NCBI RefSeq assembly: GCF_009760925.1
Contig: NZ_VRLV01000010.1
Location: 248,001-312,000, forward strand
Length of the DNA stretch: 64,000 nt
From: Nonomuraea typhae
Lineage (GTDB): Bacteria; Actinomycetota; Actinomycetes; Streptosporangiales; Streptosporangiaceae
Direction: 5' to 3'
Part shown: positions 1 to 64,000 of the stretch, piece after piece
Numbering within the stretch: position 1 is the first letter of the stretch
Layout: each line of letters starts with the position of its first letter
Program-made: the position numbers and the translations under genes
Notes under the pieces: generated by a model
Database searches by the model: none
What the model saw: the letters and a program-made list of their open reading frames with translations, nothing else
What the model was told of the DNA's origin: nothing

Positions 1-1
1 C

Positions 2-1876
2 GGCGCCGCGCTCGTCCTCGGCATCCAGGCCCAGGGCGTGGGCGCCGCGGTCAAGCACTTCGCCGCCAACAACCAGGAGACCGACCGCCTGCGCGTCAGC
101 GCCGAGGTGGACGAGCGCACGCTGCGCGAGATCTACCTGTCCGCGTTCCAGCACGTGGTCACGGTGGCCAGGCCGTGGATGGTGATGAGCGCCTACAACC
201 GGCTCAACGGCGTGTACACCTCGGAGCACCGCTGGCTGCTCACCGAGGTGTTGCGGGAGGAATGGGATTTCCGCGGGGTGGTGGTCTCCGATTGGGGCGC
301 GGTCGACGACCGGGTGGCGGCGCTGCGGGCGGGGCTCGACCTGGAGATGCCCACGTCCGGCGGCGGCACGGACGCCTCGCTGGTGGCCGCGGCCGAGACC
401 GGCGCGCTCGATCCGGCCCTGCTGGACGTCTCCGCCCAGAGGGTCCTGGACCTGGTCGGGAAGGCCGTGCCGTACCCCGGGGAGAGCTTCGACGCCGAGG
501 CCCACCATCGGCTGGCGCGGGAGGTGGCGGGGCAGTGCGCGGTGTTGCTGAAGAACGAGGGCGTGCTGCCGCTGCGGCCCGAGGCGAGCGTCGCGGTCGT
601 GGGCGAGCTGGCGCGCAGCCCCCGCTACCAGGGCGCGGGCAGCTCCCAGATCGTGCCGACCCGGTTGGACGACGTGGTGTCCGAGATGTCGGCCCTGGCG
701 GGGCGGGAGCTCGCGTTCGCGCCCGGTTACCGGCTCGACGACCAGGAGCGGAACCCCGCGCTGGAGGAAGAGGCCGTCCGCCTGGCCGGGAACGCCGAGG
801 TCACCGTGGTGTGCGTGGGGCTGCCCGGCGAGGAGGAGTCGGAGGGCTACGACCGGACCCATCTGGATCTTCCGGCCGGCCAGCTCGCCCTGCTGGAGGC
901 GGTGGCGGCGACCGGGACGCGGGTGGTCGTGGTGCTGTCCAACGGCGGCGTGGTGCGGGTGGCGGGCTGGGATCACCTGACCGCCGCCGTCCTGGAGGGC
1001 TGGCTGCTCGGGCAGGCGGGCGGCGGGGCGATCGCCGACATCCTGTACGGCGTGGCCAATCCGTCGGGCCGCCTGGCCGAGACGATCCCGCTCCGGCTGG
1101 AGGACACCGCGTCGTACCTGAACTTCCCCGGCGAGCTCGGCACGGTCCGCTACGCCGAGGGCGTCTTCGTCGGCTACCGCTACCACGACGCGATCGGCGG
1201 GGAGGTGAGTTATCCGTTCGGGCATGGCCTGTCCTACACGGAGTTCGCCTACGACGAGCTGGATGTGCGGGTTCGCGGCGAAGGCGAGGAGATGGTGGTC
1301 AAGGTGAGCGCCCGGGTCACCAACGTCGGCGAGCGCGCGGGCCGGGAGGTCGTGCAGGTCTACGTGGCGGCGCCGAGCGCGAACGTGCGCCGCCCGGAGC
1401 GGGAGCTGCGGGCCTTCCAGAAGGTCGCGCTGGCGCCGGGCGAGAGCACCACGCTCAGGTTCACGCTGGCGTTCGGGGATTTCGCCTACTTCCATCCGGT
1501 ACGGCGGCTCTGGACGATCGAGCCGGGCGCCGCCACGGTCCACGTGGGCGCGTCCTCGCGCGACCTGCGGCTGAGCGGCACGCTCGAGCTGCCGGGCACG
1601 CTGCCGAGGGTCGTGGTCACGCCGGATTCGCCGCTGGCCGACTGGATCGCGGTGCCGGGCGGGCTGGAGGTGCTGCGCCGGGAGATGCGACCGCCGGCGG
1701 AGACCGGGCAGCCGCACTCGCGGTTCCTGAACGATTCCGCGCTGCGGATGGCGGCCTCGGTGCCGTTGCGGCGCCTGGCCCGCTTCCCCGGCGCCTATCT
1801 GGACCCCGAGCGGCTGGAGACGCTGGCCGCCGAGGTCAACGGGGGAGCCGATCAGCTGGTGATCGAGTCGAGGTAG
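2..1876 (+). CDS. Glycoside hydrolase family 3 beta-glycosidase (5' truncated)
   Basis: Family 3 enzymes remove non-reducing-end beta-glucosyl or beta-xylosyl units, and here probably act on imported plant oligosaccharides. The frame is open from base 2, so the N-terminal part of the TIM barrel is outside the window. Visible are the barrel motif KHFAANNQE, the nucleophile motif VVSDWGA with the catalytic Asp codon at 290-292, and the middle alpha/beta-sandwich domain with GEEESEGYDR, where family acid/base glutamates sit. The FGHGLSYTEF motif and a C-terminal fibronectin-III-like domain (about 1290-1600) follow. A further tail of about 100 residues extends past the FnIII domain. No signal peptide can be judged. 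Its 3' end overlaps the convergent tetR by 25 bases. Glucosidase versus xylosidase specificity cannot be told. Confidence 0.93.
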   Translation, partial: GAALVLGIQAQGVGAAVKHFAANNQETDRLRVSAEVDERTLREIYLSAFQHVVTVARPWMVMSAYNRLNGVYTSEHRWLLTEVLREEWDFRGVVVSDWGAVDDRVAALRAGLDLEMPTSGGGTDASLVAAAETGALDPALLDVSAQRVLDLVGKAVPYPGESFDAEAHHRLAREVAGQCAVLLKNEGVLPLRPEASVAVVGELARSPRYQGAGSSQIVPTRLDDVVSEMSALAGRELAFAPGYRLDDQERNPALEEEAVRLAGNAEVTVVCVGLPGEEESEGYDRTHLDLPAGQLALLEAVAATGTRVVVVLSNGGVVRVAGWDHLTAAVLEGWLLGQAGGGAIADILYGVANPSGRLAETIPLRLEDTASYLNFPGELGTVRYAEGVFVGYRYHDAIGGEVSYPFGHGLSYTEFAYDELDVRVRGEGEEMVVKVSARVTNVGERAGREVVQVYVAAPSANVRRPERELRAFQKVALAPGESTTLRFTLAFGDFAYFHPVRRLWTIEPGAATVHVGASSRDLRLSGTLELPGTLPRVVVTPDSPLADWIAVPGGLEVLRREMRPPAETGQPHSRFLNDSALRMAASVPLRRLARFPGAYLDPERLETLAAEVNGGADQLVIESR

Positions 1877-2421
1877 GCGTCGAGCGCGCCGAGCAGGTCG
1901 AAGTCGTTCTCGATGAGCCATTGGATCTGCAGGCCGTCGAGCACGGCGATGAGCACGGGGCCGCCGACGGGTCGGGTGATCTCGCCGGTGGCCCTCGCCT
2001 TGGCGAGGGTCGCGGAGAACAGTTGCCTGCTCGTGCGGTAGCGCTTGACGAAGAAGTCGTGGGCGGGGTGCCCGGGGTCGGTGGCTTCGGCGGAGAGCGT
2101 GGTGAACAACCGCATGACGCCGGGTTCGGCCATGTTGCGCACCATGAGTTCGCGTACGGCCAGCCGGAAGCTGCCGACCTCTTCCCACTTGGCCTCGAAC
2201 CAGGGCACGTCCACGTCGGTGCGCTGCTGGAGGACCTCGGCGAGGAGGTCCTCCTTGGAGGGGAAGTAGTGGAGGACTCCGGCCAGCGTCAGCCCGACCT
2301 CCGCCGCCACGTCCCGCATCGAGGCGCCGCGGTAGCCGCGCACGCTGAAGAGGTCACGGGCGGCCTGGAGGATCTGCGTCCGGCGGGCGATGCCGACGGC
2401 GTACGGTCTTCTGGATGGCAT
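1852..2421 (-). CDS. TetR-family regulator of the glycoside locus
   Basis: A 189-residue one-component regulator. The N-terminal helix-turn-helix (about residues 10-57) carries the typical TetR pattern, from RRTQILQAARDLFSVRGYRG to LHYFPSKEDLL. The remainder is an all-helical ligand-binding domain of unknown ligand. The ATG at 2421 lies 17 bases downstream of the stop of the sugar symporter on the same strand, so the two probably form an operon. A degenerate copy of the CTACCAA-N4-TTGGTAG palindrome sits just upstream of the start, and better copies precede the symporter (3798) and the ABC importer (10487). I infer that this protein represses its own operon and the uptake genes until a sugar or aglycone binds. 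Confidence 0.9.
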   Translation of the reverse strand: MPSRRPYAVGIARRTQILQAARDLFSVRGYRGASMRDVAAEVGLTLAGVLHYFPSKEDLLAEVLQQRTDVDVPWFEAKWEEVGSFRLAVRELMVRNMAEPGVMRLFTTLSAEATDPGHPAHDFFVKRYRTSRQLFSATLAKARATGEITRPVGGPVLIAVLDGLQIQWLIENDFDLLGALDAYLDSITS

Positions 2422-2438
2422 GCCGGCATCCTAACAAA

Positions 2439-3782
2439 CTAACCAACCAGTAGGTGGTTTTTCCGCTCGGCCAGCTCGGCGGCGGCTTGCTCGGCCACGG
2501 CCTTGGTGATCGGGTAGGCGGCGAACACCAGCGCCCCCACGGCCCCGATCGCCGCCGGGATCAGGCTCTGCGCGTACAGGACGCCCTGGATCGCCTCGGG
2601 GTTCTGGCCGACGCCGCCGCTGCGGTAGCCGGTGGCCGCCAGCGTGTAGGCCAGCAGCCCGCCGCCCACTCCCCCGCCCGCCTTCGTGGCGAACGAGGTC
2701 ATCGCGGCCAGGGACGCCTCGGTGCGGAAGCCGTGCTTCCACTCGGTGTAGTCGGCCAGCTCGGCCAGCAGCACGAGCCCGAGCGCGACCGCCCCGCCGA
2801 GGCCGAACCCGGTGAACGCCAGGCAGACCAGCACCGGCAGCGTCGCAGCCGGCACCACCGCGATCAGCGCCAGGCCCGCGATCGCCACCCCCAGGCTCGT
2901 CAGGTACCACGGCTTGACCCCGCTGCGCCGGGCCAGCCCCGGCACCGCCACCGCCCCGATCACCATCGGCACCGCCATCGCCAGCGCCGCCGCGGACAGG
3001 AACGCCTGGTCGCGGAGGTAGTACAGGGCGAAGTACGGCAGCGCCGCGGTCAGCGAGCCACTGGCCGCCTGCACCGCCACCTTCGAGGTGAGCAGGATCG
3101 GCACCGCCTTGTGGCCGAAGAAGATGCGGCGCACGTCCTTGAGCCTGTACCGCTCGGGCGACAGCGGCTGCACGCGCTCGCGCACCCGGACCGCCATGAT
3201 CGTCACCAGCACGCATCCGGCCAGGGCCATGACGCTGACGTACTTGAGCCAGCCCGCCGTGCCGCCGCCGAGCGCGGCGACGATCGGCAGCGTGGCGCCC
3301 GTGCTCAGCGCGGCGGCCAGCAGCCCCGTCAGGCCGACGATCGCGGCGAGCTGGCCACGCGTGCGGGGGTCGCCGGCGACGACCGGCAGCAGCGAGGTGA
3401 CCGGGATCTGGAACAGGTCCAGCAGCAGGCCCCACAGCAGGTAGGTGATCCAGGCGGCGAGCAGCGCGTCGGGGAACCAGGCCGGCGCCGCGAAGAGCGC
3501 CACCAGGCAGAAGGCGCACAGGATGCCGCCGATGAGCACGTAGAGCCGGAAGCGGCCCCAGCGGGTGACCGGCAGGTGGTCCACGACGTAGCCCATGATC
3601 GGGTCGCTGGCGCCGTCCACGATGCGGGCGACCAGCATGAGCGTGCCCACGGCCGCGGCGCCGATCCCGACCACGTCGGTGAGGTACAGCAGCAGGAAGC
3701 CCGAGGCGCCGCCCATGAGCGCCCCGCCCGCCACCCCGCCGAAGAAGGCGAGCTTTTCCATGAAGCCAGGACGGTCGTTCAT
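2439..3782 (-). CDS. GPH-family sugar:cation symporter (MFS)
   Basis: A 447-residue polytopic membrane protein with about 12 hydrophobic segments. It belongs to the glycoside-pentoside-hexuronide symporters (MelB/XynB-like). The loop motif ARIVDGASDPIMGYVVD matches the family signature D-x3-DP-x2-G, in which Asp residues bind the cation. The family imports glycosides with Na+ or H+. The ATG at 3782 has GGAG six bases upstream. An 18-bp TetR operator begins 16 bases upstream of the start, so the symporter is probably the primary target of the adjacent TetR. It is followed directly by tetR. The likely cargo is a glycoside released by the surrounding hydrolases; the exact sugar is not deducible. 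Confidence 0.9.
   Translation of the reverse strand: MNDRPGFMEKLAFFGGVAGGALMGGASGFLLLYLTDVVGIGAAAVGTLMLVARIVDGASDPIMGYVVDHLPVTRWGRFRLYVLIGGILCAFCLVALFAAPAWFPDALLAAWITYLLWGLLLDLFQIPVTSLLPVVAGDPRTRGQLAAIVGLTGLLAAALSTGATLPIVAALGGGTAGWLKYVSVMALAGCVLVTIMAVRVRERVQPLSPERYRLKDVRRIFFGHKAVPILLTSKVAVQAASGSLTAALPYFALYYLRDQAFLSAAALAMAVPMVIGAVAVPGLARRSGVKPWYLTSLGVAIAGLALIAVVPAATLPVLVCLAFTGFGLGGAVALGLVLLAELADYTEWKHGFRTEASLAAMTSFATKAGGGVGGGLLAYTLAATGYRSGGVGQNPEAIQGVLYAQSLIPAAIGAVGALVFAAYPITKAVAEQAAAELAERKNHLLVG
2440..2457. promoter_or_regulatory. Degenerate TetR operator upstream of tetR
   Basis: Bases 2440-2457 (TAACCAACCAGTAGGTGG) match the 18-bp consensus taken from 3798-3815 at about 11 of 18 positions and keep the inner ACC/GGT halves. 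The site overlaps the symporter 3' end and lies 19 bases from the tetR start. It could be an internal autoregulatory site. The assignment rests only on similarity to the two better copies. Confidence 0.45.
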
Positions 3783-3797
3783 ACGCGCTCCAGAAAC

Positions 3798-3815
3798 CTA
3801 CCAACTGATTGGTAG
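3798..3815. promoter_or_regulatory. TetR operator, perfect palindrome
   Basis: CTACCAACTGATTGGTAG is a perfect inverted repeat with 7-base arms and a 4-base centre. It lies between the rhamnosidase stop (3853) and the symporter start (3782), where a promoter for symporter-tetR would be. A near-identical element is at 10487-10504 in front of the ABC importer. Confidence 0.8.
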
Positions 3816-3852
3816 TGAGAAGATTAGGTGGTGGAGCACGCACCGTCAATGA

Positions 3853-6342
3853 TCAGATCGGCACGGTCCAGTGGTGCTCGCCGGAACCCGTCTCGAACGG
3901 CTCCGCCCCCGGCAGACTGACCAGCGCACCGGTGTTCGGCGGCACCGTCGCCCGCACGTCCAGCACCTCGCCGTCCACCCGCCAGGCCACCTCCGCCGGG
4001 CCGTACGGCGTGCGGAGCGCGGCCCGCGCGTGGGTGAGCCCGCCGCCCGGCCGGGGTGCGACGGCCAGGCGGCGGTAGCCGGGCGCCAGGGGCGCCAGCC
4101 CGGCCACGGTGCGATGGAGCCAGTCGGCCACGGCGCCGAAGGCGTAGTGGTTGAAGGAGGTCATCTCGCCGAGGTTGACGGTGCCGTCGGGCAGCATGCT
4201 GTCCCAGCGCTCCCAGATCGTGGTCGCGCCCATGGTCACGGGGTAGAGCCACGAGGGGCATTGGCGCTGCAGCAGGAGCCGGTAGGCGGTGTCCAGGCGG
4301 CCGGCCTCGGTGAGGGCGTCGCAGATCAGCGGGGTGCCGAGGAAGCCGGTGGCGATGTGGTGACCGGCCTCCTCGGCCACCTCGGCCAGGCGGCGTCCGG
4401 CGTGGGCGCGCTGGCCGGGGCCGGGCAGGAGGCCGAAACGCAGGGCGAGCGCGTATCCGGTGGCCGAGTCGCCGAGCACGGTGCCGTCGGGCGCGACGTA
4501 GGCGGCGGCGAAGGCGGCGCGGACGGCGCCGGCCAGGCGGGTGTAGTGCTCGTGCTCCCGGTCGCGGCCGAGCGCCGCGGCGGCCTCGGCCAGCACGGCC
4601 GCGGCGTGGGCGAGGTAGGCGGTGGCCACGACGGGCTTCGGGGTCCGGCCCTCGCCCGGTTTGTCGGGCGGGGCGGCCGGGTCGAGCCAGTCGCCGAACT
4701 GGTGCCCGCTCTCCCACAGCAGCATGGGCCCGGCCAGCAGGGCGACGTGATCGACATAGCGGCACATGGCGGGGAACTGCCGTTCCAGCAGGGCGGCGTC
4801 GCCGTACCGCTGATAGAGCGTCCACGGGACCAGGACGACGGCGTCGCCCCAGCCGGCGGCGGCGAAGACCGCGCGCTCCCCCAGGACGTTGGGCACCGCC
4901 ACCGGGACCGCGCCGGAGGGTGCCTGCTCGGCGGAGAGGTCGGCCAGCCAGGAGGTCAGCATGCCGGCGCAGTCGTGCAGGAAGGCCGCGGTCGGGGCGA
5001 AGACCTGAAGGTCGCCGGTCCAGCCGAGGCGTTCGTCACGCTGGGGGCAGTCGGTGGGCAGGTCGAGGAAGTTGCCGCGCATGCTCCAGACGACGTTGGC
5101 GTGCAGGCGGCTGACCAGCGGGTCGGAGCATTCGAAGTGGCCGGTGCGCCGCATGTCGGTGTGGCAGACCACCGCGCGGATCAGATGCGGGTCGGCGGGG
5201 CCTTCGACGGTGGCGTAGCGGAAACCGTGGAAGGTGAAGCGGGGCTCCCAGACCTCCTCCTCGCCGCCGCGCAGGATGTAGACGTCGGTGGCGGCGGCCG
5301 AACGCAGGGGGCGGGTGCACAGCTCGCCGTTCTCCAGGACCTCGGCGTGGCGCAGGATCACGCGCTCGCCCGCGCGGCCCCGGGCGGTGATGCGCAGACG
5401 GCCGACGAGGTTCTGGCCGAAGTCGAGGACGGTCTGGCCGGAGGGCGAGGTCAGGACCGCGACGGGGGCGAGCTCCCGGGTACGCCGGACCGGCGGGCCG
5501 TTCGGGGCGGTCAGGGTGGCGAGGTCGTGCTCCAGCGGCTTGACCGGGACCCAGGTCTGCCCGGCTTCCAGGCGCGCGTCGTGGGTCTCTCCGTCGTAGA
5601 TGCTCGCGGCCACGAGCGGGCCGTCGGCGCAACGCCAGGAAGGGCTCGTGCAGAAGCGGTCGCCGGAGCCGTCGTCGTAGGTGATCTCCAGCTGGGCCAG
5701 GAGGCCGAGGTGCTCGCCGTAGGTCGCGATCGTGCCGCCCTGGAAGCCGAGGCGGCCGCGGTACCAGCCGTCGGCCAGCGTCGCGCCCAGCGTGTTGGGG
5801 CCGGGGCGCAGCAGCGCGGTGACGTCGAAGGTCTGGTAGCGCAGGCGGTGGCCGTAGCTGGTCCAGCCGGGCGCCATGACGTGGTCGCCGATCGGGGCGC
5901 CGTTGAGCTCGGCCGCGTAGACGCCCAGCGCGGTGATGTAGAGCCTGGCCGAGGCGACGGCCCGCCGTACCTCGAAGTCGCCGCGCAGGAGGTGCTCCTC
6001 GTCCGGCGGGGCGATGAAGCGCGCGGTCCAGTCGGCGGGGTCGAGCAGGCCGGCTTCAAGAACGGTGACGGGGCTCCAGCCGGACCACTCGCCCGCTGAG
6101 CGCACGCGCACCCGGACCGGGACCCGCTCACGCGAGGCCAGCGGCTCGAAGGGCCACGGGATCAGGACGGATTCGCCGGACTCCCGGACGACGCGCTCGC
6201 CGCGGGCCTCGATCTCGCAGGCGTCCTGCCGCCAGCCCGGCCGGTCCGTCTCGATCGTCCAGGAGAGCCGGGGCCGGCTTTCGCCCAGGCCGAGGGGTTC
6301 GTCCAGGTGTTCGGCGCGGGGTGCGGAGACGTTCACCGTCAC
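3853..6342 (-). CDS. Alpha-L-rhamnosidase, GH78
   Basis: An 829-residue enzyme that removes terminal alpha-L-rhamnose from plant glycosides, saponins or pectin fragments. The order is an N-terminal beta-sandwich with Ig-like segment, a middle rhamnosidase N domain (MAPGWTSYGHRLRYQTFDVT), the (alpha/alpha)6 catalytic barrel and a C-terminal beta domain. Catalytic signatures are DCPQRDERLGWTGD near residue 431, which holds the family's general acid, and GATTIWERWDS near residue 704, which holds the second catalytic Glu. The GTG start at 6342 overlaps the upstream esterase stop as GTGA, indicating translational coupling; the frame stays open far upstream, but that extension lies over the esterase and is not coding. 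No signal peptide is seen, so it is probably cytoplasmic and acts on imported glycosides. Confidence 0.93.
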   Translation of the reverse strand: MTVNVSAPRAEHLDEPLGLGESRPRLSWTIETDRPGWRQDACEIEARGERVVRESGESVLIPWPFEPLASRERVPVRVRVRSAGEWSGWSPVTVLEAGLLDPADWTARFIAPPDEEHLLRGDFEVRRAVASARLYITALGVYAAELNGAPIGDHVMAPGWTSYGHRLRYQTFDVTALLRPGPNTLGATLADGWYRGRLGFQGGTIATYGEHLGLLAQLEITYDDGSGDRFCTSPSWRCADGPLVAASIYDGETHDARLEAGQTWVPVKPLEHDLATLTAPNGPPVRRTRELAPVAVLTSPSGQTVLDFGQNLVGRLRITARGRAGERVILRHAEVLENGELCTRPLRSAAATDVYILRGGEEEVWEPRFTFHGFRYATVEGPADPHLIRAVVCHTDMRRTGHFECSDPLVSRLHANVVWSMRGNFLDLPTDCPQRDERLGWTGDLQVFAPTAAFLHDCAGMLTSWLADLSAEQAPSGAVPVAVPNVLGERAVFAAAGWGDAVVLVPWTLYQRYGDAALLERQFPAMCRYVDHVALLAGPMLLWESGHQFGDWLDPAAPPDKPGEGRTPKPVVATAYLAHAAAVLAEAAAALGRDREHEHYTRLAGAVRAAFAAAYVAPDGTVLGDSATGYALALRFGLLPGPGQRAHAGRRLAEVAEEAGHHIATGFLGTPLICDALTEAGRLDTAYRLLLQRQCPSWLYPVTMGATTIWERWDSMLPDGTVNLGEMTSFNHYAFGAVADWLHRTVAGLAPLAPGYRRLAVAPRPGGGLTHARAALRTPYGPAEVAWRVDGEVLDVRATVPPNTGALVSLPGAEPFETGSGEHHWTVPI

Positions 6343-7751
6343 CGCCACAGGGCGTGGATGTCGGCCCGGTGGTTCTCGACCACGATGGAGGGCGTGTCGA
6401 AGACCATGGTCGGCCGGGTGGAGGGGTTCCAGGCGGGCCAGCCGGGGTCGCCGGTGGACGCGAAGCGCACCCAGGCGGCGTGCATGGTGTCGGCGAGTTC
6501 CTGCGGGGCCTCGGTTCCGGTCAGCATGTGGGCGTCGGGGCAGGTCAGCGCGTCGAAGACGAACGGGATCTCCATGGCGTGCGCCGCGCCCAGGTCGCGC
6601 TGGGGCGAGCGCCAGGCGAACTCGTACAGCCAGGTGTTCCCGATCGGGCGGCGCTCGGCGAGGCGATGGTTGCCCAGGCGCACGAGGCGGTCGGTGAGCA
6701 TGAGGCCGACGACCTCGCCCGGCTTGGCGTCGGGGAACAGGGTGCGGTAGCCACGGTAGACCCGGCCCTTGACGCCCATCTTGAGCGTTGCCAGGCGGGC
6801 CACCAGCGGGCTCGTGCGCTCGACGCCGCCGGTGGGCACGAACCACAGCCGGTACTCCTCGGTGGTGTGCCCGATGAGGACCGCGATGTCGGGGTCCACG
6901 TGGTCCTCCGGGGGCCCGGTGACCAGGTCGCCGTCGACGACCGGGCCCAGTTCGGGGCCTCCGGCCAGGCCGCTGCGGCTCAAGACGGCGGCCTGGGCGT
7001 CGAGCAGCCGCTCGCGGTCGGCGGCGGCGAAGGCCGCGGCGGTGGCGGGCAGGCCGAGGCGGCGGGCGATGCGCCGGGTGGTGTCGGCGACCTTCTTGCG
7101 CGGGGCGGCGGCGGGGCCGCCGCTCTGGATGATCGCCCGCCGGATCAGCCGCCGGGCGGCGGGCACGGCCAGCAGGTCGGCGATGTCGATGGCGCCCGCG
7201 GACTCGCCGAAGACCGTGACGTTGCCCGGGTCGCCGCCGAACGCCTCGATGTTCTCCCGTACCCAGGTCAGCGCGGCGATCTGGTCGAGCAGGCCGCGGT
7301 TGTCCGGCGCGTCGGGGAAGGCGGCCCAGCCCTCGACGCCCAGCCGGTAGTTGATCGAGACCATGACCACGCCGTCGCGGGCGAAGGCGTCGCCGGCATA
7401 CAGGGGCACGGCGTTGGAGCCGTTGCGGTTGGAGCCGCCGTGCACCCACACCATGACCGGGCGGCGGCCGTCGAGGCCGGGCGTCCAGACGTTGAGGTTG
7501 AGGCAGTCCTCGCCGGGGATCACGGCCTCGGGCAGGATCTCGTCGAGCGGCGGCCGGTAGCCGCGGCTGGTCGCGGTGGGGCCGTAGGCGAGCGCGTCGC
7601 GCACGCCCTCCCAGGGTTCGGGCGGCTCGGGCGCGCGGAAGCGCCGCTCGCCGAAGGGCGGTGCGGCGTACGGCACGCCGAGGAAGACGGCGACGCCGTC
7701 CTCCATGCGGCCGCGCAGCTTGCCCGGCCTGATGTCGACGGTGATCTCCAC
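6339..7751 (-). CDS. Type B carboxylesterase
   Basis: A 470-residue alpha/beta hydrolase of the carboxylesterase/p-nitrobenzyl esterase family. Visible are the N-terminal GVPYAAPP motif, the GEDCLNLNVW motif, the oxyanion-hole stretch WVHGGS, and the nucleophile elbow GESAGA (Ser near residue 184). There is no signal peptide. The GTG start at 7751 has GGAGG just upstream, and its stop overlaps the rhamnosidase start. Coupling to a GH78 enzyme suggests it removes acetyl or other acyl groups that would block rhamnosidase action; this role is inferred from context. A PucR-type palindrome (7842-7856) lies about 90 bases upstream. Confidence 0.92.
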   Translation of the reverse strand: MEITVDIRPGKLRGRMEDGVAVFLGVPYAAPPFGERRFRAPEPPEPWEGVRDALAYGPTATSRGYRPPLDEILPEAVIPGEDCLNLNVWTPGLDGRRPVMVWVHGGSNRNGSNAVPLYAGDAFARDGVVMVSINYRLGVEGWAAFPDAPDNRGLLDQIAALTWVRENIEAFGGDPGNVTVFGESAGAIDIADLLAVPAARRLIRRAIIQSGGPAAAPRKKVADTTRRIARRLGLPATAAAFAAADRERLLDAQAAVLSRSGLAGGPELGPVVDGDLVTGPPEDHVDPDIAVLIGHTTEEYRLWFVPTGGVERTSPLVARLATLKMGVKGRVYRGYRTLFPDAKPGEVVGLMLTDRLVRLGNHRLAERRPIGNTWLYEFAWRSPQRDLGAAHAMEIPFVFDALTCPDAHMLTGTEAPQELADTMHAAWVRFASTGDPGWPAWNPSTRPTMVFDTPSIVVENHRADIHALWR

Positions 7752-7829
7752 GGGGCCTCCAGCGATCGGAGCGGTACCTCCATCCTGCTGGAAGCTTGTT
7801 CTGGCGGCACTGGGCCGGAGCCCCCGCTT

Positions 7830-8969
7830 TCACCTCTTGGCTTGTGCGGCGGCACACGGGGTGATGCGGTGCCCGATCAAGGCGGCGTACAGGGCCGCCA
7901 CGTCCCCGGGACGCTCCAGCGAGCGGCCGGTGAGCCGTTCGATCCGGCTCAGCCGGTTGCGCACGGTGTTGCGGTGGCAGTACAGGCGGCGGGCCAGCTC
8001 GGCGGTGGGCGCGCCGCTCTCCAGCCAGGCCGACAGCACCTCCAGCAGGGCGTCCGCGTCGGGACGGGCCAGGACGGGCCCCAGCACGGCGGCGGTCACC
8101 CGCTCGGCCAGCTCCGGGGCGGCGGCGACCAGGGCGGCGACCGGCCGGCTGTCCACCGTGGCCACCTCCCGGCTGCCCGGCGGCAGGCTGGCCCAGACGA
8201 GCTGGGCCAGGCGGAAGGCGGCCGCCGTCTGCGGCAGCCGTTCGTACGGCGTGCTGACCCCGATCCGGCCCCGCCCGGCCAGCGCCGTCAGCACGGATCC
8301 GGTGTCGGCCACGATGCCCACCTGCTCGTCGGCGCGCAGCCGCCAGGCCCCGCGCAGCCCGGCCGAGGCCATCGACACCGAGGGGTCGGCCACCACGCAC
8401 ACGTACGGCCCGCGCGCCGGCAGCCCGAGCGCGTGGGCGCTGCCGCCCAGCACGCTCCAGTCGGTGACCCGGCCCTCGATCAGCGCGTCCAGCAGCACCT
8501 GGCGTTCGCGCTCGTCCTGCCTGGCCAGCTCCACCATGGCCTCGTGGTAGCTGGCGGTGACCGCGACGGAGTAGCCGTCGATGAGCCTCCAGATCGTGGT
8601 CATGGAGGTGGCCAGCGTCTCGACCGGGTAGCCGGGGTCGGCCATGGCCCGCTCGACCAGGCTCTCCCAGATGATCCGGAACCCGATGCGGTAGGCGTGC
8701 AGCAGCGCCCCGAGCGGCAGCCCCTGCTCGGCCCGGCGGCGCGCGGTCTCCCTGGACACCTCGGCGTTGACCGGACGCTGTTCGGCCAGGTCGAGCAGGT
8801 GCTCGACGAGGTTGCGGCGGTTGTACTCGCGGACCTCGGCCAGGCGCTCGGGCGGCAGCGCGGCGTAGGTCTCGTCCTCGGCGACGATGGCGGCGAACAT
8901 GCGGTCGGTGAGGCCCGGCACGTCCTGCAGCAGCTCCGCCGCCAGGCGCGCGATCAACGGGTCACCCAT
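7830..8969 (-). CDS. PucR/CdaR-like transcriptional regulator
   Basis: A 379-residue regulator. The N-terminal helical domain (about 1-150, with RRNLVEHLLDL and LLHAYRIGFRIIWESL) resembles sensor modules common in actinobacterial PucR proteins. A middle GGDEF-like degenerate region follows. The C-terminal PucR helix-turn-helix (about 315-370) has the family motif RLYCHRNTVRNRLSRIE. Such proteins usually activate catabolic genes on sensing a metabolite. The ATG is at 8969. It lies between the membrane protein and the esterase-rhamnosidase pair on the same strand and is flanked by two identical-arm palindromes, suggesting autoregulation and control of the downstream pair. The ligand is unknown. 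Confidence 0.88.
   Translation of the reverse strand: MGDPLIARLAAELLQDVPGLTDRMFAAIVAEDETYAALPPERLAEVREYNRRNLVEHLLDLAEQRPVNAEVSRETARRRAEQGLPLGALLHAYRIGFRIIWESLVERAMADPGYPVETLATSMTTIWRLIDGYSVAVTASYHEAMVELARQDERERQVLLDALIEGRVTDWSVLGGSAHALGLPARGPYVCVVADPSVSMASAGLRGAWRLRADEQVGIVADTGSVLTALAGRGRIGVSTPYERLPQTAAAFRLAQLVWASLPPGSREVATVDSRPVAALVAAAPELAERVTAAVLGPVLARPDADALLEVLSAWLESGAPTAELARRLYCHRNTVRNRLSRIERLTGRSLERPGDVAALYAALIGHRITPCAAAQAKR
7842..7856. promoter_or_regulatory. Candidate PucR-type operator upstream of the esterase-rhamnosidase pair
   Basis: TTGTGCGGCGGCACA contains inverted arms TGTGC/GCACA around a 4-base centre. It lies inside the last codons of the PucR-like gene, about 90 bases upstream of the esterase start. 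The same element, TTGTGC-N4-GCACA preceded by GGC, occurs at 8991-9005 in front of the regulator itself. Two copies flanking one regulator gene support a binding site. Confidence 0.5.
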
Positions 8970-8990
8970 GGGCCGCAGCGTAACAACGGC

Positions 8991-9005
8991 TTGTGCCCCG
9001 GCACA
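8991..9005. promoter_or_regulatory. Candidate PucR-type operator upstream of pucR-like gene
   Basis: TTGTGCCCCGGCACA (arms TGTGC/GCACA) lies 22-36 bases upstream of the regulator start at 8969. It matches the element at 7842-7856 except in the central spacer. The position fits autoregulation. Confidence 0.5.
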
Positions 9006-9467
9006 TCACCCGCGCCGGGTCAGCAGGTCGGGACCGCGCCAGGAGCCGGTCAGGGCGGCGACGACGAGCGGCGGGCCGAGCAGCACCGGACTCTCCCACG
9101 GGGAGGAGGCCAGGAACACCCAGATCGCTTCGGCGGCGCCGACCACCGCCACACTGGCCAGGGCGGTCACCAGCCGCGCCCGCAGCGGGACGGGCGCGGC
9201 CCATCCGCCGGCCAGGATGAGCACGAGCGCCACGGGCAGCGCCATCAGCGCGCCCAGGGGGATGCCGACGACGGTGGCGATCAGGATGACGTTGAGCAGG
9301 CCCGCGACACCGGCGACGTTGACACTGGCCTCGGGACTGGCCAGGCCGACGACCAGGAGGCTGACGCTCAGCAGGGTCCCGGCGGTGACGCCCGACACCG
9401 CCCCGGCCAGCACGCCGGTGATCAGGGTCCGCCCCAGCACCCCGCCAGGACCACGCCGTACGGTCAC
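9006..9467 (-). CDS. Small four-helix membrane protein, unknown function
   Basis: A 153-residue hydrophobic protein with about four transmembrane segments: roughly residues 12-42, 52-72, 75-92 and 105-145. It has a basic N-terminus (MTVRRG) and C-terminus (WRGPDLLTRRG). I recognise no family. The GTG start at 9467 has AAGG about seven bases upstream. It lies 37 bases downstream of the HSL-type esterase on the same strand and may share its promoter, which carries the TetR operator. A role in export or membrane homeostasis is only a guess. Confidence 0.7.
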   Translation of the reverse strand: MTVRRGPGGVLGRTLITGVLAGAVSGVTAGTLLSVSLLVVGLASPEASVNVAGVAGLLNVILIATVVGIPLGALMALPVALVLILAGGWAAPVPLRARLVTALASVAVVGAAEAIWVFLASSPWESPVLLGPPLVVAALTGSWRGPDLLTRRG

Positions 9468-9504
9468 TTCTCACCTTTCGCCCGGTTTCCCCCCTGACCG
9501 TATG

Positions 9505-10452
9505 TCAGCGCCTCATGGCGGCCGACACCGAGTCCACCACGATGGAGCGCCACTCCCGGGAGCTCGCCAGCAGCCCGGTCAGCGTGTGGGAGCCGTGCAC
9601 GTGCCCGGGGAACTCGCGGAAGGTCACCGGCACCCCGGCCGCGGCCAGCCGGGCGGCGTACTGCCTGGCCTCGCCGGAGAGCGGGTCGCACTCGGCCGAC
9701 AGGATGACCGCGTGCGGCAGGCCGCTCAGGTCGGGCGCGTGCAGCGGCGAGGCGATCGGGTCCTTCGGGTCGTGCCCGTTGAGGTAGGTGGTCATCACCC
9801 ATTCCAGCTCCGACCTGGTCAGCACGTGGCCTTCGCCGTACGTCTCGATGGTCGGCGAGGTGCGGGTGAGGTCGAAGGCCGGGATCTCCAGCACCTGGAT
9901 GACCGGCATGGGCCCGCCGCGCCGTTTGGCCAGCAGGCTGACCGCGGCGCTGAGGTTGCCGCCCGCGCTCTCGCCGCCGATGCCGACGCGGGCGGGGTCG
10001 TAGCCGAGGCGGCCGGCCTGCTCGACGGTCCACTCCAGCGCCCGGTAGCAGTCCTCGGCCGGGGTGGGGAACGGGTGCTCGGGGGCCAGGCGGTAGTCCA
10101 CGTTGACCACGACCACGTTCGCGCCCGCCGCGACGGCCCTGGCCCGGCGGTCGGTGTCGTCGAGCGTGCCCATGAGCCAGCCGCCGCCGTGCAGGTAGAC
10201 CATCGCGCCGGCGCTCTCCTGCGCCGGGCGGTAGATCCGGACGGTGATCTCGCCGTCGGGGTCCGCCACCTTGATCTTCTCCTCGAAGATCTCCGCGATC
10301 CCGGGCTCCTCCTGCACGTAGTCGCCGTAGGGGTTGGCGTCCTTCGCCCTGCGCTCGGCGTTCATCCGGCGTCGCTCGACGGCGTCCCGCGGCGCCGGAG
10401 GCGCGGAGTGGATCATCTCGAGCAGGTGGGCGATCTTCGGCTCGACAGGCAT
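9505..10452 (-). CDS. HSL-family esterase (alpha/beta hydrolase)
   Basis: A 315-residue hormone-sensitive-lipase-type carboxylesterase that hydrolyses short acyl or aryl esters. The oxyanion-hole motif HGGGW is at residues 88-92, the nucleophile elbow GGESAGG has Ser162, and the Asp and His loops are seen near SAECDPL and FPGHVHGSH. I chose the ATG at 10452 because TGGAG stands six to seven bases upstream; an in-frame ATG at 10473 lacks a good ribosome site, and further upstream the frame crosses a TetR operator. It is divergent from the ABC importer, with the operator (10487-10504) between them. It probably de-esterifies imported glycosides. Confidence 0.9.
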   Translation of the reverse strand: MPVEPKIAHLLEMIHSAPPAPRDAVERRRMNAERRAKDANPYGDYVQEEPGIAEIFEEKIKVADPDGEITVRIYRPAQESAGAMVYLHGGGWLMGTLDDTDRRARAVAAGANVVVVNVDYRLAPEHPFPTPAEDCYRALEWTVEQAGRLGYDPARVGIGGESAGGNLSAAVSLLAKRRGGPMPVIQVLEIPAFDLTRTSPTIETYGEGHVLTRSELEWVMTTYLNGHDPKDPIASPLHAPDLSGLPHAVILSAECDPLSGEARQYAARLAAAGVPVTFREFPGHVHGSHTLTGLLASSREWRSIVVDSVSAAMRR

Positions 10453-10486
10453 GTGAACTCCAGGAATCGGCATCGTTACCGAAACC

Positions 10487-10504
10487 CTACCAATTGATAG
10501 GTAG
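10487..10504. promoter_or_regulatory. TetR operator between esterase and ABC importer
   Basis: CTACCAATTGATAGGTAG matches the perfect palindrome at 3798-3815 in 15 of 18 positions, and its arms pair at six of seven bases. It lies in the divergent promoter region between the HSL-type esterase (start 10452) and the importer operon (start 10547). It is placed to repress both directions. Confidence 0.75.
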
Positions 10505-10546
10505 TTTTTGTTAGCCTCGCCACACGCTCGATCCGAGGAGGTTCCG

Positions 10547-12064
10547 ATGCCGAGATCGCGTGTGGCCGCCGCCACCCTCGCCCTCGTGCTCACGGGCACC
10601 GCTTGTTCCACCGGTGCGTCCAAGGGCACCGACACGAACGGCCAGACGCTCACCCTGGCCGTGGCGGCCGACGTCTCGACCTGGGACCCCGCTGTGGGCG
10701 CCGGAGGCAACTCCCTGGGCTACCTCCAGGCCGTCTACTCGTCCCTGACCACCCTCAACCCCGCCGACTTCACCATCGCGCCCGGACTGGCCACCGCCTG
10801 GTCCTACGACCCGCCCAAGACCACGCTGACCCTGACCCTCCGCGACGGCATCACCTTCTCCGACGGCACCCCGCTCGACGCCGAGGCGGTCCGCGCCAAC
10901 CTGCAGCGCGGGCTGACCACCCCGGGCGCGACCCAGTCGGTGCTGGCCGCCATCAAGACCATCGAGGCCACCGGGCCGAACGAGGTGCGGATCACGCTCA
11001 AGAAGCCCGACCCCGGGCTGCTCTACCAGCTCTCGATGGTCCCCGGCATGATCGCCAGCCCCAAGGCGTTCGCCACCCTGAAGACGGACCCCGTGGGCAG
11101 CGGGCCGTACGTGCTGGATCTGAAGGCCACCACCCGCGGCACCTCCTACACCTTCGTCCGCAACCCCACGTACTCCCTGCCGGCCAAGTACGCCTTCTCC
11201 CGGCTCGTCATGAAGGCGCTGCCCGACACCAACGCGATGGTCAACGCCGCCCTCAGCGGCCAGGTCGACGCCGGCGGCGTCCCGGGGGCCACCCTGCCCC
11301 AGGTGGAGTCCGGCGGCCTCGCCTACCGGAAGATGCCCGGCCTGATCCTGGGCATGTGGATCGTCGACCGGGCGGGCAAGCTCGCTCCCCCGCTGGCCGA
11401 GCTCAAGGTACGGCAGGCCATCAACCACGGCCTCGACGCCGAGGGCATCCTCAAGGCCGTGGACAAGGGCAACGGCTCCCGCCGCGCCCAGATGTTCGCC
11501 GCCGGCACCCCCGGCTACGTCGAGTCGCTCAACAGCCGCTACCCCTACGACCCGGCCAAGGCCAAGAAGCTGCTGGCCGAGGCGGGCTACCCGGACGGCT
11601 TCGAGCTCACCCTGCCCAGCGAGAACACCTACCTGCCCGCGCTCTACCCGATCGTCGCCCAGCAACTCGGCCAGATCGGCATCAAGGTGAAGTACAAGCC
11701 GGTCTCCAGCAACCTCATCACCCAGCAGTACCTGGCCGGCACCTATCCGGCGTTCATGTACACCTACACCTCCACCGAGAACTGGCTGGACGCCTCGCTC
11801 TTCCTGGCCAAGGGCGGTGTGTTCAACCCGTTCCACACCGCCGACCCCACGGTCGAACGCCTCATGGACAAGATCGCGGTCGCCGAGGACGCCGAACGCG
11901 GCCCGTTGTTCCAGGAGCTGAACACCTACGCGGTCGAGCAGGCGTGGTTCGCCCCGCTGTACGCCTCCACCAACCTCATGGTCTGGAAGAAGGACAAGGT
12001 CAAGGTGGAGACCGGTGACGACCAGCTGTTCGTCGTCCTGAGCGACTACAAGCCGGTCACATGA
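10547..12064 (+). CDS. ABC importer substrate-binding lipoprotein (family 5)
   Basis: A 505-residue DppA/OppA-type extracellular binding protein. The start at 10547 (MPRSRVAAATL) has a strong GAGGAGG five bases upstream. A signal peptide ends in LTGTAC, a non-canonical but plausible lipobox with Cys near residue 20. Typical SBP_bac_5 elements follow: STWDPAVGAGG, LRDGITFSDGTPLDAEAV, and RQAINHGLDAEGI. This family binds peptides, nickel or, in several bacteria, oligosaccharides. With glycosidases on both sides, oligosaccharide or glycoside binding is favoured. The stop overlaps the permease start as ATGA. Confidence 0.92.
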   Translation: MPRSRVAAATLALVLTGTACSTGASKGTDTNGQTLTLAVAADVSTWDPAVGAGGNSLGYLQAVYSSLTTLNPADFTIAPGLATAWSYDPPKTTLTLTLRDGITFSDGTPLDAEAVRANLQRGLTTPGATQSVLAAIKTIEATGPNEVRITLKKPDPGLLYQLSMVPGMIASPKAFATLKTDPVGSGPYVLDLKATTRGTSYTFVRNPTYSLPAKYAFSRLVMKALPDTNAMVNAALSGQVDAGGVPGATLPQVESGGLAYRKMPGLILGMWIVDRAGKLAPPLAELKVRQAINHGLDAEGILKAVDKGNGSRRAQMFAAGTPGYVESLNSRYPYDPAKAKKLLAEAGYPDGFELTLPSENTYLPALYPIVAQQLGQIGIKVKYKPVSSNLITQQYLAGTYPAFMYTYTSTENWLDASLFLAKGGVFNPFHTADPTVERLMDKIAVAEDAERGPLFQELNTYAVEQAWFAPLYASTNLMVWKKDKVKVETGDDQLFVVLSDYKPVT

Positions 12065-12999
12065 TCAGGCTGTTGTCCCGCCGGGTGCTCGCGGCGGCCG
12101 TGCTGCTGCTGGTGATCACCGCGATCACCTCGCTGCTCACCGTGCTGGTGCCCGACCCGACCCACAACCTGCTGGGCACGACCGCCACGGCCGAGCAGAT
12201 CCTCGCCAAGAAGCGCGAGCTCGGACTCGACCGGCCCGTGCTCGAACGCTACCTGGAGTGGCTGGGCGGGGCCGTGCGCGGCGACCTCGGCGTCTCCTGG
12301 TTCACCGGGCTGCCCGTGGCCGAGACCATCCTGGCCAGGCTGCCGATCACGGTCTCGCTGGCCGTCATCGCCACGCTGGTCTCGGCCGTGCTCGGCACCG
12401 CGTTCGGCATGGCGGCCGCCATCCGGCGCGGGTGGCTGGACCGCGCCCTTCAGGTGGTGGCCGCGCTGGGCTTCGCCGTACCGGGGATGTGGGTGGCGCT
12501 GCTGCTGATCATCGTCTTCGCGGTGCAGCTGCGGTGGCTGCCGGCGACCGGATACGTGGCCTTCGCCGACAACCCCGCCGACTGGGCACGCTCGCTCGTG
12601 CTGCCGGTCGTGGCGATCGCCTCGGGCTCGGTGGCGGCCGTGGCCGCGCAGACCCGCAACGCGGTCGCCGCCGTGCTCGGCCAGGACTACGTCCGCACGC
12701 TGCGCAGCCGCGGGCTCCCGGCCTGGCGGCTGCTGCTGCGGCACGTCCTGCGCAACGCCGCCCCTGCCGCGCTGACCGTGGTCAGCCTGCAGTTCATCGG
12801 GCTGCTCGGCGGGGCCATCATCGTCGAGCAGATCTTCGCCATCAACGGCCTCGGCAGCCTCGCCGCGGCCTCCTCCAACCGCTCCGACATCCCGATGGTG
12901 CTCGGCGTGGTGGTGGTCGGCGTGCTCATCGTGCTGACCGTCAACCTGATCGTGGACCTGCTCGTGAGCTGGCTCGACCCGAAGGTACGCACCCGATGA
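12061..12999 (+). CDS. ABC importer permease, DppB-like
   Basis: A 312-residue inner-membrane permease with about six transmembrane helices. It has the periplasmic loop typical of DppB after helix 1 (KKRELGLDRPVLERYLEWL) and the cytoplasmic EAA-type loop near residue 215 (GLPAWRLLLRHVLRNAAPAALT) that contacts the ATPases. The ATG at 12061 overlaps the binding-protein stop, and its own stop overlaps the next start, so the operon is translationally coupled. It would pair with the permease part of the next fusion protein. Confidence 0.92.
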   Translation: MIRLLSRRVLAAAVLLLVITAITSLLTVLVPDPTHNLLGTTATAEQILAKKRELGLDRPVLERYLEWLGGAVRGDLGVSWFTGLPVAETILARLPITVSLAVIATLVSAVLGTAFGMAAAIRRGWLDRALQVVAALGFAVPGMWVALLLIIVFAVQLRWLPATGYVAFADNPADWARSLVLPVVAIASGSVAAVAAQTRNAVAAVLGQDYVRTLRSRGLPAWRLLLRHVLRNAAPAALTVVSLQFIGLLGGAIIVEQIFAINGLGSLAAASSNRSDIPMVLGVVVVGVLIVLTVNLIVDLLVSWLDPKVRTR

Positions 13000-15506
13000 G
13001 GGCCTCTCTCCTCCTCCGCCGCCCCGCCGCGCTCGCCGCCGCGGCCGTGCTGCTGCTGGTGGCCGTCGCCGCGCTGGCCGGGCGGTGGCTGGCGCCGTAC
13101 GAGGCCGACTACGTGGACCTGGCCGCGGCACTGGCCGGGCCCGGCGGCGAGCACCTGCTCGGCGGCGACGGCTCCGGCCGCGACGTGTTCAGCCGGCTGC
13201 TGCACGGCACCGGCGCCACGGTCGCCGGCGCGCTGCTGGCCACCGGCGTCGCGCTGGGCCTGGGCGTCGTCGCCGGCACCCTGGCCGGGTACTTCGCCCG
13301 CTGGGTGGACGCGATCGCGAGCTGGTTGTTCAACCTGCTGATGGCGCTGCCGGCGTTCATCGTCGTGCTGGCCTTCGTGGCCGTCATGGGCCCGAGCCTG
13401 CTCGGCACCATGGCCTTCGTCGGATTCCTGGCCTCGCCGTCCATCTACCGGCTGGTCCGCGCGGTGACCATGCGGGTGCGCGGCGAGTTCTACATCGACG
13501 CCGCGCGCGTCTCCGGGCTGTCGGACCTGCGCATCGTGCGCCGGCACGTGCTGCCCGTGGTCCGCTCGGCAATCATCGTGCAGGCGCCGCTGCTGTTCGG
13601 CGCCGCGCTGCTCATCCAGGCCGGCATCGACTTCCTCGGCCTCGGCGAGCCCGGCGCGGCCAGCTGGGGCGCGATGCTCAACGACGCGGCCGCCAACGTC
13701 TTCCGCGCCCCCTGGCTGTCGATCTGGCCAGGGCTGGCCATCGCGGCCACCGTCCTCGCCGTCGCGGTGCTCGGCAACGCCGTGCGCGACGCCCTCGAGG
13801 ACGCCCCGATCCAGGCGGCGGGCCACGCCCCACCCACCCCAAACGGGCCCGCCGCCTGCCCCACCCCCGCCGACCCCGCCGCGCTCCTGGCGATCGCCGG
13901 CCTCACCGTCACCCACCGCACCGCCGCCGGCGAGGTCACCGTCGTCGACGGGGTCACCCTCCAGGTACGGCCCGGCGAAGTCGTCGGCCTGGTCGGCGAG
14001 TCCGGCTCGGGCAAGACCCAGACCGTGCTGGCCGCCCTGGGCCTGCTGCCGCCCAGCGGCCGGATCGCCGCGGGGTCGGTGCACTTCGACGGCGCCGACC
14101 TGGCCGAGCTGGGCGAGCGGGCGCTCAACCGGGTCCGCGGCCCCCGCATCGGCTACGTCTCCCAGGAGCCGATGTCCAACCTGGACCCGAGCTTCCGCGT
14201 CGGCGGCCAGCTCGCCGAGCCGCTGCGGGTGCACCGGGGGCTCTCGCGCCGCGCGGCCCGGCTCCGGGTCCTGGAACTGCTGGCCCGCGTGGGCATCGCC
14301 GAGCCGGAGCGCATCTATCGCGCCTACCCGCACGAGATCTCCGGCGGCACCGCCCAGCGCGTGCTCATCGCCGGGGCCATCGCCTGCGACCCCGAGCTGC
14401 TGGTCGCCGACGAGCCCACGACCGCGCTGGACGTCACCGTCCAGGCCGAGGTGCTCGACCTGCTGCGCTCGCTGCGGGCCGAACGCGGCATGGCCGTACT
14501 CCTCGTCACCCACGACCTGGGCGTCGTGGCGGACATGTGCGACCGGGTCGCGGTGATGCGCCACGGCCGCCTGGTCGAGGAGGCGGCCACGCGGGCGCTG
14601 TTCGCCCACCCCGCGCAGCCGTACACCAAGGACCTGCTGGCCGCCAACCCGCACAACGCCGACCCGCGCCCGCGCCCGGCCGCCGCCGGGGCGCCGCTGC
14701 TGGAGATCGGCAGCCTGTGGGTGGCCTACCCGCAGCGCGGCCTGGGCGCGGTGCCGCTGCAGGTGCTCAAGGGTGTGAGCCTGGCCATCGCGCAGGGCGA
14801 GACGCTCGGCCTGGTGGGCGAGTCCGGCTCGGGCAAGACCACGCTCGGCCGCGCGGTGCTCGGGCTGGCGCCCGTCTCCGGGGGATCCATCCTGTTCGCC
14901 GGGCAGCCGCTGCCCGGCCGCCAGGCGCGTGCGCTGCTCGTCCAGGCGGTCTTCCAGGACCCGTTCAGCTCGCTCAACCCGGCCATGAGCATCGCCGACA
15001 TCCTGGTCGAACCCCTGCTGGCCCACGGCCGGCTCGGGTACGAGGCGGCGAGCGCCCGCGTGGCCGGGCTCCTCGACCGGGTCCGGCTGCCGGCCGGCAC
15101 CGGCGAACGCCGCGCCCGCGAGCTGTCCGGCGGGCAGCGCCAGCGCGTGGCCATCGCCCGCGCGCTCGCGCTCGGGCCGCCGCTGATCATCTGCGACGAA
15201 CCCGTCTCCGCCCTCGACGTCTCCACCCAGGCCCAGGTGCTCGACCTGCTCGTGGAGATCCAGCGCGACACCGGCGTCAGCTACCTGTTCATCTCGCACG
15301 ACCTCGCGGTGGTGCGCAACGTGTGCGACCGGGTGGCCGTCATGTCCGGCGGCGTGCTGGTCGAGACCGGGCCCACCGAGCAGGTGACCACCCGTCCCCA
15401 CGACCCGTACACGCGGCGGCTGCTGCTGTCGGCGCCGGTGCCCGACCCGGAGGAGCAGGCCGCCCGGCGGGCCGCGCGGCTCGGCCTGGCCAAGGAGAGC
15501 ACGTGA
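12996..15506 (+). CDS. Fused ABC importer: DppC-type permease plus two ATPase domains
   Basis: An 836-residue single chain that replaces three separate proteins. Residues 1-270 are a DppC-like permease with the N-terminal helix, [16 protein letters not shown], and the EAA loop [19 protein letters not shown] Pro-rich linker (about 270-297) leads to a DppD-like ATPase, with Walker [10 protein letters not shown] near 333, the unusual signature ISGGTAQRV and Walker [10 protein letters not shown] second, DppF-like ATPase follows, with Walker [10 protein letters not shown] near 607, LSGGQRQRV and Walker [13 protein letters not shown]. No stop or frameshift interrupts the junctions. The ATG at 12996 overlaps the DppB stop. 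The first signature deviates at the Gln of LSGGQ, so the two sites may be unequal. Confidence 0.92.
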
Positions 15507-17647
15507 TCGACAGGGAACGGCTGGTCCGCCGGCACAACGTGGTCCTCACCCGGTGGCACCCCTCGTGCACGCTCAGCCTGGGCAACGGCGACTTCGCCGT
15601 CAACGTCGACGGCACCGGCCTGCAGACCTTCCCCGAGGCGCACGAGCTGCCGCCCCGGCCGGCGCTGGTCACCGGCCCCGACGGGGTGCGCAGGCTGCCC
15701 CGGCTGCGCTTCGACCCGGACGACTTCCCGGTGCCGCTGCGCATCCAGTCGAGCTGGGGCTGGTACGCCACCGACCCCGGCAGGACGCACCGGCTGGAGG
15801 ACACCGGCACCGCCTACCGCACCCGGACCGGGACCGTCCGCTACCCCGACCGCATGCGCCTCGGGCCGGACGGCGTGGCCTCCGGCGACGCGGGCGGCTG
15901 GCTGTATGCCAACCCGCGACGGCTCGACCTCGGCCGGATCGGGCTGCGCTTCGATCCGGCGCTGGAAGTGACCGCGTTGTGCGTGGAACTCGACCTGTGG
16001 ACCGGGAGCGTGCACTCGGTCTTCTGCCTCGGCGGGGCACCGGTCGAGGTACGCACCGCCGTACACCCCGAGCTCGACGTGCTCGCCACCCGGGTGCGCT
16101 CGCCGCTGCTGGCCTCCGGGGAACTGGCGGTTGCGATCACCTTCCCCGGGCAACGCGACCCGCTCTCGCCCGGCGAACGGCTCACCGAGGGCGCCGTGTC
16201 CGTGCCCGGCGGGGTGGAGCGGCGCGTGGGCGACGCCCGCTACCACGTGCGCGTGACCACCAACGGGCGCATCCGCGCCGACGGGCACGTGCGGACCAGC
16301 AGATACCTGCGGACCGGCGGCGGCGCGCCCGCCGAGGCGGGCACCGGACCCGGGCTGGAGGTCGAAGCCCCCGGGTCCGAGCTGGCGCTCAGCGCCGCCT
16401 TCTCCCCCCTCCCCGCCGACGAGCCGCCCTGCTTCGACCAGGTGCACAAGGCCGCGGCCGAACACTGGCGCACGTTCTGGACCACCGGCGCCGCCGTCAG
16501 CTTCGCCGGCAGCACCGACCCGCGCGCCCCCGAGCTGGAGCGCCGCGTGGTGCTCTCGCAGTACCAGACCGCCGTGCACTGCGCCGGTTCGGCGCCGCCG
16601 CAGGAGTCGGGGCTCGTGCACAACTCCTGGGGCGGCAAGTTCCACCTGGAGATGCACTGGTGGCACGCCGCCCACTTCGCCGTGTGGGGGCGGCCCGAAC
16701 TGCTGGAGCGCGGGCTCGGCTGGTACCGCGAGATCCTGCCCGCCGCCCGCCGCACCGCCGCCGAGCAGGGGTACGGCGGAGCCCGCTGGCCCAAGCAGGT
16801 CGGCCCGGACGGCCGCGAGGCGCCCAGCCAGGTCGGCCCCTTCCTGATCTGGCAGCAGCCGCACCCCATCTACTACGCCGAGCTGCTGCGCCGCAACGAC
16901 GTGCCCGGAGCCCTGGAGCGCCACGCGAGCCTGGTCTTCGAGACGGCCGAGTTCATGGCCTCCTACGCGGAACCGGACGACGGCGGCGTCTTCCACCTCG
17001 GCCCGCCGCTGGTCCCCGCCCAGGAGACCTACTATCCCGACCGGGCACGCACCGCCGACCCCACCTTCGAGCTGGCCTACTGGCACTGGGGCCTGCACGT
17101 CGCCCAGCGCTGGCGCGAACGCCTCGGCCTGGAGCGCCACCCCGGCTGGGACGCGGTCCTGCGGCGCCTGGCCAGGCCCGCGGCCCGGCAGGGCGTCTAC
17201 CCGGCCGTCGCCACCGAGCCGTACACGGTGCCCGACGACCACCCGTCGATGCTCATGGCCCTCGGCTTCCTGCCCGCCACGCCGGTCATCGACCGCGCGA
17301 TCATGTCGGACACCTTCGACCACGTGCTGCGCACCTGGGACCTGCACACCACGTGGGGCTGGGATTATCCGGTGCTGGCGATGTGCGCCACCCGGCTGGG
17401 CCGGCCCGAGGCGGCGGTCGAGGCGCTGCTCATGGACACCTACAAGAACCACTACCTGCCGACCGGCCACGTGCCGCAGTTCCCCGGCGGGCTGTCGGTC
17501 TACCTGCCCGCCAACGGCGGCCTGCTCGCCGCCGTCGCGCTGATGGCCGGCCGGTTCCCGCCGGGCTGGCGGGTCACGGCTGAGGGGCTGGGCGTGTTCC
17601 CGGCGGACCTTCCAGAGACCGGCGGTCAAGGGCTTGAGCCCATTTGA
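15503..17647 (+). CDS. Six-hairpin-type glycosidase-like protein
   Basis: A 714-residue protein coupled by GTGA to the importer fusion. The N-terminal part (1-280) looks like a beta-sandwich. The C-terminal half carries motifs reminiscent of (alpha/alpha)6-barrel enzymes such as GH95/GH65: LVHNSWGGKFHLEMHWWHAAHF, LIWQQPHPIYYAELL, and DLHTTWGWDYPVLAMCATRLG. Acidic residues in these motifs could be catalytic, but I cannot assign a family. There is no signal peptide, so it is cytoplasmic and would act on the imported compound. The alternative start at codons slightly downstream is less likely, because the 4-base overlap matches the rest of the operon. Confidence 0.8.
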   Translation: MIDRERLVRRHNVVLTRWHPSCTLSLGNGDFAVNVDGTGLQTFPEAHELPPRPALVTGPDGVRRLPRLRFDPDDFPVPLRIQSSWGWYATDPGRTHRLEDTGTAYRTRTGTVRYPDRMRLGPDGVASGDAGGWLYANPRRLDLGRIGLRFDPALEVTALCVELDLWTGSVHSVFCLGGAPVEVRTAVHPELDVLATRVRSPLLASGELAVAITFPGQRDPLSPGERLTEGAVSVPGGVERRVGDARYHVRVTTNGRIRADGHVRTSRYLRTGGGAPAEAGTGPGLEVEAPGSELALSAAFSPLPADEPPCFDQVHKAAAEHWRTFWTTGAAVSFAGSTDPRAPELERRVVLSQYQTAVHCAGSAPPQESGLVHNSWGGKFHLEMHWWHAAHFAVWGRPELLERGLGWYREILPAARRTAAEQGYGGARWPKQVGPDGREAPSQVGPFLIWQQPHPIYYAELLRRNDVPGALERHASLVFETAEFMASYAEPDDGGVFHLGPPLVPAQETYYPDRARTADPTFELAYWHWGLHVAQRWRERLGLERHPGWDAVLRRLARPAARQGVYPAVATEPYTVPDDHPSMLMALGFLPATPVIDRAIMSDTFDHVLRTWDLHTTWGWDYPVLAMCATRLGRPEAAVEALLMDTYKNHYLPTGHVPQFPGGLSVYLPANGGLLAAVALMAGRFPPGWRVTAEGLGVFPADLPETGGQGLEPI

Positions 17648-17933
17648 CGGCCACGGCGGCCACCTGGATCAGTTCGGTGCGCAGCGCCTCCGGGTCGGTC
17701 TCGGCCAACGACTCCAGCACCTCCTCGAGGAGGATGTGCCGCCAGGTCAGCGTCCCTTCGCCGAAGGCGGCCGAGGTCTCGCGCTTGGCCGCGTCGGCGG
17801 CAGCCGTACGGGAAGGAGAGGTTCCATCGGGGATGTCCTGGATGCCCCACCTGGCGTCCTGTGCCCGGCGTTCGTCGGCGATGTCCGCCAGCACCCGGGC
17901 CAGCGAGCCGGGCACGCCGTAGTCGCCGTTCAC
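17574..17933 (-). CDS. Conserved small actinobacterial protein
   Basis: A 119-residue soluble protein. The pattern LADIADERRAQDARWG, then LTWRHILLEEVLESLAE and LIQVAAVAVKWAQALD, is that of a small conserved protein in actinobacteria that resembles phage-type MazG-like or NTP-pyrophosphatase-like helices. I cannot assign a function. The GTG start at 17933 overlaps the stop of the 2H-ASCH gene as GTGA, so they are co-translated. Its 3' end overlaps the convergent glycosidase gene by 74 bases, which is long but keeps the conserved helices intact. Confidence 0.75.
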   Translation of the reverse strand: MNGDYGVPGSLARVLADIADERRAQDARWGIQDIPDGTSPSRTAAADAAKRETSAAFGEGTLTWRHILLEEVLESLAETDPEALRTELIQVAAVAVKWAQALDRRSLEGPPGTRPAPQP

Positions 17934-18829
17934 AGGGTCTCCAGCAGGCGGAAGCGCTCGGTCACCACGAGCGTGTCGTCGTCGATCACCGGCGTGCGGC
18001 CGAGATAGGCGACGTGCTCGGGGCTGAGCCAGAACCGCTCGTGGGCCGCCCGCCACTCGGCGACCCCGGCGAAGCCCTCGCCCTCGTCGCGGGCGAACGC
18101 GTCGTCGATCTCGCGGATCGGCACCACCCTGACCTCGGTCGTCTCCAGCAGCGCCACCCGGCGGCCCGCCGAGTCGATCAGCGCGTCCCAGGATCCGGCG
18201 ACCGGCAGCTCCTCGCCGGCGTAGTCGGCCAGCATGGAGCTCGTCGCCGTCTTGCGCCCGCTCAGGATGGCGGCCACCAGGGTGTCCCGCAGCGGCCCGG
18301 GGAAGGCGAACTCGGCCGCGCCGACCTCGCCGAACGGGAAGCGGGCCCGGCGCCGCCACCTCTCGCCGTCGAAGAAGTCCAGCGTGACGCCGCTGACCCG
18401 CATCCGCACCGGCAGCCCCTCGAGCCCGGCCTCGACCGCCGCGGCGCTCTGCTCGTCGAGGCCCTGGCCGACCGTGAGGTGCGGGACGACCTCGGGATAC
18501 TTGCCTTGGTACGGCGGCGCCTCCGGCCAGCGGGCCACCACCGCCTCGGTGAGCTCCTTGACGGGCTCGGCCGGCTCCGGCGCGAGGTAGACGAGGCCGG
18601 GGAACCGCGCGGTGCGCTCGAAGACCAGGTCGAAGGGCTCATACGTGGCGAACAACGCCCGCAGCTCGGCCTCGTCCACCCGGTCGGCGGGCAGGAAGGG
18701 GTAGAGCACGGTCACGTGCGCGGGCACGCCGTACGGCGTGGCCGGGTCGTAGCGCTCGCGCCACCGGCCCACGACCCGCTCGGTCGCGGGCGCGTGGATG
18801 GTCAGGGCGGTCTCTCCAGGGGTGAACAT
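17930..18829 (-). CDS. 2H phosphoesterase (2'-5' RNA ligase-like) fused to ASCH domain
   Basis: A 299-residue two-domain protein. Residues 1-160 form a 2H phosphoesterase with both H-x-T motifs, AHVT (His38) and PHLT (His117), which in this superfamily act on 2',3'-cyclic or 2'-5' RNA ends. Residues about 175-299 form an ASCH domain with the diagnostic SGRKTATSSM (190-199), the DEGEGF segment and the WR-x2-H motif. ASCH proteins bind RNA or hydrolyse N4-acetylcytidine. The combination suggests processing of a modified RNA or nucleotide. The ATG is at 18829. It is co-translated with the small protein downstream. The fusion is discussed in the findings. Confidence 0.85.
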   Translation of the reverse strand: MFTPGETALTIHAPATERVVGRWRERYDPATPYGVPAHVTVLYPFLPADRVDEAELRALFATYEPFDLVFERTARFPGLVYLAPEPAEPVKELTEAVVARWPEAPPYQGKYPEVVPHLTVGQGLDEQSAAAVEAGLEGLPVRMRVSGVTLDFFDGERWRRRARFPFGEVGAAEFAFPGPLRDTLVAAILSGRKTATSSMLADYAGEELPVAGSWDALIDSAGRRVALLETTEVRVVPIREIDDAFARDEGEGFAGVAEWRAAHERFWLSPEHVAYLGRTPVIDDDTLVVTERFRLLETL

Positions 18830-18902
18830 GGCCTGCCTGTTGGTCGGTGCACACTTCCAGCCCTGTATTCCAGCACGCCCGGCCGTTGCTTATCGCCCCT
18901 TT

Positions 18903-19976
18903 TTACGGGTTCTCCACCTCGGTGAGCCGGAAGGGCGCCGTCGCCCGGACCACGCCGTTGACCACGATCTCCAGCGTGCGCGGCCCCGGCGGCTCCACCC
19001 GGGTCGTCACCGGGCGGAAGGAGTGGGACTTGGTCACCGCGATGGCCTGGCCGGCGTCGGCGGCCGTGCGCTCGCCCAGGTGGAAGACGCGCCGCGAGCC
19101 CGGGCGCACCACCGCGTAGCGCAGCACCAGCGGCCCCGGCGCATCCGCGGCCAGCTCGACGGTGAAGGCCAGCTTGCCGCCCACGGCCACCTGGTCGGCG
19201 GCCAGCGTCAGCGCCGTGACCCTGCCGCCGCCGGGCGTGGCGCCGACCAGGCCCAGCGCATCCGGGTGCCCGTCGCGCAGCAGCCCGCGCACCGCGTGCC
19301 TGACCACCTTCTCCACGTGTGAGCCGCCCTCGGCCCGCCACCCGGCCAGCAGCGCGACGGCCGCCTCCGGGTGGTCTTTGGCCAGGTCGTTGACGTGGTT
19401 GGCGACCGAGCGGCGGACATACTCGCTCGGGTCGTCGCGCAGCCGGGCCAGGATCGGCAGCGTCGGCCCGGGCGTCATCAGCCAGCCGACCCGGGTGGCC
19501 CACGGCAGCCTGGGCCGCGAGCCCTCCGAGGCCAGGCGGCGCAGGTGCGCGTCGGGCGAACCGGCCCACCCGTGCATGATCTCCAGGGCGGCCGTGCCGT
19601 GGCGCTCCAGATAGGGGCGGACGGCGAACTCGGCCGTGGCGTGCGGGGTCAGCGCGGCCAGCGTCTCCATCGCCACCTCGAGGTGGTCCAGGCCGTGCAG
19701 CGCGACGTAGTCGGTGGCGGGCCAGCCGCTCCACATGTCGAGCCCGGGCGCGCAGGCGCGCAGCGCGGCCGCCGCTTCGGCAAAGGGCACGCCGAGGACG
19801 CCGCCCAGCGTGCGGGCGACATGACGCACGCGGTCCTTCAGCTCCATCGCCGCCAGGGCGCCGACGGAATCGGCCACGAAGCGCTCGCGCGCGAAGCCGG
19901 GCAGGGCGGCGGCAAGGCCGTCGGCCAGCACGCCGACGGAATCGGCGTTGACGAACTCTTTCAGCGGTTGACCCAC
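18903..19976 (-). CDS. AlkC-like DNA alkylation repair glycosylase
   Basis: A 357-residue protein. Residues 1-240 are HEAT-like helical repeats (for example EYVRRSVANHVNDLAKDHPEAAVALL), as in the AlkC/AlkD glycosylases that excise alkylated bases such as 3-methyladenine and 3-methylcytosine without base flipping. A C-terminal beta-rich segment (about 245-355, KLAFTVELAADAPGPLVLRY) looks like the Ig-like domain found in one AlkC subfamily. The GTG start at 19976 lies inside the 3' end of the sigma factor gene with a 16-base overlap, so expression is probably coupled to it. Substrate choice cannot be read from the sequence. Confidence 0.8.
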   Translation of the reverse strand: MGQPLKEFVNADSVGVLADGLAAALPGFARERFVADSVGALAAMELKDRVRHVARTLGGVLGVPFAEAAAALRACAPGLDMWSGWPATDYVALHGLDHLEVAMETLAALTPHATAEFAVRPYLERHGTAALEIMHGWAGSPDAHLRRLASEGSRPRLPWATRVGWLMTPGPTLPILARLRDDPSEYVRRSVANHVNDLAKDHPEAAVALLAGWRAEGGSHVEKVVRHAVRGLLRDGHPDALGLVGATPGGGRVTALTLAADQVAVGGKLAFTVELAADAPGPLVLRYAVVRPGSRRVFHLGERTAADAGQAIAVTKSHSFRPVTTRVEPPGPRTLEIVVNGVVRATAPFRLTEVENP

Positions 19977-21214
19977 AGCTCCTCACCGTGCCACACGCCA
20001 CCGACAGTTCTGGCCCGCTCCAGCAGGAACTCCTGCTCGGCCGCGTTGCCGCTGAGCGCCAGCGCGGCCCGGTACGCCTCGACCGCCTCGGCGTCGCGGC
20101 CCAGCCGGTGCAGCAGGTCGGCCTTGGTCGCGGGCAGATAGCGGTAGCCGGCCAGGCGTCCCTCCCGCTCCAGCTCCTCGACCACCTCCAGCGCGGCGGC
20201 CGGGCCCTCGACCACGGCCAGGGCCACCGCCCGGTTGAGCGCGACCACCGGTGACGGCCAGATCCGCAGCAGCTCGCCGTACAGGATGAGGATCTGCGGC
20301 CAGTCGGTCTCCGCGTAGGAGGGCGCCTGAGCGTGCAGGGCGGCGATGGCGGCCTGCAGCGTGAAGCGGCCGGGCGGGCCCGCGGTGAGCGCGCCGATGA
20401 TGAGCCGGTCGGCCTCGGCGATCAGCGCGCGGTCCCAGGCGGAGCGGTCCTGCTCCTCCAGGCGCAACAGCCGTCCGGCGGCGTCGGTCCTGGTGGCCCG
20501 GCGGGCCTGGTGCACCAGCAGCAGCGCCAGCAGCCCGCGCGCCTCCCTGTCGCGGGGCAGCAGCCCCACCAGCATGCGAGCCAGGCCGAGCGCGCGGCCG
20601 GTGAGCTCGTCGCGCACCAGCTCCTGCCCGGTGGCGGCGGTGTGCCCGGTGGAGTAGAGCAGATGGATGACGGTCAGCACCGCGTCCACGCGCTCCGGCA
20701 GATCCTCCTCGTACGGCACCGCGTACGGAATCCCCGCCGCCGCGATCTTCTTCTTGGCCCTGGTGATCCGGGCCGCCATCGTCGCCTCCGGCACCAGGAA
20801 GGCACGGGCGACGTCCGGCGTGGCCACCCCGCACACCAGCCGCAACGTGAGCGCGACCCGCGCCTCGGGGGCCAGCGCGGGATGGCAGCAGGTGAAGATC
20901 AGCCGGAGCCGGTCGTCCCGGACGGCGCCGGTCTCCGGCGGCTCGTCCTCCTCGACCCCGATGAGCAGCGGCAGCTTGGCGGCCAGCGTGCGCTCCCGCT
21001 TCATCGCGTTGAGCGCGGCCCTGCGGGCGACCGTGGTCAGCCAGGCGCCCGGGCGCTCGGGCACACCGTCCCTCCCCCACGTGCGCAGCGCCTGCACGTA
21101 GGCGTCCTGGACCGCCTCCTCGGCCGCGTCGAGGTCACGGGTGAGGCGGACGGTGGCGGCCAGCACGTACGCCCACTCCTCGCGGTGGGCTCGCTCGACC
21201 GCCTGCTCGGACAT
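19961..21214 (-). CDS. ECF sigma factor, ECF42-like with C-terminal helical extension
   Basis: A 417-residue sigma factor. Sigma region 2 (about 15-80) includes DLDAAEEAVQDAYVQALRTW and PGAWLTTVARRAALN; region 4 (about 130-180) has VARAFLVPEATMAARITRAKKKI. A long C-terminal TPR-like, DUF6596-type extension (190-417, LLAQAARxT-type helices, YRYLPATKADLLHRLG) matches the ECF42 group. ECF42 members usually neighbour a DGPF/YCII protein and lack an anti-sigma factor; no such partner is visible here. I chose the ATG at 21214 because GGAGG lies ten bases upstream; in-frame starts further upstream have no better site. It is divergent from the small LuxR-type regulator. Confidence 0.9.
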   Translation of the reverse strand: MSEQAVERAHREEWAYVLAATVRLTRDLDAAEEAVQDAYVQALRTWGRDGVPERPGAWLTTVARRAALNAMKRERTLAAKLPLLIGVEEDEPPETGAVRDDRLRLIFTCCHPALAPEARVALTLRLVCGVATPDVARAFLVPEATMAARITRAKKKIAAAGIPYAVPYEEDLPERVDAVLTVIHLLYSTGHTAATGQELVRDELTGRALGLARMLVGLLPRDREARGLLALLLVHQARRATRTDAAGRLLRLEEQDRSAWDRALIAEADRLIIGALTAGPPGRFTLQAAIAALHAQAPSYAETDWPQILILYGELLRIWPSPVVALNRAVALAVVEGPAAALEVVEELEREGRLAGYRYLPATKADLLHRLGRDAEAVEAYRAALALSGNAAEQEFLLERARTVGGVWHGEELWVNR

Positions 21215-21259
21215 CGTCGTCACACCTCCTCCGACAACCATGCTGTCCGGAAATCGACA

Positions 21260-21568
21260 ATGGGAATCCATCGGTCCGCCGTGGACGAATCAGCGGACAT
21301 GGCAGAGGTCATTCATATGGTGATCGTGCTCGAGGGGGAGCCTCCGCCGCAGCGGCCGAAGTTCTCACGGCGGGAGCGGGCAGTGCTCCTCGCCTACACC
21401 TCGGGGATGACGCTTCAGAAGGCGGCCCATCGCATCGGGATCAGCCCGGCGACGGCCAAGACATACCTCCAGCGGGTCAAGGCCAAGTACGAGCAGGCGG
21501 GCCGGCCCGCCTACACCAAGCTGGAACTGGCCGAACGAGTCCGCGAGGACGAGGGGAGATCGGAGTGA
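21260..21568 (+). CDS. Small LuxR-type HTH regulator
   Basis: A 102-residue protein consisting mainly of a GerE/LuxR helix-turn-helix (FSRRERAVLLAYTSGMTLQKAAHRIGISPATAKTYL is read in parts over residues 35-75) with no receiver or ligand domain. The start is uncertain: ATGs at 21260, 21299 and 21317 are in frame, and I took the first because GGAA stands nine bases upstream. Its stop overlaps the next start as GTGA, tying it to the Cys-rich protein and so to the peptide-heme island. It is a candidate for binding the CTGTCA/TGACAG half-sites at 24465-24515; this is inference. Confidence 0.8.
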   Translation: MGIHRSAVDESADMAEVIHMVIVLEGEPPPQRPKFSRRERAVLLAYTSGMTLQKAAHRIGISPATAKTYLQRVKAKYEQAGRPAYTKLELAERVREDEGRSE

Positions 21569-22014
21569 ACGAGCAGGAGTACCGCGCGCTGATGCGCACC
21601 CGGCTGGCCGACTATCTGCGGCTGCGCGAGGACATGGGCGACGAGCGGGCCCGCGAGTCCATCCTGGAGTCCTACGTGCGCAGGCAGGAGCAGCGCATGG
21701 GCACGCTGATCCGCGACAACACTCTGGCCGAGGGCTTCTCCAAGGTCACCCGGGTGTTCGACACCATGGGCGTGCACATCGAGATCGTGGACGTCTCCGG
21801 CGACGGCGTGGACGCGGCCGTCGAGATCCTCACCACCTGCGAATGCCAGTCCACCTGCGACGACCTCGGCCTGACCGAGCCGCTGACGGTGCTGTGCGAG
21901 CTGGACAACGAGGCGGCCCGGCGGGCGTTCCCCGGCCTGAAGGTCGAGGTGCTGCGCCAGCACGTGCGCGGCGCCCACATGTGCGTCTTCCGCTACAGCC
22001 GCCAGGCCCCCTGA
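21565..22014 (+). CDS. Cys-rich protein, ATC-hydrolase-like, copy 1
   Basis: A 149-residue protein paralogous to the product at 26347-26814. The C-terminal half has the spacing TCECQSTC (Cys92, 94, 98), LCELD (Cys111) and GAHMCVFRY (His138, Cys140), which resembles the L-2-amino-thiazoline-4-carboxylic acid hydrolase family (PF14196-like). The N-terminal half is helical. Conserved between both copies are C-x-C, CEL and GAH-x-C, suggesting metal, heme or thiol chemistry. The GTG start overlaps the LuxR-type gene stop. A strong hairpin follows and then the convergent peptide gene. A role in modifying or chaperoning the peptide's Cys is a hypothesis. Confidence 0.75.
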   Translation: MNEQEYRALMRTRLADYLRLREDMGDERARESILESYVRRQEQRMGTLIRDNTLAEGFSKVTRVFDTMGVHIEIVDVSGDGVDAAVEILTTCECQSTCDDLGLTEPLTVLCELDNEAARRAFPGLKVEVLRQHVRGAHMCVFRYSRQAP

Positions 22015-22021
22015 GCGCGTG

Positions 22022-22055
22022 GGGCGGGGGACCCCGCCATGGGGATCCCCCGCCC
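22022..22055. terminator. Bidirectional hairpin terminator
   Basis: GGGCGGGGGACCCC (22022-22035) pairs with GGGGATCCCCCGCCC (22041-22055) across the loop GCCAT, leaving one bulged base. It sits between the ends of two convergent genes, the Cys-rich protein (ends 22014) and the peptide (ends 22063). There is no U-tract, as is common for actinomycete terminators. Confidence 0.7.
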
Positions 22056-22062
22056 GCTCATC

Positions 22063-22212
22063 TCACCCGCCGGTCTCGATCGGGGTCATGCCGCCGCCGT
22101 CGCGCGTGCAGCTGCCGCCCTCCGCGCCCATGCCGGGGTGCCCGCCATGGATCTCGTCGAGCTCGGCCTCGCTCAGCTCCGCCTCATGCGGGTTCACGAG
22201 CTGTTCCTTCAT
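22063..22212 (-). CDS. Candidate RiPP/bacteriocin-like precursor with double-glycine leader
   Basis: A 49-residue peptide not called by length-based gene finders. The ATG at 22212 follows GAGGAGG with eight-base spacing (an ATG six bases upstream is too close to it). The leader reads MKEQLVNPHE, then AELSEAELDEIHGG, a classic acidic double-glycine leader ending at Gly24. The predicted core of 25 residues starts HPGMGAEGG, contains one Cys (residue 35, in SCTRDGGG) and ends TPIETGG. The first core residue is His, and the core holds one His and one Cys, both possible heme or metal ligands. The gene lies 18 bases after the C39 exporter on the same strand. No lanthipeptide, lasso or radical-SAM enzyme is nearby. 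Confidence 0.75.
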   Translation of the reverse strand: MKEQLVNPHEAELSEAELDEIHGGHPGMGAEGGSCTRDGGGMTPIETGG

Positions 22213-22230
22213 CGTCATCACCTCCTCTCG

Positions 22231-24336
22231 CTAGGCGTCGAGCTGCGCTCCGACCAGCGCCGCGTAGCCGCCGCGCCGGGCCAGCAGTTCCTCGTGCGTG
22301 CCCTGCTCGACGATCCGGCCGCGCTCCAGCACCACGATCCGGTCGGCGTCCCGCACCGTGCTCAGCCGGTGGGCGATGACGATCTGCGTGCACCGCAACG
22401 CGCGCAGGTTGCGGTGGATGCGCGCCTCGGTGACCGCGTCCAGGTGGCTGGTCGCCTCATCGAGCAGCAGTACGGCCGGCCGCCCGATGAGCGCCCTGGC
22501 CAGCGCGAGCCGCTGCCGCTGGCCGCCAGAGAGCCCGCCGCCCCGCTCGGCCAGGCGGGTGTCGTAGCCGTTGGGCAGGGCGACGATCTCCTCGTGCAGC
22601 TCCGCCGTACGGGCTGCGTCGACCACCTCGTCGCGGGTGACGGCGGGGTCGTGGAAGGCGATGTTGTCGTGGATGGTCCCGCTGAAGAGCGAGGGCTCCT
22701 GGAGCACGGAGCCGACGCAGCCGCGCAGCCCGCCGGGGTCGTGGCCGTCGATGCCCACGGAGCCGGCCTCGGCCCGGTAGAGGCCGAGCAGCAGGAGCGC
22801 GAGCGTGGTCTTCCCGGCGCCCGTGGCGCCGACGACGGCCACCCGCTCGCCGGGCCGGGCGCGCAGGGAGACCCCGAGCAGCGCGGGCGGGCCGTGCCGG
22901 TCGTAGCGGAAGGTGACCGCGTCCACGTGCACGTCGCCGGTGAGGCCGGTCGGGGCGGTCCGGCCGGGCTCGGGCCGGGACTCCAGCACGTCGGCCAGCC
23001 GCTGGAGGTAGGCCCCGGCGAGCTGGAGCCGCTGAGCCCCGGCCACGAGCAGCGACAGCGGCGTCACGACGGAGGCGGCCATCCAGGTGGCGGCGATCAT
23101 GGTTCCGGCGCTCACGTCCCCGGTGAGCACGCGGGAGGCGCCCAGCCAGAGCACGGCCAGCGGGGTGAGCACGCGCAGGGAGGCGGCCACGGAGTCGAGG
23201 ACCGCGCTTGCGTGCCCGCGCCGCAGCGTGGCCCGCATCCAGGTGACGAACAGCCCCGACCAGCGTTCGAGCGCCCGCTGCTCGGCGGCGGCGGCCTTGA
23301 CCGTCAGCACCCCCTGGAGCATCTCGATCAGGTACGCCTGTTCCCGGTGATGGGTGTGGACGTCGGCGGCCATGCGCTCGCGCACCACCCGGGTGGCCCG
23401 GACGAACAGCCCGAACTGCACCGCGACCACGCCGAGGACCACCAGGGCGGCGGCCGGGTCGATCACGGCCAACACGGCCAGGTAGGTGAACAGCGTCGCC
23501 GTGTCGAGGACCGCGGCCAGCGTCTGCCCGGTGAGCTGCTCGCGCAGCAGCACGATGCCGCCCATCCTGGCGGCGATGTCGCCGGTGCTGCGCTGCTGGA
23601 AGTAGGTCAGCGGCAGCCGGAGCAGGTGCTCGCAGAAGCCGATCATGGCGTGGGTGTCCAGCCGCCCCTGCAGGTAGAGCACGAGCGAGGCGCGCAGGTA
23701 CCCGGTGACGAACTGGGCCGCGGCGATGACCGCGATCCCGGCGCCGACCAGGCCGAGCACCCCGCCCAGCGGGCCGAGCTGGTCCACCACCGCGCGTACG
23801 GCCAGCGGCATGGCCAGCCCGAGCACCTGCAGCAGCAGCGAGGCCAGCAGCACCTGGGCCAGCAGCGCCTTGGTCCCCCGGAGCGCGAGCAGGCGGCGCA
23901 CGTACACCCGCCAGAACGGCTCGCCGGCCGACTTCCTGCGGGTGAACCCGGGCCCCGGCCACAACCCGATCGCCACCCTGCCGAGCCCGGCCGCGAACTC
24001 CTCCTGGGTGAGCCGCCTGCGCCCGGTCTCGGGGTCGACGACCCTGACCCGGCGCCGGCCGACGTGCTCGACCACGACGTAGTGGTCGGGCGCCCAGTGC
24101 ACGATGGCCGGCAGGTCGAGGCCGCGCAGCAGCTCGGGCGAGGCGCGGTAGCCGGTGGCCGTCATGCCGAGTTCCTTGGCCGTCCTGACCAGCGTGCCCG
24201 CGGTGGTGCCCGCGCGCCCCAGGCCGCAGCGCTCGCGCAGCTCCAGCAGGGAGACCGCGTGGCCATGATGCCCCAGAACCATGGCCAGGCAGGCGACGCC
24301 GCACTCGATGCGGCTGGTCTGGAAGACGACCTTCAT
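22231..24336 (-). CDS. ABC exporter with N-terminal C39 peptidase domain
   Basis: A 701-residue peptidase-containing ABC transporter that cleaves double-glycine leaders and exports the core. The C39 domain (1-130) has Gln6, catalytic Cys12 in IECGVACLAMV, His85 in DHYVVVEH and Asp101 in VRVVDPETG, so it looks active. The transmembrane domain (about 150-440) is followed by the ATPase, with Walker A GATGAGKTT, signature [11 protein letters not shown] and Walker B VLLLDEATSHLD. I chose the ATG at 24336 because it overlaps the stop of the small membrane protein as ATGA and aligns with C39 N-termini; the frame extends upstream without need. Its obvious substrate is the peptide encoded 18 bases downstream. 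Confidence 0.95.
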   Translation of the reverse strand: MKVVFQTSRIECGVACLAMVLGHHGHAVSLLELRERCGLGRAGTTAGTLVRTAKELGMTATGYRASPELLRGLDLPAIVHWAPDHYVVVEHVGRRRVRVVDPETGRRRLTQEEFAAGLGRVAIGLWPGPGFTRRKSAGEPFWRVYVRRLLALRGTKALLAQVLLASLLLQVLGLAMPLAVRAVVDQLGPLGGVLGLVGAGIAVIAAAQFVTGYLRASLVLYLQGRLDTHAMIGFCEHLLRLPLTYFQQRSTGDIAARMGGIVLLREQLTGQTLAAVLDTATLFTYLAVLAVIDPAAALVVLGVVAVQFGLFVRATRVVRERMAADVHTHHREQAYLIEMLQGVLTVKAAAAEQRALERWSGLFVTWMRATLRRGHASAVLDSVAASLRVLTPLAVLWLGASRVLTGDVSAGTMIAATWMAASVVTPLSLLVAGAQRLQLAGAYLQRLADVLESRPEPGRTAPTGLTGDVHVDAVTFRYDRHGPPALLGVSLRARPGERVAVVGATGAGKTTLALLLLGLYRAEAGSVGIDGHDPGGLRGCVGSVLQEPSLFSGTIHDNIAFHDPAVTRDEVVDAARTAELHEEIVALPNGYDTRLAERGGGLSGGQRQRLALARALIGRPAVLLLDEATSHLDAVTEARIHRNLRALRCTQIVIAHRLSTVRDADRIVVLERGRIVEQGTHEELLARRGGYAALVGAQLDA

Positions 24337-24455
24337 GCCAGCCACCGGACCCCTGCCGCCATGAGCAGGGCCAGGGCCAGCAGGGTCAGCCACAGCGCGC
24401 GGCGGACGAGCGGGCGCAGCGCGCGGGGGAACAACTCGGAATCCTCGGGGACCAT
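24333..24455 (-). CDS. Small single-pass membrane protein coupled to the exporter
   Basis: A 40-residue protein. MVPEDSELFPRALRPLVRRA is an amphipathic, partly basic N-terminus, and residues 21-36 (LWLTLLALALLMAAG) form one transmembrane helix. The stop overlaps the exporter start as ATGA, which indicates real translation. It has no recognisable family. It could be an exporter accessory or immunity peptide. It is the first gene of the leftward unit, opposite hemB. Confidence 0.55.
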   Translation of the reverse strand: MVPEDSELFPRALRPLVRRALWLTLLALALLMAAGVRWLA

Positions 24456-24464
24456 GGCCGCAGG

Positions 24465-24515
24465 CTGTCAGCGCCGGCGAACCCTGTCATGACAGCAAAA
24501 ATGATGACATGACAG
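24465..24515. promoter_or_regulatory. Nested inverted-repeat operator in the divergent promoter
   Basis: The 111 bases between the leftward unit (start 24455) and hemB (start 24567) carry CTGTCA at 24465-24470, a perfect 12-bp palindrome CTGTCATGACAG at 24484-24495, and TGACAG at 24510-24515. CCTGTCATG (24483-24491) also pairs with CATGACAGG (24508-24516). The outer half-sites are about 22-23 bases either side of the central palindrome. This looks like a multi-dimer operator controlling both the exporter-peptide unit and the heme genes. Confidence 0.65.
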
Positions 24516-24566
24516 GGGGCGTGGTCCCGGATTTGCTCGAAGCATCGACGATCCGGGGAGGGACCC

Positions 24567-25394
24567 ATGTCCAGCGGCATCGGCCGCCGCCGCCCGCGAC
24601 GGCTGCGGCGCACGCCCGCCCTGCGCGGGCTGGCAGCGGAGCACCGGATGTCGCCGGGGGACCTCGTTCTCCCGCTGTTCGTCAAAGAGGGGATCACCGA
24701 CCCGGTCCCCGTCCCCTCGATGCCCGGCGTCGTCCAGCACACCGCCGACTCCGTCCGCAAGGCCGCGGCTCGCGCCGCGGCGGCAGGGGTCGGCGGGCTG
24801 CTGCTGTTCGGCGTGCCCGCGTTCAAGGACGATCGCGGGAGCGGCGCCGACGCCGAGGACGGGGTCGTGCAGCGCGCCCTGCGCGACCTGGCCGCCGACC
24901 TCGGCGGGCGGTGCGTGCTCATGGCCGACCTGTGCATGTGCGAATACACCGCCCACGGCCACTGCGGCCTGATCCAGGACGGGCAGGTGGACAACGACAC
25001 CACGCTCGCCCGCTACCAGGCGATCGCGCTCAGCCAGGCCGCCGAGTCGGCCCCCGCCGGCGGCGACCGCGCGGGCCACCAGCGCTCGCCCGCCAACGCC
25101 GGGGAGGCGCTCCGCGAGGTCGCCCTCGACCTGGAGGAGGGCGCCGACGCCGTCATGGTCAAGCCCGCGCTCGGCTACCTGGACGTGGTCCGCCGGGTGG
25201 CCGACGCGGCCGACGTGCCCGTGGCCGCCTACCAGGTCTCCGGCGAGTACGCGATGCTCGAGGCCGCCGCGGCGCACGGCTGGCTGGACCGCCGCCGCGC
25301 CGTCGCCGAGTCCCTGCTGTCGATCCGCCGCGCCGGCGCCGACCTCGTCATCACCTATTGGGCCCTGGAGGCCGCGGAGGAGCTGCTGCGATGA
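24567..25394 (+). CDS. hemB: Porphobilinogen synthase with internal deletion
   Basis: HemB condenses two 5-aminolevulinates to porphobilinogen. This copy has 275 residues against about 320-330 usual. The N-terminus, the zinc site DLCMCEYTAHGHCG (Cys123, 125, 133), the second active-site lysine motif VMVKPALGY (Lys199) and the C-terminal QVSGEYAML/ITYWA region are intact. Between ALSQA (residue 158) and AESAPAGGDR the usual segment with APSDMMDGR and SY-x2-K-YAS-x-FYGPFR, about 45-50 residues, is absent. That segment holds the other Schiff-base lysine. The frame is maintained. The protein may be inactive, altered in activity, or complemented by another HemB. The stop overlaps hemH as ATGA. Confidence 0.88.
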   Translation: MSSGIGRRRPRRLRRTPALRGLAAEHRMSPGDLVLPLFVKEGITDPVPVPSMPGVVQHTADSVRKAAARAAAAGVGGLLLFGVPAFKDDRGSGADAEDGVVQRALRDLAADLGGRCVLMADLCMCEYTAHGHCGLIQDGQVDNDTTLARYQAIALSQAAESAPAGGDRAGHQRSPANAGEALREVALDLEEGADAVMVKPALGYLDVVRRVADAADVPVAAYQVSGEYAMLEAAAAHGWLDRRRAVAESLLSIRRAGADLVITYWALEAAEELLR

Positions 25395-26350
25395 GCACCG
25401 GCATCGTCATGCTGAACATGGGCGGCCCGTGGACACTCGGCGACGTCCGCCCGTTCCTGCGCCGCCTGTTCGCCGACCTCGACATGCTGCCCGCCCGCCG
25501 CGTGCTCGGCCCGCTGCTCATCCGGGCCAGGCTCGCCCGCGTCACCCGCCAGTACGCCGAGATCGGCGGCGGCTCCCCGCTGCGCGACTGGACGGAACGC
25601 CAGGCCAAGGCTCTGACCGCCGAACTGGACGAGCTCTCCCCCGCCACCGGCCCCCACCACGCCTACCTGGCCTTCCGCTACGCCGAGCCGGGCGCCGCCG
25701 CCGCGCTCGCCGCGATGCGCGCCGACGGTGTACGGCGGGCCGTCGCCTTCCCCCAATACCCGCACTACTCGGTCACCACGACCGGATCGAGCATGGCCGA
25801 CCTGTGGCGCACGCTGACGGCGATGGGCATGGAGGACGCCTTCGAGTGGACCGTCATCGACCGCTGGCCGACCGAGCCCGCCTACGTGGCGGCACTGGCC
25901 GAGACCGTCCGCGAGGGCCTGGCCGCCTTCGACCGCCCGGACGAGGCGACGGTGCTGTTCAGCGCCCACTCCCTGCCCGAGCGCATCGTGGCCGCGGGCG
26001 ACCCGTACCCGGTCGAGACCCGCGCCACCGTCCGCGCCGTCATGGACCACCTGGCCGTCCCCAACCCGCACCTGCTCGCCTACCAGTCCAAGGTCGGCCC
26101 GATGCCGTGGCTGCGGCCCGGCACCGAGGCCACGGTCGGGGACCTGGGCGCGCGCGGCGTGAAACGGCTGCTGATCGTGCCCGTCTCGTTCACCTCCGAC
26201 CACATCGAGACCCTGTGGGAGCTCGACGTGGAGGTCGCCGAGGCGGCCGAGCGGGCCGGCATCACCCACTACCGCCGGGCGCCCGCACTGAACGACCGCC
26301 CGTCGTTCACCGCGGCGCTGGCCCGGATCGTCGAAAAGAGGATCACATGA
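25391..26350 (+). CDS. hemH: Ferrochelatase, protoporphyrin type
   Basis: A 319-residue enzyme that inserts Fe2+ into a porphyrin. The catalytic His193 is in FSAHSLPER, Glu273 in SFTSDHIETLWELD, and the metal-proximal motif YQSKVGPMPWL is intact. These motifs resemble the protoporphyrin-dependent ferrochelatases of proteobacteria and eukaryotes more than the coproporphyrin ferrochelatases (CpfC) usual in actinobacteria; that judgement is by eye. There is no [2Fe-2S] Cys extension. The ATG overlaps the hemB stop, and its stop overlaps the second Cys-rich gene start, so the three are co-translated. Confidence 0.93.
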   Translation: MSTGIVMLNMGGPWTLGDVRPFLRRLFADLDMLPARRVLGPLLIRARLARVTRQYAEIGGGSPLRDWTERQAKALTAELDELSPATGPHHAYLAFRYAEPGAAAALAAMRADGVRRAVAFPQYPHYSVTTTGSSMADLWRTLTAMGMEDAFEWTVIDRWPTEPAYVAALAETVREGLAAFDRPDEATVLFSAHSLPERIVAAGDPYPVETRATVRAVMDHLAVPNPHLLAYQSKVGPMPWLRPGTEATVGDLGARGVKRLLIVPVSFTSDHIETLWELDVEVAEAAERAGITHYRRAPALNDRPSFTAALARIVEKRIT

Positions 26351-26814
26351 ATGACAAGGAAGCCGCGTTCCGCGCCGAGATGCGCGACCGGATGGCCCGC
26401 TACCTGGAGCTGCGCGACACCGTCGGCGAGCGGGCGGCCCGCGAGGAGCTGATGGCCGGATACCCGGCCCGCCAGCGCGCCTGCATGGCCCCCTACCTCG
26501 ACAGCTCCAGCTCGCTGACCGAGGCCATCGCCAAGGTGCTGCCCGTCTTCGAGGAGATGGGCCTGCAGGAGGAGGTCGTGGACTGCTCCACGCCCGAGCG
26601 CGAGTGCGCGCTGGTCGTCACCCGCACGTGCCTGTGCAAGGCGGCCGCCGAGGACCTCGGCATCACCGACCCGCCCTCGCTGCACTGCGAGCTGTCGGTC
26701 GAGGCCACTTCGCGCGCCTTCGACGACATCACGGCCGAGGTCATGCTGCGGCAGGTGCGCGGCGCGCACGCCTGCGCCCTGCGCTACATCCGGCCCGTCT
26801 CGACGGACTCCTGA
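26347..26814 (+). CDS. Cys-rich protein, ATC-hydrolase-like, copy 2
   Basis: A 155-residue paralogue of the protein at 21565-22014. The shared pattern is TCLC (Cys95, 97), HCEL (Cys114) and GAHACALRY (His141, Cys143), plus a similar N-terminal helix MRDRMARYLELRD. It lacks the third Cys of the first cluster but has extra Cys at 46, 80 and 87. It is translationally coupled to ferrochelatase by ATGA, which ties the family to heme. The two copies could form a hetero-oligomer or act on the peptide and on porphyrin separately. Its 3' end overlaps the convergent hemF by 31 bases. Confidence 0.75.
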   Translation: MNDKEAAFRAEMRDRMARYLELRDTVGERAAREELMAGYPARQRACMAPYLDSSSSLTEAIAKVLPVFEEMGLQEEVVDCSTPERECALVVTRTCLCKAAAEDLGITDPPSLHCELSVEATSRAFDDITAEVMLRQVRGAHACALRYIRPVSTDS

Positions 26815-27734
26815 CCGGCCACCGGCCCCCGAGGCAGCCGCGGCCCCGCCCAGTCGCGGGGCTGCAGGAGCTCGGCCACCGCGCTCTCCGGGCTGCCCGG
26901 CTCGGGGATCAGCTCGAAGCCCCAGCGCGCCAGGGGCGGCATCGACATGAGGATCGCCTCGATGTTGCCCCGGGTCTGCAGCCCGAACCGGGTGCCCCGG
27001 TCGTAGACCAGGTTGAACTCGACGTAGCGCCCGCGCCGCGCCAGCTGCCAGTTCCGCTCCCGCGGGCCGTACGGCATGCGGCAGCGCCGGTCCAGGATCG
27101 GCAGGTAGGCGGGCCCGATGGTGGCCAGCCCGTCGGCGACCAGCGCCCGGCAGCGCCCGAACCCGCCGGGCCCCTCCTCGCTGATCCGGTCGAAGAAGAC
27201 GCCGCCCACCCCGCGCATCTCGCCCCGGTGCGGGATCGTGAAGTACTCGTCGCAGGCGGCCTTCCACTCCTCGTAGCTGGCGCCGGGATGCCGGTCGCAC
27301 CAGTCGCGCAGCGTGCGGTGGAAGTGGGCGGCGTCGTCGGCGAAGCCGTACATCGGGGTGAGGTCGCAGCCGCCGCCGAACCACCAGTCGAGGCCGGGCA
27401 CGCTGAAGAAGCGGAAGTTGGCGTGCATGGCCGGGGCGTAGGGGTTGCGCGGGTGCAGCACCATCGAGATGCCCGTCGCCGCGTACGGCAGGCCGTCGGT
27501 GTGCGGGAACGTCTGGACGATCGTCTGCGGGACCCGCTCGCCGTGGATGAGCGAGACGTTGACGCCGGCCCGTTCGAAGACGTGCCCGCCCTCCAGGACG
27601 CAGGCCCGGCCGCCGCCCAGCGTGCTGCGCTCCCACTGGGCCGGCCGGAAGCGCCCGCCCTGGTCGTAGTCCTCGAAGACGGCGACGAGCCGGGACTGCT
27701 CGGCGCGCAGCAGCGCGTGCACCTCGTCGATCAT
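26784..27734 (-). CDS. hemF: Aerobic coproporphyrinogen III oxidase
   Basis: A 316-residue oxygen-dependent enzyme that decarboxylates coproporphyrinogen III to protoporphyrinogen IX. Signatures are ISMVLHPRNPYAPAMHANFR, WWFGGGCDLTPMY, HRGEMRGVGGVFFD and the terminal YVEFNLVYDRGTRFGL-type motif with ILMSMPP. Most actinobacteria instead oxidise coproporphyrinogen to coproporphyrin, insert iron and decarboxylate last, so HemF is unexpected. The ATG at 27734 overlaps the hemC stop as ATGA. A run of about 20 extra residues at the C-terminus reaches into the convergent Cys-rich gene. Confidence 0.95.
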   Translation of the reverse strand: MIDEVHALLRAEQSRLVAVFEDYDQGGRFRPAQWERSTLGGGRACVLEGGHVFERAGVNVSLIHGERVPQTIVQTFPHTDGLPYAATGISMVLHPRNPYAPAMHANFRFFSVPGLDWWFGGGCDLTPMYGFADDAAHFHRTLRDWCDRHPGASYEEWKAACDEYFTIPHRGEMRGVGGVFFDRISEEGPGGFGRCRALVADGLATIGPAYLPILDRRCRMPYGPRERNWQLARRGRYVEFNLVYDRGTRFGLQTRGNIEAILMSMPPLARWGFELIPEPGSPESAVAELLQPRDWAGPRLPRGPVAGQESVETGRM

Positions 27735-28648
27735 CTGCTGGGTTCCTTGTCCAGGAGCAGCGCGGCCAGGTCACGGCCGATGCGGCAGGCGTCCTCGATC
27801 GGGCCGGTGTGCGCCGCCCTGACCCTTCTGTCGGCCAGGACGGCCTCGAGCGTGAGCGTTCCGTCGTCTCCTGGCGTGGCCAGCGCGCCGACCGGGGCCG
27901 TGCAGCCCGCCTGCAGCGCGGCCAGCAGGCTGCGCTCGGCGGTGGCCGCCGCCCGCGTGGGCGGGTGGTCGAGGGGCGCGAGCGCGTCGATGGCCCGCAG
28001 GTCGCCGGCCCGGCATTCGACGGCCAGCGCGCCCTGGGCGGGGGCGGGGAGCATGATCCCGGGGTCGAGCGGCAGCACGCCGGCGGAGCTGAGGCCGAGC
28101 CCCAGCCGGTCCAGCCCGCCGGAGGCGTGGGCGCGGCCTTGGGTGTTCGGAGCGGTCAGGCCGAGGCGGTCCAGGCCGGCCAAGGCCAATACCAGCGCGT
28201 CCACTTGGCCGTCGGCCAGCTTCCGCAGCCGGGTGTCCACGTTGCCACGCATCGGGGCCACCACGACATCGTACGCCTGCCGTACCTGAAAGGCCCGGCG
28301 TGGCGAACCGGTGCCGACGCGGGCGCCGGCCTCCGGCACGCGGCCGGGACGCAGCACCAGCGCGTCACGCGGATCGGCGCGCTCGGGGACGGCGGCCGTC
28401 ACGATCCCGGGCATCGGCGCGGTCGGCAGGTCCTTGTAGGAGTGGACGACCACGTCCACCTCGCCGCACAGCAGCGCCTCGCGCAGCGCGGTGGTGAAGA
28501 CGCCGGTCGCGCCGATGCGCTCGATCGGCGCGTCGGTCCGGTCGCCGGCCGTGGTGATGCCCACCAGTTCCACGGGTACGGTCAGCCGTTCCGCCACCCA
28601 GCGTGACTGGACCATCGCGAGTCTGCTCCGCCTGGTGCCGAGCCTCAT
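27731..28648 (-). CDS. hemC: Hydroxymethylbilane synthase
   Basis: A 305-residue porphobilinogen deaminase that polymerises four porphobilinogens on a dipyrromethane cofactor. The catalytic Asp is in HSYKDLPT (Asp73), and the cofactor-bearing Cys249 in LQAGCTAPVGAL is conserved. Unusual is a repeat of GLDRLGL at residues 158-164 and 178-184, which adds about 15-20 residues ahead of LPAPAQGALAVE. That region normally holds a single copy. No hemD follows, although hemD is commonly adjacent. The start overlaps the hemA stop as ATGA. Confidence 0.93.
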   Translation of the reverse strand: MRLGTRRSRLAMVQSRWVAERLTVPVELVGITTAGDRTDAPIERIGATGVFTTALREALLCGEVDVVVHSYKDLPTAPMPGIVTAAVPERADPRDALVLRPGRVPEAGARVGTGSPRRAFQVRQAYDVVVAPMRGNVDTRLRKLADGQVDALVLALAGLDRLGLTAPNTQGRAHASGGLDRLGLGLSSAGVLPLDPGIMLPAPAQGALAVECRAGDLRAIDALAPLDHPPTRAAATAERSLLAALQAGCTAPVGALATPGDDGTLTLEAVLADRRVRAAHTGPIEDACRIGRDLAALLLDKEPSR

Positions 28649-29838
28649 GTCGTCTCCTCAAGGCCGTAGAGGTGGGCCAGCGCGTCGAGGTAGCGCGCCC
28701 CGCCCGGTGTGGCGGACAGCCGCTTGGCCCGGATGGTCGGTTCGTGCAGCAGCCGGCCGGCGACGCGGCGGATGGCGGTCTCGGTCTCCCGGCGGGCCCG
28801 CTCGTCCAGGCCGGGCAGGCGGCGGTGCAGGCGGACCACCTCGTCGGCGACGACCTGCCCGGCCTGCCCGCGCAGCGCGGTGATCAGGGGTACGGCGGCG
28901 CGCTCGTGGCCCTCGGTGAGGTGGGCGGCCACCTCCTCGGCCACGATCGCCCTGGCCCGCTCCACCTCCTCCGGCAGTCCCCGTCCGGCCAGATGCCTGC
29001 CCAGGTCCTCGATGTCGGCGACCCTGACGCCGGGCAGCGTCCGCACCTCGGGCGCCACGTTGCGCGGGAGGCCGAGGTCGAGCACGAAGGCCGGTCCCGT
29101 CACCCGGCCGGCGGTCACCACGGGCTCGGGCGCGCGGACGGCGGTGACCATCAGATCGCAGCGGGGCAGCGGCCCTTGGGACAGGTCCCCCGCGACGACG
29201 CCGCCCACCTCGGCCGCCAGCCTGTCCGCCGCCGTCCTGCCCCGGTTGGCGATGAGGATGCGGCCCGCGCCCAGCGCACGGGCGCGCCTGGCCACGGCCC
29301 GGCCCACCTCGCCCGCCCCGATGACCAGCACGGCCCGGCCGGCCAGCCCGTGCAGGTACCGGACGGCCAGGTCCATCCCGGCGCCGGCCAGCGACAGGCC
29401 GGCCGTACCCAGGTCCGTCTCGGCGCGGACCCGGCGACCGGCGCGCAACGCCGTACGGACCAGACGGTGCAACTCGGGGCTCATGCTCTCCGCGGCCGCG
29501 CGGACGGCCCGCCGCAGCTGCCCGGCGATCTCGCGCTCTCCCAGCGCCATGGACTCCAGCCCGCCGGCGACGGAGCACAGGTGCTCCACGGCGCACACCT
29601 CCCGCCGCACCAGCGGATGCCAGTCGAGCGCCCGCTCCAGGGCGGCCGGGGCGCGGGTGTCGCCGTCGGCGTAGAACTCCAGCCGGTTGCAGGTGGCCAG
29701 CAGGAAGACCCCGTCCACGCCGGGCGCGTCGCGCAGCCGTCGCAGCAGGTCAGGACGTTGTTCGTCCGGTACGGCCAGCCGTTCGAGCACCCCGATGGGC
29801 ACGTGCTCGTAGGTCAGTCCCGCGCAGAGAATCGACAC
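28645..29838 (-). CDS. hemA: Glutamyl-tRNA reductase
   Basis: A 397-residue NADPH-dependent enzyme of the C5 pathway that reduces glutamyl-tRNA to glutamate semialdehyde, the first committed step of tetrapyrrole synthesis. The catalytic Cys50 is in LLATCNRLEFY, the NADPH fold in VLVIGAGEVGRAVA, and a C-terminal dimerisation domain is present. I chose the GTG at 29838 (VSILCAGLTYEH) because it aligns with the family N-terminus; longer readings run into the iron-box promoter. It is the first gene of the leftward hemA-hemC-hemF unit and faces the iron importer across an IdeR-like box. hemL, hemD, hemE and hemG/hemY are not in the window. Confidence 0.93.
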   Translation of the reverse strand: MSILCAGLTYEHVPIGVLERLAVPDEQRPDLLRRLRDAPGVDGVFLLATCNRLEFYADGDTRAPAALERALDWHPLVRREVCAVEHLCSVAGGLESMALGEREIAGQLRRAVRAAAESMSPELHRLVRTALRAGRRVRAETDLGTAGLSLAGAGMDLAVRYLHGLAGRAVLVIGAGEVGRAVARRARALGAGRILIANRGRTAADRLAAEVGGVVAGDLSQGPLPRCDLMVTAVRAPEPVVTAGRVTGPAFVLDLGLPRNVAPEVRTLPGVRVADIEDLGRHLAGRGLPEEVERARAIVAEEVAAHLTEGHERAAVPLITALRGQAGQVVADEVVRLHRRLPGLDERARRETETAIRRVAGRLLHEPTIRAKRLSATPGGARYLDALAHLYGLEETT

Positions 29839-29903
29839 GCCTGACGGTAAAACGGCGGCACCCGGGATTTCACGTCCGCAATTCGGATGACAGACCCCGA
29901 ACG

Positions 29904-29933
29904 TTGACAAAGTTGAAGGTTAGCCTAACCTAA
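29904..29933 (+). promoter_or_regulatory. IdeR/DtxR-like iron box over a TTGACA promoter
   Basis: Bases 29915-29933 (GAAGGTTAGCCTAACCTAA) match the IdeR/DtxR consensus TTAGGTTAGSCTAACCTAA at 17 of 19 positions, and the central GGTTAGCCTAACC is a perfect palindrome. TTGACA at 29904-29909 is a good -35, and TAACCT about 17 bases later a plausible -10, so the box covers the core promoter. Iron-loaded repressor would block transcription of the importer and possibly of divergent hemA. The likely start site coincides with the GTG at 29939. Confidence 0.85.
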
Positions 29934-29938
29934 TCTCC

Positions 29939-30748
29939 GTGACCGGGAAGATCTCGCTGGCCGGAGCCGACCTCCGCCTCAGCTACCACGGAGCCTGCGT
30001 GGTCGAAGAGGGCCGCATCAACCTGCCTCCGGGCCAGGTGACCGCGCTGGTCGGCCCGAACGGCAGCGGCAAGTCCACCTTGCTGCGCGCGCTGGCCAGG
30101 CTGCACCGGCCCGACGCCGGGACGGTGTGCTTCGGCGACGGCAGCTCCGCCCTCGACCTGTCGGCGCGCGACTTCGCCCGCCGGGTGACGCTGCTCGCCC
30201 AGAGCCGCCCCACCCCGAGCGGGGTGCAGGTCCGCGACGTGGTCGGCTACGGCCGCCACCCGTACCGGGGCCGCTGGAAGGCCGGGGACCCCGGCGGCAC
30301 CGAGGCCGTGGCCCGCGCGATGACGCTGACCGGCGTCAGCGCGATGGCCGAGCGTCCGGTGGACGAGCTGTCGGGCGGCGAGCTGCAGCGCGTGTGGCTG
30401 GCCACCTGCCTGGCGCAGGACACCGCGGTCCTGCTCCTGGACGAGCCCACCACCTTCCTCGACCTGCGCTACCAGGTCGAGCTGCTGGAGCTCGTCCGCG
30501 ACCTGGCCGACGAGCACGGCGTCGCCATCGGCATCGTGCTCCACGACCTCAACCAGGCCGCCGAGATCGCCGACCGCGTCGTGCTGCTGCACGGCGGCAA
30601 GGTGCGGGCCGACGGCCCGCCCGCCGAGGTGTTCACCGAAGAACTCCTCAGCGACGCCTACGGCATCCGCATCGACGTCACGCACGACCCCCAGACGGGC
30701 ACGGTGCGCACCCGGCCGATCGGCCGGCACCTGCCCGTCACGACCTGA
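29939..30748 (+). CDS. Iron-siderophore/heme ABC importer ATPase
   Basis: A 269-residue FecE/FepC-type ATPase. Walker A is VGPNGSGKST, the Q-loop LLAQSRPTP, the signature DELSGGELQRV, Walker B VLLLDEPTTFLD and the H-loop HDLNQAA. The GTG at 29939 has no upstream ribosome site and lies about seven bases after the predicted -10, so the mRNA may be leaderless. It heads a three-gene operon under an IdeR-like box. The ligand could be a ferric siderophore, or heme given the neighbouring heme genes; the sequence does not decide. Confidence 0.92.
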   Translation: MTGKISLAGADLRLSYHGACVVEEGRINLPPGQVTALVGPNGSGKSTLLRALARLHRPDAGTVCFGDGSSALDLSARDFARRVTLLAQSRPTPSGVQVRDVVGYGRHPYRGRWKAGDPGGTEAVARAMTLTGVSAMAERPVDELSGGELQRVWLATCLAQDTAVLLLDEPTTFLDLRYQVELLELVRDLADEHGVAIGIVLHDLNQAAEIADRVVLLHGGKVRADGPPAEVFTEELLSDAYGIRIDVTHDPQTGTVRTRPIGRHLPVTT

Positions 30749-30759
30749 CAGGAACCACC

Positions 30760-31743
30760 ATGCTCTCCCTGCGCAGCGCCCTCGTGGCCCTGGCCGCGAT
30801 CGCCGCTCTCAGCGCCTGCGGCACCACCGAAGCCCCCGTCGCCGCCCCCGCCTCCTCGGCCCCCTCCCCGAGCTCCACCCCGGTCAGCGTCACCGACGGG
30901 CGCGGCAAGAAGATCGACCTCGAGCGTCCGGCGGCCCGGGTCGTCAGCCTGGAGTGGGGCGAGACCGAGATGCTCGCCACCCTCGGCGTGATGCCGGTGG
31001 GCGTCGCCGACGTCAAGGGGTACGGCACCTGGGTGACCTCCGCCAAGCTCGACGCGAGCGTCAAGGACGTCGGCATGCGCAACGAGCCCAGCGTCGACTC
31101 CATCGCCGCCCTCCAGCCCGACCTAATCGTCATGGAGTCCGACGACGCCGCGCTGGTGGGCCAGCTGGAGAAGTTCGCGCCCGTCCTGGTGTTCAAGGGC
31201 AGCGACGCGTCGGGCAACCTCACGCGCATGCGCGCCGACCTGAACCTGCTCGCCACCGCGGTCGGCAAGACCGCCGAGGCGCAGAAGGTCCTGGCCGACT
31301 TCGACGCCGCCATGGCCGACGCCAAGCAGAAGATCGCCGCGGCCGGCGGCGCGGGCAAGCCGTTCGCGATGGCCGACGGCTGGAAGGAAGGCAGCACGAT
31401 CTCGGTGCGCCTGTTCGGCAAGGGCGCGCTCGTCTCCGACGTGGCCGAGGCCGTCGGCCTGAAGAACGCCTGGTCCGGCAAGGTCGACCCCGTGTGGGGC
31501 CTCGGCAACACCGACGTCGAGGGCCTGACCGCGCTCAAGGACCCCGGCACCCGCTTCTTCTACAGCGCCTCCGACGGCGACGACGTCTTCGCCGACGGCC
31601 TGGCGAGCAACGCCATCTGGAAGTCGCTGCCCTTCGTCAAGAAGCAGAACGTCACCAAGCTGCCCGACGGCATCTGGACCTTCGGCGGCCCGCTGTCGTG
31701 CAAGCAGTATGCCGAGGCGCTGGTCAAGGCATACACCACTTGA
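30760..31743 (+). CDS. Iron-siderophore/heme-type substrate-binding lipoprotein
   Basis: A 327-residue FecB/FepB-type periplasmic-binding-like protein anchored outside the membrane. The signal peptide ends in the lipobox ALSAC (Cys20), followed by a Ser/Pro-rich linker (residues 22-40) and the two-lobed domain, with RVVSLEWGETEMLATLG, LQPDLIVMES and a C-terminal WTFGGPLSCKQYAEAL motif. The ATG at 30760 has AGGAA about six bases upstream. It lies 11 bases after the ATPase gene, and its stop overlaps the permease start. Confidence 0.92.
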   Translation: MLSLRSALVALAAIAALSACGTTEAPVAAPASSAPSPSSTPVSVTDGRGKKIDLERPAARVVSLEWGETEMLATLGVMPVGVADVKGYGTWVTSAKLDASVKDVGMRNEPSVDSIAALQPDLIVMESDDAALVGQLEKFAPVLVFKGSDASGNLTRMRADLNLLATAVGKTAEAQKVLADFDAAMADAKQKIAAAGGAGKPFAMADGWKEGSTISVRLFGKGALVSDVAEAVGLKNAWSGKVDPVWGLGNTDVEGLTALKDPGTRFFYSASDGDDVFADGLASNAIWKSLPFVKKQNVTKLPDGIWTFGGPLSCKQYAEALVKAYTT

Positions 31744-33812
31744 GCACGCTGACGTCCGCGGAGGTCCCGGTCACGCCGTTGCGGCGCGTCGGGACCGCCG
31801 GGGTCTTCCTCCTCGCGCTGGCGGCGGTCGTCCTGCTCGCCGCCGTCCACGTCACCCAGGGCAACGCCGACGTCGGCGCGCTGGACCTGCTGTCCGGCGT
31901 GCTCGGCGGCAGCGACGAGGGCGCCCGGGTGCTGCTGGCCTCCCGGCTGCCCCGGCTGCTGGCCGCGGTGGCCGTCGGCGCCGCGCTCGGCGCCGCCGGC
32001 TCGCTCATGCAGTCGATCGCGCGCAACCCGATGGCCTCCCCTGACACGCTGGCCGTCAGCGCCGGCGCCTACCTCGCGGTGGCCGCCGCCGCCGCGTTCG
32101 GCCTGTCGCTGCCCCTCGCCCTGTCCGGCGGCCTCGCCCTCTTCGGCGGCCTGGCCGCCGCCGCGCTGGTCCTCGCGCTCTCGGGCGGCGGGCGCACCGG
32201 CACCACCCGGCTCATCCTCGCCGGCTCCGCCACCGCGCTGGCGCTCGGCTCCCTCACCAACCTCGTCATGATCCTCTTCGAGGAGGCCACCCACGGCCTG
32301 TTCGCCTGGGGCAGCGGCTCGCTCGTGCAGAGCGACCTGAACGCGGTCACCCAGCTCGGCCCGCTCATCGTGGCCTGCCTGCTGGCCGCCATGGTCGTCG
32401 GCCCCAAGGTGGACATCCTCGGCCTCGGCGACGACACCGCCGCCGTGCTCGGCGTCAACGTGCGCCGGTTGCGCCTCTGGCTCACGGTGCTGGCCGTGGT
32501 GCTGTCGGCCGCGGCCGTGACGATCGCCGGCCCGATCGGGTTCGTCGGGCTGTGCGCGCCGGTGATCGTCCGCCTGCTGCCCAAGTCGATCCCCGGGCTG
32601 CACCGCAACCGGTCGCTGCTGCCGCTGTCGGCCCTGGCCGGGGCGATCATCGTGATCGGCTCCGACATCCTGCTGCGCGCCCTGCTCGGCGCCCAGGCCG
32701 GCGTGGACGTGCCCCCCGGTGTGGTCACCACGCTGCTCGGCGCCGGCGTCATGATCTGGCTGGCCCGGCGCTACCGCGACGCCGGACCCACCCGGCAGCC
32801 GCCCGCCGTCCGCACCGTCGCCGCCCGCTCCCGCCGCGCCTACCTCGTCATCGTCGCCGTCTGCCTCGCCCTCCTGGCCGCGGCGCTCGTGCTCGGCATG
32901 CTGGGCGGCGACCGCTGGCTGCTCACCGGCGACGTGGCCAACTGGCTGCAGGGCCGTACCGGCCGGGCGCTCACCTTCGTCCTGGACCAGCGCTACCCGC
33001 GCGTGCTGGCCGCCGTCCTGGCCGGTGCCGCGCTGGCCGTCGCCGGCACCGCCGTACAGGCCGTCTGCCGCAACCCGCTGGCCGAGCCCGGCGTCCTCGG
33101 CGTCACGGCCGGCGCGGGCGTCGGCGCGATCGCGCTGCTCGCCTTCGTGCCCCTGGCCGGGGTCTGGTCGATGTCGGCCGTGGCCTTCGCCGGCGCCCTC
33201 GCGGCCTTCGCCGTCGTCTACGGCCTGTCGTGGCGCGGCGGCCTGAACTCCGACCGCCTCGTGCTCATCGGCGTCGCCGTCCAGGCCGCGTGCACCGCGG
33301 TGACGATCCTCATCATCGTCAAGTCGAACCCGTGGAACACCGCGATGGCCCTGACCTGGCTGTCCGGCTCCACCTACGGACGGCTGCCGGTCCAGTTGAT
33401 CCCCGTGGCGCTGGCCCTGGTCGTCTCGATCCCGCTGCTCGCCTGGCTCCGGCGCGACCTGGACCTGCTCTCCCTGAACGAGGACACCCCGCGCGTCCTG
33501 GGCGTCCCCCTCGAGCCGGTACGGCTGGCCGCCCTGGGCGCCTCCGTCCTGCTGACCTCGACCGCGGTCTCGGCCGTGGGCGTGGTGGGCTTCGTCGGCC
33601 TGATCGCGCCCCACGCCGCCCGCGCCCTGGTCGGCGCCAGGCACTCCCGGGTCCTGCCGGTCGCGGTCCTGCTGGGCGCGGTCCTGGTCAGCCTGGCCGA
33701 CACCCTGGGCCGCACGGTCATCGCCCCCGCCCAGGTGCCCGCCGGGCTGGTGACGGCGCTGATCGGCACGCCCTACTTCGTCTGGCTGCTGTGGCGGTCC
33801 CGGGCCCGCTAG
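31740..33812 (+). CDS. Double-length FecCD iron permease (FhuB-like)
   Basis: A 690-residue membrane protein in which two FecCD permeases are fused in tandem, as in FhuB. The first half (about 15-345) has ARNPMASPDTLAVSAG and AGPIGFVGLCAPVIVRLL; the second (about 360-690) has CRNPLAEPGVLGVTAGAG and VGVVGFVGLIAPHAARALVG. Each half should contribute ten helices and one ATPase-contact Gly motif. I chose the TTG start at 31740 because it overlaps the binding-protein stop as TTGA; there is no other good start before the first helix. Its TAG stop and the TAG of the convergent DUF2332 gene share one CTAG. Confidence 0.93.
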   Translation: MSTLTSAEVPVTPLRRVGTAGVFLLALAAVVLLAAVHVTQGNADVGALDLLSGVLGGSDEGARVLLASRLPRLLAAVAVGAALGAAGSLMQSIARNPMASPDTLAVSAGAYLAVAAAAAFGLSLPLALSGGLALFGGLAAAALVLALSGGGRTGTTRLILAGSATALALGSLTNLVMILFEEATHGLFAWGSGSLVQSDLNAVTQLGPLIVACLLAAMVVGPKVDILGLGDDTAAVLGVNVRRLRLWLTVLAVVLSAAAVTIAGPIGFVGLCAPVIVRLLPKSIPGLHRNRSLLPLSALAGAIIVIGSDILLRALLGAQAGVDVPPGVVTTLLGAGVMIWLARRYRDAGPTRQPPAVRTVAARSRRAYLVIVAVCLALLAAALVLGMLGGDRWLLTGDVANWLQGRTGRALTFVLDQRYPRVLAAVLAGAALAVAGTAVQAVCRNPLAEPGVLGVTAGAGVGAIALLAFVPLAGVWSMSAVAFAGALAAFAVVYGLSWRGGLNSDRLVLIGVAVQAACTAVTILIIVKSNPWNTAMALTWLSGSTYGRLPVQLIPVALALVVSIPLLAWLRRDLDLLSLNEDTPRVLGVPLEPVRLAALGASVLLTSTAVSAVGVVGFVGLIAPHAARALVGARHSRVLPVAVLLGAVLVSLADTLGRTVIAPAQVPAGLVTALIGTPYFVWLLWRSRAR

Positions 33813-34717
33813 ATCCACTCCAGGAGCTGGCCGTGTGAGCCCGTGCGCGCGACGGGCTCGCCGTCCAGGAGCAGCGCGAACCTCTTGCCGTCGATGACGG
33901 CGGGAGCCTCGTTGGAGATCCAGCGGACGGGCAGGCGGCGCATCGTCCCGGTGAAGCGCCGCCGGTCCGCCGCGGTGAGGTAGGCGAGCACGGCGCTGTG
34001 GAAGACCACCGTGGTGGCGCCCTCGGGGGCCTGCGCGACCAGGTCCTCGACCGTGTCGTTGAGGTCGCCGCGGACGATCCTCGGCGGATCCGCCCGGACG
34101 ATCTCGATCGCCGCCCGCAACCGCGCCAGCCGGTCTCCCTGCTCGGGCCAGACGAGCGCCTCCAGCCAGCGCCGCTGCTCGGGGTCGGCGAGATCGACCG
34201 GGTTGAGGTCGATCCCGGCCCGCCACGCGACCTGCGGTAGCTGCCGGGGAATGACGGCGTTGGTACGGCAGGGCAGCACGACCGGGCTGTCCGGGCCGAA
34301 GGACGGCTGGCCGTTGTAGGCGTAGCGGTATTTGTCGGGGAACAGGCAGAGCCCCGCGGAGGCGCCCACCTCGATCAGCGCCAGCGGCTGCGGCAGGCGG
34401 GCCAGCAGCGGCATCAGGGTCGCGCACCGGCCCGCCTCGTTGGTCTGGGTGCTCCTGGCGAGCATGACGGCGGTGACGCCAGGCCAGTGGGCCGTGGTCC
34501 AGGGGAGGAAGGACTCGTCCACCGGGCCGTCGAGGAAGCGGACGGCGCCGAAGAGCAGGTTGGGCTGGCGTTTGGGTTCGGGCAGGGCGTCGAGGAGAGC
34601 CAGGAAGTCAGGATTTTTCGCGATTTCTTCGCATCGGGCGGCGTAGCTGGGTGAACTGCCTTGGGCAGCTATCCGGCCGAAGCGCAGGTATCGTTCAGCC
34701 GTGGTGCTTTCGGACAT
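33809..34717 (-). CDS. DUF2332 family protein
   Basis: A 302-residue cytoplasmic protein of the actinobacterial DUF2332 family. Recognisable segments are SESTTAERYLRFGR, SPSYAARCEEIA, ALPEPKRQPNLLFGAVRFL, TQTNEAGRCATLMPLL and the Gly-rich LIEVGASAGLCL, which resembles a methyltransferase motif I. Function is unknown; a SAM-dependent methyltransferase-like fold is a reasonable guess. The ATG at 34717 is preferred, and a GTG three codons upstream is possible. It is convergent with the iron permease, sharing 4 bases. Confidence 0.85.
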   Translation of the reverse strand: MSESTTAERYLRFGRIAAQGSSPSYAARCEEIAKNPDFLALLDALPEPKRQPNLLFGAVRFLDGPVDESFLPWTTAHWPGVTAVMLARSTQTNEAGRCATLMPLLARLPQPLALIEVGASAGLCLFPDKYRYAYNGQPSFGPDSPVVLPCRTNAVIPRQLPQVAWRAGIDLNPVDLADPEQRRWLEALVWPEQGDRLARLRAAIEIVRADPPRIVRGDLNDTVEDLVAQAPEGATTVVFHSAVLAYLTAADRRRFTGTMRRLPVRWISNEAPAVIDGKRFALLLDGEPVARTGSHGQLLEWI

Positions 34718-34743
34718 CCCAATCACAGGGGTATTCGTACCAC

Positions 34744-34876
34744 TTGGCCGGTCTGCGTGGGTCGTTCCGCTTGGCCGGTCTGCGTGGGTCGTTCCGCTGG
34801 CCGGTCTGCATGGGTCGTTCCCCTGGCCGGTCTGCGCTGGTCGTTCCGCTTGGCTGGTCTGCGTGGGTCGTTGCGG
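34744..34876. repeat. Five tandem copies of a 26-27 bp repeat
   Basis: Copies start at 34744, 34771, 34798, 34824 and 34850. The first two are identical 27-mers (TTGGCCGGTCTGCGTGGG, then TCGTTCCGC); copies 3 and 4 lack one T and carry one to three changes; copy 5 ends in TTGCGG. Because unit length alternates between 26 and 27 bases, no reading frame is kept, so this is non-coding. It lies between the divergently pointing DUF2332 start (34717) and the stop of the SNase-like gene (34994). Confidence 0.9.
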
Positions 34877-34903
34877 TGGCGCGTTCGTCCGACGTGAGAA
34901 GCG

Positions 34904-34949
34904 ACCCCCACGACCTGCGCCCGCGCACGTCGGCGGGTGGCGTGGGGGT
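34904..34949. terminator. Hairpin downstream of the SNase-like gene
   Basis: ACCCCCACG (34904-34912) pairs with CGTGGGGGT (34941-34949) over a 28-base GC-rich loop. It is about 45 bases beyond the stop of the leftward SNase-like gene, so it could end that transcript. The large loop makes this less certain. Confidence 0.4.
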
Positions 34950-34993
34950 GGCTTCGCCGTACTTTATGGGGTTTGCCTTTCTGGGGGGTGCTG

Positions 34994-36247
34994 TCAGCGG
35001 CCGAAGCCGATCGTGCGGCCGGACACCACCTCGTCGAGCTTGTAGGCGACCTGGTCGATCAGCACGCCCGAGCCGTCCGTCAGGATCAGCGTGTCGCCCT
35101 GGTTGCCGAGCTGCACCGCGCCACCCAGCGTCACCTGCAGGACGTCGCCGCCCCCGAGCGTGCCGGTCAGCCTGTGCCGGCCGCCCGCCGCGTCCAGGAT
35201 CGCCCAGTGGGTCAGGTCCACGGTGGCGGCCGTGGTGTTCAGCAGCGTGACGCGCTCGTGGCCGCGGTCGGTGCCCGCCGGGTCGGGCAGCGCCGCGATG
35301 ATCAGCACGGCGCCGATCGCGGCCGGGCGCGGGCGGATCGGCGCGCCGGGCGGGGCCGGGTCCGGGCTGATGATGAAGTCCTCCGGCCAGGCCGTGAGCT
35401 GGATCTCGTGCCCGGTGGCGCGGACGATGTCGTGCATGTTGCCGTACTCGCCCCTTTCCAGCAGGAAGAGCTGGTCGTCGCGGTTGACCGGGTCCTCGCG
35501 CAGCCAGGCGTCGAAGCCGTCCAGCGTGGGGCGGCCCGAGGCCAGGTAGGGAACGAGCCTCCTGAACAGCTTCGGCCAGATCACGAGCTGCTGGAGCGCG
35601 GCCAGGTCGGCGATCTTGGCGGTGGCTTCCGGGTGGCCGGTCGAGCGGGGCCAGATGCCCGCCTGGTCCGCGCGGGCCGCCCTGGAGGTCCCGGCCAGGT
35701 GGACGCGCAGGCTCGCGGGCAGCGTCGCGTAGAAGGCCGGGAAGGCCAGGCCGGTCTTGAGCAGGTGCGCGTTGACGGAACGGTCCACGGTCTCCTCGTC
35801 CAGGAAGACCGCCGACCCGTCCGTGCCCGGATGCTCGCCCGCGTAGGCGAAGGCGATCAGGCGGCCGTTGCCGTCGATGCCGTTGGACAGCACGTGGCCG
35901 CGGATCGTGTCCTGGTCGGCCGACTTGATCTTGTTCGGCATCTCGGGGAAGAAGATCACGTTGGTGAAGCCGAGCAGGCGCAGGAGTTCGTCGCGGGCGG
36001 CGTTGGCGCCGGCGAGTTCCTGGTGGGTGTCGCCGAAGTGGGTCTCCAGCGCGTCGATCGCCTCCAGGCGGGTGGAGATGCCGCGGGCGTTGATCTGCGG
36101 CGGCGTCCCCGACGGGCGGCGCAGGCCCTCGACCAGGGCGGGGGTGTCGGGTCTGAACTTGATCGTGTCGCCGTCCGGCTCCGGGCCCTGGCGGGGAAGA
36201 TCGGGGTAGCGGATGACGAACTCGCCTTTGAGTAGCGTGTAGCTCAT
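34994..36247 (-). CDS. SNase-like domain plus lamin-tail domain protein
   Basis: A 417-residue protein. The N-terminal part (about 20-230) resembles a staphylococcal-nuclease fold: DGDTIKF, RLEAIDALETHF, AARDELLRLLGF, then NAHLLKTGLAFPAFY and AARADQAGIWP. The arginine and glutamate positions of true nucleases are only partly recognisable, so activity is unsure. The C-terminal 110 residues are a lamin-tail domain (ERVTLLNTTAATVDLTHWAILDAAGGRHRLTG, then LTDGSGVLIDQVAYK in parts). There is no signal peptide. The ATG at 36247 has GAGGGG upstream. Similar pairs of DNA-acting and lamin-tail modules are often secreted nucleases, but here the protein appears cytoplasmic. Confidence 0.75.
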   Translation of the reverse strand: MSYTLLKGEFVIRYPDLPRQGPEPDGDTIKFRPDTPALVEGLRRPSGTPPQINARGISTRLEAIDALETHFGDTHQELAGANAARDELLRLLGFTNVIFFPEMPNKIKSADQDTIRGHVLSNGIDGNGRLIAFAYAGEHPGTDGSAVFLDEETVDRSVNAHLLKTGLAFPAFYATLPASLRVHLAGTSRAARADQAGIWPRSTGHPEATAKIADLAALQQLVIWPKLFRRLVPYLASGRPTLDGFDAWLREDPVNRDDQLFLLERGEYGNMHDIVRATGHEIQLTAWPEDFIISPDPAPPGAPIRPRPAAIGAVLIIAALPDPAGTDRGHERVTLLNTTAATVDLTHWAILDAAGGRHRLTGTLGGGDVLQVTLGGAVQLGNQGDTLILTDGSGVLIDQVAYKLDEVVSGRTIGFGR

Positions 36248-36315
36248 GGGGCCCCCTCGGCGGGACTGGGTGTCTCTCACGGAAAATAACGCGAGGTGGG
36301 CCTAGATGTCGCTAT

Positions 36316-37647
36316 TTATGCGAGAGTCTCGATGAATGCTGTCAGCTGCTGGACATTTCTGCATTCGTGCATGGGAACGACTCCCGCGTAGGCGGATGCG
36401 ATGGAGTCGCCGGTGTCCCACTGGTGGCGGGGCTCGGGGTTGAGCCAGTAGGCGTGGCGGGCGCGATCGGCCAGGGTTTTGAGGGTGTCCAGGGCCGGGG
36501 GCTGGTAGTTGCCGCGGGCGTCGCCCAGGATGAGGAGCGAGGTCTTGGGCCCGACGGCGTCGCCGTACCGGTCGAGGAAGCCGTCGAAGGCGTGTCCATA
36601 GTTGGTCCTGCCAAACCGCACCATATCCGACTTATTGGCCAAGTTGGTCATTGCTTCTGCTACGTCGGTGCCTGGTGCGAAAAATCGTGTTATTTCATCC
36701 ACGCGATCCACGAACCCGAACGCCCGCACCCTCGCAAACTGCTCACGCAACGCATACGTCAGCAACAACGTGAAATGCGCGAACGACGCGACGGAGTCGC
36801 TCGTGTCGCACAGGATCACCAGCTCCGGCCGATGCGGCCGCGGCGGCTTGAACACCGTCGTCAACGGCACTCCCCCGCTCTGCAACGACGCCCTGACGGT
36901 CCGCCGGAAGTCCAGCCGCCCCCTGCGCCCCCGGCGCTGCTTGACCGTGAGCCGCGCCGCCAGCCGCCTGGCCAGCGGATACACCTCCCTCCGCAACCTC
37001 GCCAGATCCGCCTTGGCCGCCCGCAGAAAGTCCACCTGATCCAGTGGCGGCTTGACGCTCGCCCTGGCGATCCGCTCGATCCCCGAGTCCTCGGCGATGC
37101 GCCGCCGCACGTCCGCCGCCACCGCCTCCTGAAACCGCGCGATGTTGGCGTTGACCCGCTGCCTGGCCGCCTTCTCCGCCAGCCCGCCCCGTTCCCGGCC
37201 CGCGAGCACCTCCTGGAGAATCCGCGCCATGAGCGTCTCCGGCGACAGCTCCCGCAGCACGCTGTAGCTGAACCAGTTCTGCCGCCCCGGCCCCGCCGCC
37301 TGCCGCCCGAACCGCTCGACCATGGCCCGGGCGAACTCCGTCATCTCCGCGTCGCTCGACTCGACCAGCAGCTCGGCCAGCCGTACCCGAGGATCATCAG
37401 GACCGCTGTCATGGACCGACACCCCGACAACAGCGGGAAACCACAGGTCGAACAGCACATCGAACCCGGCCCGGTACCCGGGCTTCTTGATCAGCGTGGC
37501 CGCGTAGGCCGCCCGAAGCGTCTCCCGCTCCCGCAGATCGATCACCCGCAACGCCCGAGCCGCATCCAGCCCCTCGGCCAGCGAAACCGGCATCCCCGCC
37601 TCGCGCAACGCGTGCACGAACCCGACATGCCTCTCCACCAGCGACAT
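36316..37647 (-). CDS. VWA-domain protein, CoxE-like
   Basis: A 443-residue protein with an N-terminal helical region and a C-terminal von Willebrand A domain (about 260-440). The metal-ion-dependent adhesion site is DTSDS in VILCDTSDSVAS, with later Thr and Asp loops (GRTNYGHAF and LLILGDARGN). Such CoxE-type proteins work with a MoxR AAA+ ATPase as chaperones for metal-cofactor insertion or complex assembly. The start overlaps the MoxR stop as TGATG. Targets are unknown; no dehydrogenase genes are nearby. Confidence 0.88.
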   Translation of the reverse strand: MSLVERHVGFVHALREAGMPVSLAEGLDAARALRVIDLRERETLRAAYAATLIKKPGYRAGFDVLFDLWFPAVVGVSVHDSGPDDPRVRLAELLVESSDAEMTEFARAMVERFGRQAAGPGRQNWFSYSVLRELSPETLMARILQEVLAGRERGGLAEKAARQRVNANIARFQEAVAADVRRRIAEDSGIERIARASVKPPLDQVDFLRAAKADLARLRREVYPLARRLAARLTVKQRRGRRGRLDFRRTVRASLQSGGVPLTTVFKPPRPHRPELVILCDTSDSVASFAHFTLLLTYALREQFARVRAFGFVDRVDEITRFFAPGTDVAEAMTNLANKSDMVRFGRTNYGHAFDGFLDRYGDAVGPKTSLLILGDARGNYQPPALDTLKTLADRARHAYWLNPEPRHQWDTGDSIASAYAGVVPMHECRNVQQLTAFIETLA

Positions 37648-38477
37648 CACAGCCCAAGCTCCTTGACGGCCCGCTCCTGATCGGAGCGATGCTTGAGCAC
37701 CACCCCCAGCGTCCCGGCGACCGTGGCCTCATCGAGCTCCTCCCGCCCGAGCGCCAGCAGCGTCCGCGCCCAGTCGACGGTCTCGGCGACGGACGGCGCC
37801 TTCTTGAGCTCCAGCGCCCGCAACGTGGCCACCGTCCGCGCGAGCTGCTCAGCCAGATCCGCCCGGATCCCGGGCACCTGGGCCAGCACGATGTCCCGCT
37901 CCCGCTCGGCCGACGGATACTCGATGTGCAGATAGAGACACCGCCTCTTGAGCGCCTCCGACAGCTCCCGGGTCGCGTTGGACGTCACCACCACGTACGG
38001 CCGGCGAACCGCCTCAATGGTCCCCAGCTCCGGAATCGTCACCTGGAAGTCCGACAACAACTCCAGCAGCAGCCCCTCGACCTCGACATCCGCCTTGTCC
38101 ATCTCGTCGATGAGCAGCACGGTGGGCCCGGTGGCCCGGATGGCCTTGAGCAGGGGCCGCTCGAGCAGGAACTCCGCCCCGAAAATATCCTCATCGGTGT
38201 TGGTCGCCTGGATCCTGAGCAGCTGCTTCTTGTAGTTCCACTCGTACAGGGCGCGAGCCTCGTCCAGCCCCTCGTAGCACTGCAACCGCACCAGCTCGGC
38301 TCCCGTGGCCTGCGCCACCGCCTTGGCCAGCTGCGTCTTCCCCACCCCCGCCGGCCCTTCGGCCAGCAGCGGCTTCTCCAGGGCACCGGCCAGGTAGACG
38401 GAGGTGGCGATGGCGTCGCCGGACAGGTAACCGGTGCCGGCCAGCCTGGCGGACACGTCGGCGGGCGATGCGAACAT
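37647..38477 (-). CDS. MoxR-type AAA+ ATPase
   Basis: A 276-residue AAA+ protein. Walker A is GPAGVGKTQ, Walker B LLIDEMDKAD, and the sensor 1/arginine-finger region includes VVTSNATRELSEALKRRC. The C-terminal lid domain follows. It acts as an ATP-driven chaperone for the VWA partner encoded next. It is the first gene of the leftward pair, with an AT-richer promoter region between 38478 and the tRNA. Confidence 0.92.
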   Translation of the reverse strand: MFASPADVSARLAGTGYLSGDAIATSVYLAGALEKPLLAEGPAGVGKTQLAKAVAQATGAELVRLQCYEGLDEARALYEWNYKKQLLRIQATNTDEDIFGAEFLLERPLLKAIRATGPTVLLIDEMDKADVEVEGLLLELLSDFQVTIPELGTIEAVRRPYVVVTSNATRELSEALKRRCLYLHIEYPSAERERDIVLAQVPGIRADLAEQLARTVATLRALELKKAPSVAETVDWARTLLALGREELDEATVAGTLGVVLKHRSDQERAVKELGL

Positions 38478-38590
38478 GGCACTCCTGGGGTTCGGGCACT
38501 GAGGCTTGGGCCGAACTTTATTCTAATCGGAGGGCGGGGCGGGTATCGATTCGCGCTTGGTGGGCAGGACCGGTATATTCCTCTCTGCAC

Positions 38591-38664
38591 GCGCCGCTAG
38601 CTCAGTTGGTTAGAGCAGCTGACTCTTAATCAGCGGGTCCGGGGTTCGAGTCCCTGGCGGCGCA
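38591..38664 (+). tRNA. tRNA-Lys (CTT)
   Basis: A complete cloverleaf of 74 bases. The acceptor stem GCGCCGC (38591-38597) pairs with GCGGCGC (38657-38663), discriminator A. The D-arm contains AGCTCAGTTGGTTAGAGC. The anticodon stem GCTGA/TCAGC encloses CTCTTAA with anticodon CTT at 38625-38627. The T-arm contains GGTTCGAGTCC. The 3' CCA is not fully encoded (ACCCC). Confidence 0.97.
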
Positions 38665-38671
38665 CCCCGAT

Positions 38672-38705
38672 GAAACCCCAGTTCAGTTCGCTGAGCTGGG
38701 GTTTC
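38672..38705 (+). terminator. Strong hairpin with TTCG tetraloop after tRNA-Lys
   Basis: GAAACCCCAGTTCAG (38672-38686) pairs with CTGAGCTGGGGTTTC (38691-38705) over a TTCG loop. All 15 pairs form, one being a G-T wobble. It begins 8 bases after the tRNA and is the expected terminator. The following T-run is short. Confidence 0.9.
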
Positions 38706-39305
38706 TGGGTTCTCGGAGCGGCCCTGGAGGGCGAGCGCCGTCCCGCCGGCGCCGGTGATGGCCACGGTCGTCCCCACCGGAGGCCGCGGCTGACATATTC
38801 CGCCCGCGCCTTCGGGTTGGCTCTCGGAACGGTTCCATTCTTTGGCACCTCGCCGTGCGAGCCCCGTCCACGGGAACGTGCGTGCGCGCCGCCATCCGGT
38901 AACCAGGCAGCCCGTCATCCCCAGAGGCTCGCCGAATAGTCCAACCAGGATAGGCGTCACGCAGCCGCCGCAGGTAAAGCATCATGATTTGCCCGCGCCA
39001 TTCTTTTCGACTAAGCCTCGGCAGACCGTCGATGACGACGTCCGCCAGATGCCGGTCGAATTCCCACCACAGCGAGCGGTACCCGTCCGGGTCCGCCCCC
39101 CGCCGCGGCCGATGACATGCGCCGCTGTGCGGGTCACGCCTGGTTGCTTCATGTCTTCTTTGCCCCTCGATGATGATCAGTGTTCGTATTGCGATCGTTT
39201 GCCCATGGCCCACAGAAGATTCGATCTACATTTTTTCTACATAAATTCCCGACATGCGCGATATCAGGAAAATTCGCCTTGTTTATATGAGGCTTCGATG
39301 TCATA
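38706..39305. other. Gene-poor stretch with a possible gene remnant
   Basis: No convincing intact gene lies between the tRNA terminator and the SARP gene. On the minus strand about 38870-39110 encodes a plausible protein-like segment (GYRSLWWEFDRHLADVVIDG, then RLSRKEWRGQIMMLYLRRLR), flanked by low-quality sequence that runs into the tRNA terminator, so it may be a decayed gene. The last 110 bases before 39305 are AT-rich (ATTTTTTCTACATAAATT) and probably contain the SARP promoter. Confidence 0.35.
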
Positions 39306-42173
39306 GTGGCGCCCATGGCGGCCGATCAATCGACCACGAATGATGCCAGCGCCGCGCAAGGCGAGGGTGACGCCTTCTCGGATCATTTGCGGGTGGGGTT
39401 GCTGGGGCCGGTTCTGGCCTGGCGGGACGGTAGCGAGATCAGCCTGGGCGCGGCCAAGCAACGGGCGCTCATCTCGGCGCTGGCGTTGAACGCCGACAAG
39501 AGTCTCAGCCATCCCTGGCTGATCGAGGCATTGTGGGGCGACGACGCTCCCGAGACGGCGGTGCAGAGCCTTTACACCTACGTCTTCGAGTTGCGCAGAC
39601 TGCTGGAGCCGGCCCGCCCCCATCGCTCGGCCAGGCTGCTGGTGTCGGAGAACGCCGGGTACCGGCTGCGGCTGGATCCGGAGCGGGTCGACGCGGTCGC
39701 CTTCCCCCGGCGGGTGGCGCAGGCCCGGCAGCTTCTGGCCGCCGGACGCCACGAGGAGGCGCTGGAGGAGCTGGAGTCGGCGCTGGAGATGTGGCGGGGC
39801 AACGCCCTGACCGGAATTCCCGGCCCATACGCGGAGGCGCAGCGCATCCGTCTGGAGGATGTACGGCTGGCCGCGCTCGAGGAGCGAGCCCAAGTGCTGC
39901 TGGCCACCCGGCGGCACGAGGAGGCGGTCGCGGAGCTGGCCGGCCTGGTCAAGGAGTTCCCGCTGCGGGAGAAGCTGCACAGCCTGCTGATGATGGCCTT
40001 GTACCGGTGCGGGCGTCAGGCGGAGGCGCTGGAGCACTACACCCTGGCGCGGAGCCGTCTGGTGGCGGAACTGGCCGTGGAGCCGGGCAAGGACCTGCGA
40101 GGTCTGCATGAGCGGATCCTGCGCGGCGATCCCGCCCTGGACTTCGCCGCCGACCCCCTGCGGCCGGCCCGCGCGCTGCCAGTCGTGCCTCGGCAGCTTC
40201 CCTCGGACGTGCCGGACTTCATCGGCCGGTCTGCCGCCCTGGCTCGCCTGGAGGAGATGGTCGCCCGCCCATCCCCCGCGCCGGTGGTGATCTCGGGGAT
40301 GGGCGGGGTCGGCAAGACCGTGCTCGCGGTGCATTTCGCCCATCTGGTGGCCGACCGGTTCGCCGACGGTCACCTGTTCGCCGACCTGCACGGCTTCGAC
40401 CCGGCCCGGGAGCCGACTCCGCCTGGAGAAGTGCTGGGCCACTGGCTGTGGGCGCTGGGCGTGTCGCCCGCGCTGATCCCCGACGAGCTGGACGCCAAGG
40501 CCACGTTGTTCCGCAGTCTCGTGGCGGACAAGTCGATGATCATCATCGTGGACAACGCGCGCTCGGCCGGTCAGGTCCGGCCGCTGCTGCCCGGTTCGGC
40601 TTCCTGCCTGACGCTGGTGACCTCCCGGCGGCGTCTGACGGGGCTGATCGCCCGCGAGGGGGCCAGGGACATCGGCCTGGAGGCTTTCGCCCGCGCCGAA
40701 ACCGTGGCGCTGCTCAACGCGGTGGTGGGCGACCGGGTCGCGGCGGAACCCGCTGCGGTGGCCACCATCGTCAAGCTGACGGGCGGGCTGCCGCTGGCGG
40801 TGCGGATCGCCGGAGCGCGGACGGCGCTGGGATCGGCGCGGACGCTGCACGGCGTCGCGGACCGGCTGGCGGCTGACCGCGGCCTGGACGCCTTCTCCTT
40901 GGCTCCCGGCGACGACGCCGCAGACCTGCGCGCGGTGTTCTCCTGGTCCTTCCGGGCGCTGGGGCCGGCCGCCGCCCGCTTGTTCCGCCTGATCGGCCTG
41001 CATCCGGGCCCGCTGCTCACCGCCCCGGTCGCGGCGGCGCTGGCCAGGACCAGCCTGGCCGCGGCTCACCAGGCGCTGGATGCCCTCAGTGAGGCGCACC
41101 TGGTCCAGGAGAGCGGCCCCGGCTGCTTCCGGCTGCACGATCTGATCAGCGCCTACGCGGTTGAGCTGGCCGAGGAGCTGCCGCCGCGGGAGCGGGCGTC
41201 GGTGACCGAGCGGATGCTGCGCCACTACCTGCACACCGCCCACGCGGCGAGCCTGTTGCTGATTCCGCCGGGCGGGGTGTCCCCGCTCGGGCCGCAGTCG
41301 TCGGCCGGACCCTTCGCCTCGCGCGCGGAGGCGCTCGACTGGTTCCGCATCCATCTGCCGAACCTGGCGGCCGCGGTGCCGCTGGCCGCCCGGACCGGGT
41401 ACGACGAGATCGCCTGGCAGCTGCCGCTGGTGGTGTGGGAGTACCTGCTGCTGACGAAGCCGTGGACGGCGTGGCTGCCCGCCTACCGGGTCGCGTTGGA
41501 GGCGGCGACCCGGGTCGGCGACCGGGCGGCCGCCGCCTGGGTGCAGCATGATCTCGCCTTCGCGCACAAATGCCTGCGCCACTTCGGGGAGGCGTACGTC
41601 CTGTTTCAGCAGGCGCACCGCACCCGGCACGAGATCGGCGACCGGTGGGGGCGGGCGTGGAGCCTGATGGGGATGGGGACGGCGCTGTCCAGCATGGGCC
41701 GTCACGCGGAGGCCATCGTCTGCCTGCAGCCCGCTCGCGCCGTGTTCTCGCAGGTGGGTAACACCTATGGCGAGTCCATGACGTTGATCGGGTTGTCGGA
41801 GGCGTGCAGCGCGATGGGCCGCTATGAGGACGCGCTCGCCTTCGCCGTACTCGCGCTGGAGGAGCATGCGCGCCAGGACGGCCAGCTCGGGATGGGGTAC
41901 GCGTTGCACTGCGCCGGTCACGCCTGCCGTCTGCTCGGCCGGGACGGCGAGGCCGTCGGCTACCTGGAGCGGGCGCTGGAGGTCCGGCAGCGAATGGGCG
42001 ACCGGTGGGGACGGGCGCAGACCCTGAAGGTGCTGGGCGAGCTGTTGTGCGATGGCGGCCAGGTGACGATCGGTGTTGATCTGCTCCATCAGGCGCTGCG
42101 CACCTTCAGTCAGGTCAGCGACCCGCTCGCGGAGGACATCTGTGCCTTTCTCGCCGCTTCCGACTACAGGTGA
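39306..42173 (+). CDS. SARP/AfsR-like regulator with NB-ARC and TPR
   Basis: A 955-residue signal-transduction regulator. The N-terminal OmpR-like DNA-binding domain (30-120, VGLLGPVLAWRDG and AKQRALISALAL) is followed by a bacterial transcriptional activation domain (125-275), an NB-ARC ATPase (about 290-560) with P-loop GMGGVGKTV near residue 330, and C-terminal TPR repeats (about 720-940, with two DRWGRAWSL/DRWGRAQTL-type units). Such proteins switch on secondary-metabolite or exporter genes. The GTG at 39306 has GAGG 13 bases upstream; ATG at 39315 is an alternative. An MFS exporter lies 162 bases downstream and is the nearest candidate target. Confidence 0.92.
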   Translation: MAPMAADQSTTNDASAAQGEGDAFSDHLRVGLLGPVLAWRDGSEISLGAAKQRALISALALNADKSLSHPWLIEALWGDDAPETAVQSLYTYVFELRRLLEPARPHRSARLLVSENAGYRLRLDPERVDAVAFPRRVAQARQLLAAGRHEEALEELESALEMWRGNALTGIPGPYAEAQRIRLEDVRLAALEERAQVLLATRRHEEAVAELAGLVKEFPLREKLHSLLMMALYRCGRQAEALEHYTLARSRLVAELAVEPGKDLRGLHERILRGDPALDFAADPLRPARALPVVPRQLPSDVPDFIGRSAALARLEEMVARPSPAPVVISGMGGVGKTVLAVHFAHLVADRFADGHLFADLHGFDPAREPTPPGEVLGHWLWALGVSPALIPDELDAKATLFRSLVADKSMIIIVDNARSAGQVRPLLPGSASCLTLVTSRRRLTGLIAREGARDIGLEAFARAETVALLNAVVGDRVAAEPAAVATIVKLTGGLPLAVRIAGARTALGSARTLHGVADRLAADRGLDAFSLAPGDDAADLRAVFSWSFRALGPAAARLFRLIGLHPGPLLTAPVAAALARTSLAAAHQALDALSEAHLVQESGPGCFRLHDLISAYAVELAEELPPRERASVTERMLRHYLHTAHAASLLLIPPGGVSPLGPQSSAGPFASRAEALDWFRIHLPNLAAAVPLAARTGYDEIAWQLPLVVWEYLLLTKPWTAWLPAYRVALEAATRVGDRAAAAWVQHDLAFAHKCLRHFGEAYVLFQQAHRTRHEIGDRWGRAWSLMGMGTALSSMGRHAEAIVCLQPARAVFSQVGNTYGESMTLIGLSEACSAMGRYEDALAFAVLALEEHARQDGQLGMGYALHCAGHACRLLGRDGEAVGYLERALEVRQRMGDRWGRAQTLKVLGELLCDGGQVTIGVDLLHQALRTFSQVSDPLAEDICAFLAASDYR

Positions 42174-42217
42174 GCACACGATCACGGTCGACGGCACCGG
42201 TACGGCTCACGCGCGTC

Positions 42218-42242
42218 GCCGGCGGGATACGTGTCCGCCGGC
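42218..42242. terminator. GC-rich hairpin after the SARP gene
   Basis: GCCGGCGG (42218-42225) pairs perfectly with CCGCCGGC (42235-42242) over a 9-base loop, 45 bases after the SARP stop and 94 bases before the MFS start. There is no U-tract. It could be a terminator or attenuator. Confidence 0.4.
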
Positions 42243-42335
42243 CCGCATAAGGAAGACAGTTCTGCGGTACCACCTCCCCGCACGTTCCCTGAACCTGGCA
42301 ACGCAGTGGTAGCCGTATGCCGACAAGGAGTTCCG

Positions 42336-43736
42336 ATGACCGTTTCAGGGCGGGTCCCCTCTCCCTCCCGGCTGTTACCGACGCTGATCCTCGCCGTCGT
42401 CGCCTTCCAAGTCACCCTCACCATGGTCACGCCCGCCCTTCCGGCGATAGGTGCCGGACTCGGCGCCGATCCCGGCGCGCTCGGCCGTGCCCAGGCGCTG
42501 TATGCGATCGCCGGTGCCGTCGCCACCGTGGCGCTGCCGCTGTCGGACCGGTTCGGCCGCCGCAGCGCGCTGCTGCTCGCGCTGGCCACCGGCGCGGCCG
42601 GGTCGTTGCTGAGCGCCCTGGCCTCGGAGCCGGGCTTGTTCACCGCCGGACGCGTCCTGCAGGGCATCGGCGTCATCGCGCTGCCGCTCGCCACGCTGGT
42701 GATCCACCGGCACGTGCCCGAGCAGCGCTTCGGCCGGGCACTGGGCTGGCTCGGCATGGTCAGCCTCGGCGTCAGCGGCGCCGACACCCTGCTGGCCGGG
42801 TGGCTGGCCGACACCTACGGCCACCGCGTCCTGTTCTGGATCATGCTCGCGGTCCAGATCGTGGCCGCCGTTGCCGTTGCCTGGGTGCTGCCCGCCGAAA
42901 CCCTCGATCGCACCGTCCGCCCTGACGCCATCGGCATGACCGTTCTCGCGCTCGGTGTGGCGTCGCTGCTGACCGGCATCTCCTTCAGCCAGTCGAGCGG
43001 CTGGACCTCCCCGCTCGTCCTCGGCGCCTTCCTGATCGGGCTGCTGCTTCTGGCGGTGTTCCCGGCGGTGGAGCGGCGTGTGGAGCGACGCGGACGGCAC
43101 CCCCTCATCCGCCTGCGGCACCTGCGCTCCCGCAGCACCTGGCCGCTGCTGCTGGTGCCCGTCTTCGGCATGGGCGCGCTGGCCGGACTCGCCTACTTCA
43201 TCGTCCCTCTGTATGCCCAGCACCCCCGCGGCCTGGGTCTGTCGGCGCTGGAATACGCGCTGTTCATCGGGGTTCCGGCGGCTGTGCTGGTGGTGCCGTG
43301 CGCGCCGCTGGCGGGGATGCTCGCCCCGCGCATCGGCTGGACGCGGGTGCTCGTGCTCGGTGTGGCCGTCATGACCGTCGCAGCCATCGCACTCACCGCC
43401 ACGCTCCCGATCCTGATCGCTGTGATCGTCTTCGCCGCCCCGCTCGGCGCGTGCTTCTTCGGCGTCACCGGAACCGCCGCCAACGGCCTGTCCGTCCTGC
43501 TGTCCCCACAGGAGAATCCGGCGTTCCTTCCCGGCATGCTGCAATGCTCCATAGCCGTCGGCGGCGCGGTCGGCTTCTCCGTCGCCGCCTCCGTCCTGAC
43601 CGGGCTGGGCACGGGCCAGGTCGCGTTCACCGTCGCCGCCGGAGTGCTGGCGGGAATGGCGGCGCTGGCGGTGATCGCCGCGACGCTCGTGCCGAGCCCC
43701 GAAACGGCTCCGTCGCAAGCCGCGCCGGCCCGTTGA
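42336..43736 (+). CDS. MFS drug/metabolite exporter
   Basis: A 466-residue integral membrane protein of the drug:H+ antiporter type. Motif A-like DRFGRRSALLLAL after helix 2, motif C-like GWLGMVSLGVSGADTLLAGW in helix 5 and about 12-14 hydrophobic segments fit EmrB/QacA-like exporters, although the motifs are loose. The ATG at 42336 has AAGGAG eight bases upstream; a longer in-frame reading begins in low-quality sequence. Its position after a SARP regulator suggests export of a regulated compound. The substrate is unknown. Confidence 0.88.
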   Translation: MTVSGRVPSPSRLLPTLILAVVAFQVTLTMVTPALPAIGAGLGADPGALGRAQALYAIAGAVATVALPLSDRFGRRSALLLALATGAAGSLLSALASEPGLFTAGRVLQGIGVIALPLATLVIHRHVPEQRFGRALGWLGMVSLGVSGADTLLAGWLADTYGHRVLFWIMLAVQIVAAVAVAWVLPAETLDRTVRPDAIGMTVLALGVASLLTGISFSQSSGWTSPLVLGAFLIGLLLLAVFPAVERRVERRGRHPLIRLRHLRSRSTWPLLLVPVFGMGALAGLAYFIVPLYAQHPRGLGLSALEYALFIGVPAAVLVVPCAPLAGMLAPRIGWTRVLVLGVAVMTVAAIALTATLPILIAVIVFAAPLGACFFGVTGTAANGLSVLLSPQENPAFLPGMLQCSIAVGGAVGFSVAASVLTGLGTGQVAFTVAAGVLAGMAALAVIAATLVPSPETAPSQAAPAR

Positions 43737-43753
43737 ACACGTGATGCCGGCGT

Positions 43754-44683
43754 TCAGCCGGTGCCGCGGGGTGTGATGCGGATGGTCACCGTGCGGTTGC
43801 GGGTGTCGTCGCGATAAGGCCCTTCGCGCTGGTCGCCTGTGGCCAGGGTGAAGGCGGTCAACGGCAGGTGGCCGGCGGCGGCGAGCGCCTGGGCGACCGC
43901 TTGGGCCCGGGCGAGCGCCACGGCCGAGCCGCCTTTGGCGGGCCCTCCGGGTACGGCTACCGCATGGCCGATCACGGTGATCGCCATGCCACGCCCGGGC
44001 AGGCGTTCGCCGATCCGGCCGAGCAGTGCGCGACGGCTGGGGATGGGCCGGGTGCCGTCTGGGAGGAACAGCCCGTTCGTGAAGGTCACGCGCAGGCTGC
44101 CGCCGTCTCGGCGGACCCGGACGCCCGGTATGGTCAGCCGGCGCTTCGCCCGGTCGAGGGCCTTCGCGCGCCGCTCGTCACGGGCCACGCGGATCCACCG
44201 CTCCGGCGCGTCCGGTACGGTCACCTGCCGCGACGGAGGGGACGCCGGTGCGCGCGCGTCGGCGGGGACGGACGGGCCGGAGGCGTTGCCGATCGCGATC
44301 AGGACGCCTGCCGCCAGCACGGCGACCGCTGACACCCCGGCCAGGGCGCTCCGTGCCGGACGCCAGGGCGCGAGCGCGGCTCGCCGTCCGGCGGTGATGT
44401 CGGCGATGGTGCGCCGCCCCGCAGCGGCAGCGCCCCCGAAGACGCCGGAGGCGCCGGCCTGAAGGCGGGACCAGCACGCGTCCGCTTCGGTGAACTCGCC
44501 GCGCTGAGCGTGGACGCGGGCGAGCAGGTCCAGCGCCGCCGCGTCCGCCTCGCCGGCGACGTCGAGCTCGCGCAGCAGCCGCAACGCCTCGTCCAGGTCG
44601 CCCGATCGCGCGCTGGCGCGGGCCCAGTCGAGGGTGATTTCCGTCCGTACGGCCCGCAGCGCGTCGGGTCTGGTGGTGTTCAC
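43754..44683 (-). CDS. TPR-membrane-OmpA-like domain protein
   Basis: A 309-residue protein. Residues 1-85 contain two TPR-like helix pairs (WARASARSGDLDEALRLLRE and ARVHAQRGEFTEADACW), residues about 112-135 form one transmembrane helix, and the C-terminal part (about 190-305) is an OmpA/MotB-like domain (ITVIGHAVAVPGG, ALARAQAVAQALAAAG, RNRTVTI), which in other proteins binds peptidoglycan. It is the last gene of a seven-gene operon; its GTG overlaps the Hsp70 stop. It may anchor the chaperone system to the envelope. Confidence 0.8.
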   Translation of the reverse strand: MNTTRPDALRAVRTEITLDWARASARSGDLDEALRLLRELDVAGEADAAALDLLARVHAQRGEFTEADACWSRLQAGASGVFGGAAAAGRRTIADITAGRRAALAPWRPARSALAGVSAVAVLAAGVLIAIGNASGPSVPADARAPASPPSRQVTVPDAPERWIRVARDERRAKALDRAKRRLTIPGVRVRRDGGSLRVTFTNGLFLPDGTRPIPSRRALLGRIGERLPGRGMAITVIGHAVAVPGGPAKGGSAVALARAQAVAQALAAAGHLPLTAFTLATGDQREGPYRDDTRNRTVTIRITPRGTG

Positions 44684-47157
44684 GATTTCTGCACTCCGAG
44701 AACGGGGTTTTCCCGGGCATCCGGCGGCAGCAAGCGGAAGAGCCGCTCGTTGACGCCGCCCAAGGCGGCCAGGTCGCCGGCCGCCATGGCCTTCTCACCC
44801 TCGTGGATCAGGGCGTCCGCCTTGGCGGCGGATCGCATGGCGGCGCGTTCCTGCCGCAGGTAGCAGAAGAGCTTGACCGGCCAGTCCTGGCCCCGCCGTT
44901 CCAGATCGATGATGAGCGCCCCGGTGCGGTCGATCAGCTTGCGGATGGCGGCCGGATCCTCGGCGTCGATCGCGTCGTCCGCGCGGCGGCGCAGGTCGGC
45001 TGCCTCCTTGCGAGCCGCCGGACTGCTGGTGCGCTGGAGGAGCGTGTCGAGTTCGTCGAGCATCGCCCGCAACTGGTCGATCAGTTCGGGCAGGATCAGC
45101 ACCTCCTCGATGTCGTCCATGTCCGCCTGGAGGTTGCGCAGGCGGTCCTCGGCGACACCGGCGGCGCCGACGTCCACGGAAGCGGCGTTCACCTGCTCGC
45201 GCAGCGTCTCCATGTCCACCTGGGCGAGGGGACGCCTGGCGGATTCCGAACCGCTCGCGTCGACGTCGGCGCGCAGCCTGCCCAGCCGGGATTCGGCTTG
45301 CTGGAGCCGTTCCTCCAGTTCCCGCGCCGAAGGGGTGCCGACGTTGTCGAGGTCGATCTCGGCCTCGAACTGCGTCTGCACCAGCGGCACGTCCGCGACC
45401 ACGGTCACCAGGCTCGACATGTCGACTTCGAACGTCACCTCGACCTCCGTGCCCGCGGGCAGATCGATGTGCACGTCCTGGGGCCGGATCTCCAGCATCC
45501 CCACCTGGCGGTTGCGGTCGCCGCGGCTGCTTTCTCCCTGCACCACGGGGATGCGGATGACGACGTCGGCGTCCTTGCGGTGCAACGCGCCGGAGGTACG
45601 GAACACCTCGCGCACCCGCGCGGGCAGGGTCGCGCCCTTGCGCAGCAGGGGTGCGAAGGCGCGGTCGGCTTGCTGGATGCCCAGGGAATGGGTCAGCGTG
45701 ACGCTCGGCACCTCGACGGGGCGATGCATGATCGTCAGCGTGTCCGGCGCGATCTTCTGGCGGCTTCCCGTGCTGTCCAGCAACTCGATGCCGAACCGCG
45801 ACGTGGTGTCCGGGTCGATGTCGACATCGGTGATGAAGGCTCCCTTGGCGTTCGGCGTCACCCGTGGCGATCGATAGGGCGGCTGCGCCCGCGGGTTGTC
45901 GAACACCAGCGAATAGGCCGTCCAGTCGACCGGCTCGGTGCTGCGCAGCTCCCCGGCGACGGCCGGGCGGGTGGTGGTGACGACGGGCGCGTGGGTGAAG
46001 GAGACGCTGAACGCGCCGGCCGCCGGATCGTGCTCCTTGGGCGGGCGCCGCAGGGTGCCGGCCAGGATGGCGGCGCCGCGGGCGACGACCGTGGTCGGGT
46101 CCACGCTGTAGTCGAGCTCGATGCCCAGGCCGTGCCGCGGGTCGGCGAGCCGTTCGCGCAGACCCGGCATGAGGGTGACGCCGCCGACCAGCACCAGGCG
46201 GTCGATGTCGGCGGGAGTGAGCCCGCCCTCGGCGAGCGCGTTGTGGCAGAGGTTGATGGCCCGGACGTACTGGGGCTCCGCCAGGTCGTCCACCTCGCCG
46301 CGGCTGATGGTGTGCCGGAACGTGCTCTGCCGGCCATCGGCGTCGTTCAGCTCGGCCATGACGAGGGCCGTTTCGGACCTGGAGAGCCGGATCTTGGCCT
46401 TCTCCGCCGCCTGCTTCAACTTGCCGAAGCTGACCCGCCAGGCCGGATTGTCCCGGCGGAAGTCACCGAGCCCGAGCTGGCGGCTCACCTCGGGCGCGAG
46501 CAGCCGCTCCACGATCACCCAGTCGATCAGCTTGCCGCCGAGGTAGGGGTCGCCGGCGTGGTTGAGCACGCGCAGGTCGCCCTCGCGCTTGCTGACGATG
46601 GCGGCGTCGAACGTGCCGCCGCCGAAGTCGAACACCATCCAGTACCCCTGCTGCACCGACTCGTCGAAGCCGTAGGCGACGGCCGCCGCGGTCGGCTCCT
46701 GCACCAGCGGGCAGGCCGTACCCAGGCCGGCGAGCATCGCGGCGTTCTTGGTGGCGTTGTTCTGGTTCAGGGTGAACGCCGCCGGAACCGTGATGACCGC
46801 GGCGTCCGGTTCCGTGCCGTAGACGTGTGCCACGTCGTTGCGCAGCGACTTCAGCACCTCCGCCGACAGCTCCGACGGGCTGAGCGACACCCCGGCGTTG
46901 GCGAAGGTACGGCCGGCGTCGGCCCGGCCCATCTCCAGCTTGAACTCGGCGGCGCAGTCGTCCGGATCGCTCTCCATCCGCTCCCGTGCCGGCCGGCCCA
47001 CCTCGACCGTGCCCCGCTCGGGGATCCACACCGCGGACGGCGTGGTGTCCCAGCCGTCGTTGTTCTTGATGACCGTCGTGCTGCCATCCTCCTCGACGAC
47101 GGCGATGGCGCTGTTCGTGGTCCCGAGGTCGATCCCGAAATCGATGGTGTCACTCAT
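44680..47157 (-). CDS. Hsp70-family chaperone with unusual C-terminus
   Basis: An 825-residue DnaK-like protein, longer than the usual 610-640. The ATPase domain (1-375) is typical, with GIDLGTTNSAIAVVE, DFGGGTFDAAIVS and VLVGGVTLMPGL. The remainder differs from DnaK: a beta-rich region with DVHIDLPAGTEVEVTFEVD follows, then long charged helices (650-825) predicted as coiled coil, including LEERLQQAESRLGRLRADVD. The ATG at 47157 is chosen because the N-terminus matches Hsp70s exactly. It is preceded by its GrpE-like factor. It probably serves a dedicated client and not general folding. Confidence 0.92.
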   Translation of the reverse strand: MSDTIDFGIDLGTTNSAIAVVEEDGSTTVIKNNDGWDTTPSAVWIPERGTVEVGRPARERMESDPDDCAAEFKLEMGRADAGRTFANAGVSLSPSELSAEVLKSLRNDVAHVYGTEPDAAVITVPAAFTLNQNNATKNAAMLAGLGTACPLVQEPTAAAVAYGFDESVQQGYWMVFDFGGGTFDAAIVSKREGDLRVLNHAGDPYLGGKLIDWVIVERLLAPEVSRQLGLGDFRRDNPAWRVSFGKLKQAAEKAKIRLSRSETALVMAELNDADGRQSTFRHTISRGEVDDLAEPQYVRAINLCHNALAEGGLTPADIDRLVLVGGVTLMPGLRERLADPRHGLGIELDYSVDPTTVVARGAAILAGTLRRPPKEHDPAAGAFSVSFTHAPVVTTTRPAVAGELRSTEPVDWTAYSLVFDNPRAQPPYRSPRVTPNAKGAFITDVDIDPDTTSRFGIELLDSTGSRQKIAPDTLTIMHRPVEVPSVTLTHSLGIQQADRAFAPLLRKGATLPARVREVFRTSGALHRKDADVVIRIPVVQGESSRGDRNRQVGMLEIRPQDVHIDLPAGTEVEVTFEVDMSSLVTVVADVPLVQTQFEAEIDLDNVGTPSARELEERLQQAESRLGRLRADVDASGSESARRPLAQVDMETLREQVNAASVDVGAAGVAEDRLRNLQADMDDIEEVLILPELIDQLRAMLDELDTLLQRTSSPAARKEAADLRRRADDAIDAEDPAAIRKLIDRTGALIIDLERRGQDWPVKLFCYLRQERAAMRSAAKADALIHEGEKAMAAGDLAALGGVNERLFRLLPPDARENPVLGVQKS

Positions 47158-47162
47158 GGCTC

Positions 47163-47678
47163 TCACTGACGCTCGGTGGCGGGTGGGTGGGCGGGACGAC
47201 CGACGATCACCTGTCCCATCTGGATGCGCCGGTCGTGAAGGTAGATCGAGGGCCGTACGGTCTCCAGCACGGTCTCGGTCGTCAGCGCCGGATCGTCCTC
47301 GAAGACCAGGACCTCCAGGGAGCGGCCGGGGTGGAAGGCGTCGCCGTCGTGGTCCTGCACGACCAGCCCGGCCTCGGCGAACGCCTCGCCTGAGTTGCGC
47401 AGGTAGCGGCCCGCCTGTTTGGCCTCCTGGGTCGGCCGGCGGCCGTCGGCTCGCGGCTGGGACAGCTTCCGGCGCGCGCTCCACAGGTTCGTCACGGCGT
47501 CCGCGAGCGCCTTCTCGCCAAGGTGGCTCAGCGCGTCGTCGGCGGTGTCCAGCCCGGCGAGCATGCTCTGCAGAGTGGCGCGCCGCCCGCCGTCCCAGCC
47601 GGGCGGGCCGATGCGGAAGGCCCGATGGTGGCGGCGCTGCCGCAGCTCCGCCCGTACCCAGGCCGTCAGCCCGTTCAC
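47163..47678 (-). CDS. GrpE-like nucleotide exchange factor
   Basis: A 171-residue protein whose middle and C-terminal parts follow the GrpE head pattern: MLAGLDTADDALSHLG, GEAFAEAGLVV, DAFHPGRSLEVLVFEDD, and VIVGRPAH. The long N-terminal helix is short. GrpE proteins release ADP from Hsp70, so this should pair with the following Hsp70. The GTG at 47678 overlaps the kinase stop as GTGA. It lies six bases before the Hsp70 start. A short divergent family member, hence moderate certainty. Confidence 0.78.
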   Translation of the reverse strand: MNGLTAWVRAELRQRRHHRAFRIGPPGWDGGRRATLQSMLAGLDTADDALSHLGEKALADAVTNLWSARRKLSQPRADGRRPTQEAKQAGRYLRNSGEAFAEAGLVVQDHDGDAFHPGRSLEVLVFEDDPALTTETVLETVRPSIYLHDRRIQMGQVIVGRPAHPPATERQ

Positions 47679-48697
47679 ATGATCACCCCTCGGTTCCAGA
47701 GTGCGAGTTTGGGCAGATACCGCACGCGCAGCGCGGGATCCAGGTCGATCGCCCCTTGCATGAGCTGGACGGCCTGGGTGAGGTCCGCCTGCCGTACCGC
47801 CAGATCCAGCGCTTCCTCGGCCATCCGCAACGCGCGCGACGACTCCTTGGACGGCTTGTGCCGCCGGCGAAGCTCCTCCGCGAGCACCCGGGCGCTGGCC
47901 GGACGGTTGCCCGGCTCGAGGTCGAGCATGGCCAGCACGATCCGGTCGAGGTCGGCGTCCACCTCGTCGTTGAACCTGCTCGGCGGCTGCAACGGGCGGT
48001 TGAACCGGAGGGCGGAGAACGATGCCATCGGTCCCTGGCCCTCGTAGGGGAAGTGGTTGGTGAGCAGGAGATAGGCGATCGTGCCGACCGACCACACGTC
48101 GCTGGCGCGCGAGTAGCCCTGGCGTTGCACCACCTCCGGCGCCATGAACGCGTAGGTGCCCTGCGCGCTGGCCAGCAGCGAGCCCGGGTCGGCCCGTTTG
48201 GCCAGGCCGAAGTCGCTGATGCAGGTCCGCAGCCGCTTGCCGTCGACGCCGTAGAGCACGTTCGCCAGGGTCAGGTCTCGGTGCAGGATCGGCGGAGACT
48301 GGTCGTGCGCGACCGTGAGCCCGCCCGCGATCTGCTCGATGACGTCCACCGCGAGGTCCACGGGCACGCCGGAGCGGTATCCGGCCAGCAGCCCCTCCAG
48401 GCTGCCGCCCTGGACGTATTCCATCGTGAAGAAGCCGCGCAGGCCGTCCGCGGTCTGAACGGTGTTCGCGTCGAAGACCCGGACGATGTTCGGATGCCCG
48501 AGCGTGGACAGCAGTTGCGCCTCGCCCAGCATCCTGCCCGTCTCCTCCAGCGAGGCGACCCTTTTGAACAGCTTCAGCGCCTGCAGGCCGAAGTACTCGT
48601 GACGGACCCGGTGCACCTCGGCGAACGCGCCCTCCCCGAGCAGCCGATCGATGACGAGCGTGTCGGTGACCCGATCGCCGGGAGACAGCAGCGCCAT
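47675..48697 (-). CDS. Ser/Thr protein kinase with atypical catalytic loop
   Basis: A 340-residue Hanks-type kinase without a transmembrane segment. The Gly-rich loop GEGAFAEVHRV, the Lys in ALKLF, the DFG in SDFGLAK and the APE motif (MAPEVV) are present. The catalytic loop reads HRDLTLAN, so the Lys normally found two residues after the Asp (HRDLKPxN) is Thr. The C-terminal 70 residues are TPR-like helices (MAEEALDLAVRQADLTQAVQ). Its ATG overlaps the PP2C stop as TGATG. It probably signals within the same operon, to the FHA protein. Confidence 0.9.
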   Translation of the reverse strand: MALLSPGDRVTDTLVIDRLLGEGAFAEVHRVRHEYFGLQALKLFKRVASLEETGRMLGEAQLLSTLGHPNIVRVFDANTVQTADGLRGFFTMEYVQGGSLEGLLAGYRSGVPVDLAVDVIEQIAGGLTVAHDQSPPILHRDLTLANVLYGVDGKRLRTCISDFGLAKRADPGSLLASAQGTYAFMAPEVVQRQGYSRASDVWSVGTIAYLLLTNHFPYEGQGPMASFSALRFNRPLQPPSRFNDEVDADLDRIVLAMLDLEPGNRPASARVLAEELRRRHKPSKESSRALRMAEEALDLAVRQADLTQAVQLMQGAIDLDPALRVRYLPKLALWNRGVIM

Positions 48698-49371
48698 CAC
48701 ACGCCCTTCCCGCCGCCGTAGTCCACGGCGATCAGCGAGAGATCGTCGATCACCCCGCCCGCGACCGCGGCGCCCTCCAGGCGCCTGCTCACCTCGGCGA
48801 CGTCGTCCGTGGAGCTGAGCAGGTCCGCCAGCGTGACGTCGTCGACCCGGCTGTTGAGGCCGTCGGTGCACAGCAGGAGCCGGTCTCCCGCCCGCAGGTC
48901 GTGCACGGACACCTCCGGGGTGGCGAGGCCGGGCATGCCGACGTATCGGGTGAGCCGCCCCTCGTGGCTGTGGTCGTCGGTGAGGCGGCGCAGAACACCG
49001 TCGCGGGCGAGGTAGATCCGGCTGTCACCGAGGTGGACGGTCAAGGCGCGGTCGCCGCGGAGCAGCAGCAGCGCGATGGCAGCTCCCGTCGTGCCCTGGC
49101 CGAGCCGGGCGGTCCGCCGTACGCGCTCATTGAGGTCCGCGGCGACCGCCGAGACCTCCGCCGTGACCTCGGGCACGGTCAGGGTGGTGACGCGAGCGTG
49201 CACGTGCGCGGGGAACTCGTCGACGACCACCTGCGCGGTGGCGGCCGCGTCGGCGAGACCGCCGATGCCGTCGGCCACGATGAACGTGCCCTGCGCGGCG
49301 TCGGCGGCGAGGCGGTCCTGGTTCTCCGCGTGCAACCGGCCCTGCCGGGTGCGGGTGGCGTATGTGATCAC
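48697..49371 (-). CDS. PP2C-type protein phosphatase
   Basis: A 224-residue metal-dependent Ser/Thr phosphatase. Metal-binding motifs are ENQDRLAAD, FIVADGIGG, GDSRIYLARDG, CTDGLN and DDLSLIAVD. The GTG at 49371 has AGGAGG seven bases upstream and overlaps the FHA gene stop, and its own stop overlaps the kinase start. It is the likely antagonist of the adjacent kinase. Confidence 0.93.
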   Translation of the reverse strand: MITYATRTRQGRLHAENQDRLAADAAQGTFIVADGIGGLADAAATAQVVVDEFPAHVHARVTTLTVPEVTAEVSAVAADLNERVRRTARLGQGTTGAAIALLLLRGDRALTVHLGDSRIYLARDGVLRRLTDDHSHEGRLTRYVGMPGLATPEVSVHDLRAGDRLLLCTDGLNSRVDDVTLADLLSSTDDVAEVSRRLEGAAVAGGVIDDLSLIAVDYGGGKGV

Positions 49372-50132
49372 GATCGTCCTCCTGCCAGGTGGACGTTGAG
49401 GCGATAGCCGATGCCGGTCACCGTTTCCAGGACGCGCGGCGACGACGGGTCCGCCTCGACGCGGAGGCGCACGGCGCGGACGACCCCGGCGAGGTCCGCC
49501 CGGGTGTAGGAGCGGTGCGCGGGCCACTCCTCGGGCGCTCCCCACAGCGCGGTGATCAGCTCGGCGTGGTCGCAGGCCACCGCCGCGCCGCTCTGGCTGC
49601 GGCCGGCCATGTACCGCAGCAGCTGGTGGCCCTGCGGGCGGAGTCCGGTGATCAGCACGTCGCCGTCGGCGTCGCACCGGTACGCCCGGGCGGCGACCCA
49701 GTCGTACCTCAGGCACGGCCCGGCCGGAAGGACGTCGACCGGTGACTCGAACGGCGCGGGCTGCGTGGTGTGCGGGTCGAGGAACGTCAGCTCCCAGTAC
49801 TGCGGCTCCCCGTCGGAGGTCATGTCGCCGAGGATGAGGAACACGTCGCCGTGCTGGAGCCGTTTGCGCCCCTGAAGCCGCTCGGTGCACGTGCCGTGGC
49901 GCAGCAGGGTGCCGTTGACGCTGGCGTTGTCGGTCACGGACCAGATGCCGTCGGCCAGGTCCAGAGTGCAGTGCGACCGTCCGACCCAGCGCTGCGGATC
50001 CGGTTCGAGCACGATGCCGGGATCGTGCTCGGGGGCGCGACGGCCGACGGTGACCGGCCCGGTTCCCAGGCGGACGCCGTGCGTCACGCCGCTCGGGGAG
50101 CAGATGCGTAAGGTTGCTGATCTCTCCGGCAC
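49368..50132 (-). CDS. FHA domain fused to OmpR-like winged helix
   Basis: A 254-residue protein. The FHA domain (about 5-100) has VTVGRRAPEHD, RSHCTLDL and SVNGTLLRHG, the residues that bind phosphothreonine. The C-terminal part (about 145-254) is an OmpR/PhoB-type winged helix with ELITALWG and RVLETVTGIGYRLNV. A phosphorylation signal could thus be read directly into transcription. The GTG at 50132 has GAGGGG six bases upstream and starts three bases after the preceding stop. It is probably the output of the kinase and phosphatase of this operon. Confidence 0.85.
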   Translation of the reverse strand: MPERSATLRICSPSGVTHGVRLGTGPVTVGRRAPEHDPGIVLEPDPQRWVGRSHCTLDLADGIWSVTDNASVNGTLLRHGTCTERLQGRKRLQHGDVFLILGDMTSDGEPQYWELTFLDPHTTQPAPFESPVDVLPAGPCLRYDWVAARAYRCDADGDVLITGLRPQGHQLLRYMAGRSQSGAAVACDHAELITALWGAPEEWPAHRSYTRADLAGVVRAVRLRVEADPSSPRVLETVTGIGYRLNVHLAGGRS

Positions 50133-50134
50133 GG

Positions 50135-52336
50135 CTAACCCCTCATCGGCTTGTTGTCGGTCCGGTAGATCAGGCAGGTCGCATATCGAGGCTCCTTCGT
50201 GCCGGTGAAAAAGCTCTTGCTGGGCCACACGGTGTGGACGGTGCGAGAAGCGGTGTGCCGTGACTTGCCCAATCGCAGGCAAGCCGCCTCCGCCTTGGCG
50301 AGGACTCTTTTCTGGCCCGGCCATTTCGTGCCGCGCTTGTACAGCACGGGATAGCCGAGAATCCTGGCCCAGTGCGCCTGTGAGCAAAGGACGATGGAGA
50401 GATAGAACACCGTCCTCTTGAAGTCTTTCTTGGTCCGCACGCAACTCCCTACAGGCGCGTTGGCCCAGATCACATGCGACGACAGTTCCATCCGGGTCGC
50501 GACGTCGTCCGGCAGCGGCCCTTTGAGCCGAATCACCCGTCCGGACGTCAGCAGAGCGTTGTCGGCGCGGTGCACGATGCAGGTCGCATGCTTTCCGCCG
50601 GATTTCCAGAACGCGTAGTCCGGATACAGGTACGCGAACTCATAGCTCGCGGGCAGTTGCTGGTAGTCGAGCATCCGGCCGCAGTGGAATCGCGACAACG
50701 CGATGGCCTGGTCATGGCCGGGGTAGTCCGCGGTCCGGCTCAAGCCGGGATAGCCCAGGACCTCGCCCCAGTGCGGCTCGTCACAGGGCACGGTCGGTAC
50801 GCCCGGCTTCTTTTCGAAGTCGTCCCAGCCCTGCTTGGTCGCGAGGCACGTCCCGGCCGGCGCGTTGTCCTTGCTGCTATAGGCCGACAGCATCGCGAGC
50901 TCGGGCGGCTGCTTGGTCTTCTCAAGGGTCGCGGTCACGGTGGCTGTAGGAGTCACGACCGGGGGTGTGGGCGCCGAGGCCACGCTCATGTCGATCATCC
51001 ACACGACGACCAGGATCACCGCCACGGCGAAGGCGATGATCACCCCCCAGCGGATCCGGCGTGCCCGCACCGGAGAAGGCGACCACGCCGGCCGAGAGGG
51101 GGCCCGCCTGGGCCGGCGGGTCGCGGTCTTGCCCGCGTTGCCCGTGCGCCAGACCAGCGGCCCGTCCCAGGTGTCCGCCTGGTCGAGCAGTTCCGCCAGG
51201 GCGCCCGATCCGGCGCCGTCACCGGCCTGCGCGAGAAGCTGGCGCAGCACCGACTTCGCCGCGCGGCTCTGCCCCGCCGCCACCAGTTGCTTGACCTGGT
51301 TCCCGACCTGGTCCAGCGCCTTGACGAGCTGGTCCAGCTCGGCGAGGTTCCTTCCGAGGAGCTGACGCAGCGTGCCGTCGTCGGTGACGCCCTGGGCCAG
51401 GGTGAGCCACTCGCGGGCGGCCGCGTCGTCCAGCACCCCGGATGCGCAGATCACGCTGTGGGCGCTGTTGTTGATCGCGGTGGCGGCATCGTCGCGCGCG
51501 TTGGCGACGCGGTGGTGCTGGCCGCGCGGGAAAAGGCCGTCCAGGCGGTTCAGCAGGGGCAGGACCGAGTTCTGCACCGCTGTCACGGTCTTGTACGGGT
51601 CACCGGCGTCGACCGCCTGCTTGAGCTGGGCCTGAAGGGTCTCGAACAGCGGCGCCGCGATGCTCTCGAACTCGTCGTCGAGCACGCTGGACGGCACCGG
51701 CCAGGCACGCGCGGCCTCGGCCAGCCGCGCCGGATCGTCCGCGGAGGCGGCCAGCTCCACCAGCGGCTTCACCAGAAAGGCAGCCAGCTCGGGACGCAGC
51801 AGGTCGACCGCAGAATCGTCGAGGCGCCGGTCGTCCAGCCTCTGGATGCGGTGCCGTACATGATCCCAGAAGGCGGCGCGGCGCAGGAGAGCCGCCCACT
51901 GCCGCCCGGCCTCGCCCCAGAGGCGGGCGAGCTCGCGCTGCTGGGCCGCGTCCGGGGCGGTGAGCTGGGCCTCCCGGTCGAGTGCGGCGCTGTGCGCACG
52001 GACGGCGGCGTCATGATCCAGATGCAGCGACCGGGTGCACGAACAGGTGGTATCGGGCGCGTCCCAGTGCCAGAACAGTTCGTGGACCAGCCGCCGCGGG
52101 GCGTCGCGGATCCGGTCGAAGGCGACCCGGAACTCGTCCGCGTCCCCGTCCAGATCGGTGTCCGCGCCCGCCGACATCGCGGCGCTGACCCGCTGCTGCC
52201 GCCCGCGGACGGTCCCGGCGTCGGCCAGGGTTCCCAGCCCCGTGACGCGGAACGCGTTGCGCCGGTACATCTTCGGACCGGCGATCTCCCAGAGCTCGGC
52301 CACCACGGCAGCATTCCGGTCGCTAGATCGTGACAT
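50135..52336 (-). CDS. Single-pass membrane protein with two septum-formation-like domains
   Basis: A 733-residue protein, first gene of the seven-gene operon. Residues 1-400 are cytoplasmic and helical; YRRNAFRVTGLGTLAD near the N-terminus is reminiscent of a J-domain-like start but lacks HPD. A transmembrane helix lies at about 428-450. The external part has two repeats resembling septum-formation domains: APAGTCLATKQGWDD with VPCDEPHWGEVLGY, and APVGSCVRTKKDF with LCSQAHWARILGY. Each has a Cys pair probably forming a disulfide. The ATG at 52336 has GGAGAGG upstream. It may connect the chaperone-kinase system to the envelope. Confidence 0.75.
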   Translation of the reverse strand: MSRSSDRNAAVVAELWEIAGPKMYRRNAFRVTGLGTLADAGTVRGRQQRVSAAMSAGADTDLDGDADEFRVAFDRIRDAPRRLVHELFWHWDAPDTTCSCTRSLHLDHDAAVRAHSAALDREAQLTAPDAAQQRELARLWGEAGRQWAALLRRAAFWDHVRHRIQRLDDRRLDDSAVDLLRPELAAFLVKPLVELAASADDPARLAEAARAWPVPSSVLDDEFESIAAPLFETLQAQLKQAVDAGDPYKTVTAVQNSVLPLLNRLDGLFPRGQHHRVANARDDAATAINNSAHSVICASGVLDDAAAREWLTLAQGVTDDGTLRQLLGRNLAELDQLVKALDQVGNQVKQLVAAGQSRAAKSVLRQLLAQAGDGAGSGALAELLDQADTWDGPLVWRTGNAGKTATRRPRRAPSRPAWSPSPVRARRIRWGVIIAFAVAVILVVVWMIDMSVASAPTPPVVTPTATVTATLEKTKQPPELAMLSAYSSKDNAPAGTCLATKQGWDDFEKKPGVPTVPCDEPHWGEVLGYPGLSRTADYPGHDQAIALSRFHCGRMLDYQQLPASYEFAYLYPDYAFWKSGGKHATCIVHRADNALLTSGRVIRLKGPLPDDVATRMELSSHVIWANAPVGSCVRTKKDFKRTVFYLSIVLCSQAHWARILGYPVLYKRGTKWPGQKRVLAKAEAACLRLGKSRHTASRTVHTVWPSKSFFTGTKEPRYATCLIYRTDNKPMRG

Positions 52337-52802
52337 GTCCTCTCCACGCGGATTGAGCAGCTCGGGGTTGTCCGTCGGTTGTCAGCTTCACAAGGCCCCT
52401 CGGTGACAGTCCGTAGAAAGCGGATGGAAGCCACATGGACGCCGCCGGAACCACACGGTCAGCACGATCACGCTGTACGGCGGAGCCGCCCCAGCACGAC
52501 CACTTCAAGACCCAAATTGACAGGTGATCACGCCATATTTCATGATCCCTATCGCTACCCTTAGGCGAAATTCAACTCACCTCGACTACCTCATGTCAAT
52601 AAACTTCGCGAAATTCACCAACATGCCATTTGTTGTGCGTTTTATCCATTAGATGGCGATTTCGTGCTGCTTGGAGAGACCGGCTATTATGAGCCTCGCT
52701 CCTTTGCAGGGGTGCCGGGTTTCAGGATCCGCCCGCCTTTCCGGGACCCGTCCCGGCCCGATCGGTACCCTGGCCCGGTCGATCGAGGATCGGGGGAACT
52801 TC
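52337..52802. other. AT-rich intergenic region
   Basis: No supported gene occurs here. Bases 52500-52660 are markedly AT-rich for this genome (CCATATTTCATGATCCCTAT, TTTTATCCATTAGATGG), with a TTGACA at 52517-52522. It probably holds divergent promoters for the Hsp70 operon (leftward) and the 193-residue protein (rightward). I see no repeat or known operator. Confidence 0.5.
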
Positions 52803-53384
52803 GTGAAGGACCATGGGCAGGTCGTCGCCGAGCTGACGGCGGACATCCGGGCGGCGCGGCCCGCGATGACCCGCGTCGCCGCCGGCGTACGGGAACTCCT
52901 GGAAACGGGGGCCTGGCAGGAGTTCACCGGCCCAGGGGGCGAGCTCGTGGAGCACGGCGAGCTCGTGGAGTTCGTCACCGCCGACCCGCCCCGCGGCCTG
53001 GGAATCACCCCCGGGCTGATGCGCGCCCTCGTGGCGGAGGACCTCGACACGGCGGCCCGGCTGGATCAGGCGCTGCTGGCGGCACCCGCGGTGACCTCCG
53101 CGGTGACCTCCGCGCCTCCCGCGGAGGCGCAGGAGGCGCAGGAGGAGACCCCGGCCCGCGAGACGCCCGCGCTGCGCCGCCTGCGGGAGGATGCGCCCGC
53201 CCTGCACAGCAGGGTCGTCGCCGGGGAGATGAGCACGAACGCGGCAATGGTCCAGGCTGGCTTCCGCCCCAAGACGATCAGCGTGCCGGTGTCCAGGCCG
53301 GAGACCGCGGCGCGGGCGCTGCGTAACAACATGCCCAGGCAGGACCTGGTCGAGCTGGTGAACCTGCTGTCGGCGGAGCTGTGA
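52803..53384 (+). CDS. Hypothetical actinobacterial protein
   Basis: A 193-residue soluble protein I cannot name. The N-terminus is helical (KDHGQVVAELTADIRAARPA), there is an Ala/Glu/Pro-rich linker near residue 105, and the C-terminal half has a helix-turn-helix-like stretch (HSRVVAGEMSTNAAMVQAGF). The similarity of that stretch to ParB- or phage-type adaptor helices is only impressionistic. The GTG at 52803 has GGGGAAC four bases upstream. It is convergent with the P450 gene, 17 bases apart. Confidence 0.6.
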   Translation: MKDHGQVVAELTADIRAARPAMTRVAAGVRELLETGAWQEFTGPGGELVEHGELVEFVTADPPRGLGITPGLMRALVAEDLDTAARLDQALLAAPAVTSAVTSAPPAEAQEAQEETPARETPALRRLREDAPALHSRVVAGEMSTNAAMVQAGFRPKTISVPVSRPETAARALRNNMPRQDLVELVNLLSAEL

Positions 53385-53400
53385 TCCGACCGGGGAAGCG

Positions 53401-56400
53401 TCAGGCGAAGACGTCCTGCTGATAGCGGCCCTCGGCCTCGAGGGCCGCCAGCCACGTCTCGCCCTCCGCAGCACTAGACCCCGTTTTATCCCGATAGATC
53501 GCGATAAATGCCGAGCGTACGGCCGGCGCCATCCGCAGCCCGTCACCACAGACGTACACGTGCGCCCCCTCCCCCAGCAACGCCCACACCCGATCCCCGT
53601 CGGCCAGCACCTCGTCCTGAACCAGCCGCCCGTCCCGCGCGGAGAACGCCACCCGGGCGTCGGGCGCCCAGGCCGTCACGTCATCCCGGTACAGCCAGTC
53701 GTGATCAGGATGCCGGCACCCGGTGAAGACGGCGCACTCCCCCGAGGCCCCCCGAAGCGCCCGATCCTCCAGAAAGCCCCGCAACGGCGCGAACCCCGTC
53801 CCTGGCCCCACCAGGATGACCGGCGTCGAGGGATCGGCCGGCAGCCGGAACGGCGGAGCCGGCACCCGGACGTAGCCGTAGAAGACCTCGCCCGCGCCCA
53901 GCCCCGCCAGGTAGGCCGAGCACATGCCCCGATACGCCCCCGCTCCCGACCAGGCCGCCCCCTCCACGAGCCCCACGGTGAGCCGGATCCGCCCGGGCGC
54001 GGCCAGCGGCGAGGACGAGGCGGAGTAGTACCGCGGTTTGATCGGCCCGGCCGTTTCCAGGAAGACCTCCAGCGGCAGCGAGATCGCCGGGAACCGCTCC
54101 AGCAACGCCAGCACCGAGACCCGTTTGGCCAGAATGTCCTCGGCGTAGTCCCGGGACAGGGAGGAGAGCTGCCGCGTGGTCCAGGGGCACTCGGTGCGGG
54201 CGGCCAGCGTCGCCAGATCGCCGCGCGTGGCGACCTGCTGAAGCTCCGCGAAGTCGGTCAGCAGCAGCCCCGCGGTCACCGGCGTGCCGACGGGCAGATA
54301 GGTGGCCCCCTGCGCGCGCAGCCGTACCACCTGATCACGCGGCACCCGCAGCGTCCGCAGCGCCCACTCCACCAGCTCGGGGTCGTTCTTGGCGAACACC
54401 GCCAGATGATCACCGGCCTCGTAGGTCACGCCTTCCGGCAACTCGGCCACGATCGTGCGGACGCCGGCCCGCGGCGCCTCCTTCGAGAAGTCCCAGAGCC
54501 CGTCCGGGTCGCCGGTCAGCTCCTCGTTGGAGACCACCCGGAGAGGGACGGCCCGCTCGGAGACGACCGTCGGCCGCACCTCGGCCTCGGTGAGCACCTC
54601 CAGGGAGTACCGCGGCCCGCCGGCGCTGGCGGAGTACTCCCACGCGAGAGCCGCCCAGAGCCCCGCCATCCAGGAGGAGACGTCCCCGTCGAAGTCCCCG
54701 TCCGCGTCCGCCTCTCCCCGGTCGACCAGGGGTACGGCTCCCGCCGCCACGAGCTTGTCGAAGGCCCGGCGCGGGAAGTCCTGGTAGGTGGGCCACTGCG
54801 TGTTGCCGCAGCCGAGCACCGCCAGCCGTACGCCGGAAAGGTCGGGCAGGTCGGCGAGCGCATCGAAACGCTGGGCGTTGTCCGGGGCCCGCCCGTTGTA
54901 GGAGGAGGCGACGACCACGAGCAGGCCCTCCTGAGGCGGCCGGAGGTCGTCCAGAGGGGTGAGGGTGGTGGCGAAACCGGCCTGACCGGCCCGTGCGGCC
55001 AGGCGTTCGGCCAGGTCGGAGCAGGTGCCCAGGTTGGAGCCGTAGGCGACCGTGAGGGGGACGCCGGTGACGGCGAGATCCGGCCGCACCTCGGAGGGGG
55101 CGCTCTCGACGAGCGCCGCGCCGCGCTCGTGCGGCTTGCGGTCACGGACCCGGACCGTGAAGCCGTCCGGTTTGAGGGTGAGCATCTGCTTGGTCCGCAT
55201 CTTGTACGCCGTGGGGTCGGCGACGGCGAAGCGGCGCAGGATCATGGCCAGGGCCAGTCTGGCCTCGGTGAGAGCGAACTGGCGGCCGATGCAGGCCCGC
55301 TCCCCGTTCCCGAAAGGCTTGTAGGCCGCCTTGTAATGAGATTTCCGGTTCTCCGGCAGCCACCGATCGATGTCGAACTCCTCCGGCCGCTCCCACGCCT
55401 TCGGATGCCGGTGCAACGATGGCAGCACGACCACCGCCGGCTGCCCGGCCCGCACCGGGAAGCGGCCGATCGTGGTGTCCGAGAAGGCCGTGACCGAGAA
55501 CGCCGGGATCGGCGACCACACCCGCAGCGTCTCCTCCAGCACCCGCGCGATCACGTCCAGTTTCATGATCGCCTCGTACGTGGGCGGCTCGTCACCCGGC
55601 AGCAGCGCGTCCACCTCGGCGTACGCCCGCGCCAGCGTGTGCGGATCCCGCAGCAGGTTGTACAGCGCGAACGACAGCAGCCCGCTGGTCGTCTCGTGCC
55701 CGGCGATGAGGAACGTGATGACCTGGTCGCGGATGTTGGCGTCGCTCAGCCGTTCCCCGGTGCGCGGGTCGGACGCCTCCAGCATGAGCCCGAGCAGGTC
55801 CGAGGCCCCGCTCGGCTGCGCGGCACGCCGCCGGATGACCTCCTCGACGAGAGTGCGCATGGTCTGGATGTCCCGCTGGAACGCCTCCTCCCGCTTGCGC
55901 AGCATCTTGGTGACCACGGGCGGCTGGCGCAGCCGTACCATCGCCTCGGTCAGCGCCCCGCCCATCGCCTGCAGGAACGGGTGCAGCTCCGGCTGGTCGA
56001 AGGAACGGAAGCGATACCCGAAGCCGGTCAGCGAGATCGTGTCCAGGGTCAGCCGGGTCATGTCGTCGGGGACGGGCAGGTCCTCGCCCTGACGACCGGC
56101 CCACGACTCGATCAGCTGCTCGGCCACCTCCAGCATCTGCGGAAAGTAGGCCCGCATCGAACGCTGGCTGAAGGCGGGCATGAGGATGCGGTGCGCGTGC
56201 CCCCAGGCGGGCTCGTCGTGCCGGGCGGTGAACAACGCGTCGCCGGCCAGGTCGCGCAGGAACGACAGCGGCGGCTCGATGCCCTTGTAGAAGCGGCTCT
56301 CGTCACACAGTTCGGCGACCAGATCGGGGTCGTAGACGAACAGGACGTCCTTGCCCAGGAGGGTCAGCTTGAACAGGCCCTCGTCGTAGCGTGCGGCCAG

Positions 56401-56484
56401 TTCGTCGAAGTAGGCGGCGGGCGAGTGCGCGGGCACCTGCAGCGTGTTGCCGAGCAGCGGCAGGCCGGGCGGCGAGGGGATCAT
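53401..56484 (-). CDS. CYP102-type self-sufficient cytochrome P450/reductase
   Basis: A 1027-residue fusion like P450 BM3. Heme domain (1-460): I-helix AGHETTSG, ExxR in ETLRVW, heme-ligand loop FGNGERACIG. The Phe equivalent to BM3 Phe87 is in GDALFT (residue 85). BM3 Arg47 and Tyr51, which hold the fatty-acid carboxylate, align with Lys45 and Phe49. FMN domain (about 480-620) has AYGSNLGT; the FAD/NADPH domain (about 650-1027) has RYYSASSSP, GPGTGFAPLRG and VYVCGDG. It hydroxylates fatty acids or similar chains with electrons from NADPH. I chose the ATG at 56484 (GGAG six bases upstream) over 56508. It is divergent from a TetR regulator. Confidence 0.95.
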   Translation of the reverse strand: MIPSPPGLPLLGNTLQVPAHSPAAYFDELAARYDEGLFKLTLLGKDVLFVYDPDLVAELCDESRFYKGIEPPLSFLRDLAGDALFTARHDEPAWGHAHRILMPAFSQRSMRAYFPQMLEVAEQLIESWAGRQGEDLPVPDDMTRLTLDTISLTGFGYRFRSFDQPELHPFLQAMGGALTEAMVRLRQPPVVTKMLRKREEAFQRDIQTMRTLVEEVIRRRAAQPSGASDLLGLMLEASDPRTGERLSDANIRDQVITFLIAGHETTSGLLSFALYNLLRDPHTLARAYAEVDALLPGDEPPTYEAIMKLDVIARVLEETLRVWSPIPAFSVTAFSDTTIGRFPVRAGQPAVVVLPSLHRHPKAWERPEEFDIDRWLPENRKSHYKAAYKPFGNGERACIGRQFALTEARLALAMILRRFAVADPTAYKMRTKQMLTLKPDGFTVRVRDRKPHERGAALVESAPSEVRPDLAVTGVPLTVAYGSNLGTCSDLAERLAARAGQAGFATTLTPLDDLRPPQEGLLVVVASSYNGRAPDNAQRFDALADLPDLSGVRLAVLGCGNTQWPTYQDFPRRAFDKLVAAGAVPLVDRGEADADGDFDGDVSSWMAGLWAALAWEYSASAGGPRYSLEVLTEAEVRPTVVSERAVPLRVVSNEELTGDPDGLWDFSKEAPRAGVRTIVAELPEGVTYEAGDHLAVFAKNDPELVEWALRTLRVPRDQVVRLRAQGATYLPVGTPVTAGLLLTDFAELQQVATRGDLATLAARTECPWTTRQLSSLSRDYAEDILAKRVSVLALLERFPAISLPLEVFLETAGPIKPRYYSASSSPLAAPGRIRLTVGLVEGAAWSGAGAYRGMCSAYLAGLGAGEVFYGYVRVPAPPFRLPADPSTPVILVGPGTGFAPLRGFLEDRALRGASGECAVFTGCRHPDHDWLYRDDVTAWAPDARVAFSARDGRLVQDEVLADGDRVWALLGEGAHVYVCGDGLRMAPAVRSAFIAIYRDKTGSSAAEGETWLAALEAEGRYQQDVFA

Positions 56485-56505
56485 GAGCGCTCCAGACGAG
56501 TCAGC

Positions 56506-56542
56506 CATACACCGTATGGGTGACGCTACCATACGGTGTATG
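56506..56542. promoter_or_regulatory. Large palindromic operator between P450 and TetR genes
   Basis: CATACACCGTATGG (56506-56519) and CCATACGGTGTATG (56529-56542) are perfect inverted repeats separated by 9 bases. Each arm contains its own near-palindrome CATAC-N3-GTATG. The right arm overlaps the tetR start codon at 56540, so binding would block tetR directly and close the P450 promoter. It should bind two TetR dimers. Confidence 0.9.
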
Positions 56543-57103
56543 GCAGTTGGTCCGCGAAGGGGCGTCCCCCTCACCCGGGAAGAGATCTACGCCGCCGCGT
56601 GGCGGCTCATCGACGCCGGCGGCGTGGAGGCGCTGTCCATGCGCAAGCTCGCCGCCGAGCTGGCCGTCAACCCGATGTCGCTCTACCACCACATCGAGAA
56701 CAAGACGGCCCTGCTGCACGAGCTCTGCCTCAGGGTCGGCGAGCAGATGGCGCCACCGCCCGACGACGGCTCCCCCTGGCAGGAGCAACTCCTGGCACTG
56801 GGACACGTCTACCGCGAGCTCGCCCACGCGCACCCGGCGCTCTGGCAGTACGTGTTCAACCACCCCGAGGTGATGAGCGCCCAACAGGGCGGGCTGTGGG
56901 AGGCGCTCGACCGCATCCTGCTCCTGGCCGGAATACCGGAGCACGACCTGCGCACGATCGCGGAGATCCTCAGCGCCTTCGTCAGCGGCTTCATCGTCTC
57001 CGAGTCGACCGGCGGCGTCCGACCCGACACCTTCGATCAGGCCGCGGCCCTGCTCATCGGCGCCCTCGAAGCGCACATCAGGGCAGGCCGTACTTCCTCC
57101 TGA
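56540..57103 (+). CDS. TetR-family repressor of the P450
   Basis: A 187-residue repressor. The helix-turn-helix is in the N-terminal 55 residues (REEIYAAAWRLIDAGGVEAL and VNPMSLYHHIENKTALL), followed by a TetR C-terminal ligand domain with AHPALWQYVF. The start ATG at 56540 lies inside the palindromic operator and lacks a ribosome site; leaderless translation is possible. By analogy with BM3R1 it should repress the divergent P450 until a fatty acid or xenobiotic binds. The 3' end overlaps the convergent WXG100-like gene by 26 bases. Confidence 0.9.
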   Translation: MAVGPRRGVPLTREEIYAAAWRLIDAGGVEALSMRKLAAELAVNPMSLYHHIENKTALLHELCLRVGEQMAPPPDDGSPWQEQLLALGHVYRELAHAHPALWQYVFNHPEVMSAQQGGLWEALDRILLLAGIPEHDLRTIAEILSAFVSGFIVSESTGGVRPDTFDQAAALLIGALEAHIRAGRTSS

Positions 57104-57380
57104 TCGAGGCGGCCTCCTCCTCGGTCACCTCGCTCGGGGTACGGCTCAGCGCCTGACGCAGCTCATCCATGATCGCCTGCCCGGACGTGCGGGCCCGGCT
57201 GGCGTACTGGGTGAGCTGGGCCTCGAACTGCTGAGCCGTCTTACCGGTCCAGACCTTGCCGGTGTGGAACAACCGCGAAGGGCGGTCGACGTCGGCGTCG
57301 ATCTGGTCGATCATGGGGCCGATCGTGAGCATGGCCTGCTGGAGCGCCTCATGCAGCGGATTGCGCACCATTGGGGCCAT
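57078..57380 (-). CDS. WXG100-like small secretion-associated protein
   Basis: A 100-residue helical protein with two long helices and a turn containing VWTG (residues 43-46), a variant of the ESAT-6/WXG motif. The spacing and length match WXG100 substrates of type VII secretion. A charged C-terminal segment (SEVTEEEAASIRRKYGLP) might act as a secretion signal, although the usual YxxxD/E is not clear. It lies four bases after the lipoprotein gene and is the third gene of the unit. Confidence 0.7.
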   Translation of the reverse strand: MAPMVRNPLHEALQQAMLTIGPMIDQIDADVDRPSRLFHTGKVWTGKTAQQFEAQLTQYASRARTSGQAIMDELRQALSRTPSEVTEEEAASIRRKYGLP

Positions 57381-57384
57381 GGGC

Positions 57385-57954
57385 TCAGCCCTTCTTCTTC
57401 GGGGCGGGGGTCGCGGCGGTGATCAGCTTCGGCGCGATCAGCCTCATGAGGGCCACGACGTCGGCGGCGTTGTCCCGGCCTTTGACGCCTCGCTCCAGCT
57501 CGATGATCAGACGGTCATAGCCACGCACCAGCATGGCTGCGGCCCGCGCGGTTCCCGGGCTGCGACCCTGGAAGTAGAAACCGACCCCACCGGGAACGAT
57601 GTCCGGCAGCCGCGTGGCCCCGGTGCGGATTTGGTCCTCGACCTCTTCTTTCGATCCGGCGGGCGAGAGTGTCACATCCAGAACCTTCGGCTTGTTGCCG
57701 ATCGGCGAGTAGATGAAGCAACCGCCGCTTCCCCACTCTTCGGTGGTCGTGGGGTCGAAGTCCCCTCTGACCAGCGGGTCTTGCACACCTGTCATCAGTC
57801 GAACCGCATCGGCCGGGATGAGGTCACAGAGGTACGGCCCAGCGACCACGGACGGCAACGGCGCCGTGTTCACCGGAGGACTTTCCTGCTGGCACGCCGC
57901 CAGGAGCACCGAGATGCTCAGCGCAGCAGCGAGGCCGCCCGCCCGCCTCGTCAT
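57385..57954 (-). CDS. Putative lipoprotein, DUF3558-like
   Basis: A 189-residue exported lipoprotein. The signal peptide MTRRAGGLAAALSISVLL is followed by a lipobox AAC (Cys about residue 21). The mature part has LCDLIPADAVRLMTG and a Cys in GGCFIY, like the DUF3558 family of actinobacterial lipoproteins. The ATG at 57954 has GGAG five bases upstream and overlaps the preceding stop as ATGA. Linked to the WXG100-like gene. Confidence 0.75.
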   Translation of the reverse strand: MTRRAGGLAAALSISVLLAACQQESPPVNTAPLPSVVAGPYLCDLIPADAVRLMTGVQDPLVRGDFDPTTTEEWGSGGCFIYSPIGNKPKVLDVTLSPAGSKEEVEDQIRTGATRLPDIVPGGVGFYFQGRSPGTARAAAMLVRGYDRLIIELERGVKGRDNAADVVALMRLIAPKLITAATPAPKKKG

Positions 57955-59942
57955 TTGTACTCCGAGAATCCCCTGTTGAAGCCCGCTTCCAACTCCCCGC
58001 CAACCTTCTCCCATTGTTCTCCGGCGTGGAGGTCGTTGAGCCACGTTTCGTACGCCTGGAGGCGCGGGTGGTTACCGTGGTCATACGGCGCCATCTCTTG
58101 CAAGGTCATCAGCGACTTCCCGTCGTCCTTCAGGAAGTTGAAACGCGATTCACGAGGATCGTCTCCCTTATCGGCTCCCGACAGGGAGGCCCAGGGATGT
58201 GTATCGGCAGGAGGGTCGGCCTTGCCGAACAACTCATGCTTCAGCATGGCATCGGCGGCCATTTGATCAAGTAAGAACTTCGCCTTCCCCTTGGCCACGT
58301 TTGCATCATACGTCGCTCTGTTCGTATTCACGTCGGTCTTGGCCAAGTCTTCGATTGTGCTGCTCCAGCTTCCCACGACCCCGGCTGCTATCTCCCAAGG
58401 GGTGGCCTGCGGAATCGCCAGCCCGGAATTCATCAGCGCCATGAATACTTTCATATTCCGCTCTTGCGCGTCATCCAGCTCCTCGCCTTTCTGGATCGCG
58501 GCGAGGCCGCTGGAGTCCGTGATCAACCCGAAGCCTGCACCGGCCTCTCTCGCGTTGGCCTTGAGGACTCTGGCGTCCTTTGTGTCGGACATCTGCGCGG
58601 CGCCATGGTCCAACAACGTTTTCGCCCATGCTGTCTGCGCCGCCGCGACCACCACCAAGGCTTTCGGATCGCGCTTGAACACGTCTTTCATGATGGCCCG
58701 CAGATCCTCCTTCTGGAACTGCGCGCCCCAAACCTGAGCTTCCTTCGGCACGTTCTCGCGGTCAACCACAAATACGGAAGAGTCATCGTGACTCGTCGCG
58801 TCGGCGGCACGACTCACGTCGTTGATGTATGCGGCCAGGATGCGAGCCGTTGTCCCCGTGGTCGCGAAAGAAGGCCCTTCCGTACCCGCCAGGATGCGCT
58901 GAGCCTCCCAATGGATGAAGTCCGAGGCTATCCGAGCCGAGTTGAACCCCGGCGACGGCTCCGCAGGCGTGCCATCGCGGTCCCGGTACGTCATCGTCGC
59001 CGCCTCCAGCGCCTTGCCGAAAGCCGCCCCGCCGTCATACATGGGCCATTCGGTCACATACCGCTTCATCACACTGGGATCCCCGAGGAAGAATTCCTGG
59101 GCCGCCCGAGGATGGTTGGCCAGCGCCTTCATCACGCCGATCATCGGATCGTGGGGAACGCCTCCCGCGTAGGGCGCCTTCGACGTCTTGCGGTCCAGGG
59201 CTTCGAGAGTCGTGGCCACCGCCACCAGGAAGTCCCGGCTGAACCTCCCGTGCGGAAGCAGTTCGGCCAGCGCATGCTGGCCCACCGGCACGCTGAGCCC
59301 CGTGAGCAGGTCCTTCCGCCATGAAGAACCCAGCCGTGAGCTGGCCGCCCCGAGCGCCTTGCCCAGCGCCGCCTGCGCCCGCTGCTTCGTGGCGTCCTTC
59401 TTGTACACCAGCGCCGCCATGACCAGGCCGAACCGCTCGGTCCCGAGCGCGTACATGAGCGACGTCGCGAACGTGGCGTCCCCCGCCCGTTTCTCCAGTT
59501 GGGCGACGGTCTTCTCGTCCAGCCTGCCGGACCGGCCGAGTTCGTCCAGCTTGACCGCGGCCGCGTACACGTCGGGGTTCCCGGAGGCCCCGCCGTACAG
59601 GGCCTCGTCGAGGGGGCGCATTCCGGCGGGTGGCGGTGGGCCCCATTCCGTGCTCACGGCCTGGATCGCGTCGTTGCGGCGGCGCAGTTCCGGGCGTTTG
59701 ACGCCGATCCAGTTGGCGAGTTCCCGCATCGCGGCCAGCCGGGAGGCGTCCAGGTCGAGGTTCTGCAACGTGCGGCGGATCAGCGGTTCGTTCCTGCCGA
59801 GTGTGGCCTCGGCCCGGCCCAGGTCGCGTTCGAAGTCGCCCATCAGCTTGGGATCGATCCCCGAGTATTCCCAGTCGGGCGGCGGCGCGACCGCCGGTGG
59901 TGGTTCTGGAGGCGGCTGGGGAGTCGGTGAGGGCGTCGTCAC
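57951..59942 (-). CDS. Large secretion-associated protein of unknown function
   Basis: A 663-residue protein, first gene of a unit with a lipoprotein and a WXG100-like protein. It starts with a Pro-rich segment (TTPSPTPQPPPEPPPA), then helices that resemble a WXG-type N-terminal coil (LMGDFERDLGRAEATLG), then a long mixed domain with no recognised catalytic motif. It may belong to the DUF6571-type proteins found beside WXG100 genes; this is tentative. The GTG at 59942 has GGAG seven bases upstream. It has no signal peptide, which fits type VII export or a cytoplasmic role. Confidence 0.7.
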   Translation of the reverse strand: MTTPSPTPQPPPEPPPAVAPPPDWEYSGIDPKLMGDFERDLGRAEATLGRNEPLIRRTLQNLDLDASRLAAMRELANWIGVKRPELRRRNDAIQAVSTEWGPPPPAGMRPLDEALYGGASGNPDVYAAAVKLDELGRSGRLDEKTVAQLEKRAGDATFATSLMYALGTERFGLVMAALVYKKDATKQRAQAALGKALGAASSRLGSSWRKDLLTGLSVPVGQHALAELLPHGRFSRDFLVAVATTLEALDRKTSKAPYAGGVPHDPMIGVMKALANHPRAAQEFFLGDPSVMKRYVTEWPMYDGGAAFGKALEAATMTYRDRDGTPAEPSPGFNSARIASDFIHWEAQRILAGTEGPSFATTGTTARILAAYINDVSRAADATSHDDSSVFVVDRENVPKEAQVWGAQFQKEDLRAIMKDVFKRDPKALVVVAAAQTAWAKTLLDHGAAQMSDTKDARVLKANAREAGAGFGLITDSSGLAAIQKGEELDDAQERNMKVFMALMNSGLAIPQATPWEIAAGVVGSWSSTIEDLAKTDVNTNRATYDANVAKGKAKFLLDQMAADAMLKHELFGKADPPADTHPWASLSGADKGDDPRESRFNFLKDDGKSLMTLQEMAPYDHGNHPRLQAYETWLNDLHAGEQWEKVGGELEAGFNRGFSEYK

Positions 59943-60061
59943 GGCGGATCTCCGGCATGGTCGACAACAGCCGGATCTTCCCACAACCGAAGATCCCGGC
60001 GAAGGGTGCATAACGTAACAGCATCCCCCAGAGGCAATCCAGGCCACGCTACGGTGGTCTT

Positions 60062-60895
60062 GTGAAACTGCACGTGGGCTGCGCGATGTGGTCACATGCC
60101 CGGTGGAACCTCCCCCAGGAGGAGCGGCTCGGCGCCTACGCCACCTGGTGCAACGCCGTGGAGGGCAACACCACCTTCTACGCCACGCCGTCCAGGAGCA
60201 CGGTCGAGACCTGGGCCGCGCAGACGCCGCCCGAGTTCCGGCTGGTGCTCAAGCTGCCCAAGACCGTCACCCACGACCGCCGGCTGGGGGACGTGGCCGA
60301 GCCGGTGCGGGCGTTCCTGGACGCGATCGAGCCTCTGGGTCCCCGGGCGCATGCGTTGTGGGTGCAGTTGCCGGGTTCGTTCTCGCCGGGCGATCTGGGG
60401 GTGCTGGCCGCGTTCCTGCGGAGGATGCCGGCGTCCTACCGCTACGCGGTCGAGGTACGGCACCGCGCCTTCTTCGACCACGGCCCCTCGATCCGGAACC
60501 TGGAGCGGCTCCTGGGCGAGTTCGGCGCCGAGTGGGTGCCCTTCGACACCGTCACCCTCTTCGAGAGCCCGCCGGTCAGCGACGCCGAGCGGGACGCCTG
60601 GACCAAGAAGCCACGCGTGCCCCGTCGCTCCGAGGCGCTGACCGAGCGGCCGATCGTGCGCTATCTCGGGCGTGACGACGTCGGCCGGACGGTCGCGGGC
60701 TGGCGGCACTGGGCCGAGGTGGCCGCGCGGTGGCTGCGCGAGGGGCGTTCGCCGACCGTGTTCATCCACACGCCGGACAACGCCGAGGCGCTCGGGTTGT
60801 CCCGGCGTTTCCACGAGGAGGTCAGGACCCTCGTGCCCGAGCTCGAACCCCTGCCGGAACCTGTGGCGGACGAGCCGCCCCTCACCCTGTTCTGA
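60062..60895 (+). CDS. DUF72 (YecE-like) protein
   Basis: A 277-residue TIM-barrel protein of the DUF72 family. Recognisable are VGCAMWSHARW near the N-terminus, YATWCNAVEGNTTFYATP, FRLVLKLPKTVTHD, LWVQLPGSF, YAVEVRH and the C-terminal VFIHTPDNAEA. The function is unproven; the fold resembles endonuclease IV or sugar isomerases. The GTG at 60062 is the only in-frame start before the conserved motif. It is convergent with jetD, overlapping 14 bases. Confidence 0.9.
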   Translation: MKLHVGCAMWSHARWNLPQEERLGAYATWCNAVEGNTTFYATPSRSTVETWAAQTPPEFRLVLKLPKTVTHDRRLGDVAEPVRAFLDAIEPLGPRAHALWVQLPGSFSPGDLGVLAAFLRRMPASYRYAVEVRHRAFFDHGPSIRNLERLLGEFGAEWVPFDTVTLFESPPVSDAERDAWTKKPRVPRRSEALTERPIVRYLGRDDVGRTVAGWRHWAEVAARWLREGRSPTVFIHTPDNAEALGLSRRFHEEVRTLVPELEPLPEPVADEPPLTLF

Positions 60896-62114
60896 GGTCG
60901 CCCAGCAGGTCGGCCAGGACCAGTTCCTCCTCCACCCGCACCGCCCGCGACCGCATGGCCGCCGAGAGCGCCGGATCCCACGGCGTCGGCGCGGGCCGGC
61001 CGCCGAGCGGGGCGTCGCAGGTGACCTTCTCGTAGGAGGAGGCGTCATAGCGCCACGGCGTGAACCCCACCCGGTCGTGGAGGGCGGCGGCGATCGCCAC
61101 GCCGCCCCAGTCGAAGTCGCCGTGGTAGGCGAAGCGGGCGCCTCCGGCGGCCAGCAGGTCGAGCAGCCGCCACACCGCCAGGGACGGCCGGCCGTTCACG
61201 CAGACCAGCGGCGGGCAGGCGGCGCCCAGCTCGTCGGCCGCCGCGGCCACCACGACCGGGTTCTCGCAGACTCGCACCATCCCGGCGGAGATCGGCCCCG
61301 AGCGCCGTAACTGCCGCAACGTGCGCACGTGCGGCTCACCCGGCACGGGGTCACCGGGCAGCCCGAGGCTCAGGACCAGCGACGACAGCTCGTCCAGGTG
61401 CACGCCCACCGCGCCCCACGCCGCCCGCCTGCCGTCCGCGCCGCCCTCGGCCGCGTACGGCAGGCCGCCCAGCGCCCGTGCCGCGGACAGCGCCAGCGTG
61501 CCCAGGGGCCGCCCGTCGTCGAGCGCGTGCGCGTCCCCGGACGCCTCGGCGGCCAGCCGCCCGATGGGCACCCCGGCGGACGGCACCCTCGACAGCACCG
61601 CGGTCAGCCGCTCCAGCAGCGGACCGGCCTCGGCCGCCTCGGGCGCCAGCCGGCGCACCAGCCCGGAGGCGTCCAGCCAGGCCCGCCACGCGGCCAGCTC
61701 GGGCCGTCCGGCCACGTGGGCGTCGAGGGCGGCGAACGCGGACCGCCAGGCGCCGTCTCGTTCGGCGGCCAGGGCGGGCAGGTCGCGGACCGGGCCGCGC
61801 AGCCGTACAACCGCGTCGGCCAGGCCCGCGCAGGCGCCGCTGGCGCGCACCACGCGATCGACCTCGTCCAGCGAGACGGTCAGCGACCGGCCCGTGCCCG
61901 CGCGGCGGCCGAGCAGCGTCTCCACCGCCCGGCGCTGGCCGGTCGTGGCGGCGGTCAGTGACACGGTCCCGGTCAAGGGGCGGCCGTGTTCGAGCCGGTG
62001 GCGGGCGCGCTCCACCAGCCACGCCAGGTCGTCGCCGCCGAGAAGCCTGGCCAGGTGGCCGGCCGGGTTGCCGACCGGATGGCCGACCGGCTGTCCGGCC
62101 GAGTGGTCGCTCAT
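60882..62114 (-). CDS. JetD-like nuclease subunit (DUF3323/DUF2399, TIGR02679)
   Basis: A 410-residue protein. The N-terminal region is arm-like (DUF3323), and the C-terminal part (about 275-405) is a Toprim-like DUF2399 domain with acidic residues in VCENPVVV and YHGDFDWGG. In Wadjet systems JetD cleaves DNA after the SMC-like JetC has extruded loops, removing small plasmids. The ATG at 62114 overlaps the JetC stop as ATGA. The type III arrangement (DUF2397, DUF2398, SMC-like, DUF2399) predicts JetA and JetB beyond the right edge. Confidence 0.85.
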   Translation of the reverse strand: MSDHSAGQPVGHPVGNPAGHLARLLGGDDLAWLVERARHRLEHGRPLTGTVSLTAATTGQRRAVETLLGRRAGTGRSLTVSLDEVDRVVRASGACAGLADAVVRLRGPVRDLPALAAERDGAWRSAFAALDAHVAGRPELAAWRAWLDASGLVRRLAPEAAEAGPLLERLTAVLSRVPSAGVPIGRLAAEASGDAHALDDGRPLGTLALSAARALGGLPYAAEGGADGRRAAWGAVGVHLDELSSLVLSLGLPGDPVPGEPHVRTLRQLRRSGPISAGMVRVCENPVVVAAAADELGAACPPLVCVNGRPSLAVWRLLDLLAAGGARFAYHGDFDWGGVAIAAALHDRVGFTPWRYDASSYEKVTCDAPLGGRPAPTPWDPALSAAMRSRAVRVEEELVLADLLGDLRTG

Positions 62115-64000
62115 CGGACGTCCTCCGGCGCGCGGCGGCGTTCCCTGCCGTCCCACCACCACGAGGTGACCAGGACCGCGTCCACGCCGTCGCGCCGGGA
62201 GAGCTGAGCGATGGCCAGACCGGGCACCTGCGGATAACAACCCCACTCGCGTTCGCTGGTCATCACCACGTCCATGTCGAAGGTGGCCAGGAGGCCGAGG
62301 CATTTGGCCCGCGAGTCGTCATCCACGCCGGCGAACGCCTCGTCGAGCGCCACCAGCCGCGGGGCGTACGGGTTTCCGGCCGACTTGTAGTGCGCGGAGG
62401 CGGCGGCGAACAGCGGCACCGACGCCGCCAGCACGCGCTCGCCGCCCGAGGCGGGGCCGGTCGCGGGCCGCCACTGGCCTTCCTGGAGTCGCTGGATGTT
62501 GAACTCGTGCCAGGTCCGGTAGTCCAGCGCCCTGGTCAGCGCCTCGATCCAGCCTGCCGCCGGGTTGTCGGCGTGCTCGCGGGCGATGCGTTCCTGGAGG
62601 AAGGAGCCGACCGCGATCCGGTCGTCGGGGGACCAGGCGTCGACGGTCTGCCGCAGCTTCCCGCGGATCCGGTCGAGTCCCTCGGGCGCGTTCTTCGCGG
62701 TCTTCCACACCAGGCGCAGCATCATGCCGGTGGAGGTCGGGCGCGACCGCAGTTCCTCGTTCATGCGGCCCACCTCCTCCTCGGCCGCCGCGATCAGCTC
62801 GTGCAGGGTCCCGGCGACCTCGTTGAGCAGGTGGTTCTCCAGCAGCTCGCGTTCCTTGGCCGACAGCAGCCTGGCCCGCTGGGCGGTTTCCCGCGCCAGC
62901 GCCTCGACCAGGCCGGGGACGTCCCGCGACCGGCCCTGGAACGTCACGTCCACGATCATGACGCCTTCTGTCACGGTCAGCCCGGCCGAGTGGCCGTGCC
63001 TGGCCATCGCGTCCGACAGGAGCTTGTGCTCGTCGGCGACCTTGCGCTGCACGCGCTCCCAGGGGCCGTCATTGCCGTCGATCCCCTCCAGCTCGGCGTT
63101 GACCGAGCGGGCGAGGACGACCGTGGGCGTGGGTGACCAGGACGTGGCCGGGTCCGGCAGTTCCAGGCCGGGCAGCGCGACCGTGAGCAGCCCGGTCGCC
63201 GCGAACGCCCGGAACTCCCTGACCGCCTCGTCGCGGGCCGCCGTCGCCTCGGCGATCTCTCCGGCCAGCCGCCCGCGCACGCCCTCGGCCCTGCCCCACT
63301 CCGTGCGCAGTTCCTTCTCCCTGCGGCGTACGTCCTCCTCGTCCCGCTGCCGCCGGCGCAGCTCCTGCGTGACCTCCTCCAGGCGCCGGTTCAGCTCCTC
63401 GACCGCGGCACCCGCGGTCTCGGCCAGCGAGCGGTACATCTCGGCGGCGGTGTCCGCCTGCTCCTGCGCCTCGGCCGCGAGCTGCGCCGCCTCGGCCATC
63501 CGCCCGGCCGCGAGCGCCGCCTCCTGCTCGGCCTCCGCCGCCGCCTCGCCGGCCGTGGTCATCGCCCGTACGGCGGGCCACAGCCTGGCCAGCGCCAGCC
63601 GGTAGGCGGCCAGCCCGGCGGCGACCTCGGCCAGCTCCGCGCGATCGCCGGGCAGCCCGACGTCGGCGGCGAACTCGGCGGCCGGCGTCCTGGCGGCGTC
63701 CAGCTCGTCCCGCCGGGCGGCCGCCGTCTGCTCGGCCCGCCGGTGCCGCCCGGCCAGCGCCCCATGCGCTTCGTGGGCGGCGGCCAGCTTCACGTGCGCC
63801 TCCCGCACCGGGGCATCCGCCGGGCAGGCCCGGTGCTCGGCCGCCAGGCGGCTCTGCCGTACGGTGAGGGCGGTTTTCTCCTCGTCGAGCGTCTCGACGC
63901 GCTGCCCGAGGCGTGCCAGTTCCTCGGCGAGGGCGGCCAGGCGGGCACGGCGCGCGGCCTCGCGGGCGCCTTCGCCGATGTGGCCGGCCCTGGGTTTGCG
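62111..64000 (-). CDS. JetC-like SMC ATPase (TIGR02680), 5' truncated
   Basis: The C-terminal 629 residues of a large SMC-like ATPase; the frame remains open to the window edge, so the N-terminal Walker A domain is missing. Long charged coiled coil occupies the upstream half (REAARRARLAALAEELARLG). The C-terminal head has the ABC signature ASGGERVLAAS, Walker B RLVALDEAFAGVDDD and TSEREWG. It is the loop-extruding motor of a Wadjet-like system, co-translated with JetD. Confidence 0.87.
   Translation of the reverse strand, partial: RKPRAGHIGEGAREAARRARLAALAEELARLGQRVETLDEEKTALTVRQSRLAAEHRACPADAPVREAHVKLAAAHEAHGALAGRHRRAEQTAAARRDELDAARTPAAEFAADVGLPGDRAELAEVAAGLAAYRLALARLWPAVRAMTTAGEAAAEAEQEAALAAGRMAEAAQLAAEAQEQADTAAEMYRSLAETAGAAVEELNRRLEEVTQELRRRQRDEEDVRRREKELRTEWGRAEGVRGRLAGEIAEATAARDEAVREFRAFAATGLLTVALPGLELPDPATSWSPTPTVVLARSVNAELEGIDGNDGPWERVQRKVADEHKLLSDAMARHGHSAGLTVTEGVMIVDVTFQGRSRDVPGLVEALARETAQRARLLSAKERELLENHLLNEVAGTLHELIAAAEEEVGRMNEELRSRPTSTGMMLRLVWKTAKNAPEGLDRIRGKLRQTVDAWSPDDRIAVGSFLQERIAREHADNPAAGWIEALTRALDYRTWHEFNIQRLQEGQWRPATGPASGGERVLAASVPLFAAASAHYKSAGNPYAPRLVALDEAFAGVDDDSRAKCLGLLATFDMDVVMTSEREWGCYPQVPGLAIAQLSRRDGVDAVLVTSWWWDGRERRRAPEDVR

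Follow-up and report, generated by a model that had tools for sequence, protein, structure and literature searches.

A Nonomuraea gene cluster joining two TolI homologues, haem genes and a double-glycine peptide, with a devinylated porphyrin as its predicted product

Introduction

TolI, an Fe-S enzyme of the tolyporphin pathway, cuts vinyl groups off porphyrinogens (PMC10548856, PMC10459692). It is a demonstrated C-C cleaving enzyme, and its assay included HemF2 and a tetravinyl substrate (PMC10459692). The chemistry has been shown for one cyanobacterial pathway, and the mechanism is described as awaiting verification (PMC10548856, PMC10459692). In the tolyporphin cluster of HT-58-2 and its relatives, a TolI homologue lies beside extra copies of hemA, hemB, hemC and hemF, with no hemD. 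A likewise constituted locus, of a rare type, is found in the soil actinomycete Nonomuraea typhae, within the 64,000-nucleotide stretch analyzed here (the window). A sequence-only reading had seen in it a haem-linked peptide system, in which peptide and haem genes share one family of Cys-rich partner proteins and the next operon may re-import the peptide. The conserved unit has stood up to comparison; the partner family proves to be no new one, and the re-import gains no comparative support.

Results

Every gene listed in that reading was found again in the sequence. Pfam and NCBIfam assign HemB, HemH, HemF, HemC, HemA and the C39 peptidase-ABC exporter among the cluster proteins. The 4-base start/stop overlaps said to hold the genes together were read directly between the gene for a 40-residue membrane protein and the exporter gene, between hemB and hemH, hemH and the second Cys-rich gene, hemC and hemF, and hemA and hemC; the regulator and the first Cys-rich gene share 21565-21568, and the second Cys-rich gene and hemF overlap tail to tail. 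The regulator (21299..21568, + strand) is LuxR-type in its HTH (GerE Pfam match), but in this strain the 89-residue protein is HTH only. Its N. sediminis orthologue has 203 residues, an HTH 75% identical over 69 residues, and a receiver match under the Pfam cut-off (19.8 of 30.2 bits).

The two Cys-rich proteins belong, by sequence, to the TolI subfamily, and so to a family already named (Pfam ATC_hydrolase). TolI-A (21565..22014, + strand; 149 residues), a predicted Fe-S porphyrinogen devinylase, matches PF14196 with 39.3 bits against a cut-off of 28.1. Its diverged paralogue TolI-B (26347..26814, + strand; 155 residues), which is 41% identical to it, has no PF14196 match by itself in the Pfam scan. 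In the comparison set, which includes a homologue from within HT-58-2 BGC-2 (L018), TolI-A and TolI-B are respectively 39% and 33% identical to the homologue (L052) of the Oculatella strain that supplied an assayed TolI. Three cysteines, C92, C111 and C140 in TolI-A numbering, are invariant in all 50 sequences, both paralogues among them, and are the putative holders of the Fe-S cluster. TolI-A retains every residue invariant across the 50 sequences; TolI-B is without three residues that nearly every other TolI retains, E87, R119 and F142 (A numbering). The predicted structure of TolI-A (AF2 pLDDT 92.9) has a Bet3/phenol-sensor/H-NOX-like fold, the haem-binding H-NOX domain being one member of this group. 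Identification of these proteins as TolI homologues explains the presence of the haem genes, which probably build a modified porphyrin rather than ordinary haem.

The haem genes themselves indicate which porphyrin this might be. HemF (26784..27734, - strand), an oxygen-dependent coproporphyrinogen oxidase and the only HemF of the genome, groups with HemF1 in the tree, with support of 100/100. An enzyme of this type should, judging from its sequence, yield divinyl protoporphyrinogen IX, and two propionates should therefore remain. HemH (25391..26350, + strand) is a protoporphyrin-type ferrochelatase, scoring 323 bits with mitochondrial ferrochelatase against at most 120 bits with bacterial and coproporphyrin ferrochelatase chains. 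The porphobilinogen deaminase gene hemC (27731..28648, - strand; Pfam/NCBIfam) is followed upstream by the glutamyl-tRNA reductase gene hemA (28645..29841, - strand; the open frame reaches 29910), whose start lies close to 29838, where the stretch described in the sequence-only reading ended. The hemB gene (24567..25394, + strand) carries an in-frame internal deletion of 52 codons covering what we take to be the region of the first active-site lysine, and is probably inactive; the genome has two further hemB genes, each covering nearly the whole domain.

Between the two tolI genes lies the peptide-export module. The 49-residue peptide (22063..22212, - strand; predicted core HPGMGAEGGSCTRDGGGMTPIETGG, calculated mass 2330.968) has a double-glycine leader terminating in EIHGG. 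N. sediminis has a conserved copy of this frame in the corresponding position (tblastn 2e-9), a third sequence (P0013) preserves it too, and the cysteine within a CTRD motif is kept in all three peptides, two of which are close. The adjoining exporter (22231..24336, - strand; 701 residues), with Peptidase_C39, ABC_membrane and ABC_tran domains, matches over nearly its whole length the solved bacteriocin transporter 4ry2, and the leader-exporter pair is conserved in N. sediminis. The 40-residue single-TM protein (24333..24455, - strand) overlaps the exporter gene by ATGA. A 41-residue TM frame occupies the same place in N. sediminis with an overlap of the same kind; tblastn gives no alignment between the two, their likeness (LFP..LRPL.R) being seen by eye. 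No known RiPP-tailoring enzyme was found in the cluster.

Most of the cluster, including the peptide, recurs in N. sediminis, and both species interleave the genes alike, as tolI-A, peptide-exporter, hemB-hemH-tolI-B. The hemA gene of N. sediminis is a remnant. Seven other genes compared between the species are without stops, with 59-78% protein identity, and the frames and 4-base overlaps around both lesions (hemB here, hemA there) are intact. HemF is present in two of 54 Nonomuraea genomes, precisely those with the TolI pair; the other 52 presumably rely on the coproporphyrin route for their haem. Contamination is estimated at 7-8% for both positive genomes, and neither TolI nor HemF was found in any of the 41 Nonomuraea genomes with contamination below 5%; the contigs that carry the clusters are 425 kb and 1.0 Mb long. 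Across the order, TolI occurs in five of 286 clean genomes. Among the 13 TolI loci of actinobacteria, 12 have hem genes beside them and the remaining one is truncated where its contig stops; hemF is present in all 25 cyanobacterial TolI loci found; near the TolI homologues of Chlorobiaceae and one beta-proteobacterium, the hem genes searched for were found in none of nine cases. The earlier reading had allowed that its peptide-haem link would be chance adjacency if Cys-rich family and peptide did not co-occur with haem genes in related genomes. The family does co-occur with hemF and hemH, and thus passes this test; the peptide does so in the single related locus that was readable. Cys-rich proteins, peptide-exporter and haem genes form one conserved unit, with double-glycine peptide, C39 exporter and second TolI found together in two loci.

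An ABC importer (29939..33812, + strand; ATPase, Peripla_BP_2 and fused FecCD permease) follows the cluster. An IdeR/DtxR-like iron box at 29915..29933, with two mismatches to the consensus and no match as good in 100 shuffles, probably serves it. In N. sediminis, the 48 kb surrounding the cluster gave no orthologue of the importer, so re-import of the peptide is left without comparative support; the importer probably lies outside the conserved cluster.

Discussion

We consider it reasonably probable that the cluster is a specialized-metabolite pathway to a vinyl-trimmed (deutero-type) porphyrin, probably metallated, with the peptide exported as its companion. HemA, HemB and HemC would boost precursor flux, the set being partly decayed and the other hemB copies of the genome available, and HemF would lead to protoporphyrinogen IX. 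Assuming that TolI acts on this divinyl substrate, one or both homologues could hydrate its two vinyl groups and release them as acetaldehyde; the result would be mono- or didevinyl (deutero-) porphyrinogen IX. After oxidation, HemH might insert iron or another metal, so that the predicted product is a devinylated porphyrin or haem. The C39 transporter would cleave the peptide after GG and export it as the porphyrin's carrier, ligand or conjugate. Whereas gene content, homology, conservation and co-occurrence are observed, the activity of these TolI copies, the metal insertion and the peptide's connection to the porphyrin product, including any physical link, are inferred. Membership of the TolI subfamily, hem adjacency, HemF co-occurrence, the HemF1 and HemH types, the fold and the recurring peptide and exporter count in favor of this function. 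Against it stand the hemB deletion and the hemA remnant of N. sediminis, which also speak against a simple function, the residues lost in TolI-B, the TolI loci of Chlorobiaceae and the beta-proteobacterium, near which none of the hem genes searched for was found, the contamination estimates, and a peptide conservation seen in three sequences, two of them close.

One could also envision that peptide and exporter form a module of their own for a class II-like bacteriocin or a signal, sharing only regulation with a devinylated-porphyrin cluster beside it. An unmodified peptide needs no more than a double-glycine leader and a C39 exporter, and in the other actinobacterial TolI loci scanned neither was found, MMPL or MFS transporters standing there. 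However, the interleaved gene order is kept in two species, and TolI duplication and peptide coincide in both readable loci; we regard independence as possible but doubtful. That the cluster uses the protoporphyrin branch to supply ordinary haem b for stress or redox needs, the TolI homologues being porphyrin-binding chaperones or sensors, appears unlikely. HemF and a protoporphyrin-type HemH do complete a haem route, the fold predicted for TolI is like that of ligand-binding sensor, H-NOX and Bet3 domains, and TolI-B has lost conserved residues; yet HemF is missing from most of the genus, C-C cleavage by TolI is proven (PMC10459692) and none of the invariant residues is missing from TolI-A. 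The two lesions and the shortened regulator might instead mean that the cluster is decaying and its product no longer made in this strain. We think this quite unlikely, given the intact frames and overlaps at both lesions, the stop-free state of the seven other genes compared and the near-complete hemB genes elsewhere in the genome.

It is tempting to speculate, as a quite unlikely outcome, that the product is a porphyrinopeptide, a new type of RiPP in which TolI joins the peptide's cysteine to a porphyrin that is trimmed, metallated and exported. The diverged TolI-B (or TolI-A) would use the CTRD cysteine, not water, in a 1,4-addition to a vinyl of protoporphyrinogen IX, yielding a thioether-linked porphyrin-peptide; the other TolI would trim the remaining vinyl, HemH would supply the metal, and the C39 exporter would remove the leader and export the conjugate. 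The thioether link would resemble that of cytochrome c, whereas the enzyme would be of an unrelated Fe-S type. A role of TolI-B as a RiPP-tailoring enzyme is conjecture; should peptide and porphyrin be joined, this would represent a new class of modified peptide.

Comparison with known systems

Tolyporphin clusters are recognized by clustered hemABCEF and tolI. Here hemA, hemB (deleted), hemC, hemF and tolI are present, and hemE is absent among the cluster proteins scanned. The tolyporphin HemF2 is also missing, the sole HemF of the genome being on the HemF1 side; no tolD glycosyltransferase, tolB or P450 was found among the ten cluster proteins scanned, nor DevBC among the cluster proteins scanned. 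Unlike the tolyporphin cluster, the present one has two TolI paralogues, a ferrochelatase, a double-glycine peptide and a C39 exporter, and its predicted product would retain two propionates.

Likenesses are also found in the TolI-hem clusters of other actinobacteria (Streptomyces/Streptantibioticus and Actinomadura-like), which share hemA, hemC, TolI and mostly hemB, with hemF of the same type wherever the stretch reaches it. The Streptomyces-type clusters have hemH too, and an amine-oxidase-family protein that is HemY-like by position. These clusters differ in having one TolI, hemE and an MMPL or MFS transporter, and the double-glycine peptide was not found in them. With double-glycine/C39 (PCAT) export systems the locus shares the EIHGG-ended leader and the full-length C39-ABC exporter; here, in contrast, the pair is embedded in a porphyrin cluster. 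The cluster and its actinobacterial relatives would represent a second, simpler TolI setting, with two vinyls and a protoporphyrin-type chelatase. Deuteroporphyrin IX and deuterohemin IX (m/z 511.2345 and 564.1474) are described from an extract of the sponge Isabela sp., with no genes named in the passages concerned and the iron form assigned provisionally, by mass (PMC9865862). The gene set discussed here would predict this same didevinyl porphyrin, as the free compound and as its iron form, and the cluster may represent a bacterial route to deuteroporphyrin and deuterohaem.

Results

Identity and distribution of the Cys-rich proteins

A Pfam/NCBIfam scan of ten cluster proteins identified HemB, HemH, HemF, HemC, HemA and a C39-ABC exporter (22231..24336, minus strand). 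The 40-residue transmembrane protein (24333-24455, minus strand) has no family assignment, and the double-glycine (GG) peptide (22063-22212, minus strand) has 49 residues. Both Cys-rich genes encode homologues of TolI. The product of the first, cysA (21565..22014, plus strand), preceded by a regulator with a GerE match, hit PF14196 (ATC_hydrolase) above the cut-off; that of the second, cysB (26347..26814, plus strand), gave no ATC_hydrolase match on its own in the Pfam scan, is 41% identical to the first, and has named relatives that are mostly from Nonomuraea. The 4-base start/stop overlaps that the sequence-only reading saw within the cluster were confirmed. Beside the cluster, a strong IdeR/DtxR-like box (29915-29933) lies between hemA and a FecCD-type importer.

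TolI is described as an Fe-S protein that strips all four vinyl groups from a tetravinylporphyrinogen, releasing acetaldehyde and requiring no oxygen; tautomerisation, 1,4-addition of water and retro-aldol-type cleavage are the proposed steps (PMC10548856, PMC10459692). An alignment-based search for its homologues returned 41 loci (25 cyanobacterial, nine from Chlorobiaceae or beta-proteobacteria, seven actinobacterial); of these, L052 comes from Oculatella LEGE 06141, and L018 from HT-58-2 itself, where it falls within the BGC-2 interval of PMC8401325. hemF is present in all 25 cyanobacterial loci (L013, L018-L022, L024-L031, L033-L037, L039, L041, L043, L045, L049, L052), a larger number than the eight strains of PMC8401325. 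The hem genes searched for were found near TolI in none of the nine loci from Chlorobiaceae and one beta-proteobacterium (L032, L040, L042, L044, L046, L047, L048, L050, L051).

The sequence-only reading had tied the Cys-rich family to heme genes, and the tie holds in related genomes: TolI pairs and HemF occur in the same two of 54 Nonomuraea genomes, and hem genes adjoin TolI in 12 of the 13 actinobacterial loci read (the window, N. sediminis, L014, L015, L016, L017, L023, L038, G594, G619, G643, G649, G650), G594, whose locus spans 3 kb, being counted on an incomplete hemF. In the remaining locus, L023, the match starts 180 bases from a contig end. G594 and L014 may be one species, since their match figures are identical. 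Both positive Nonomuraea genomes have contamination estimates of 7-8%, and TolI or HemF was found in none of 41 cleaner ones; the contigs that bear the two clusters measure 425 kb and 1.0 Mb, and the clusters are mutually consistent. Both genomes also carry a second ferrochelatase, absent from three other Nonomuraea tested. Across the order, seven of 345 genomes have a TolI match: two are the Nonomuraea above, and the other five, every one below 5% contamination, come from a single further genus. The phylum sample gave three of 396 (N. typhae and two marginal matches, E 2e-4 and 6e-4), and the class sample, with a narrower model, one of 394.

Cluster architectures

Actinobacterial TolI-hem clusters fall into three architectures. 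The Streptomyces type (L015-L017, L038) has hemF, hemA, hemC and hemE, with hemB in three of four, followed by hemH, a gene of the amine-oxidase family, tolI, and genes for a TetR protein and an MMPL transporter; Pfam checks covered hemE, amine oxidase and MMPL in L015 and hemE and TetR in L016, the other genes being assigned by sequence likeness. The Actinomadura-like type (L014, L075-L078) has hemE, hemA, hemC, hemB, tolI and an MFS gene, a LuxR response regulator in L075-L078, and hemF wherever the stretch extends that far (the L076 stretch ends at hemE and gave no hemF match); single genes of L014, L075, L076 and L077 were checked with Pfam, the others by likeness. The Nonomuraea type combines two tolI genes, hemH, the GG peptide and the C39 exporter. 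In protein records alone, both TolI types also occur in Aldersonia (VIW24_04905, 04915) and Nonomuraea NPDC002799. A small Cys-rich peptide ORF, lanthipeptide-precursor-like by eye, lies near the cluster in L038 (19497-19634). In Calothrix PCC 7716, two genes stand immediately upstream of hemF2-tolI, one for an ABC exporter whose C39 domain is partial and the other of the HlyD family (L036, 4588-8726). Production of porphyrin by a Streptomyces has been reported (PMC10060970); an actinobacterial TolI-hem cluster was not found in the open-access literature, among the matches listed.

Conservation and gene loss

Nonomuraea sediminis (L007/L012) keeps the relative order regulator-cysA, peptide and exporter, hemB-hemH-cysB, and hemF-hemC. 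Aligned protein identities are 59% for the peptide, 60% for cysA, 75% for cysB, 70% for the exporter, 73% for hemH, 78% for hemF, 69% for hemC and, outside a gap, 78% for hemB; the HTH part of the regulator is 75% identical over 69 residues. A 41-residue transmembrane ORF occupies the equivalent position, and tblastn gave no alignment between the two ORFs. The N. sediminis exporter frame (11936-14233) overlaps the start of the peptide gene.

The gap reflects 156 bases missing, in frame, from hemB of the window. Near-identical CAGGCGGCGG repeats border the corresponding stretch in N. sediminis, suggestive of a deletion by recombination. Among the residues lost is the YSAKYAS segment, where the first of the two active-site lysines lies. 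Two other hemB copies exist in the N. typhae genome (match positions 2-316 of 317). The third hemB of the genome (L063, 9578-10495) lies near genes of the FAD-binding monooxygenase and arylmalonate decarboxylase families, possibly another biosynthetic cluster. Only a remnant of hemA, no longer than 66 codons, survives in N. sediminis, and it retains its overlap with hemC; neither lesion damages downstream coupling. Precursor-supply genes seem dispensable; retained are hemF, hemC, hemH, both tolI genes, and those for the peptide and exporter.

Discussion

We assign the peptide and exporter to the cluster because their position is conserved in two species and because they occur together at the two-tolI loci. 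The two peptides have in common the leader end ELDEIHGG and the core pattern PG-G--G-CTRD; a third (P0013), close to that of N. sediminis, keeps EIHGG and CTRD. The peptide may be an independent bacteriocin, a carrier, or a covalent partner joined through its single Cys. The last reading draws on the vinyl 1,4-addition proposed for TolI, in which a thiol could in principle replace water. Among the matches listed, the open-access literature held no porphyrin-linked GG peptide.

Actinobacteria normally take the coproporphyrin route. The cluster's HemH scored 323 bits against mitochondrial protoporphyrin ferrochelatases (277 bits for the yeast enzyme, 1l8x) and at most 120 bits against bacterial and coproporphyrin ferrochelatases. 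In a tree of 36 HemF sequences, from which matches of 188 (L078), 231 (L031) and 97 (L075) residues were left out, eight actinobacterial sequences group with four cyanobacterial HemF1-like ones (support 100/100), separate from 24 HemF2-like sequences encoded beside cyanobacterial tolI. Since HemF2 is described as the enzyme that takes off the last two propionates (PMC10548856), and the cluster's HemF is HemF1-like, the route should stop at protoporphyrinogen IX. TolI acting on this intermediate would yield deuteroporphyrinogen IX, and the pairing of a HemF1-type HemF with a protoporphyrin-type HemH is consistent with a metal being inserted into a porphyrin that has two propionates. Deuteroporphyrin IX is reported as isolated from the sponge Isabela, its iron form there being assigned from mass (PMC9865862).
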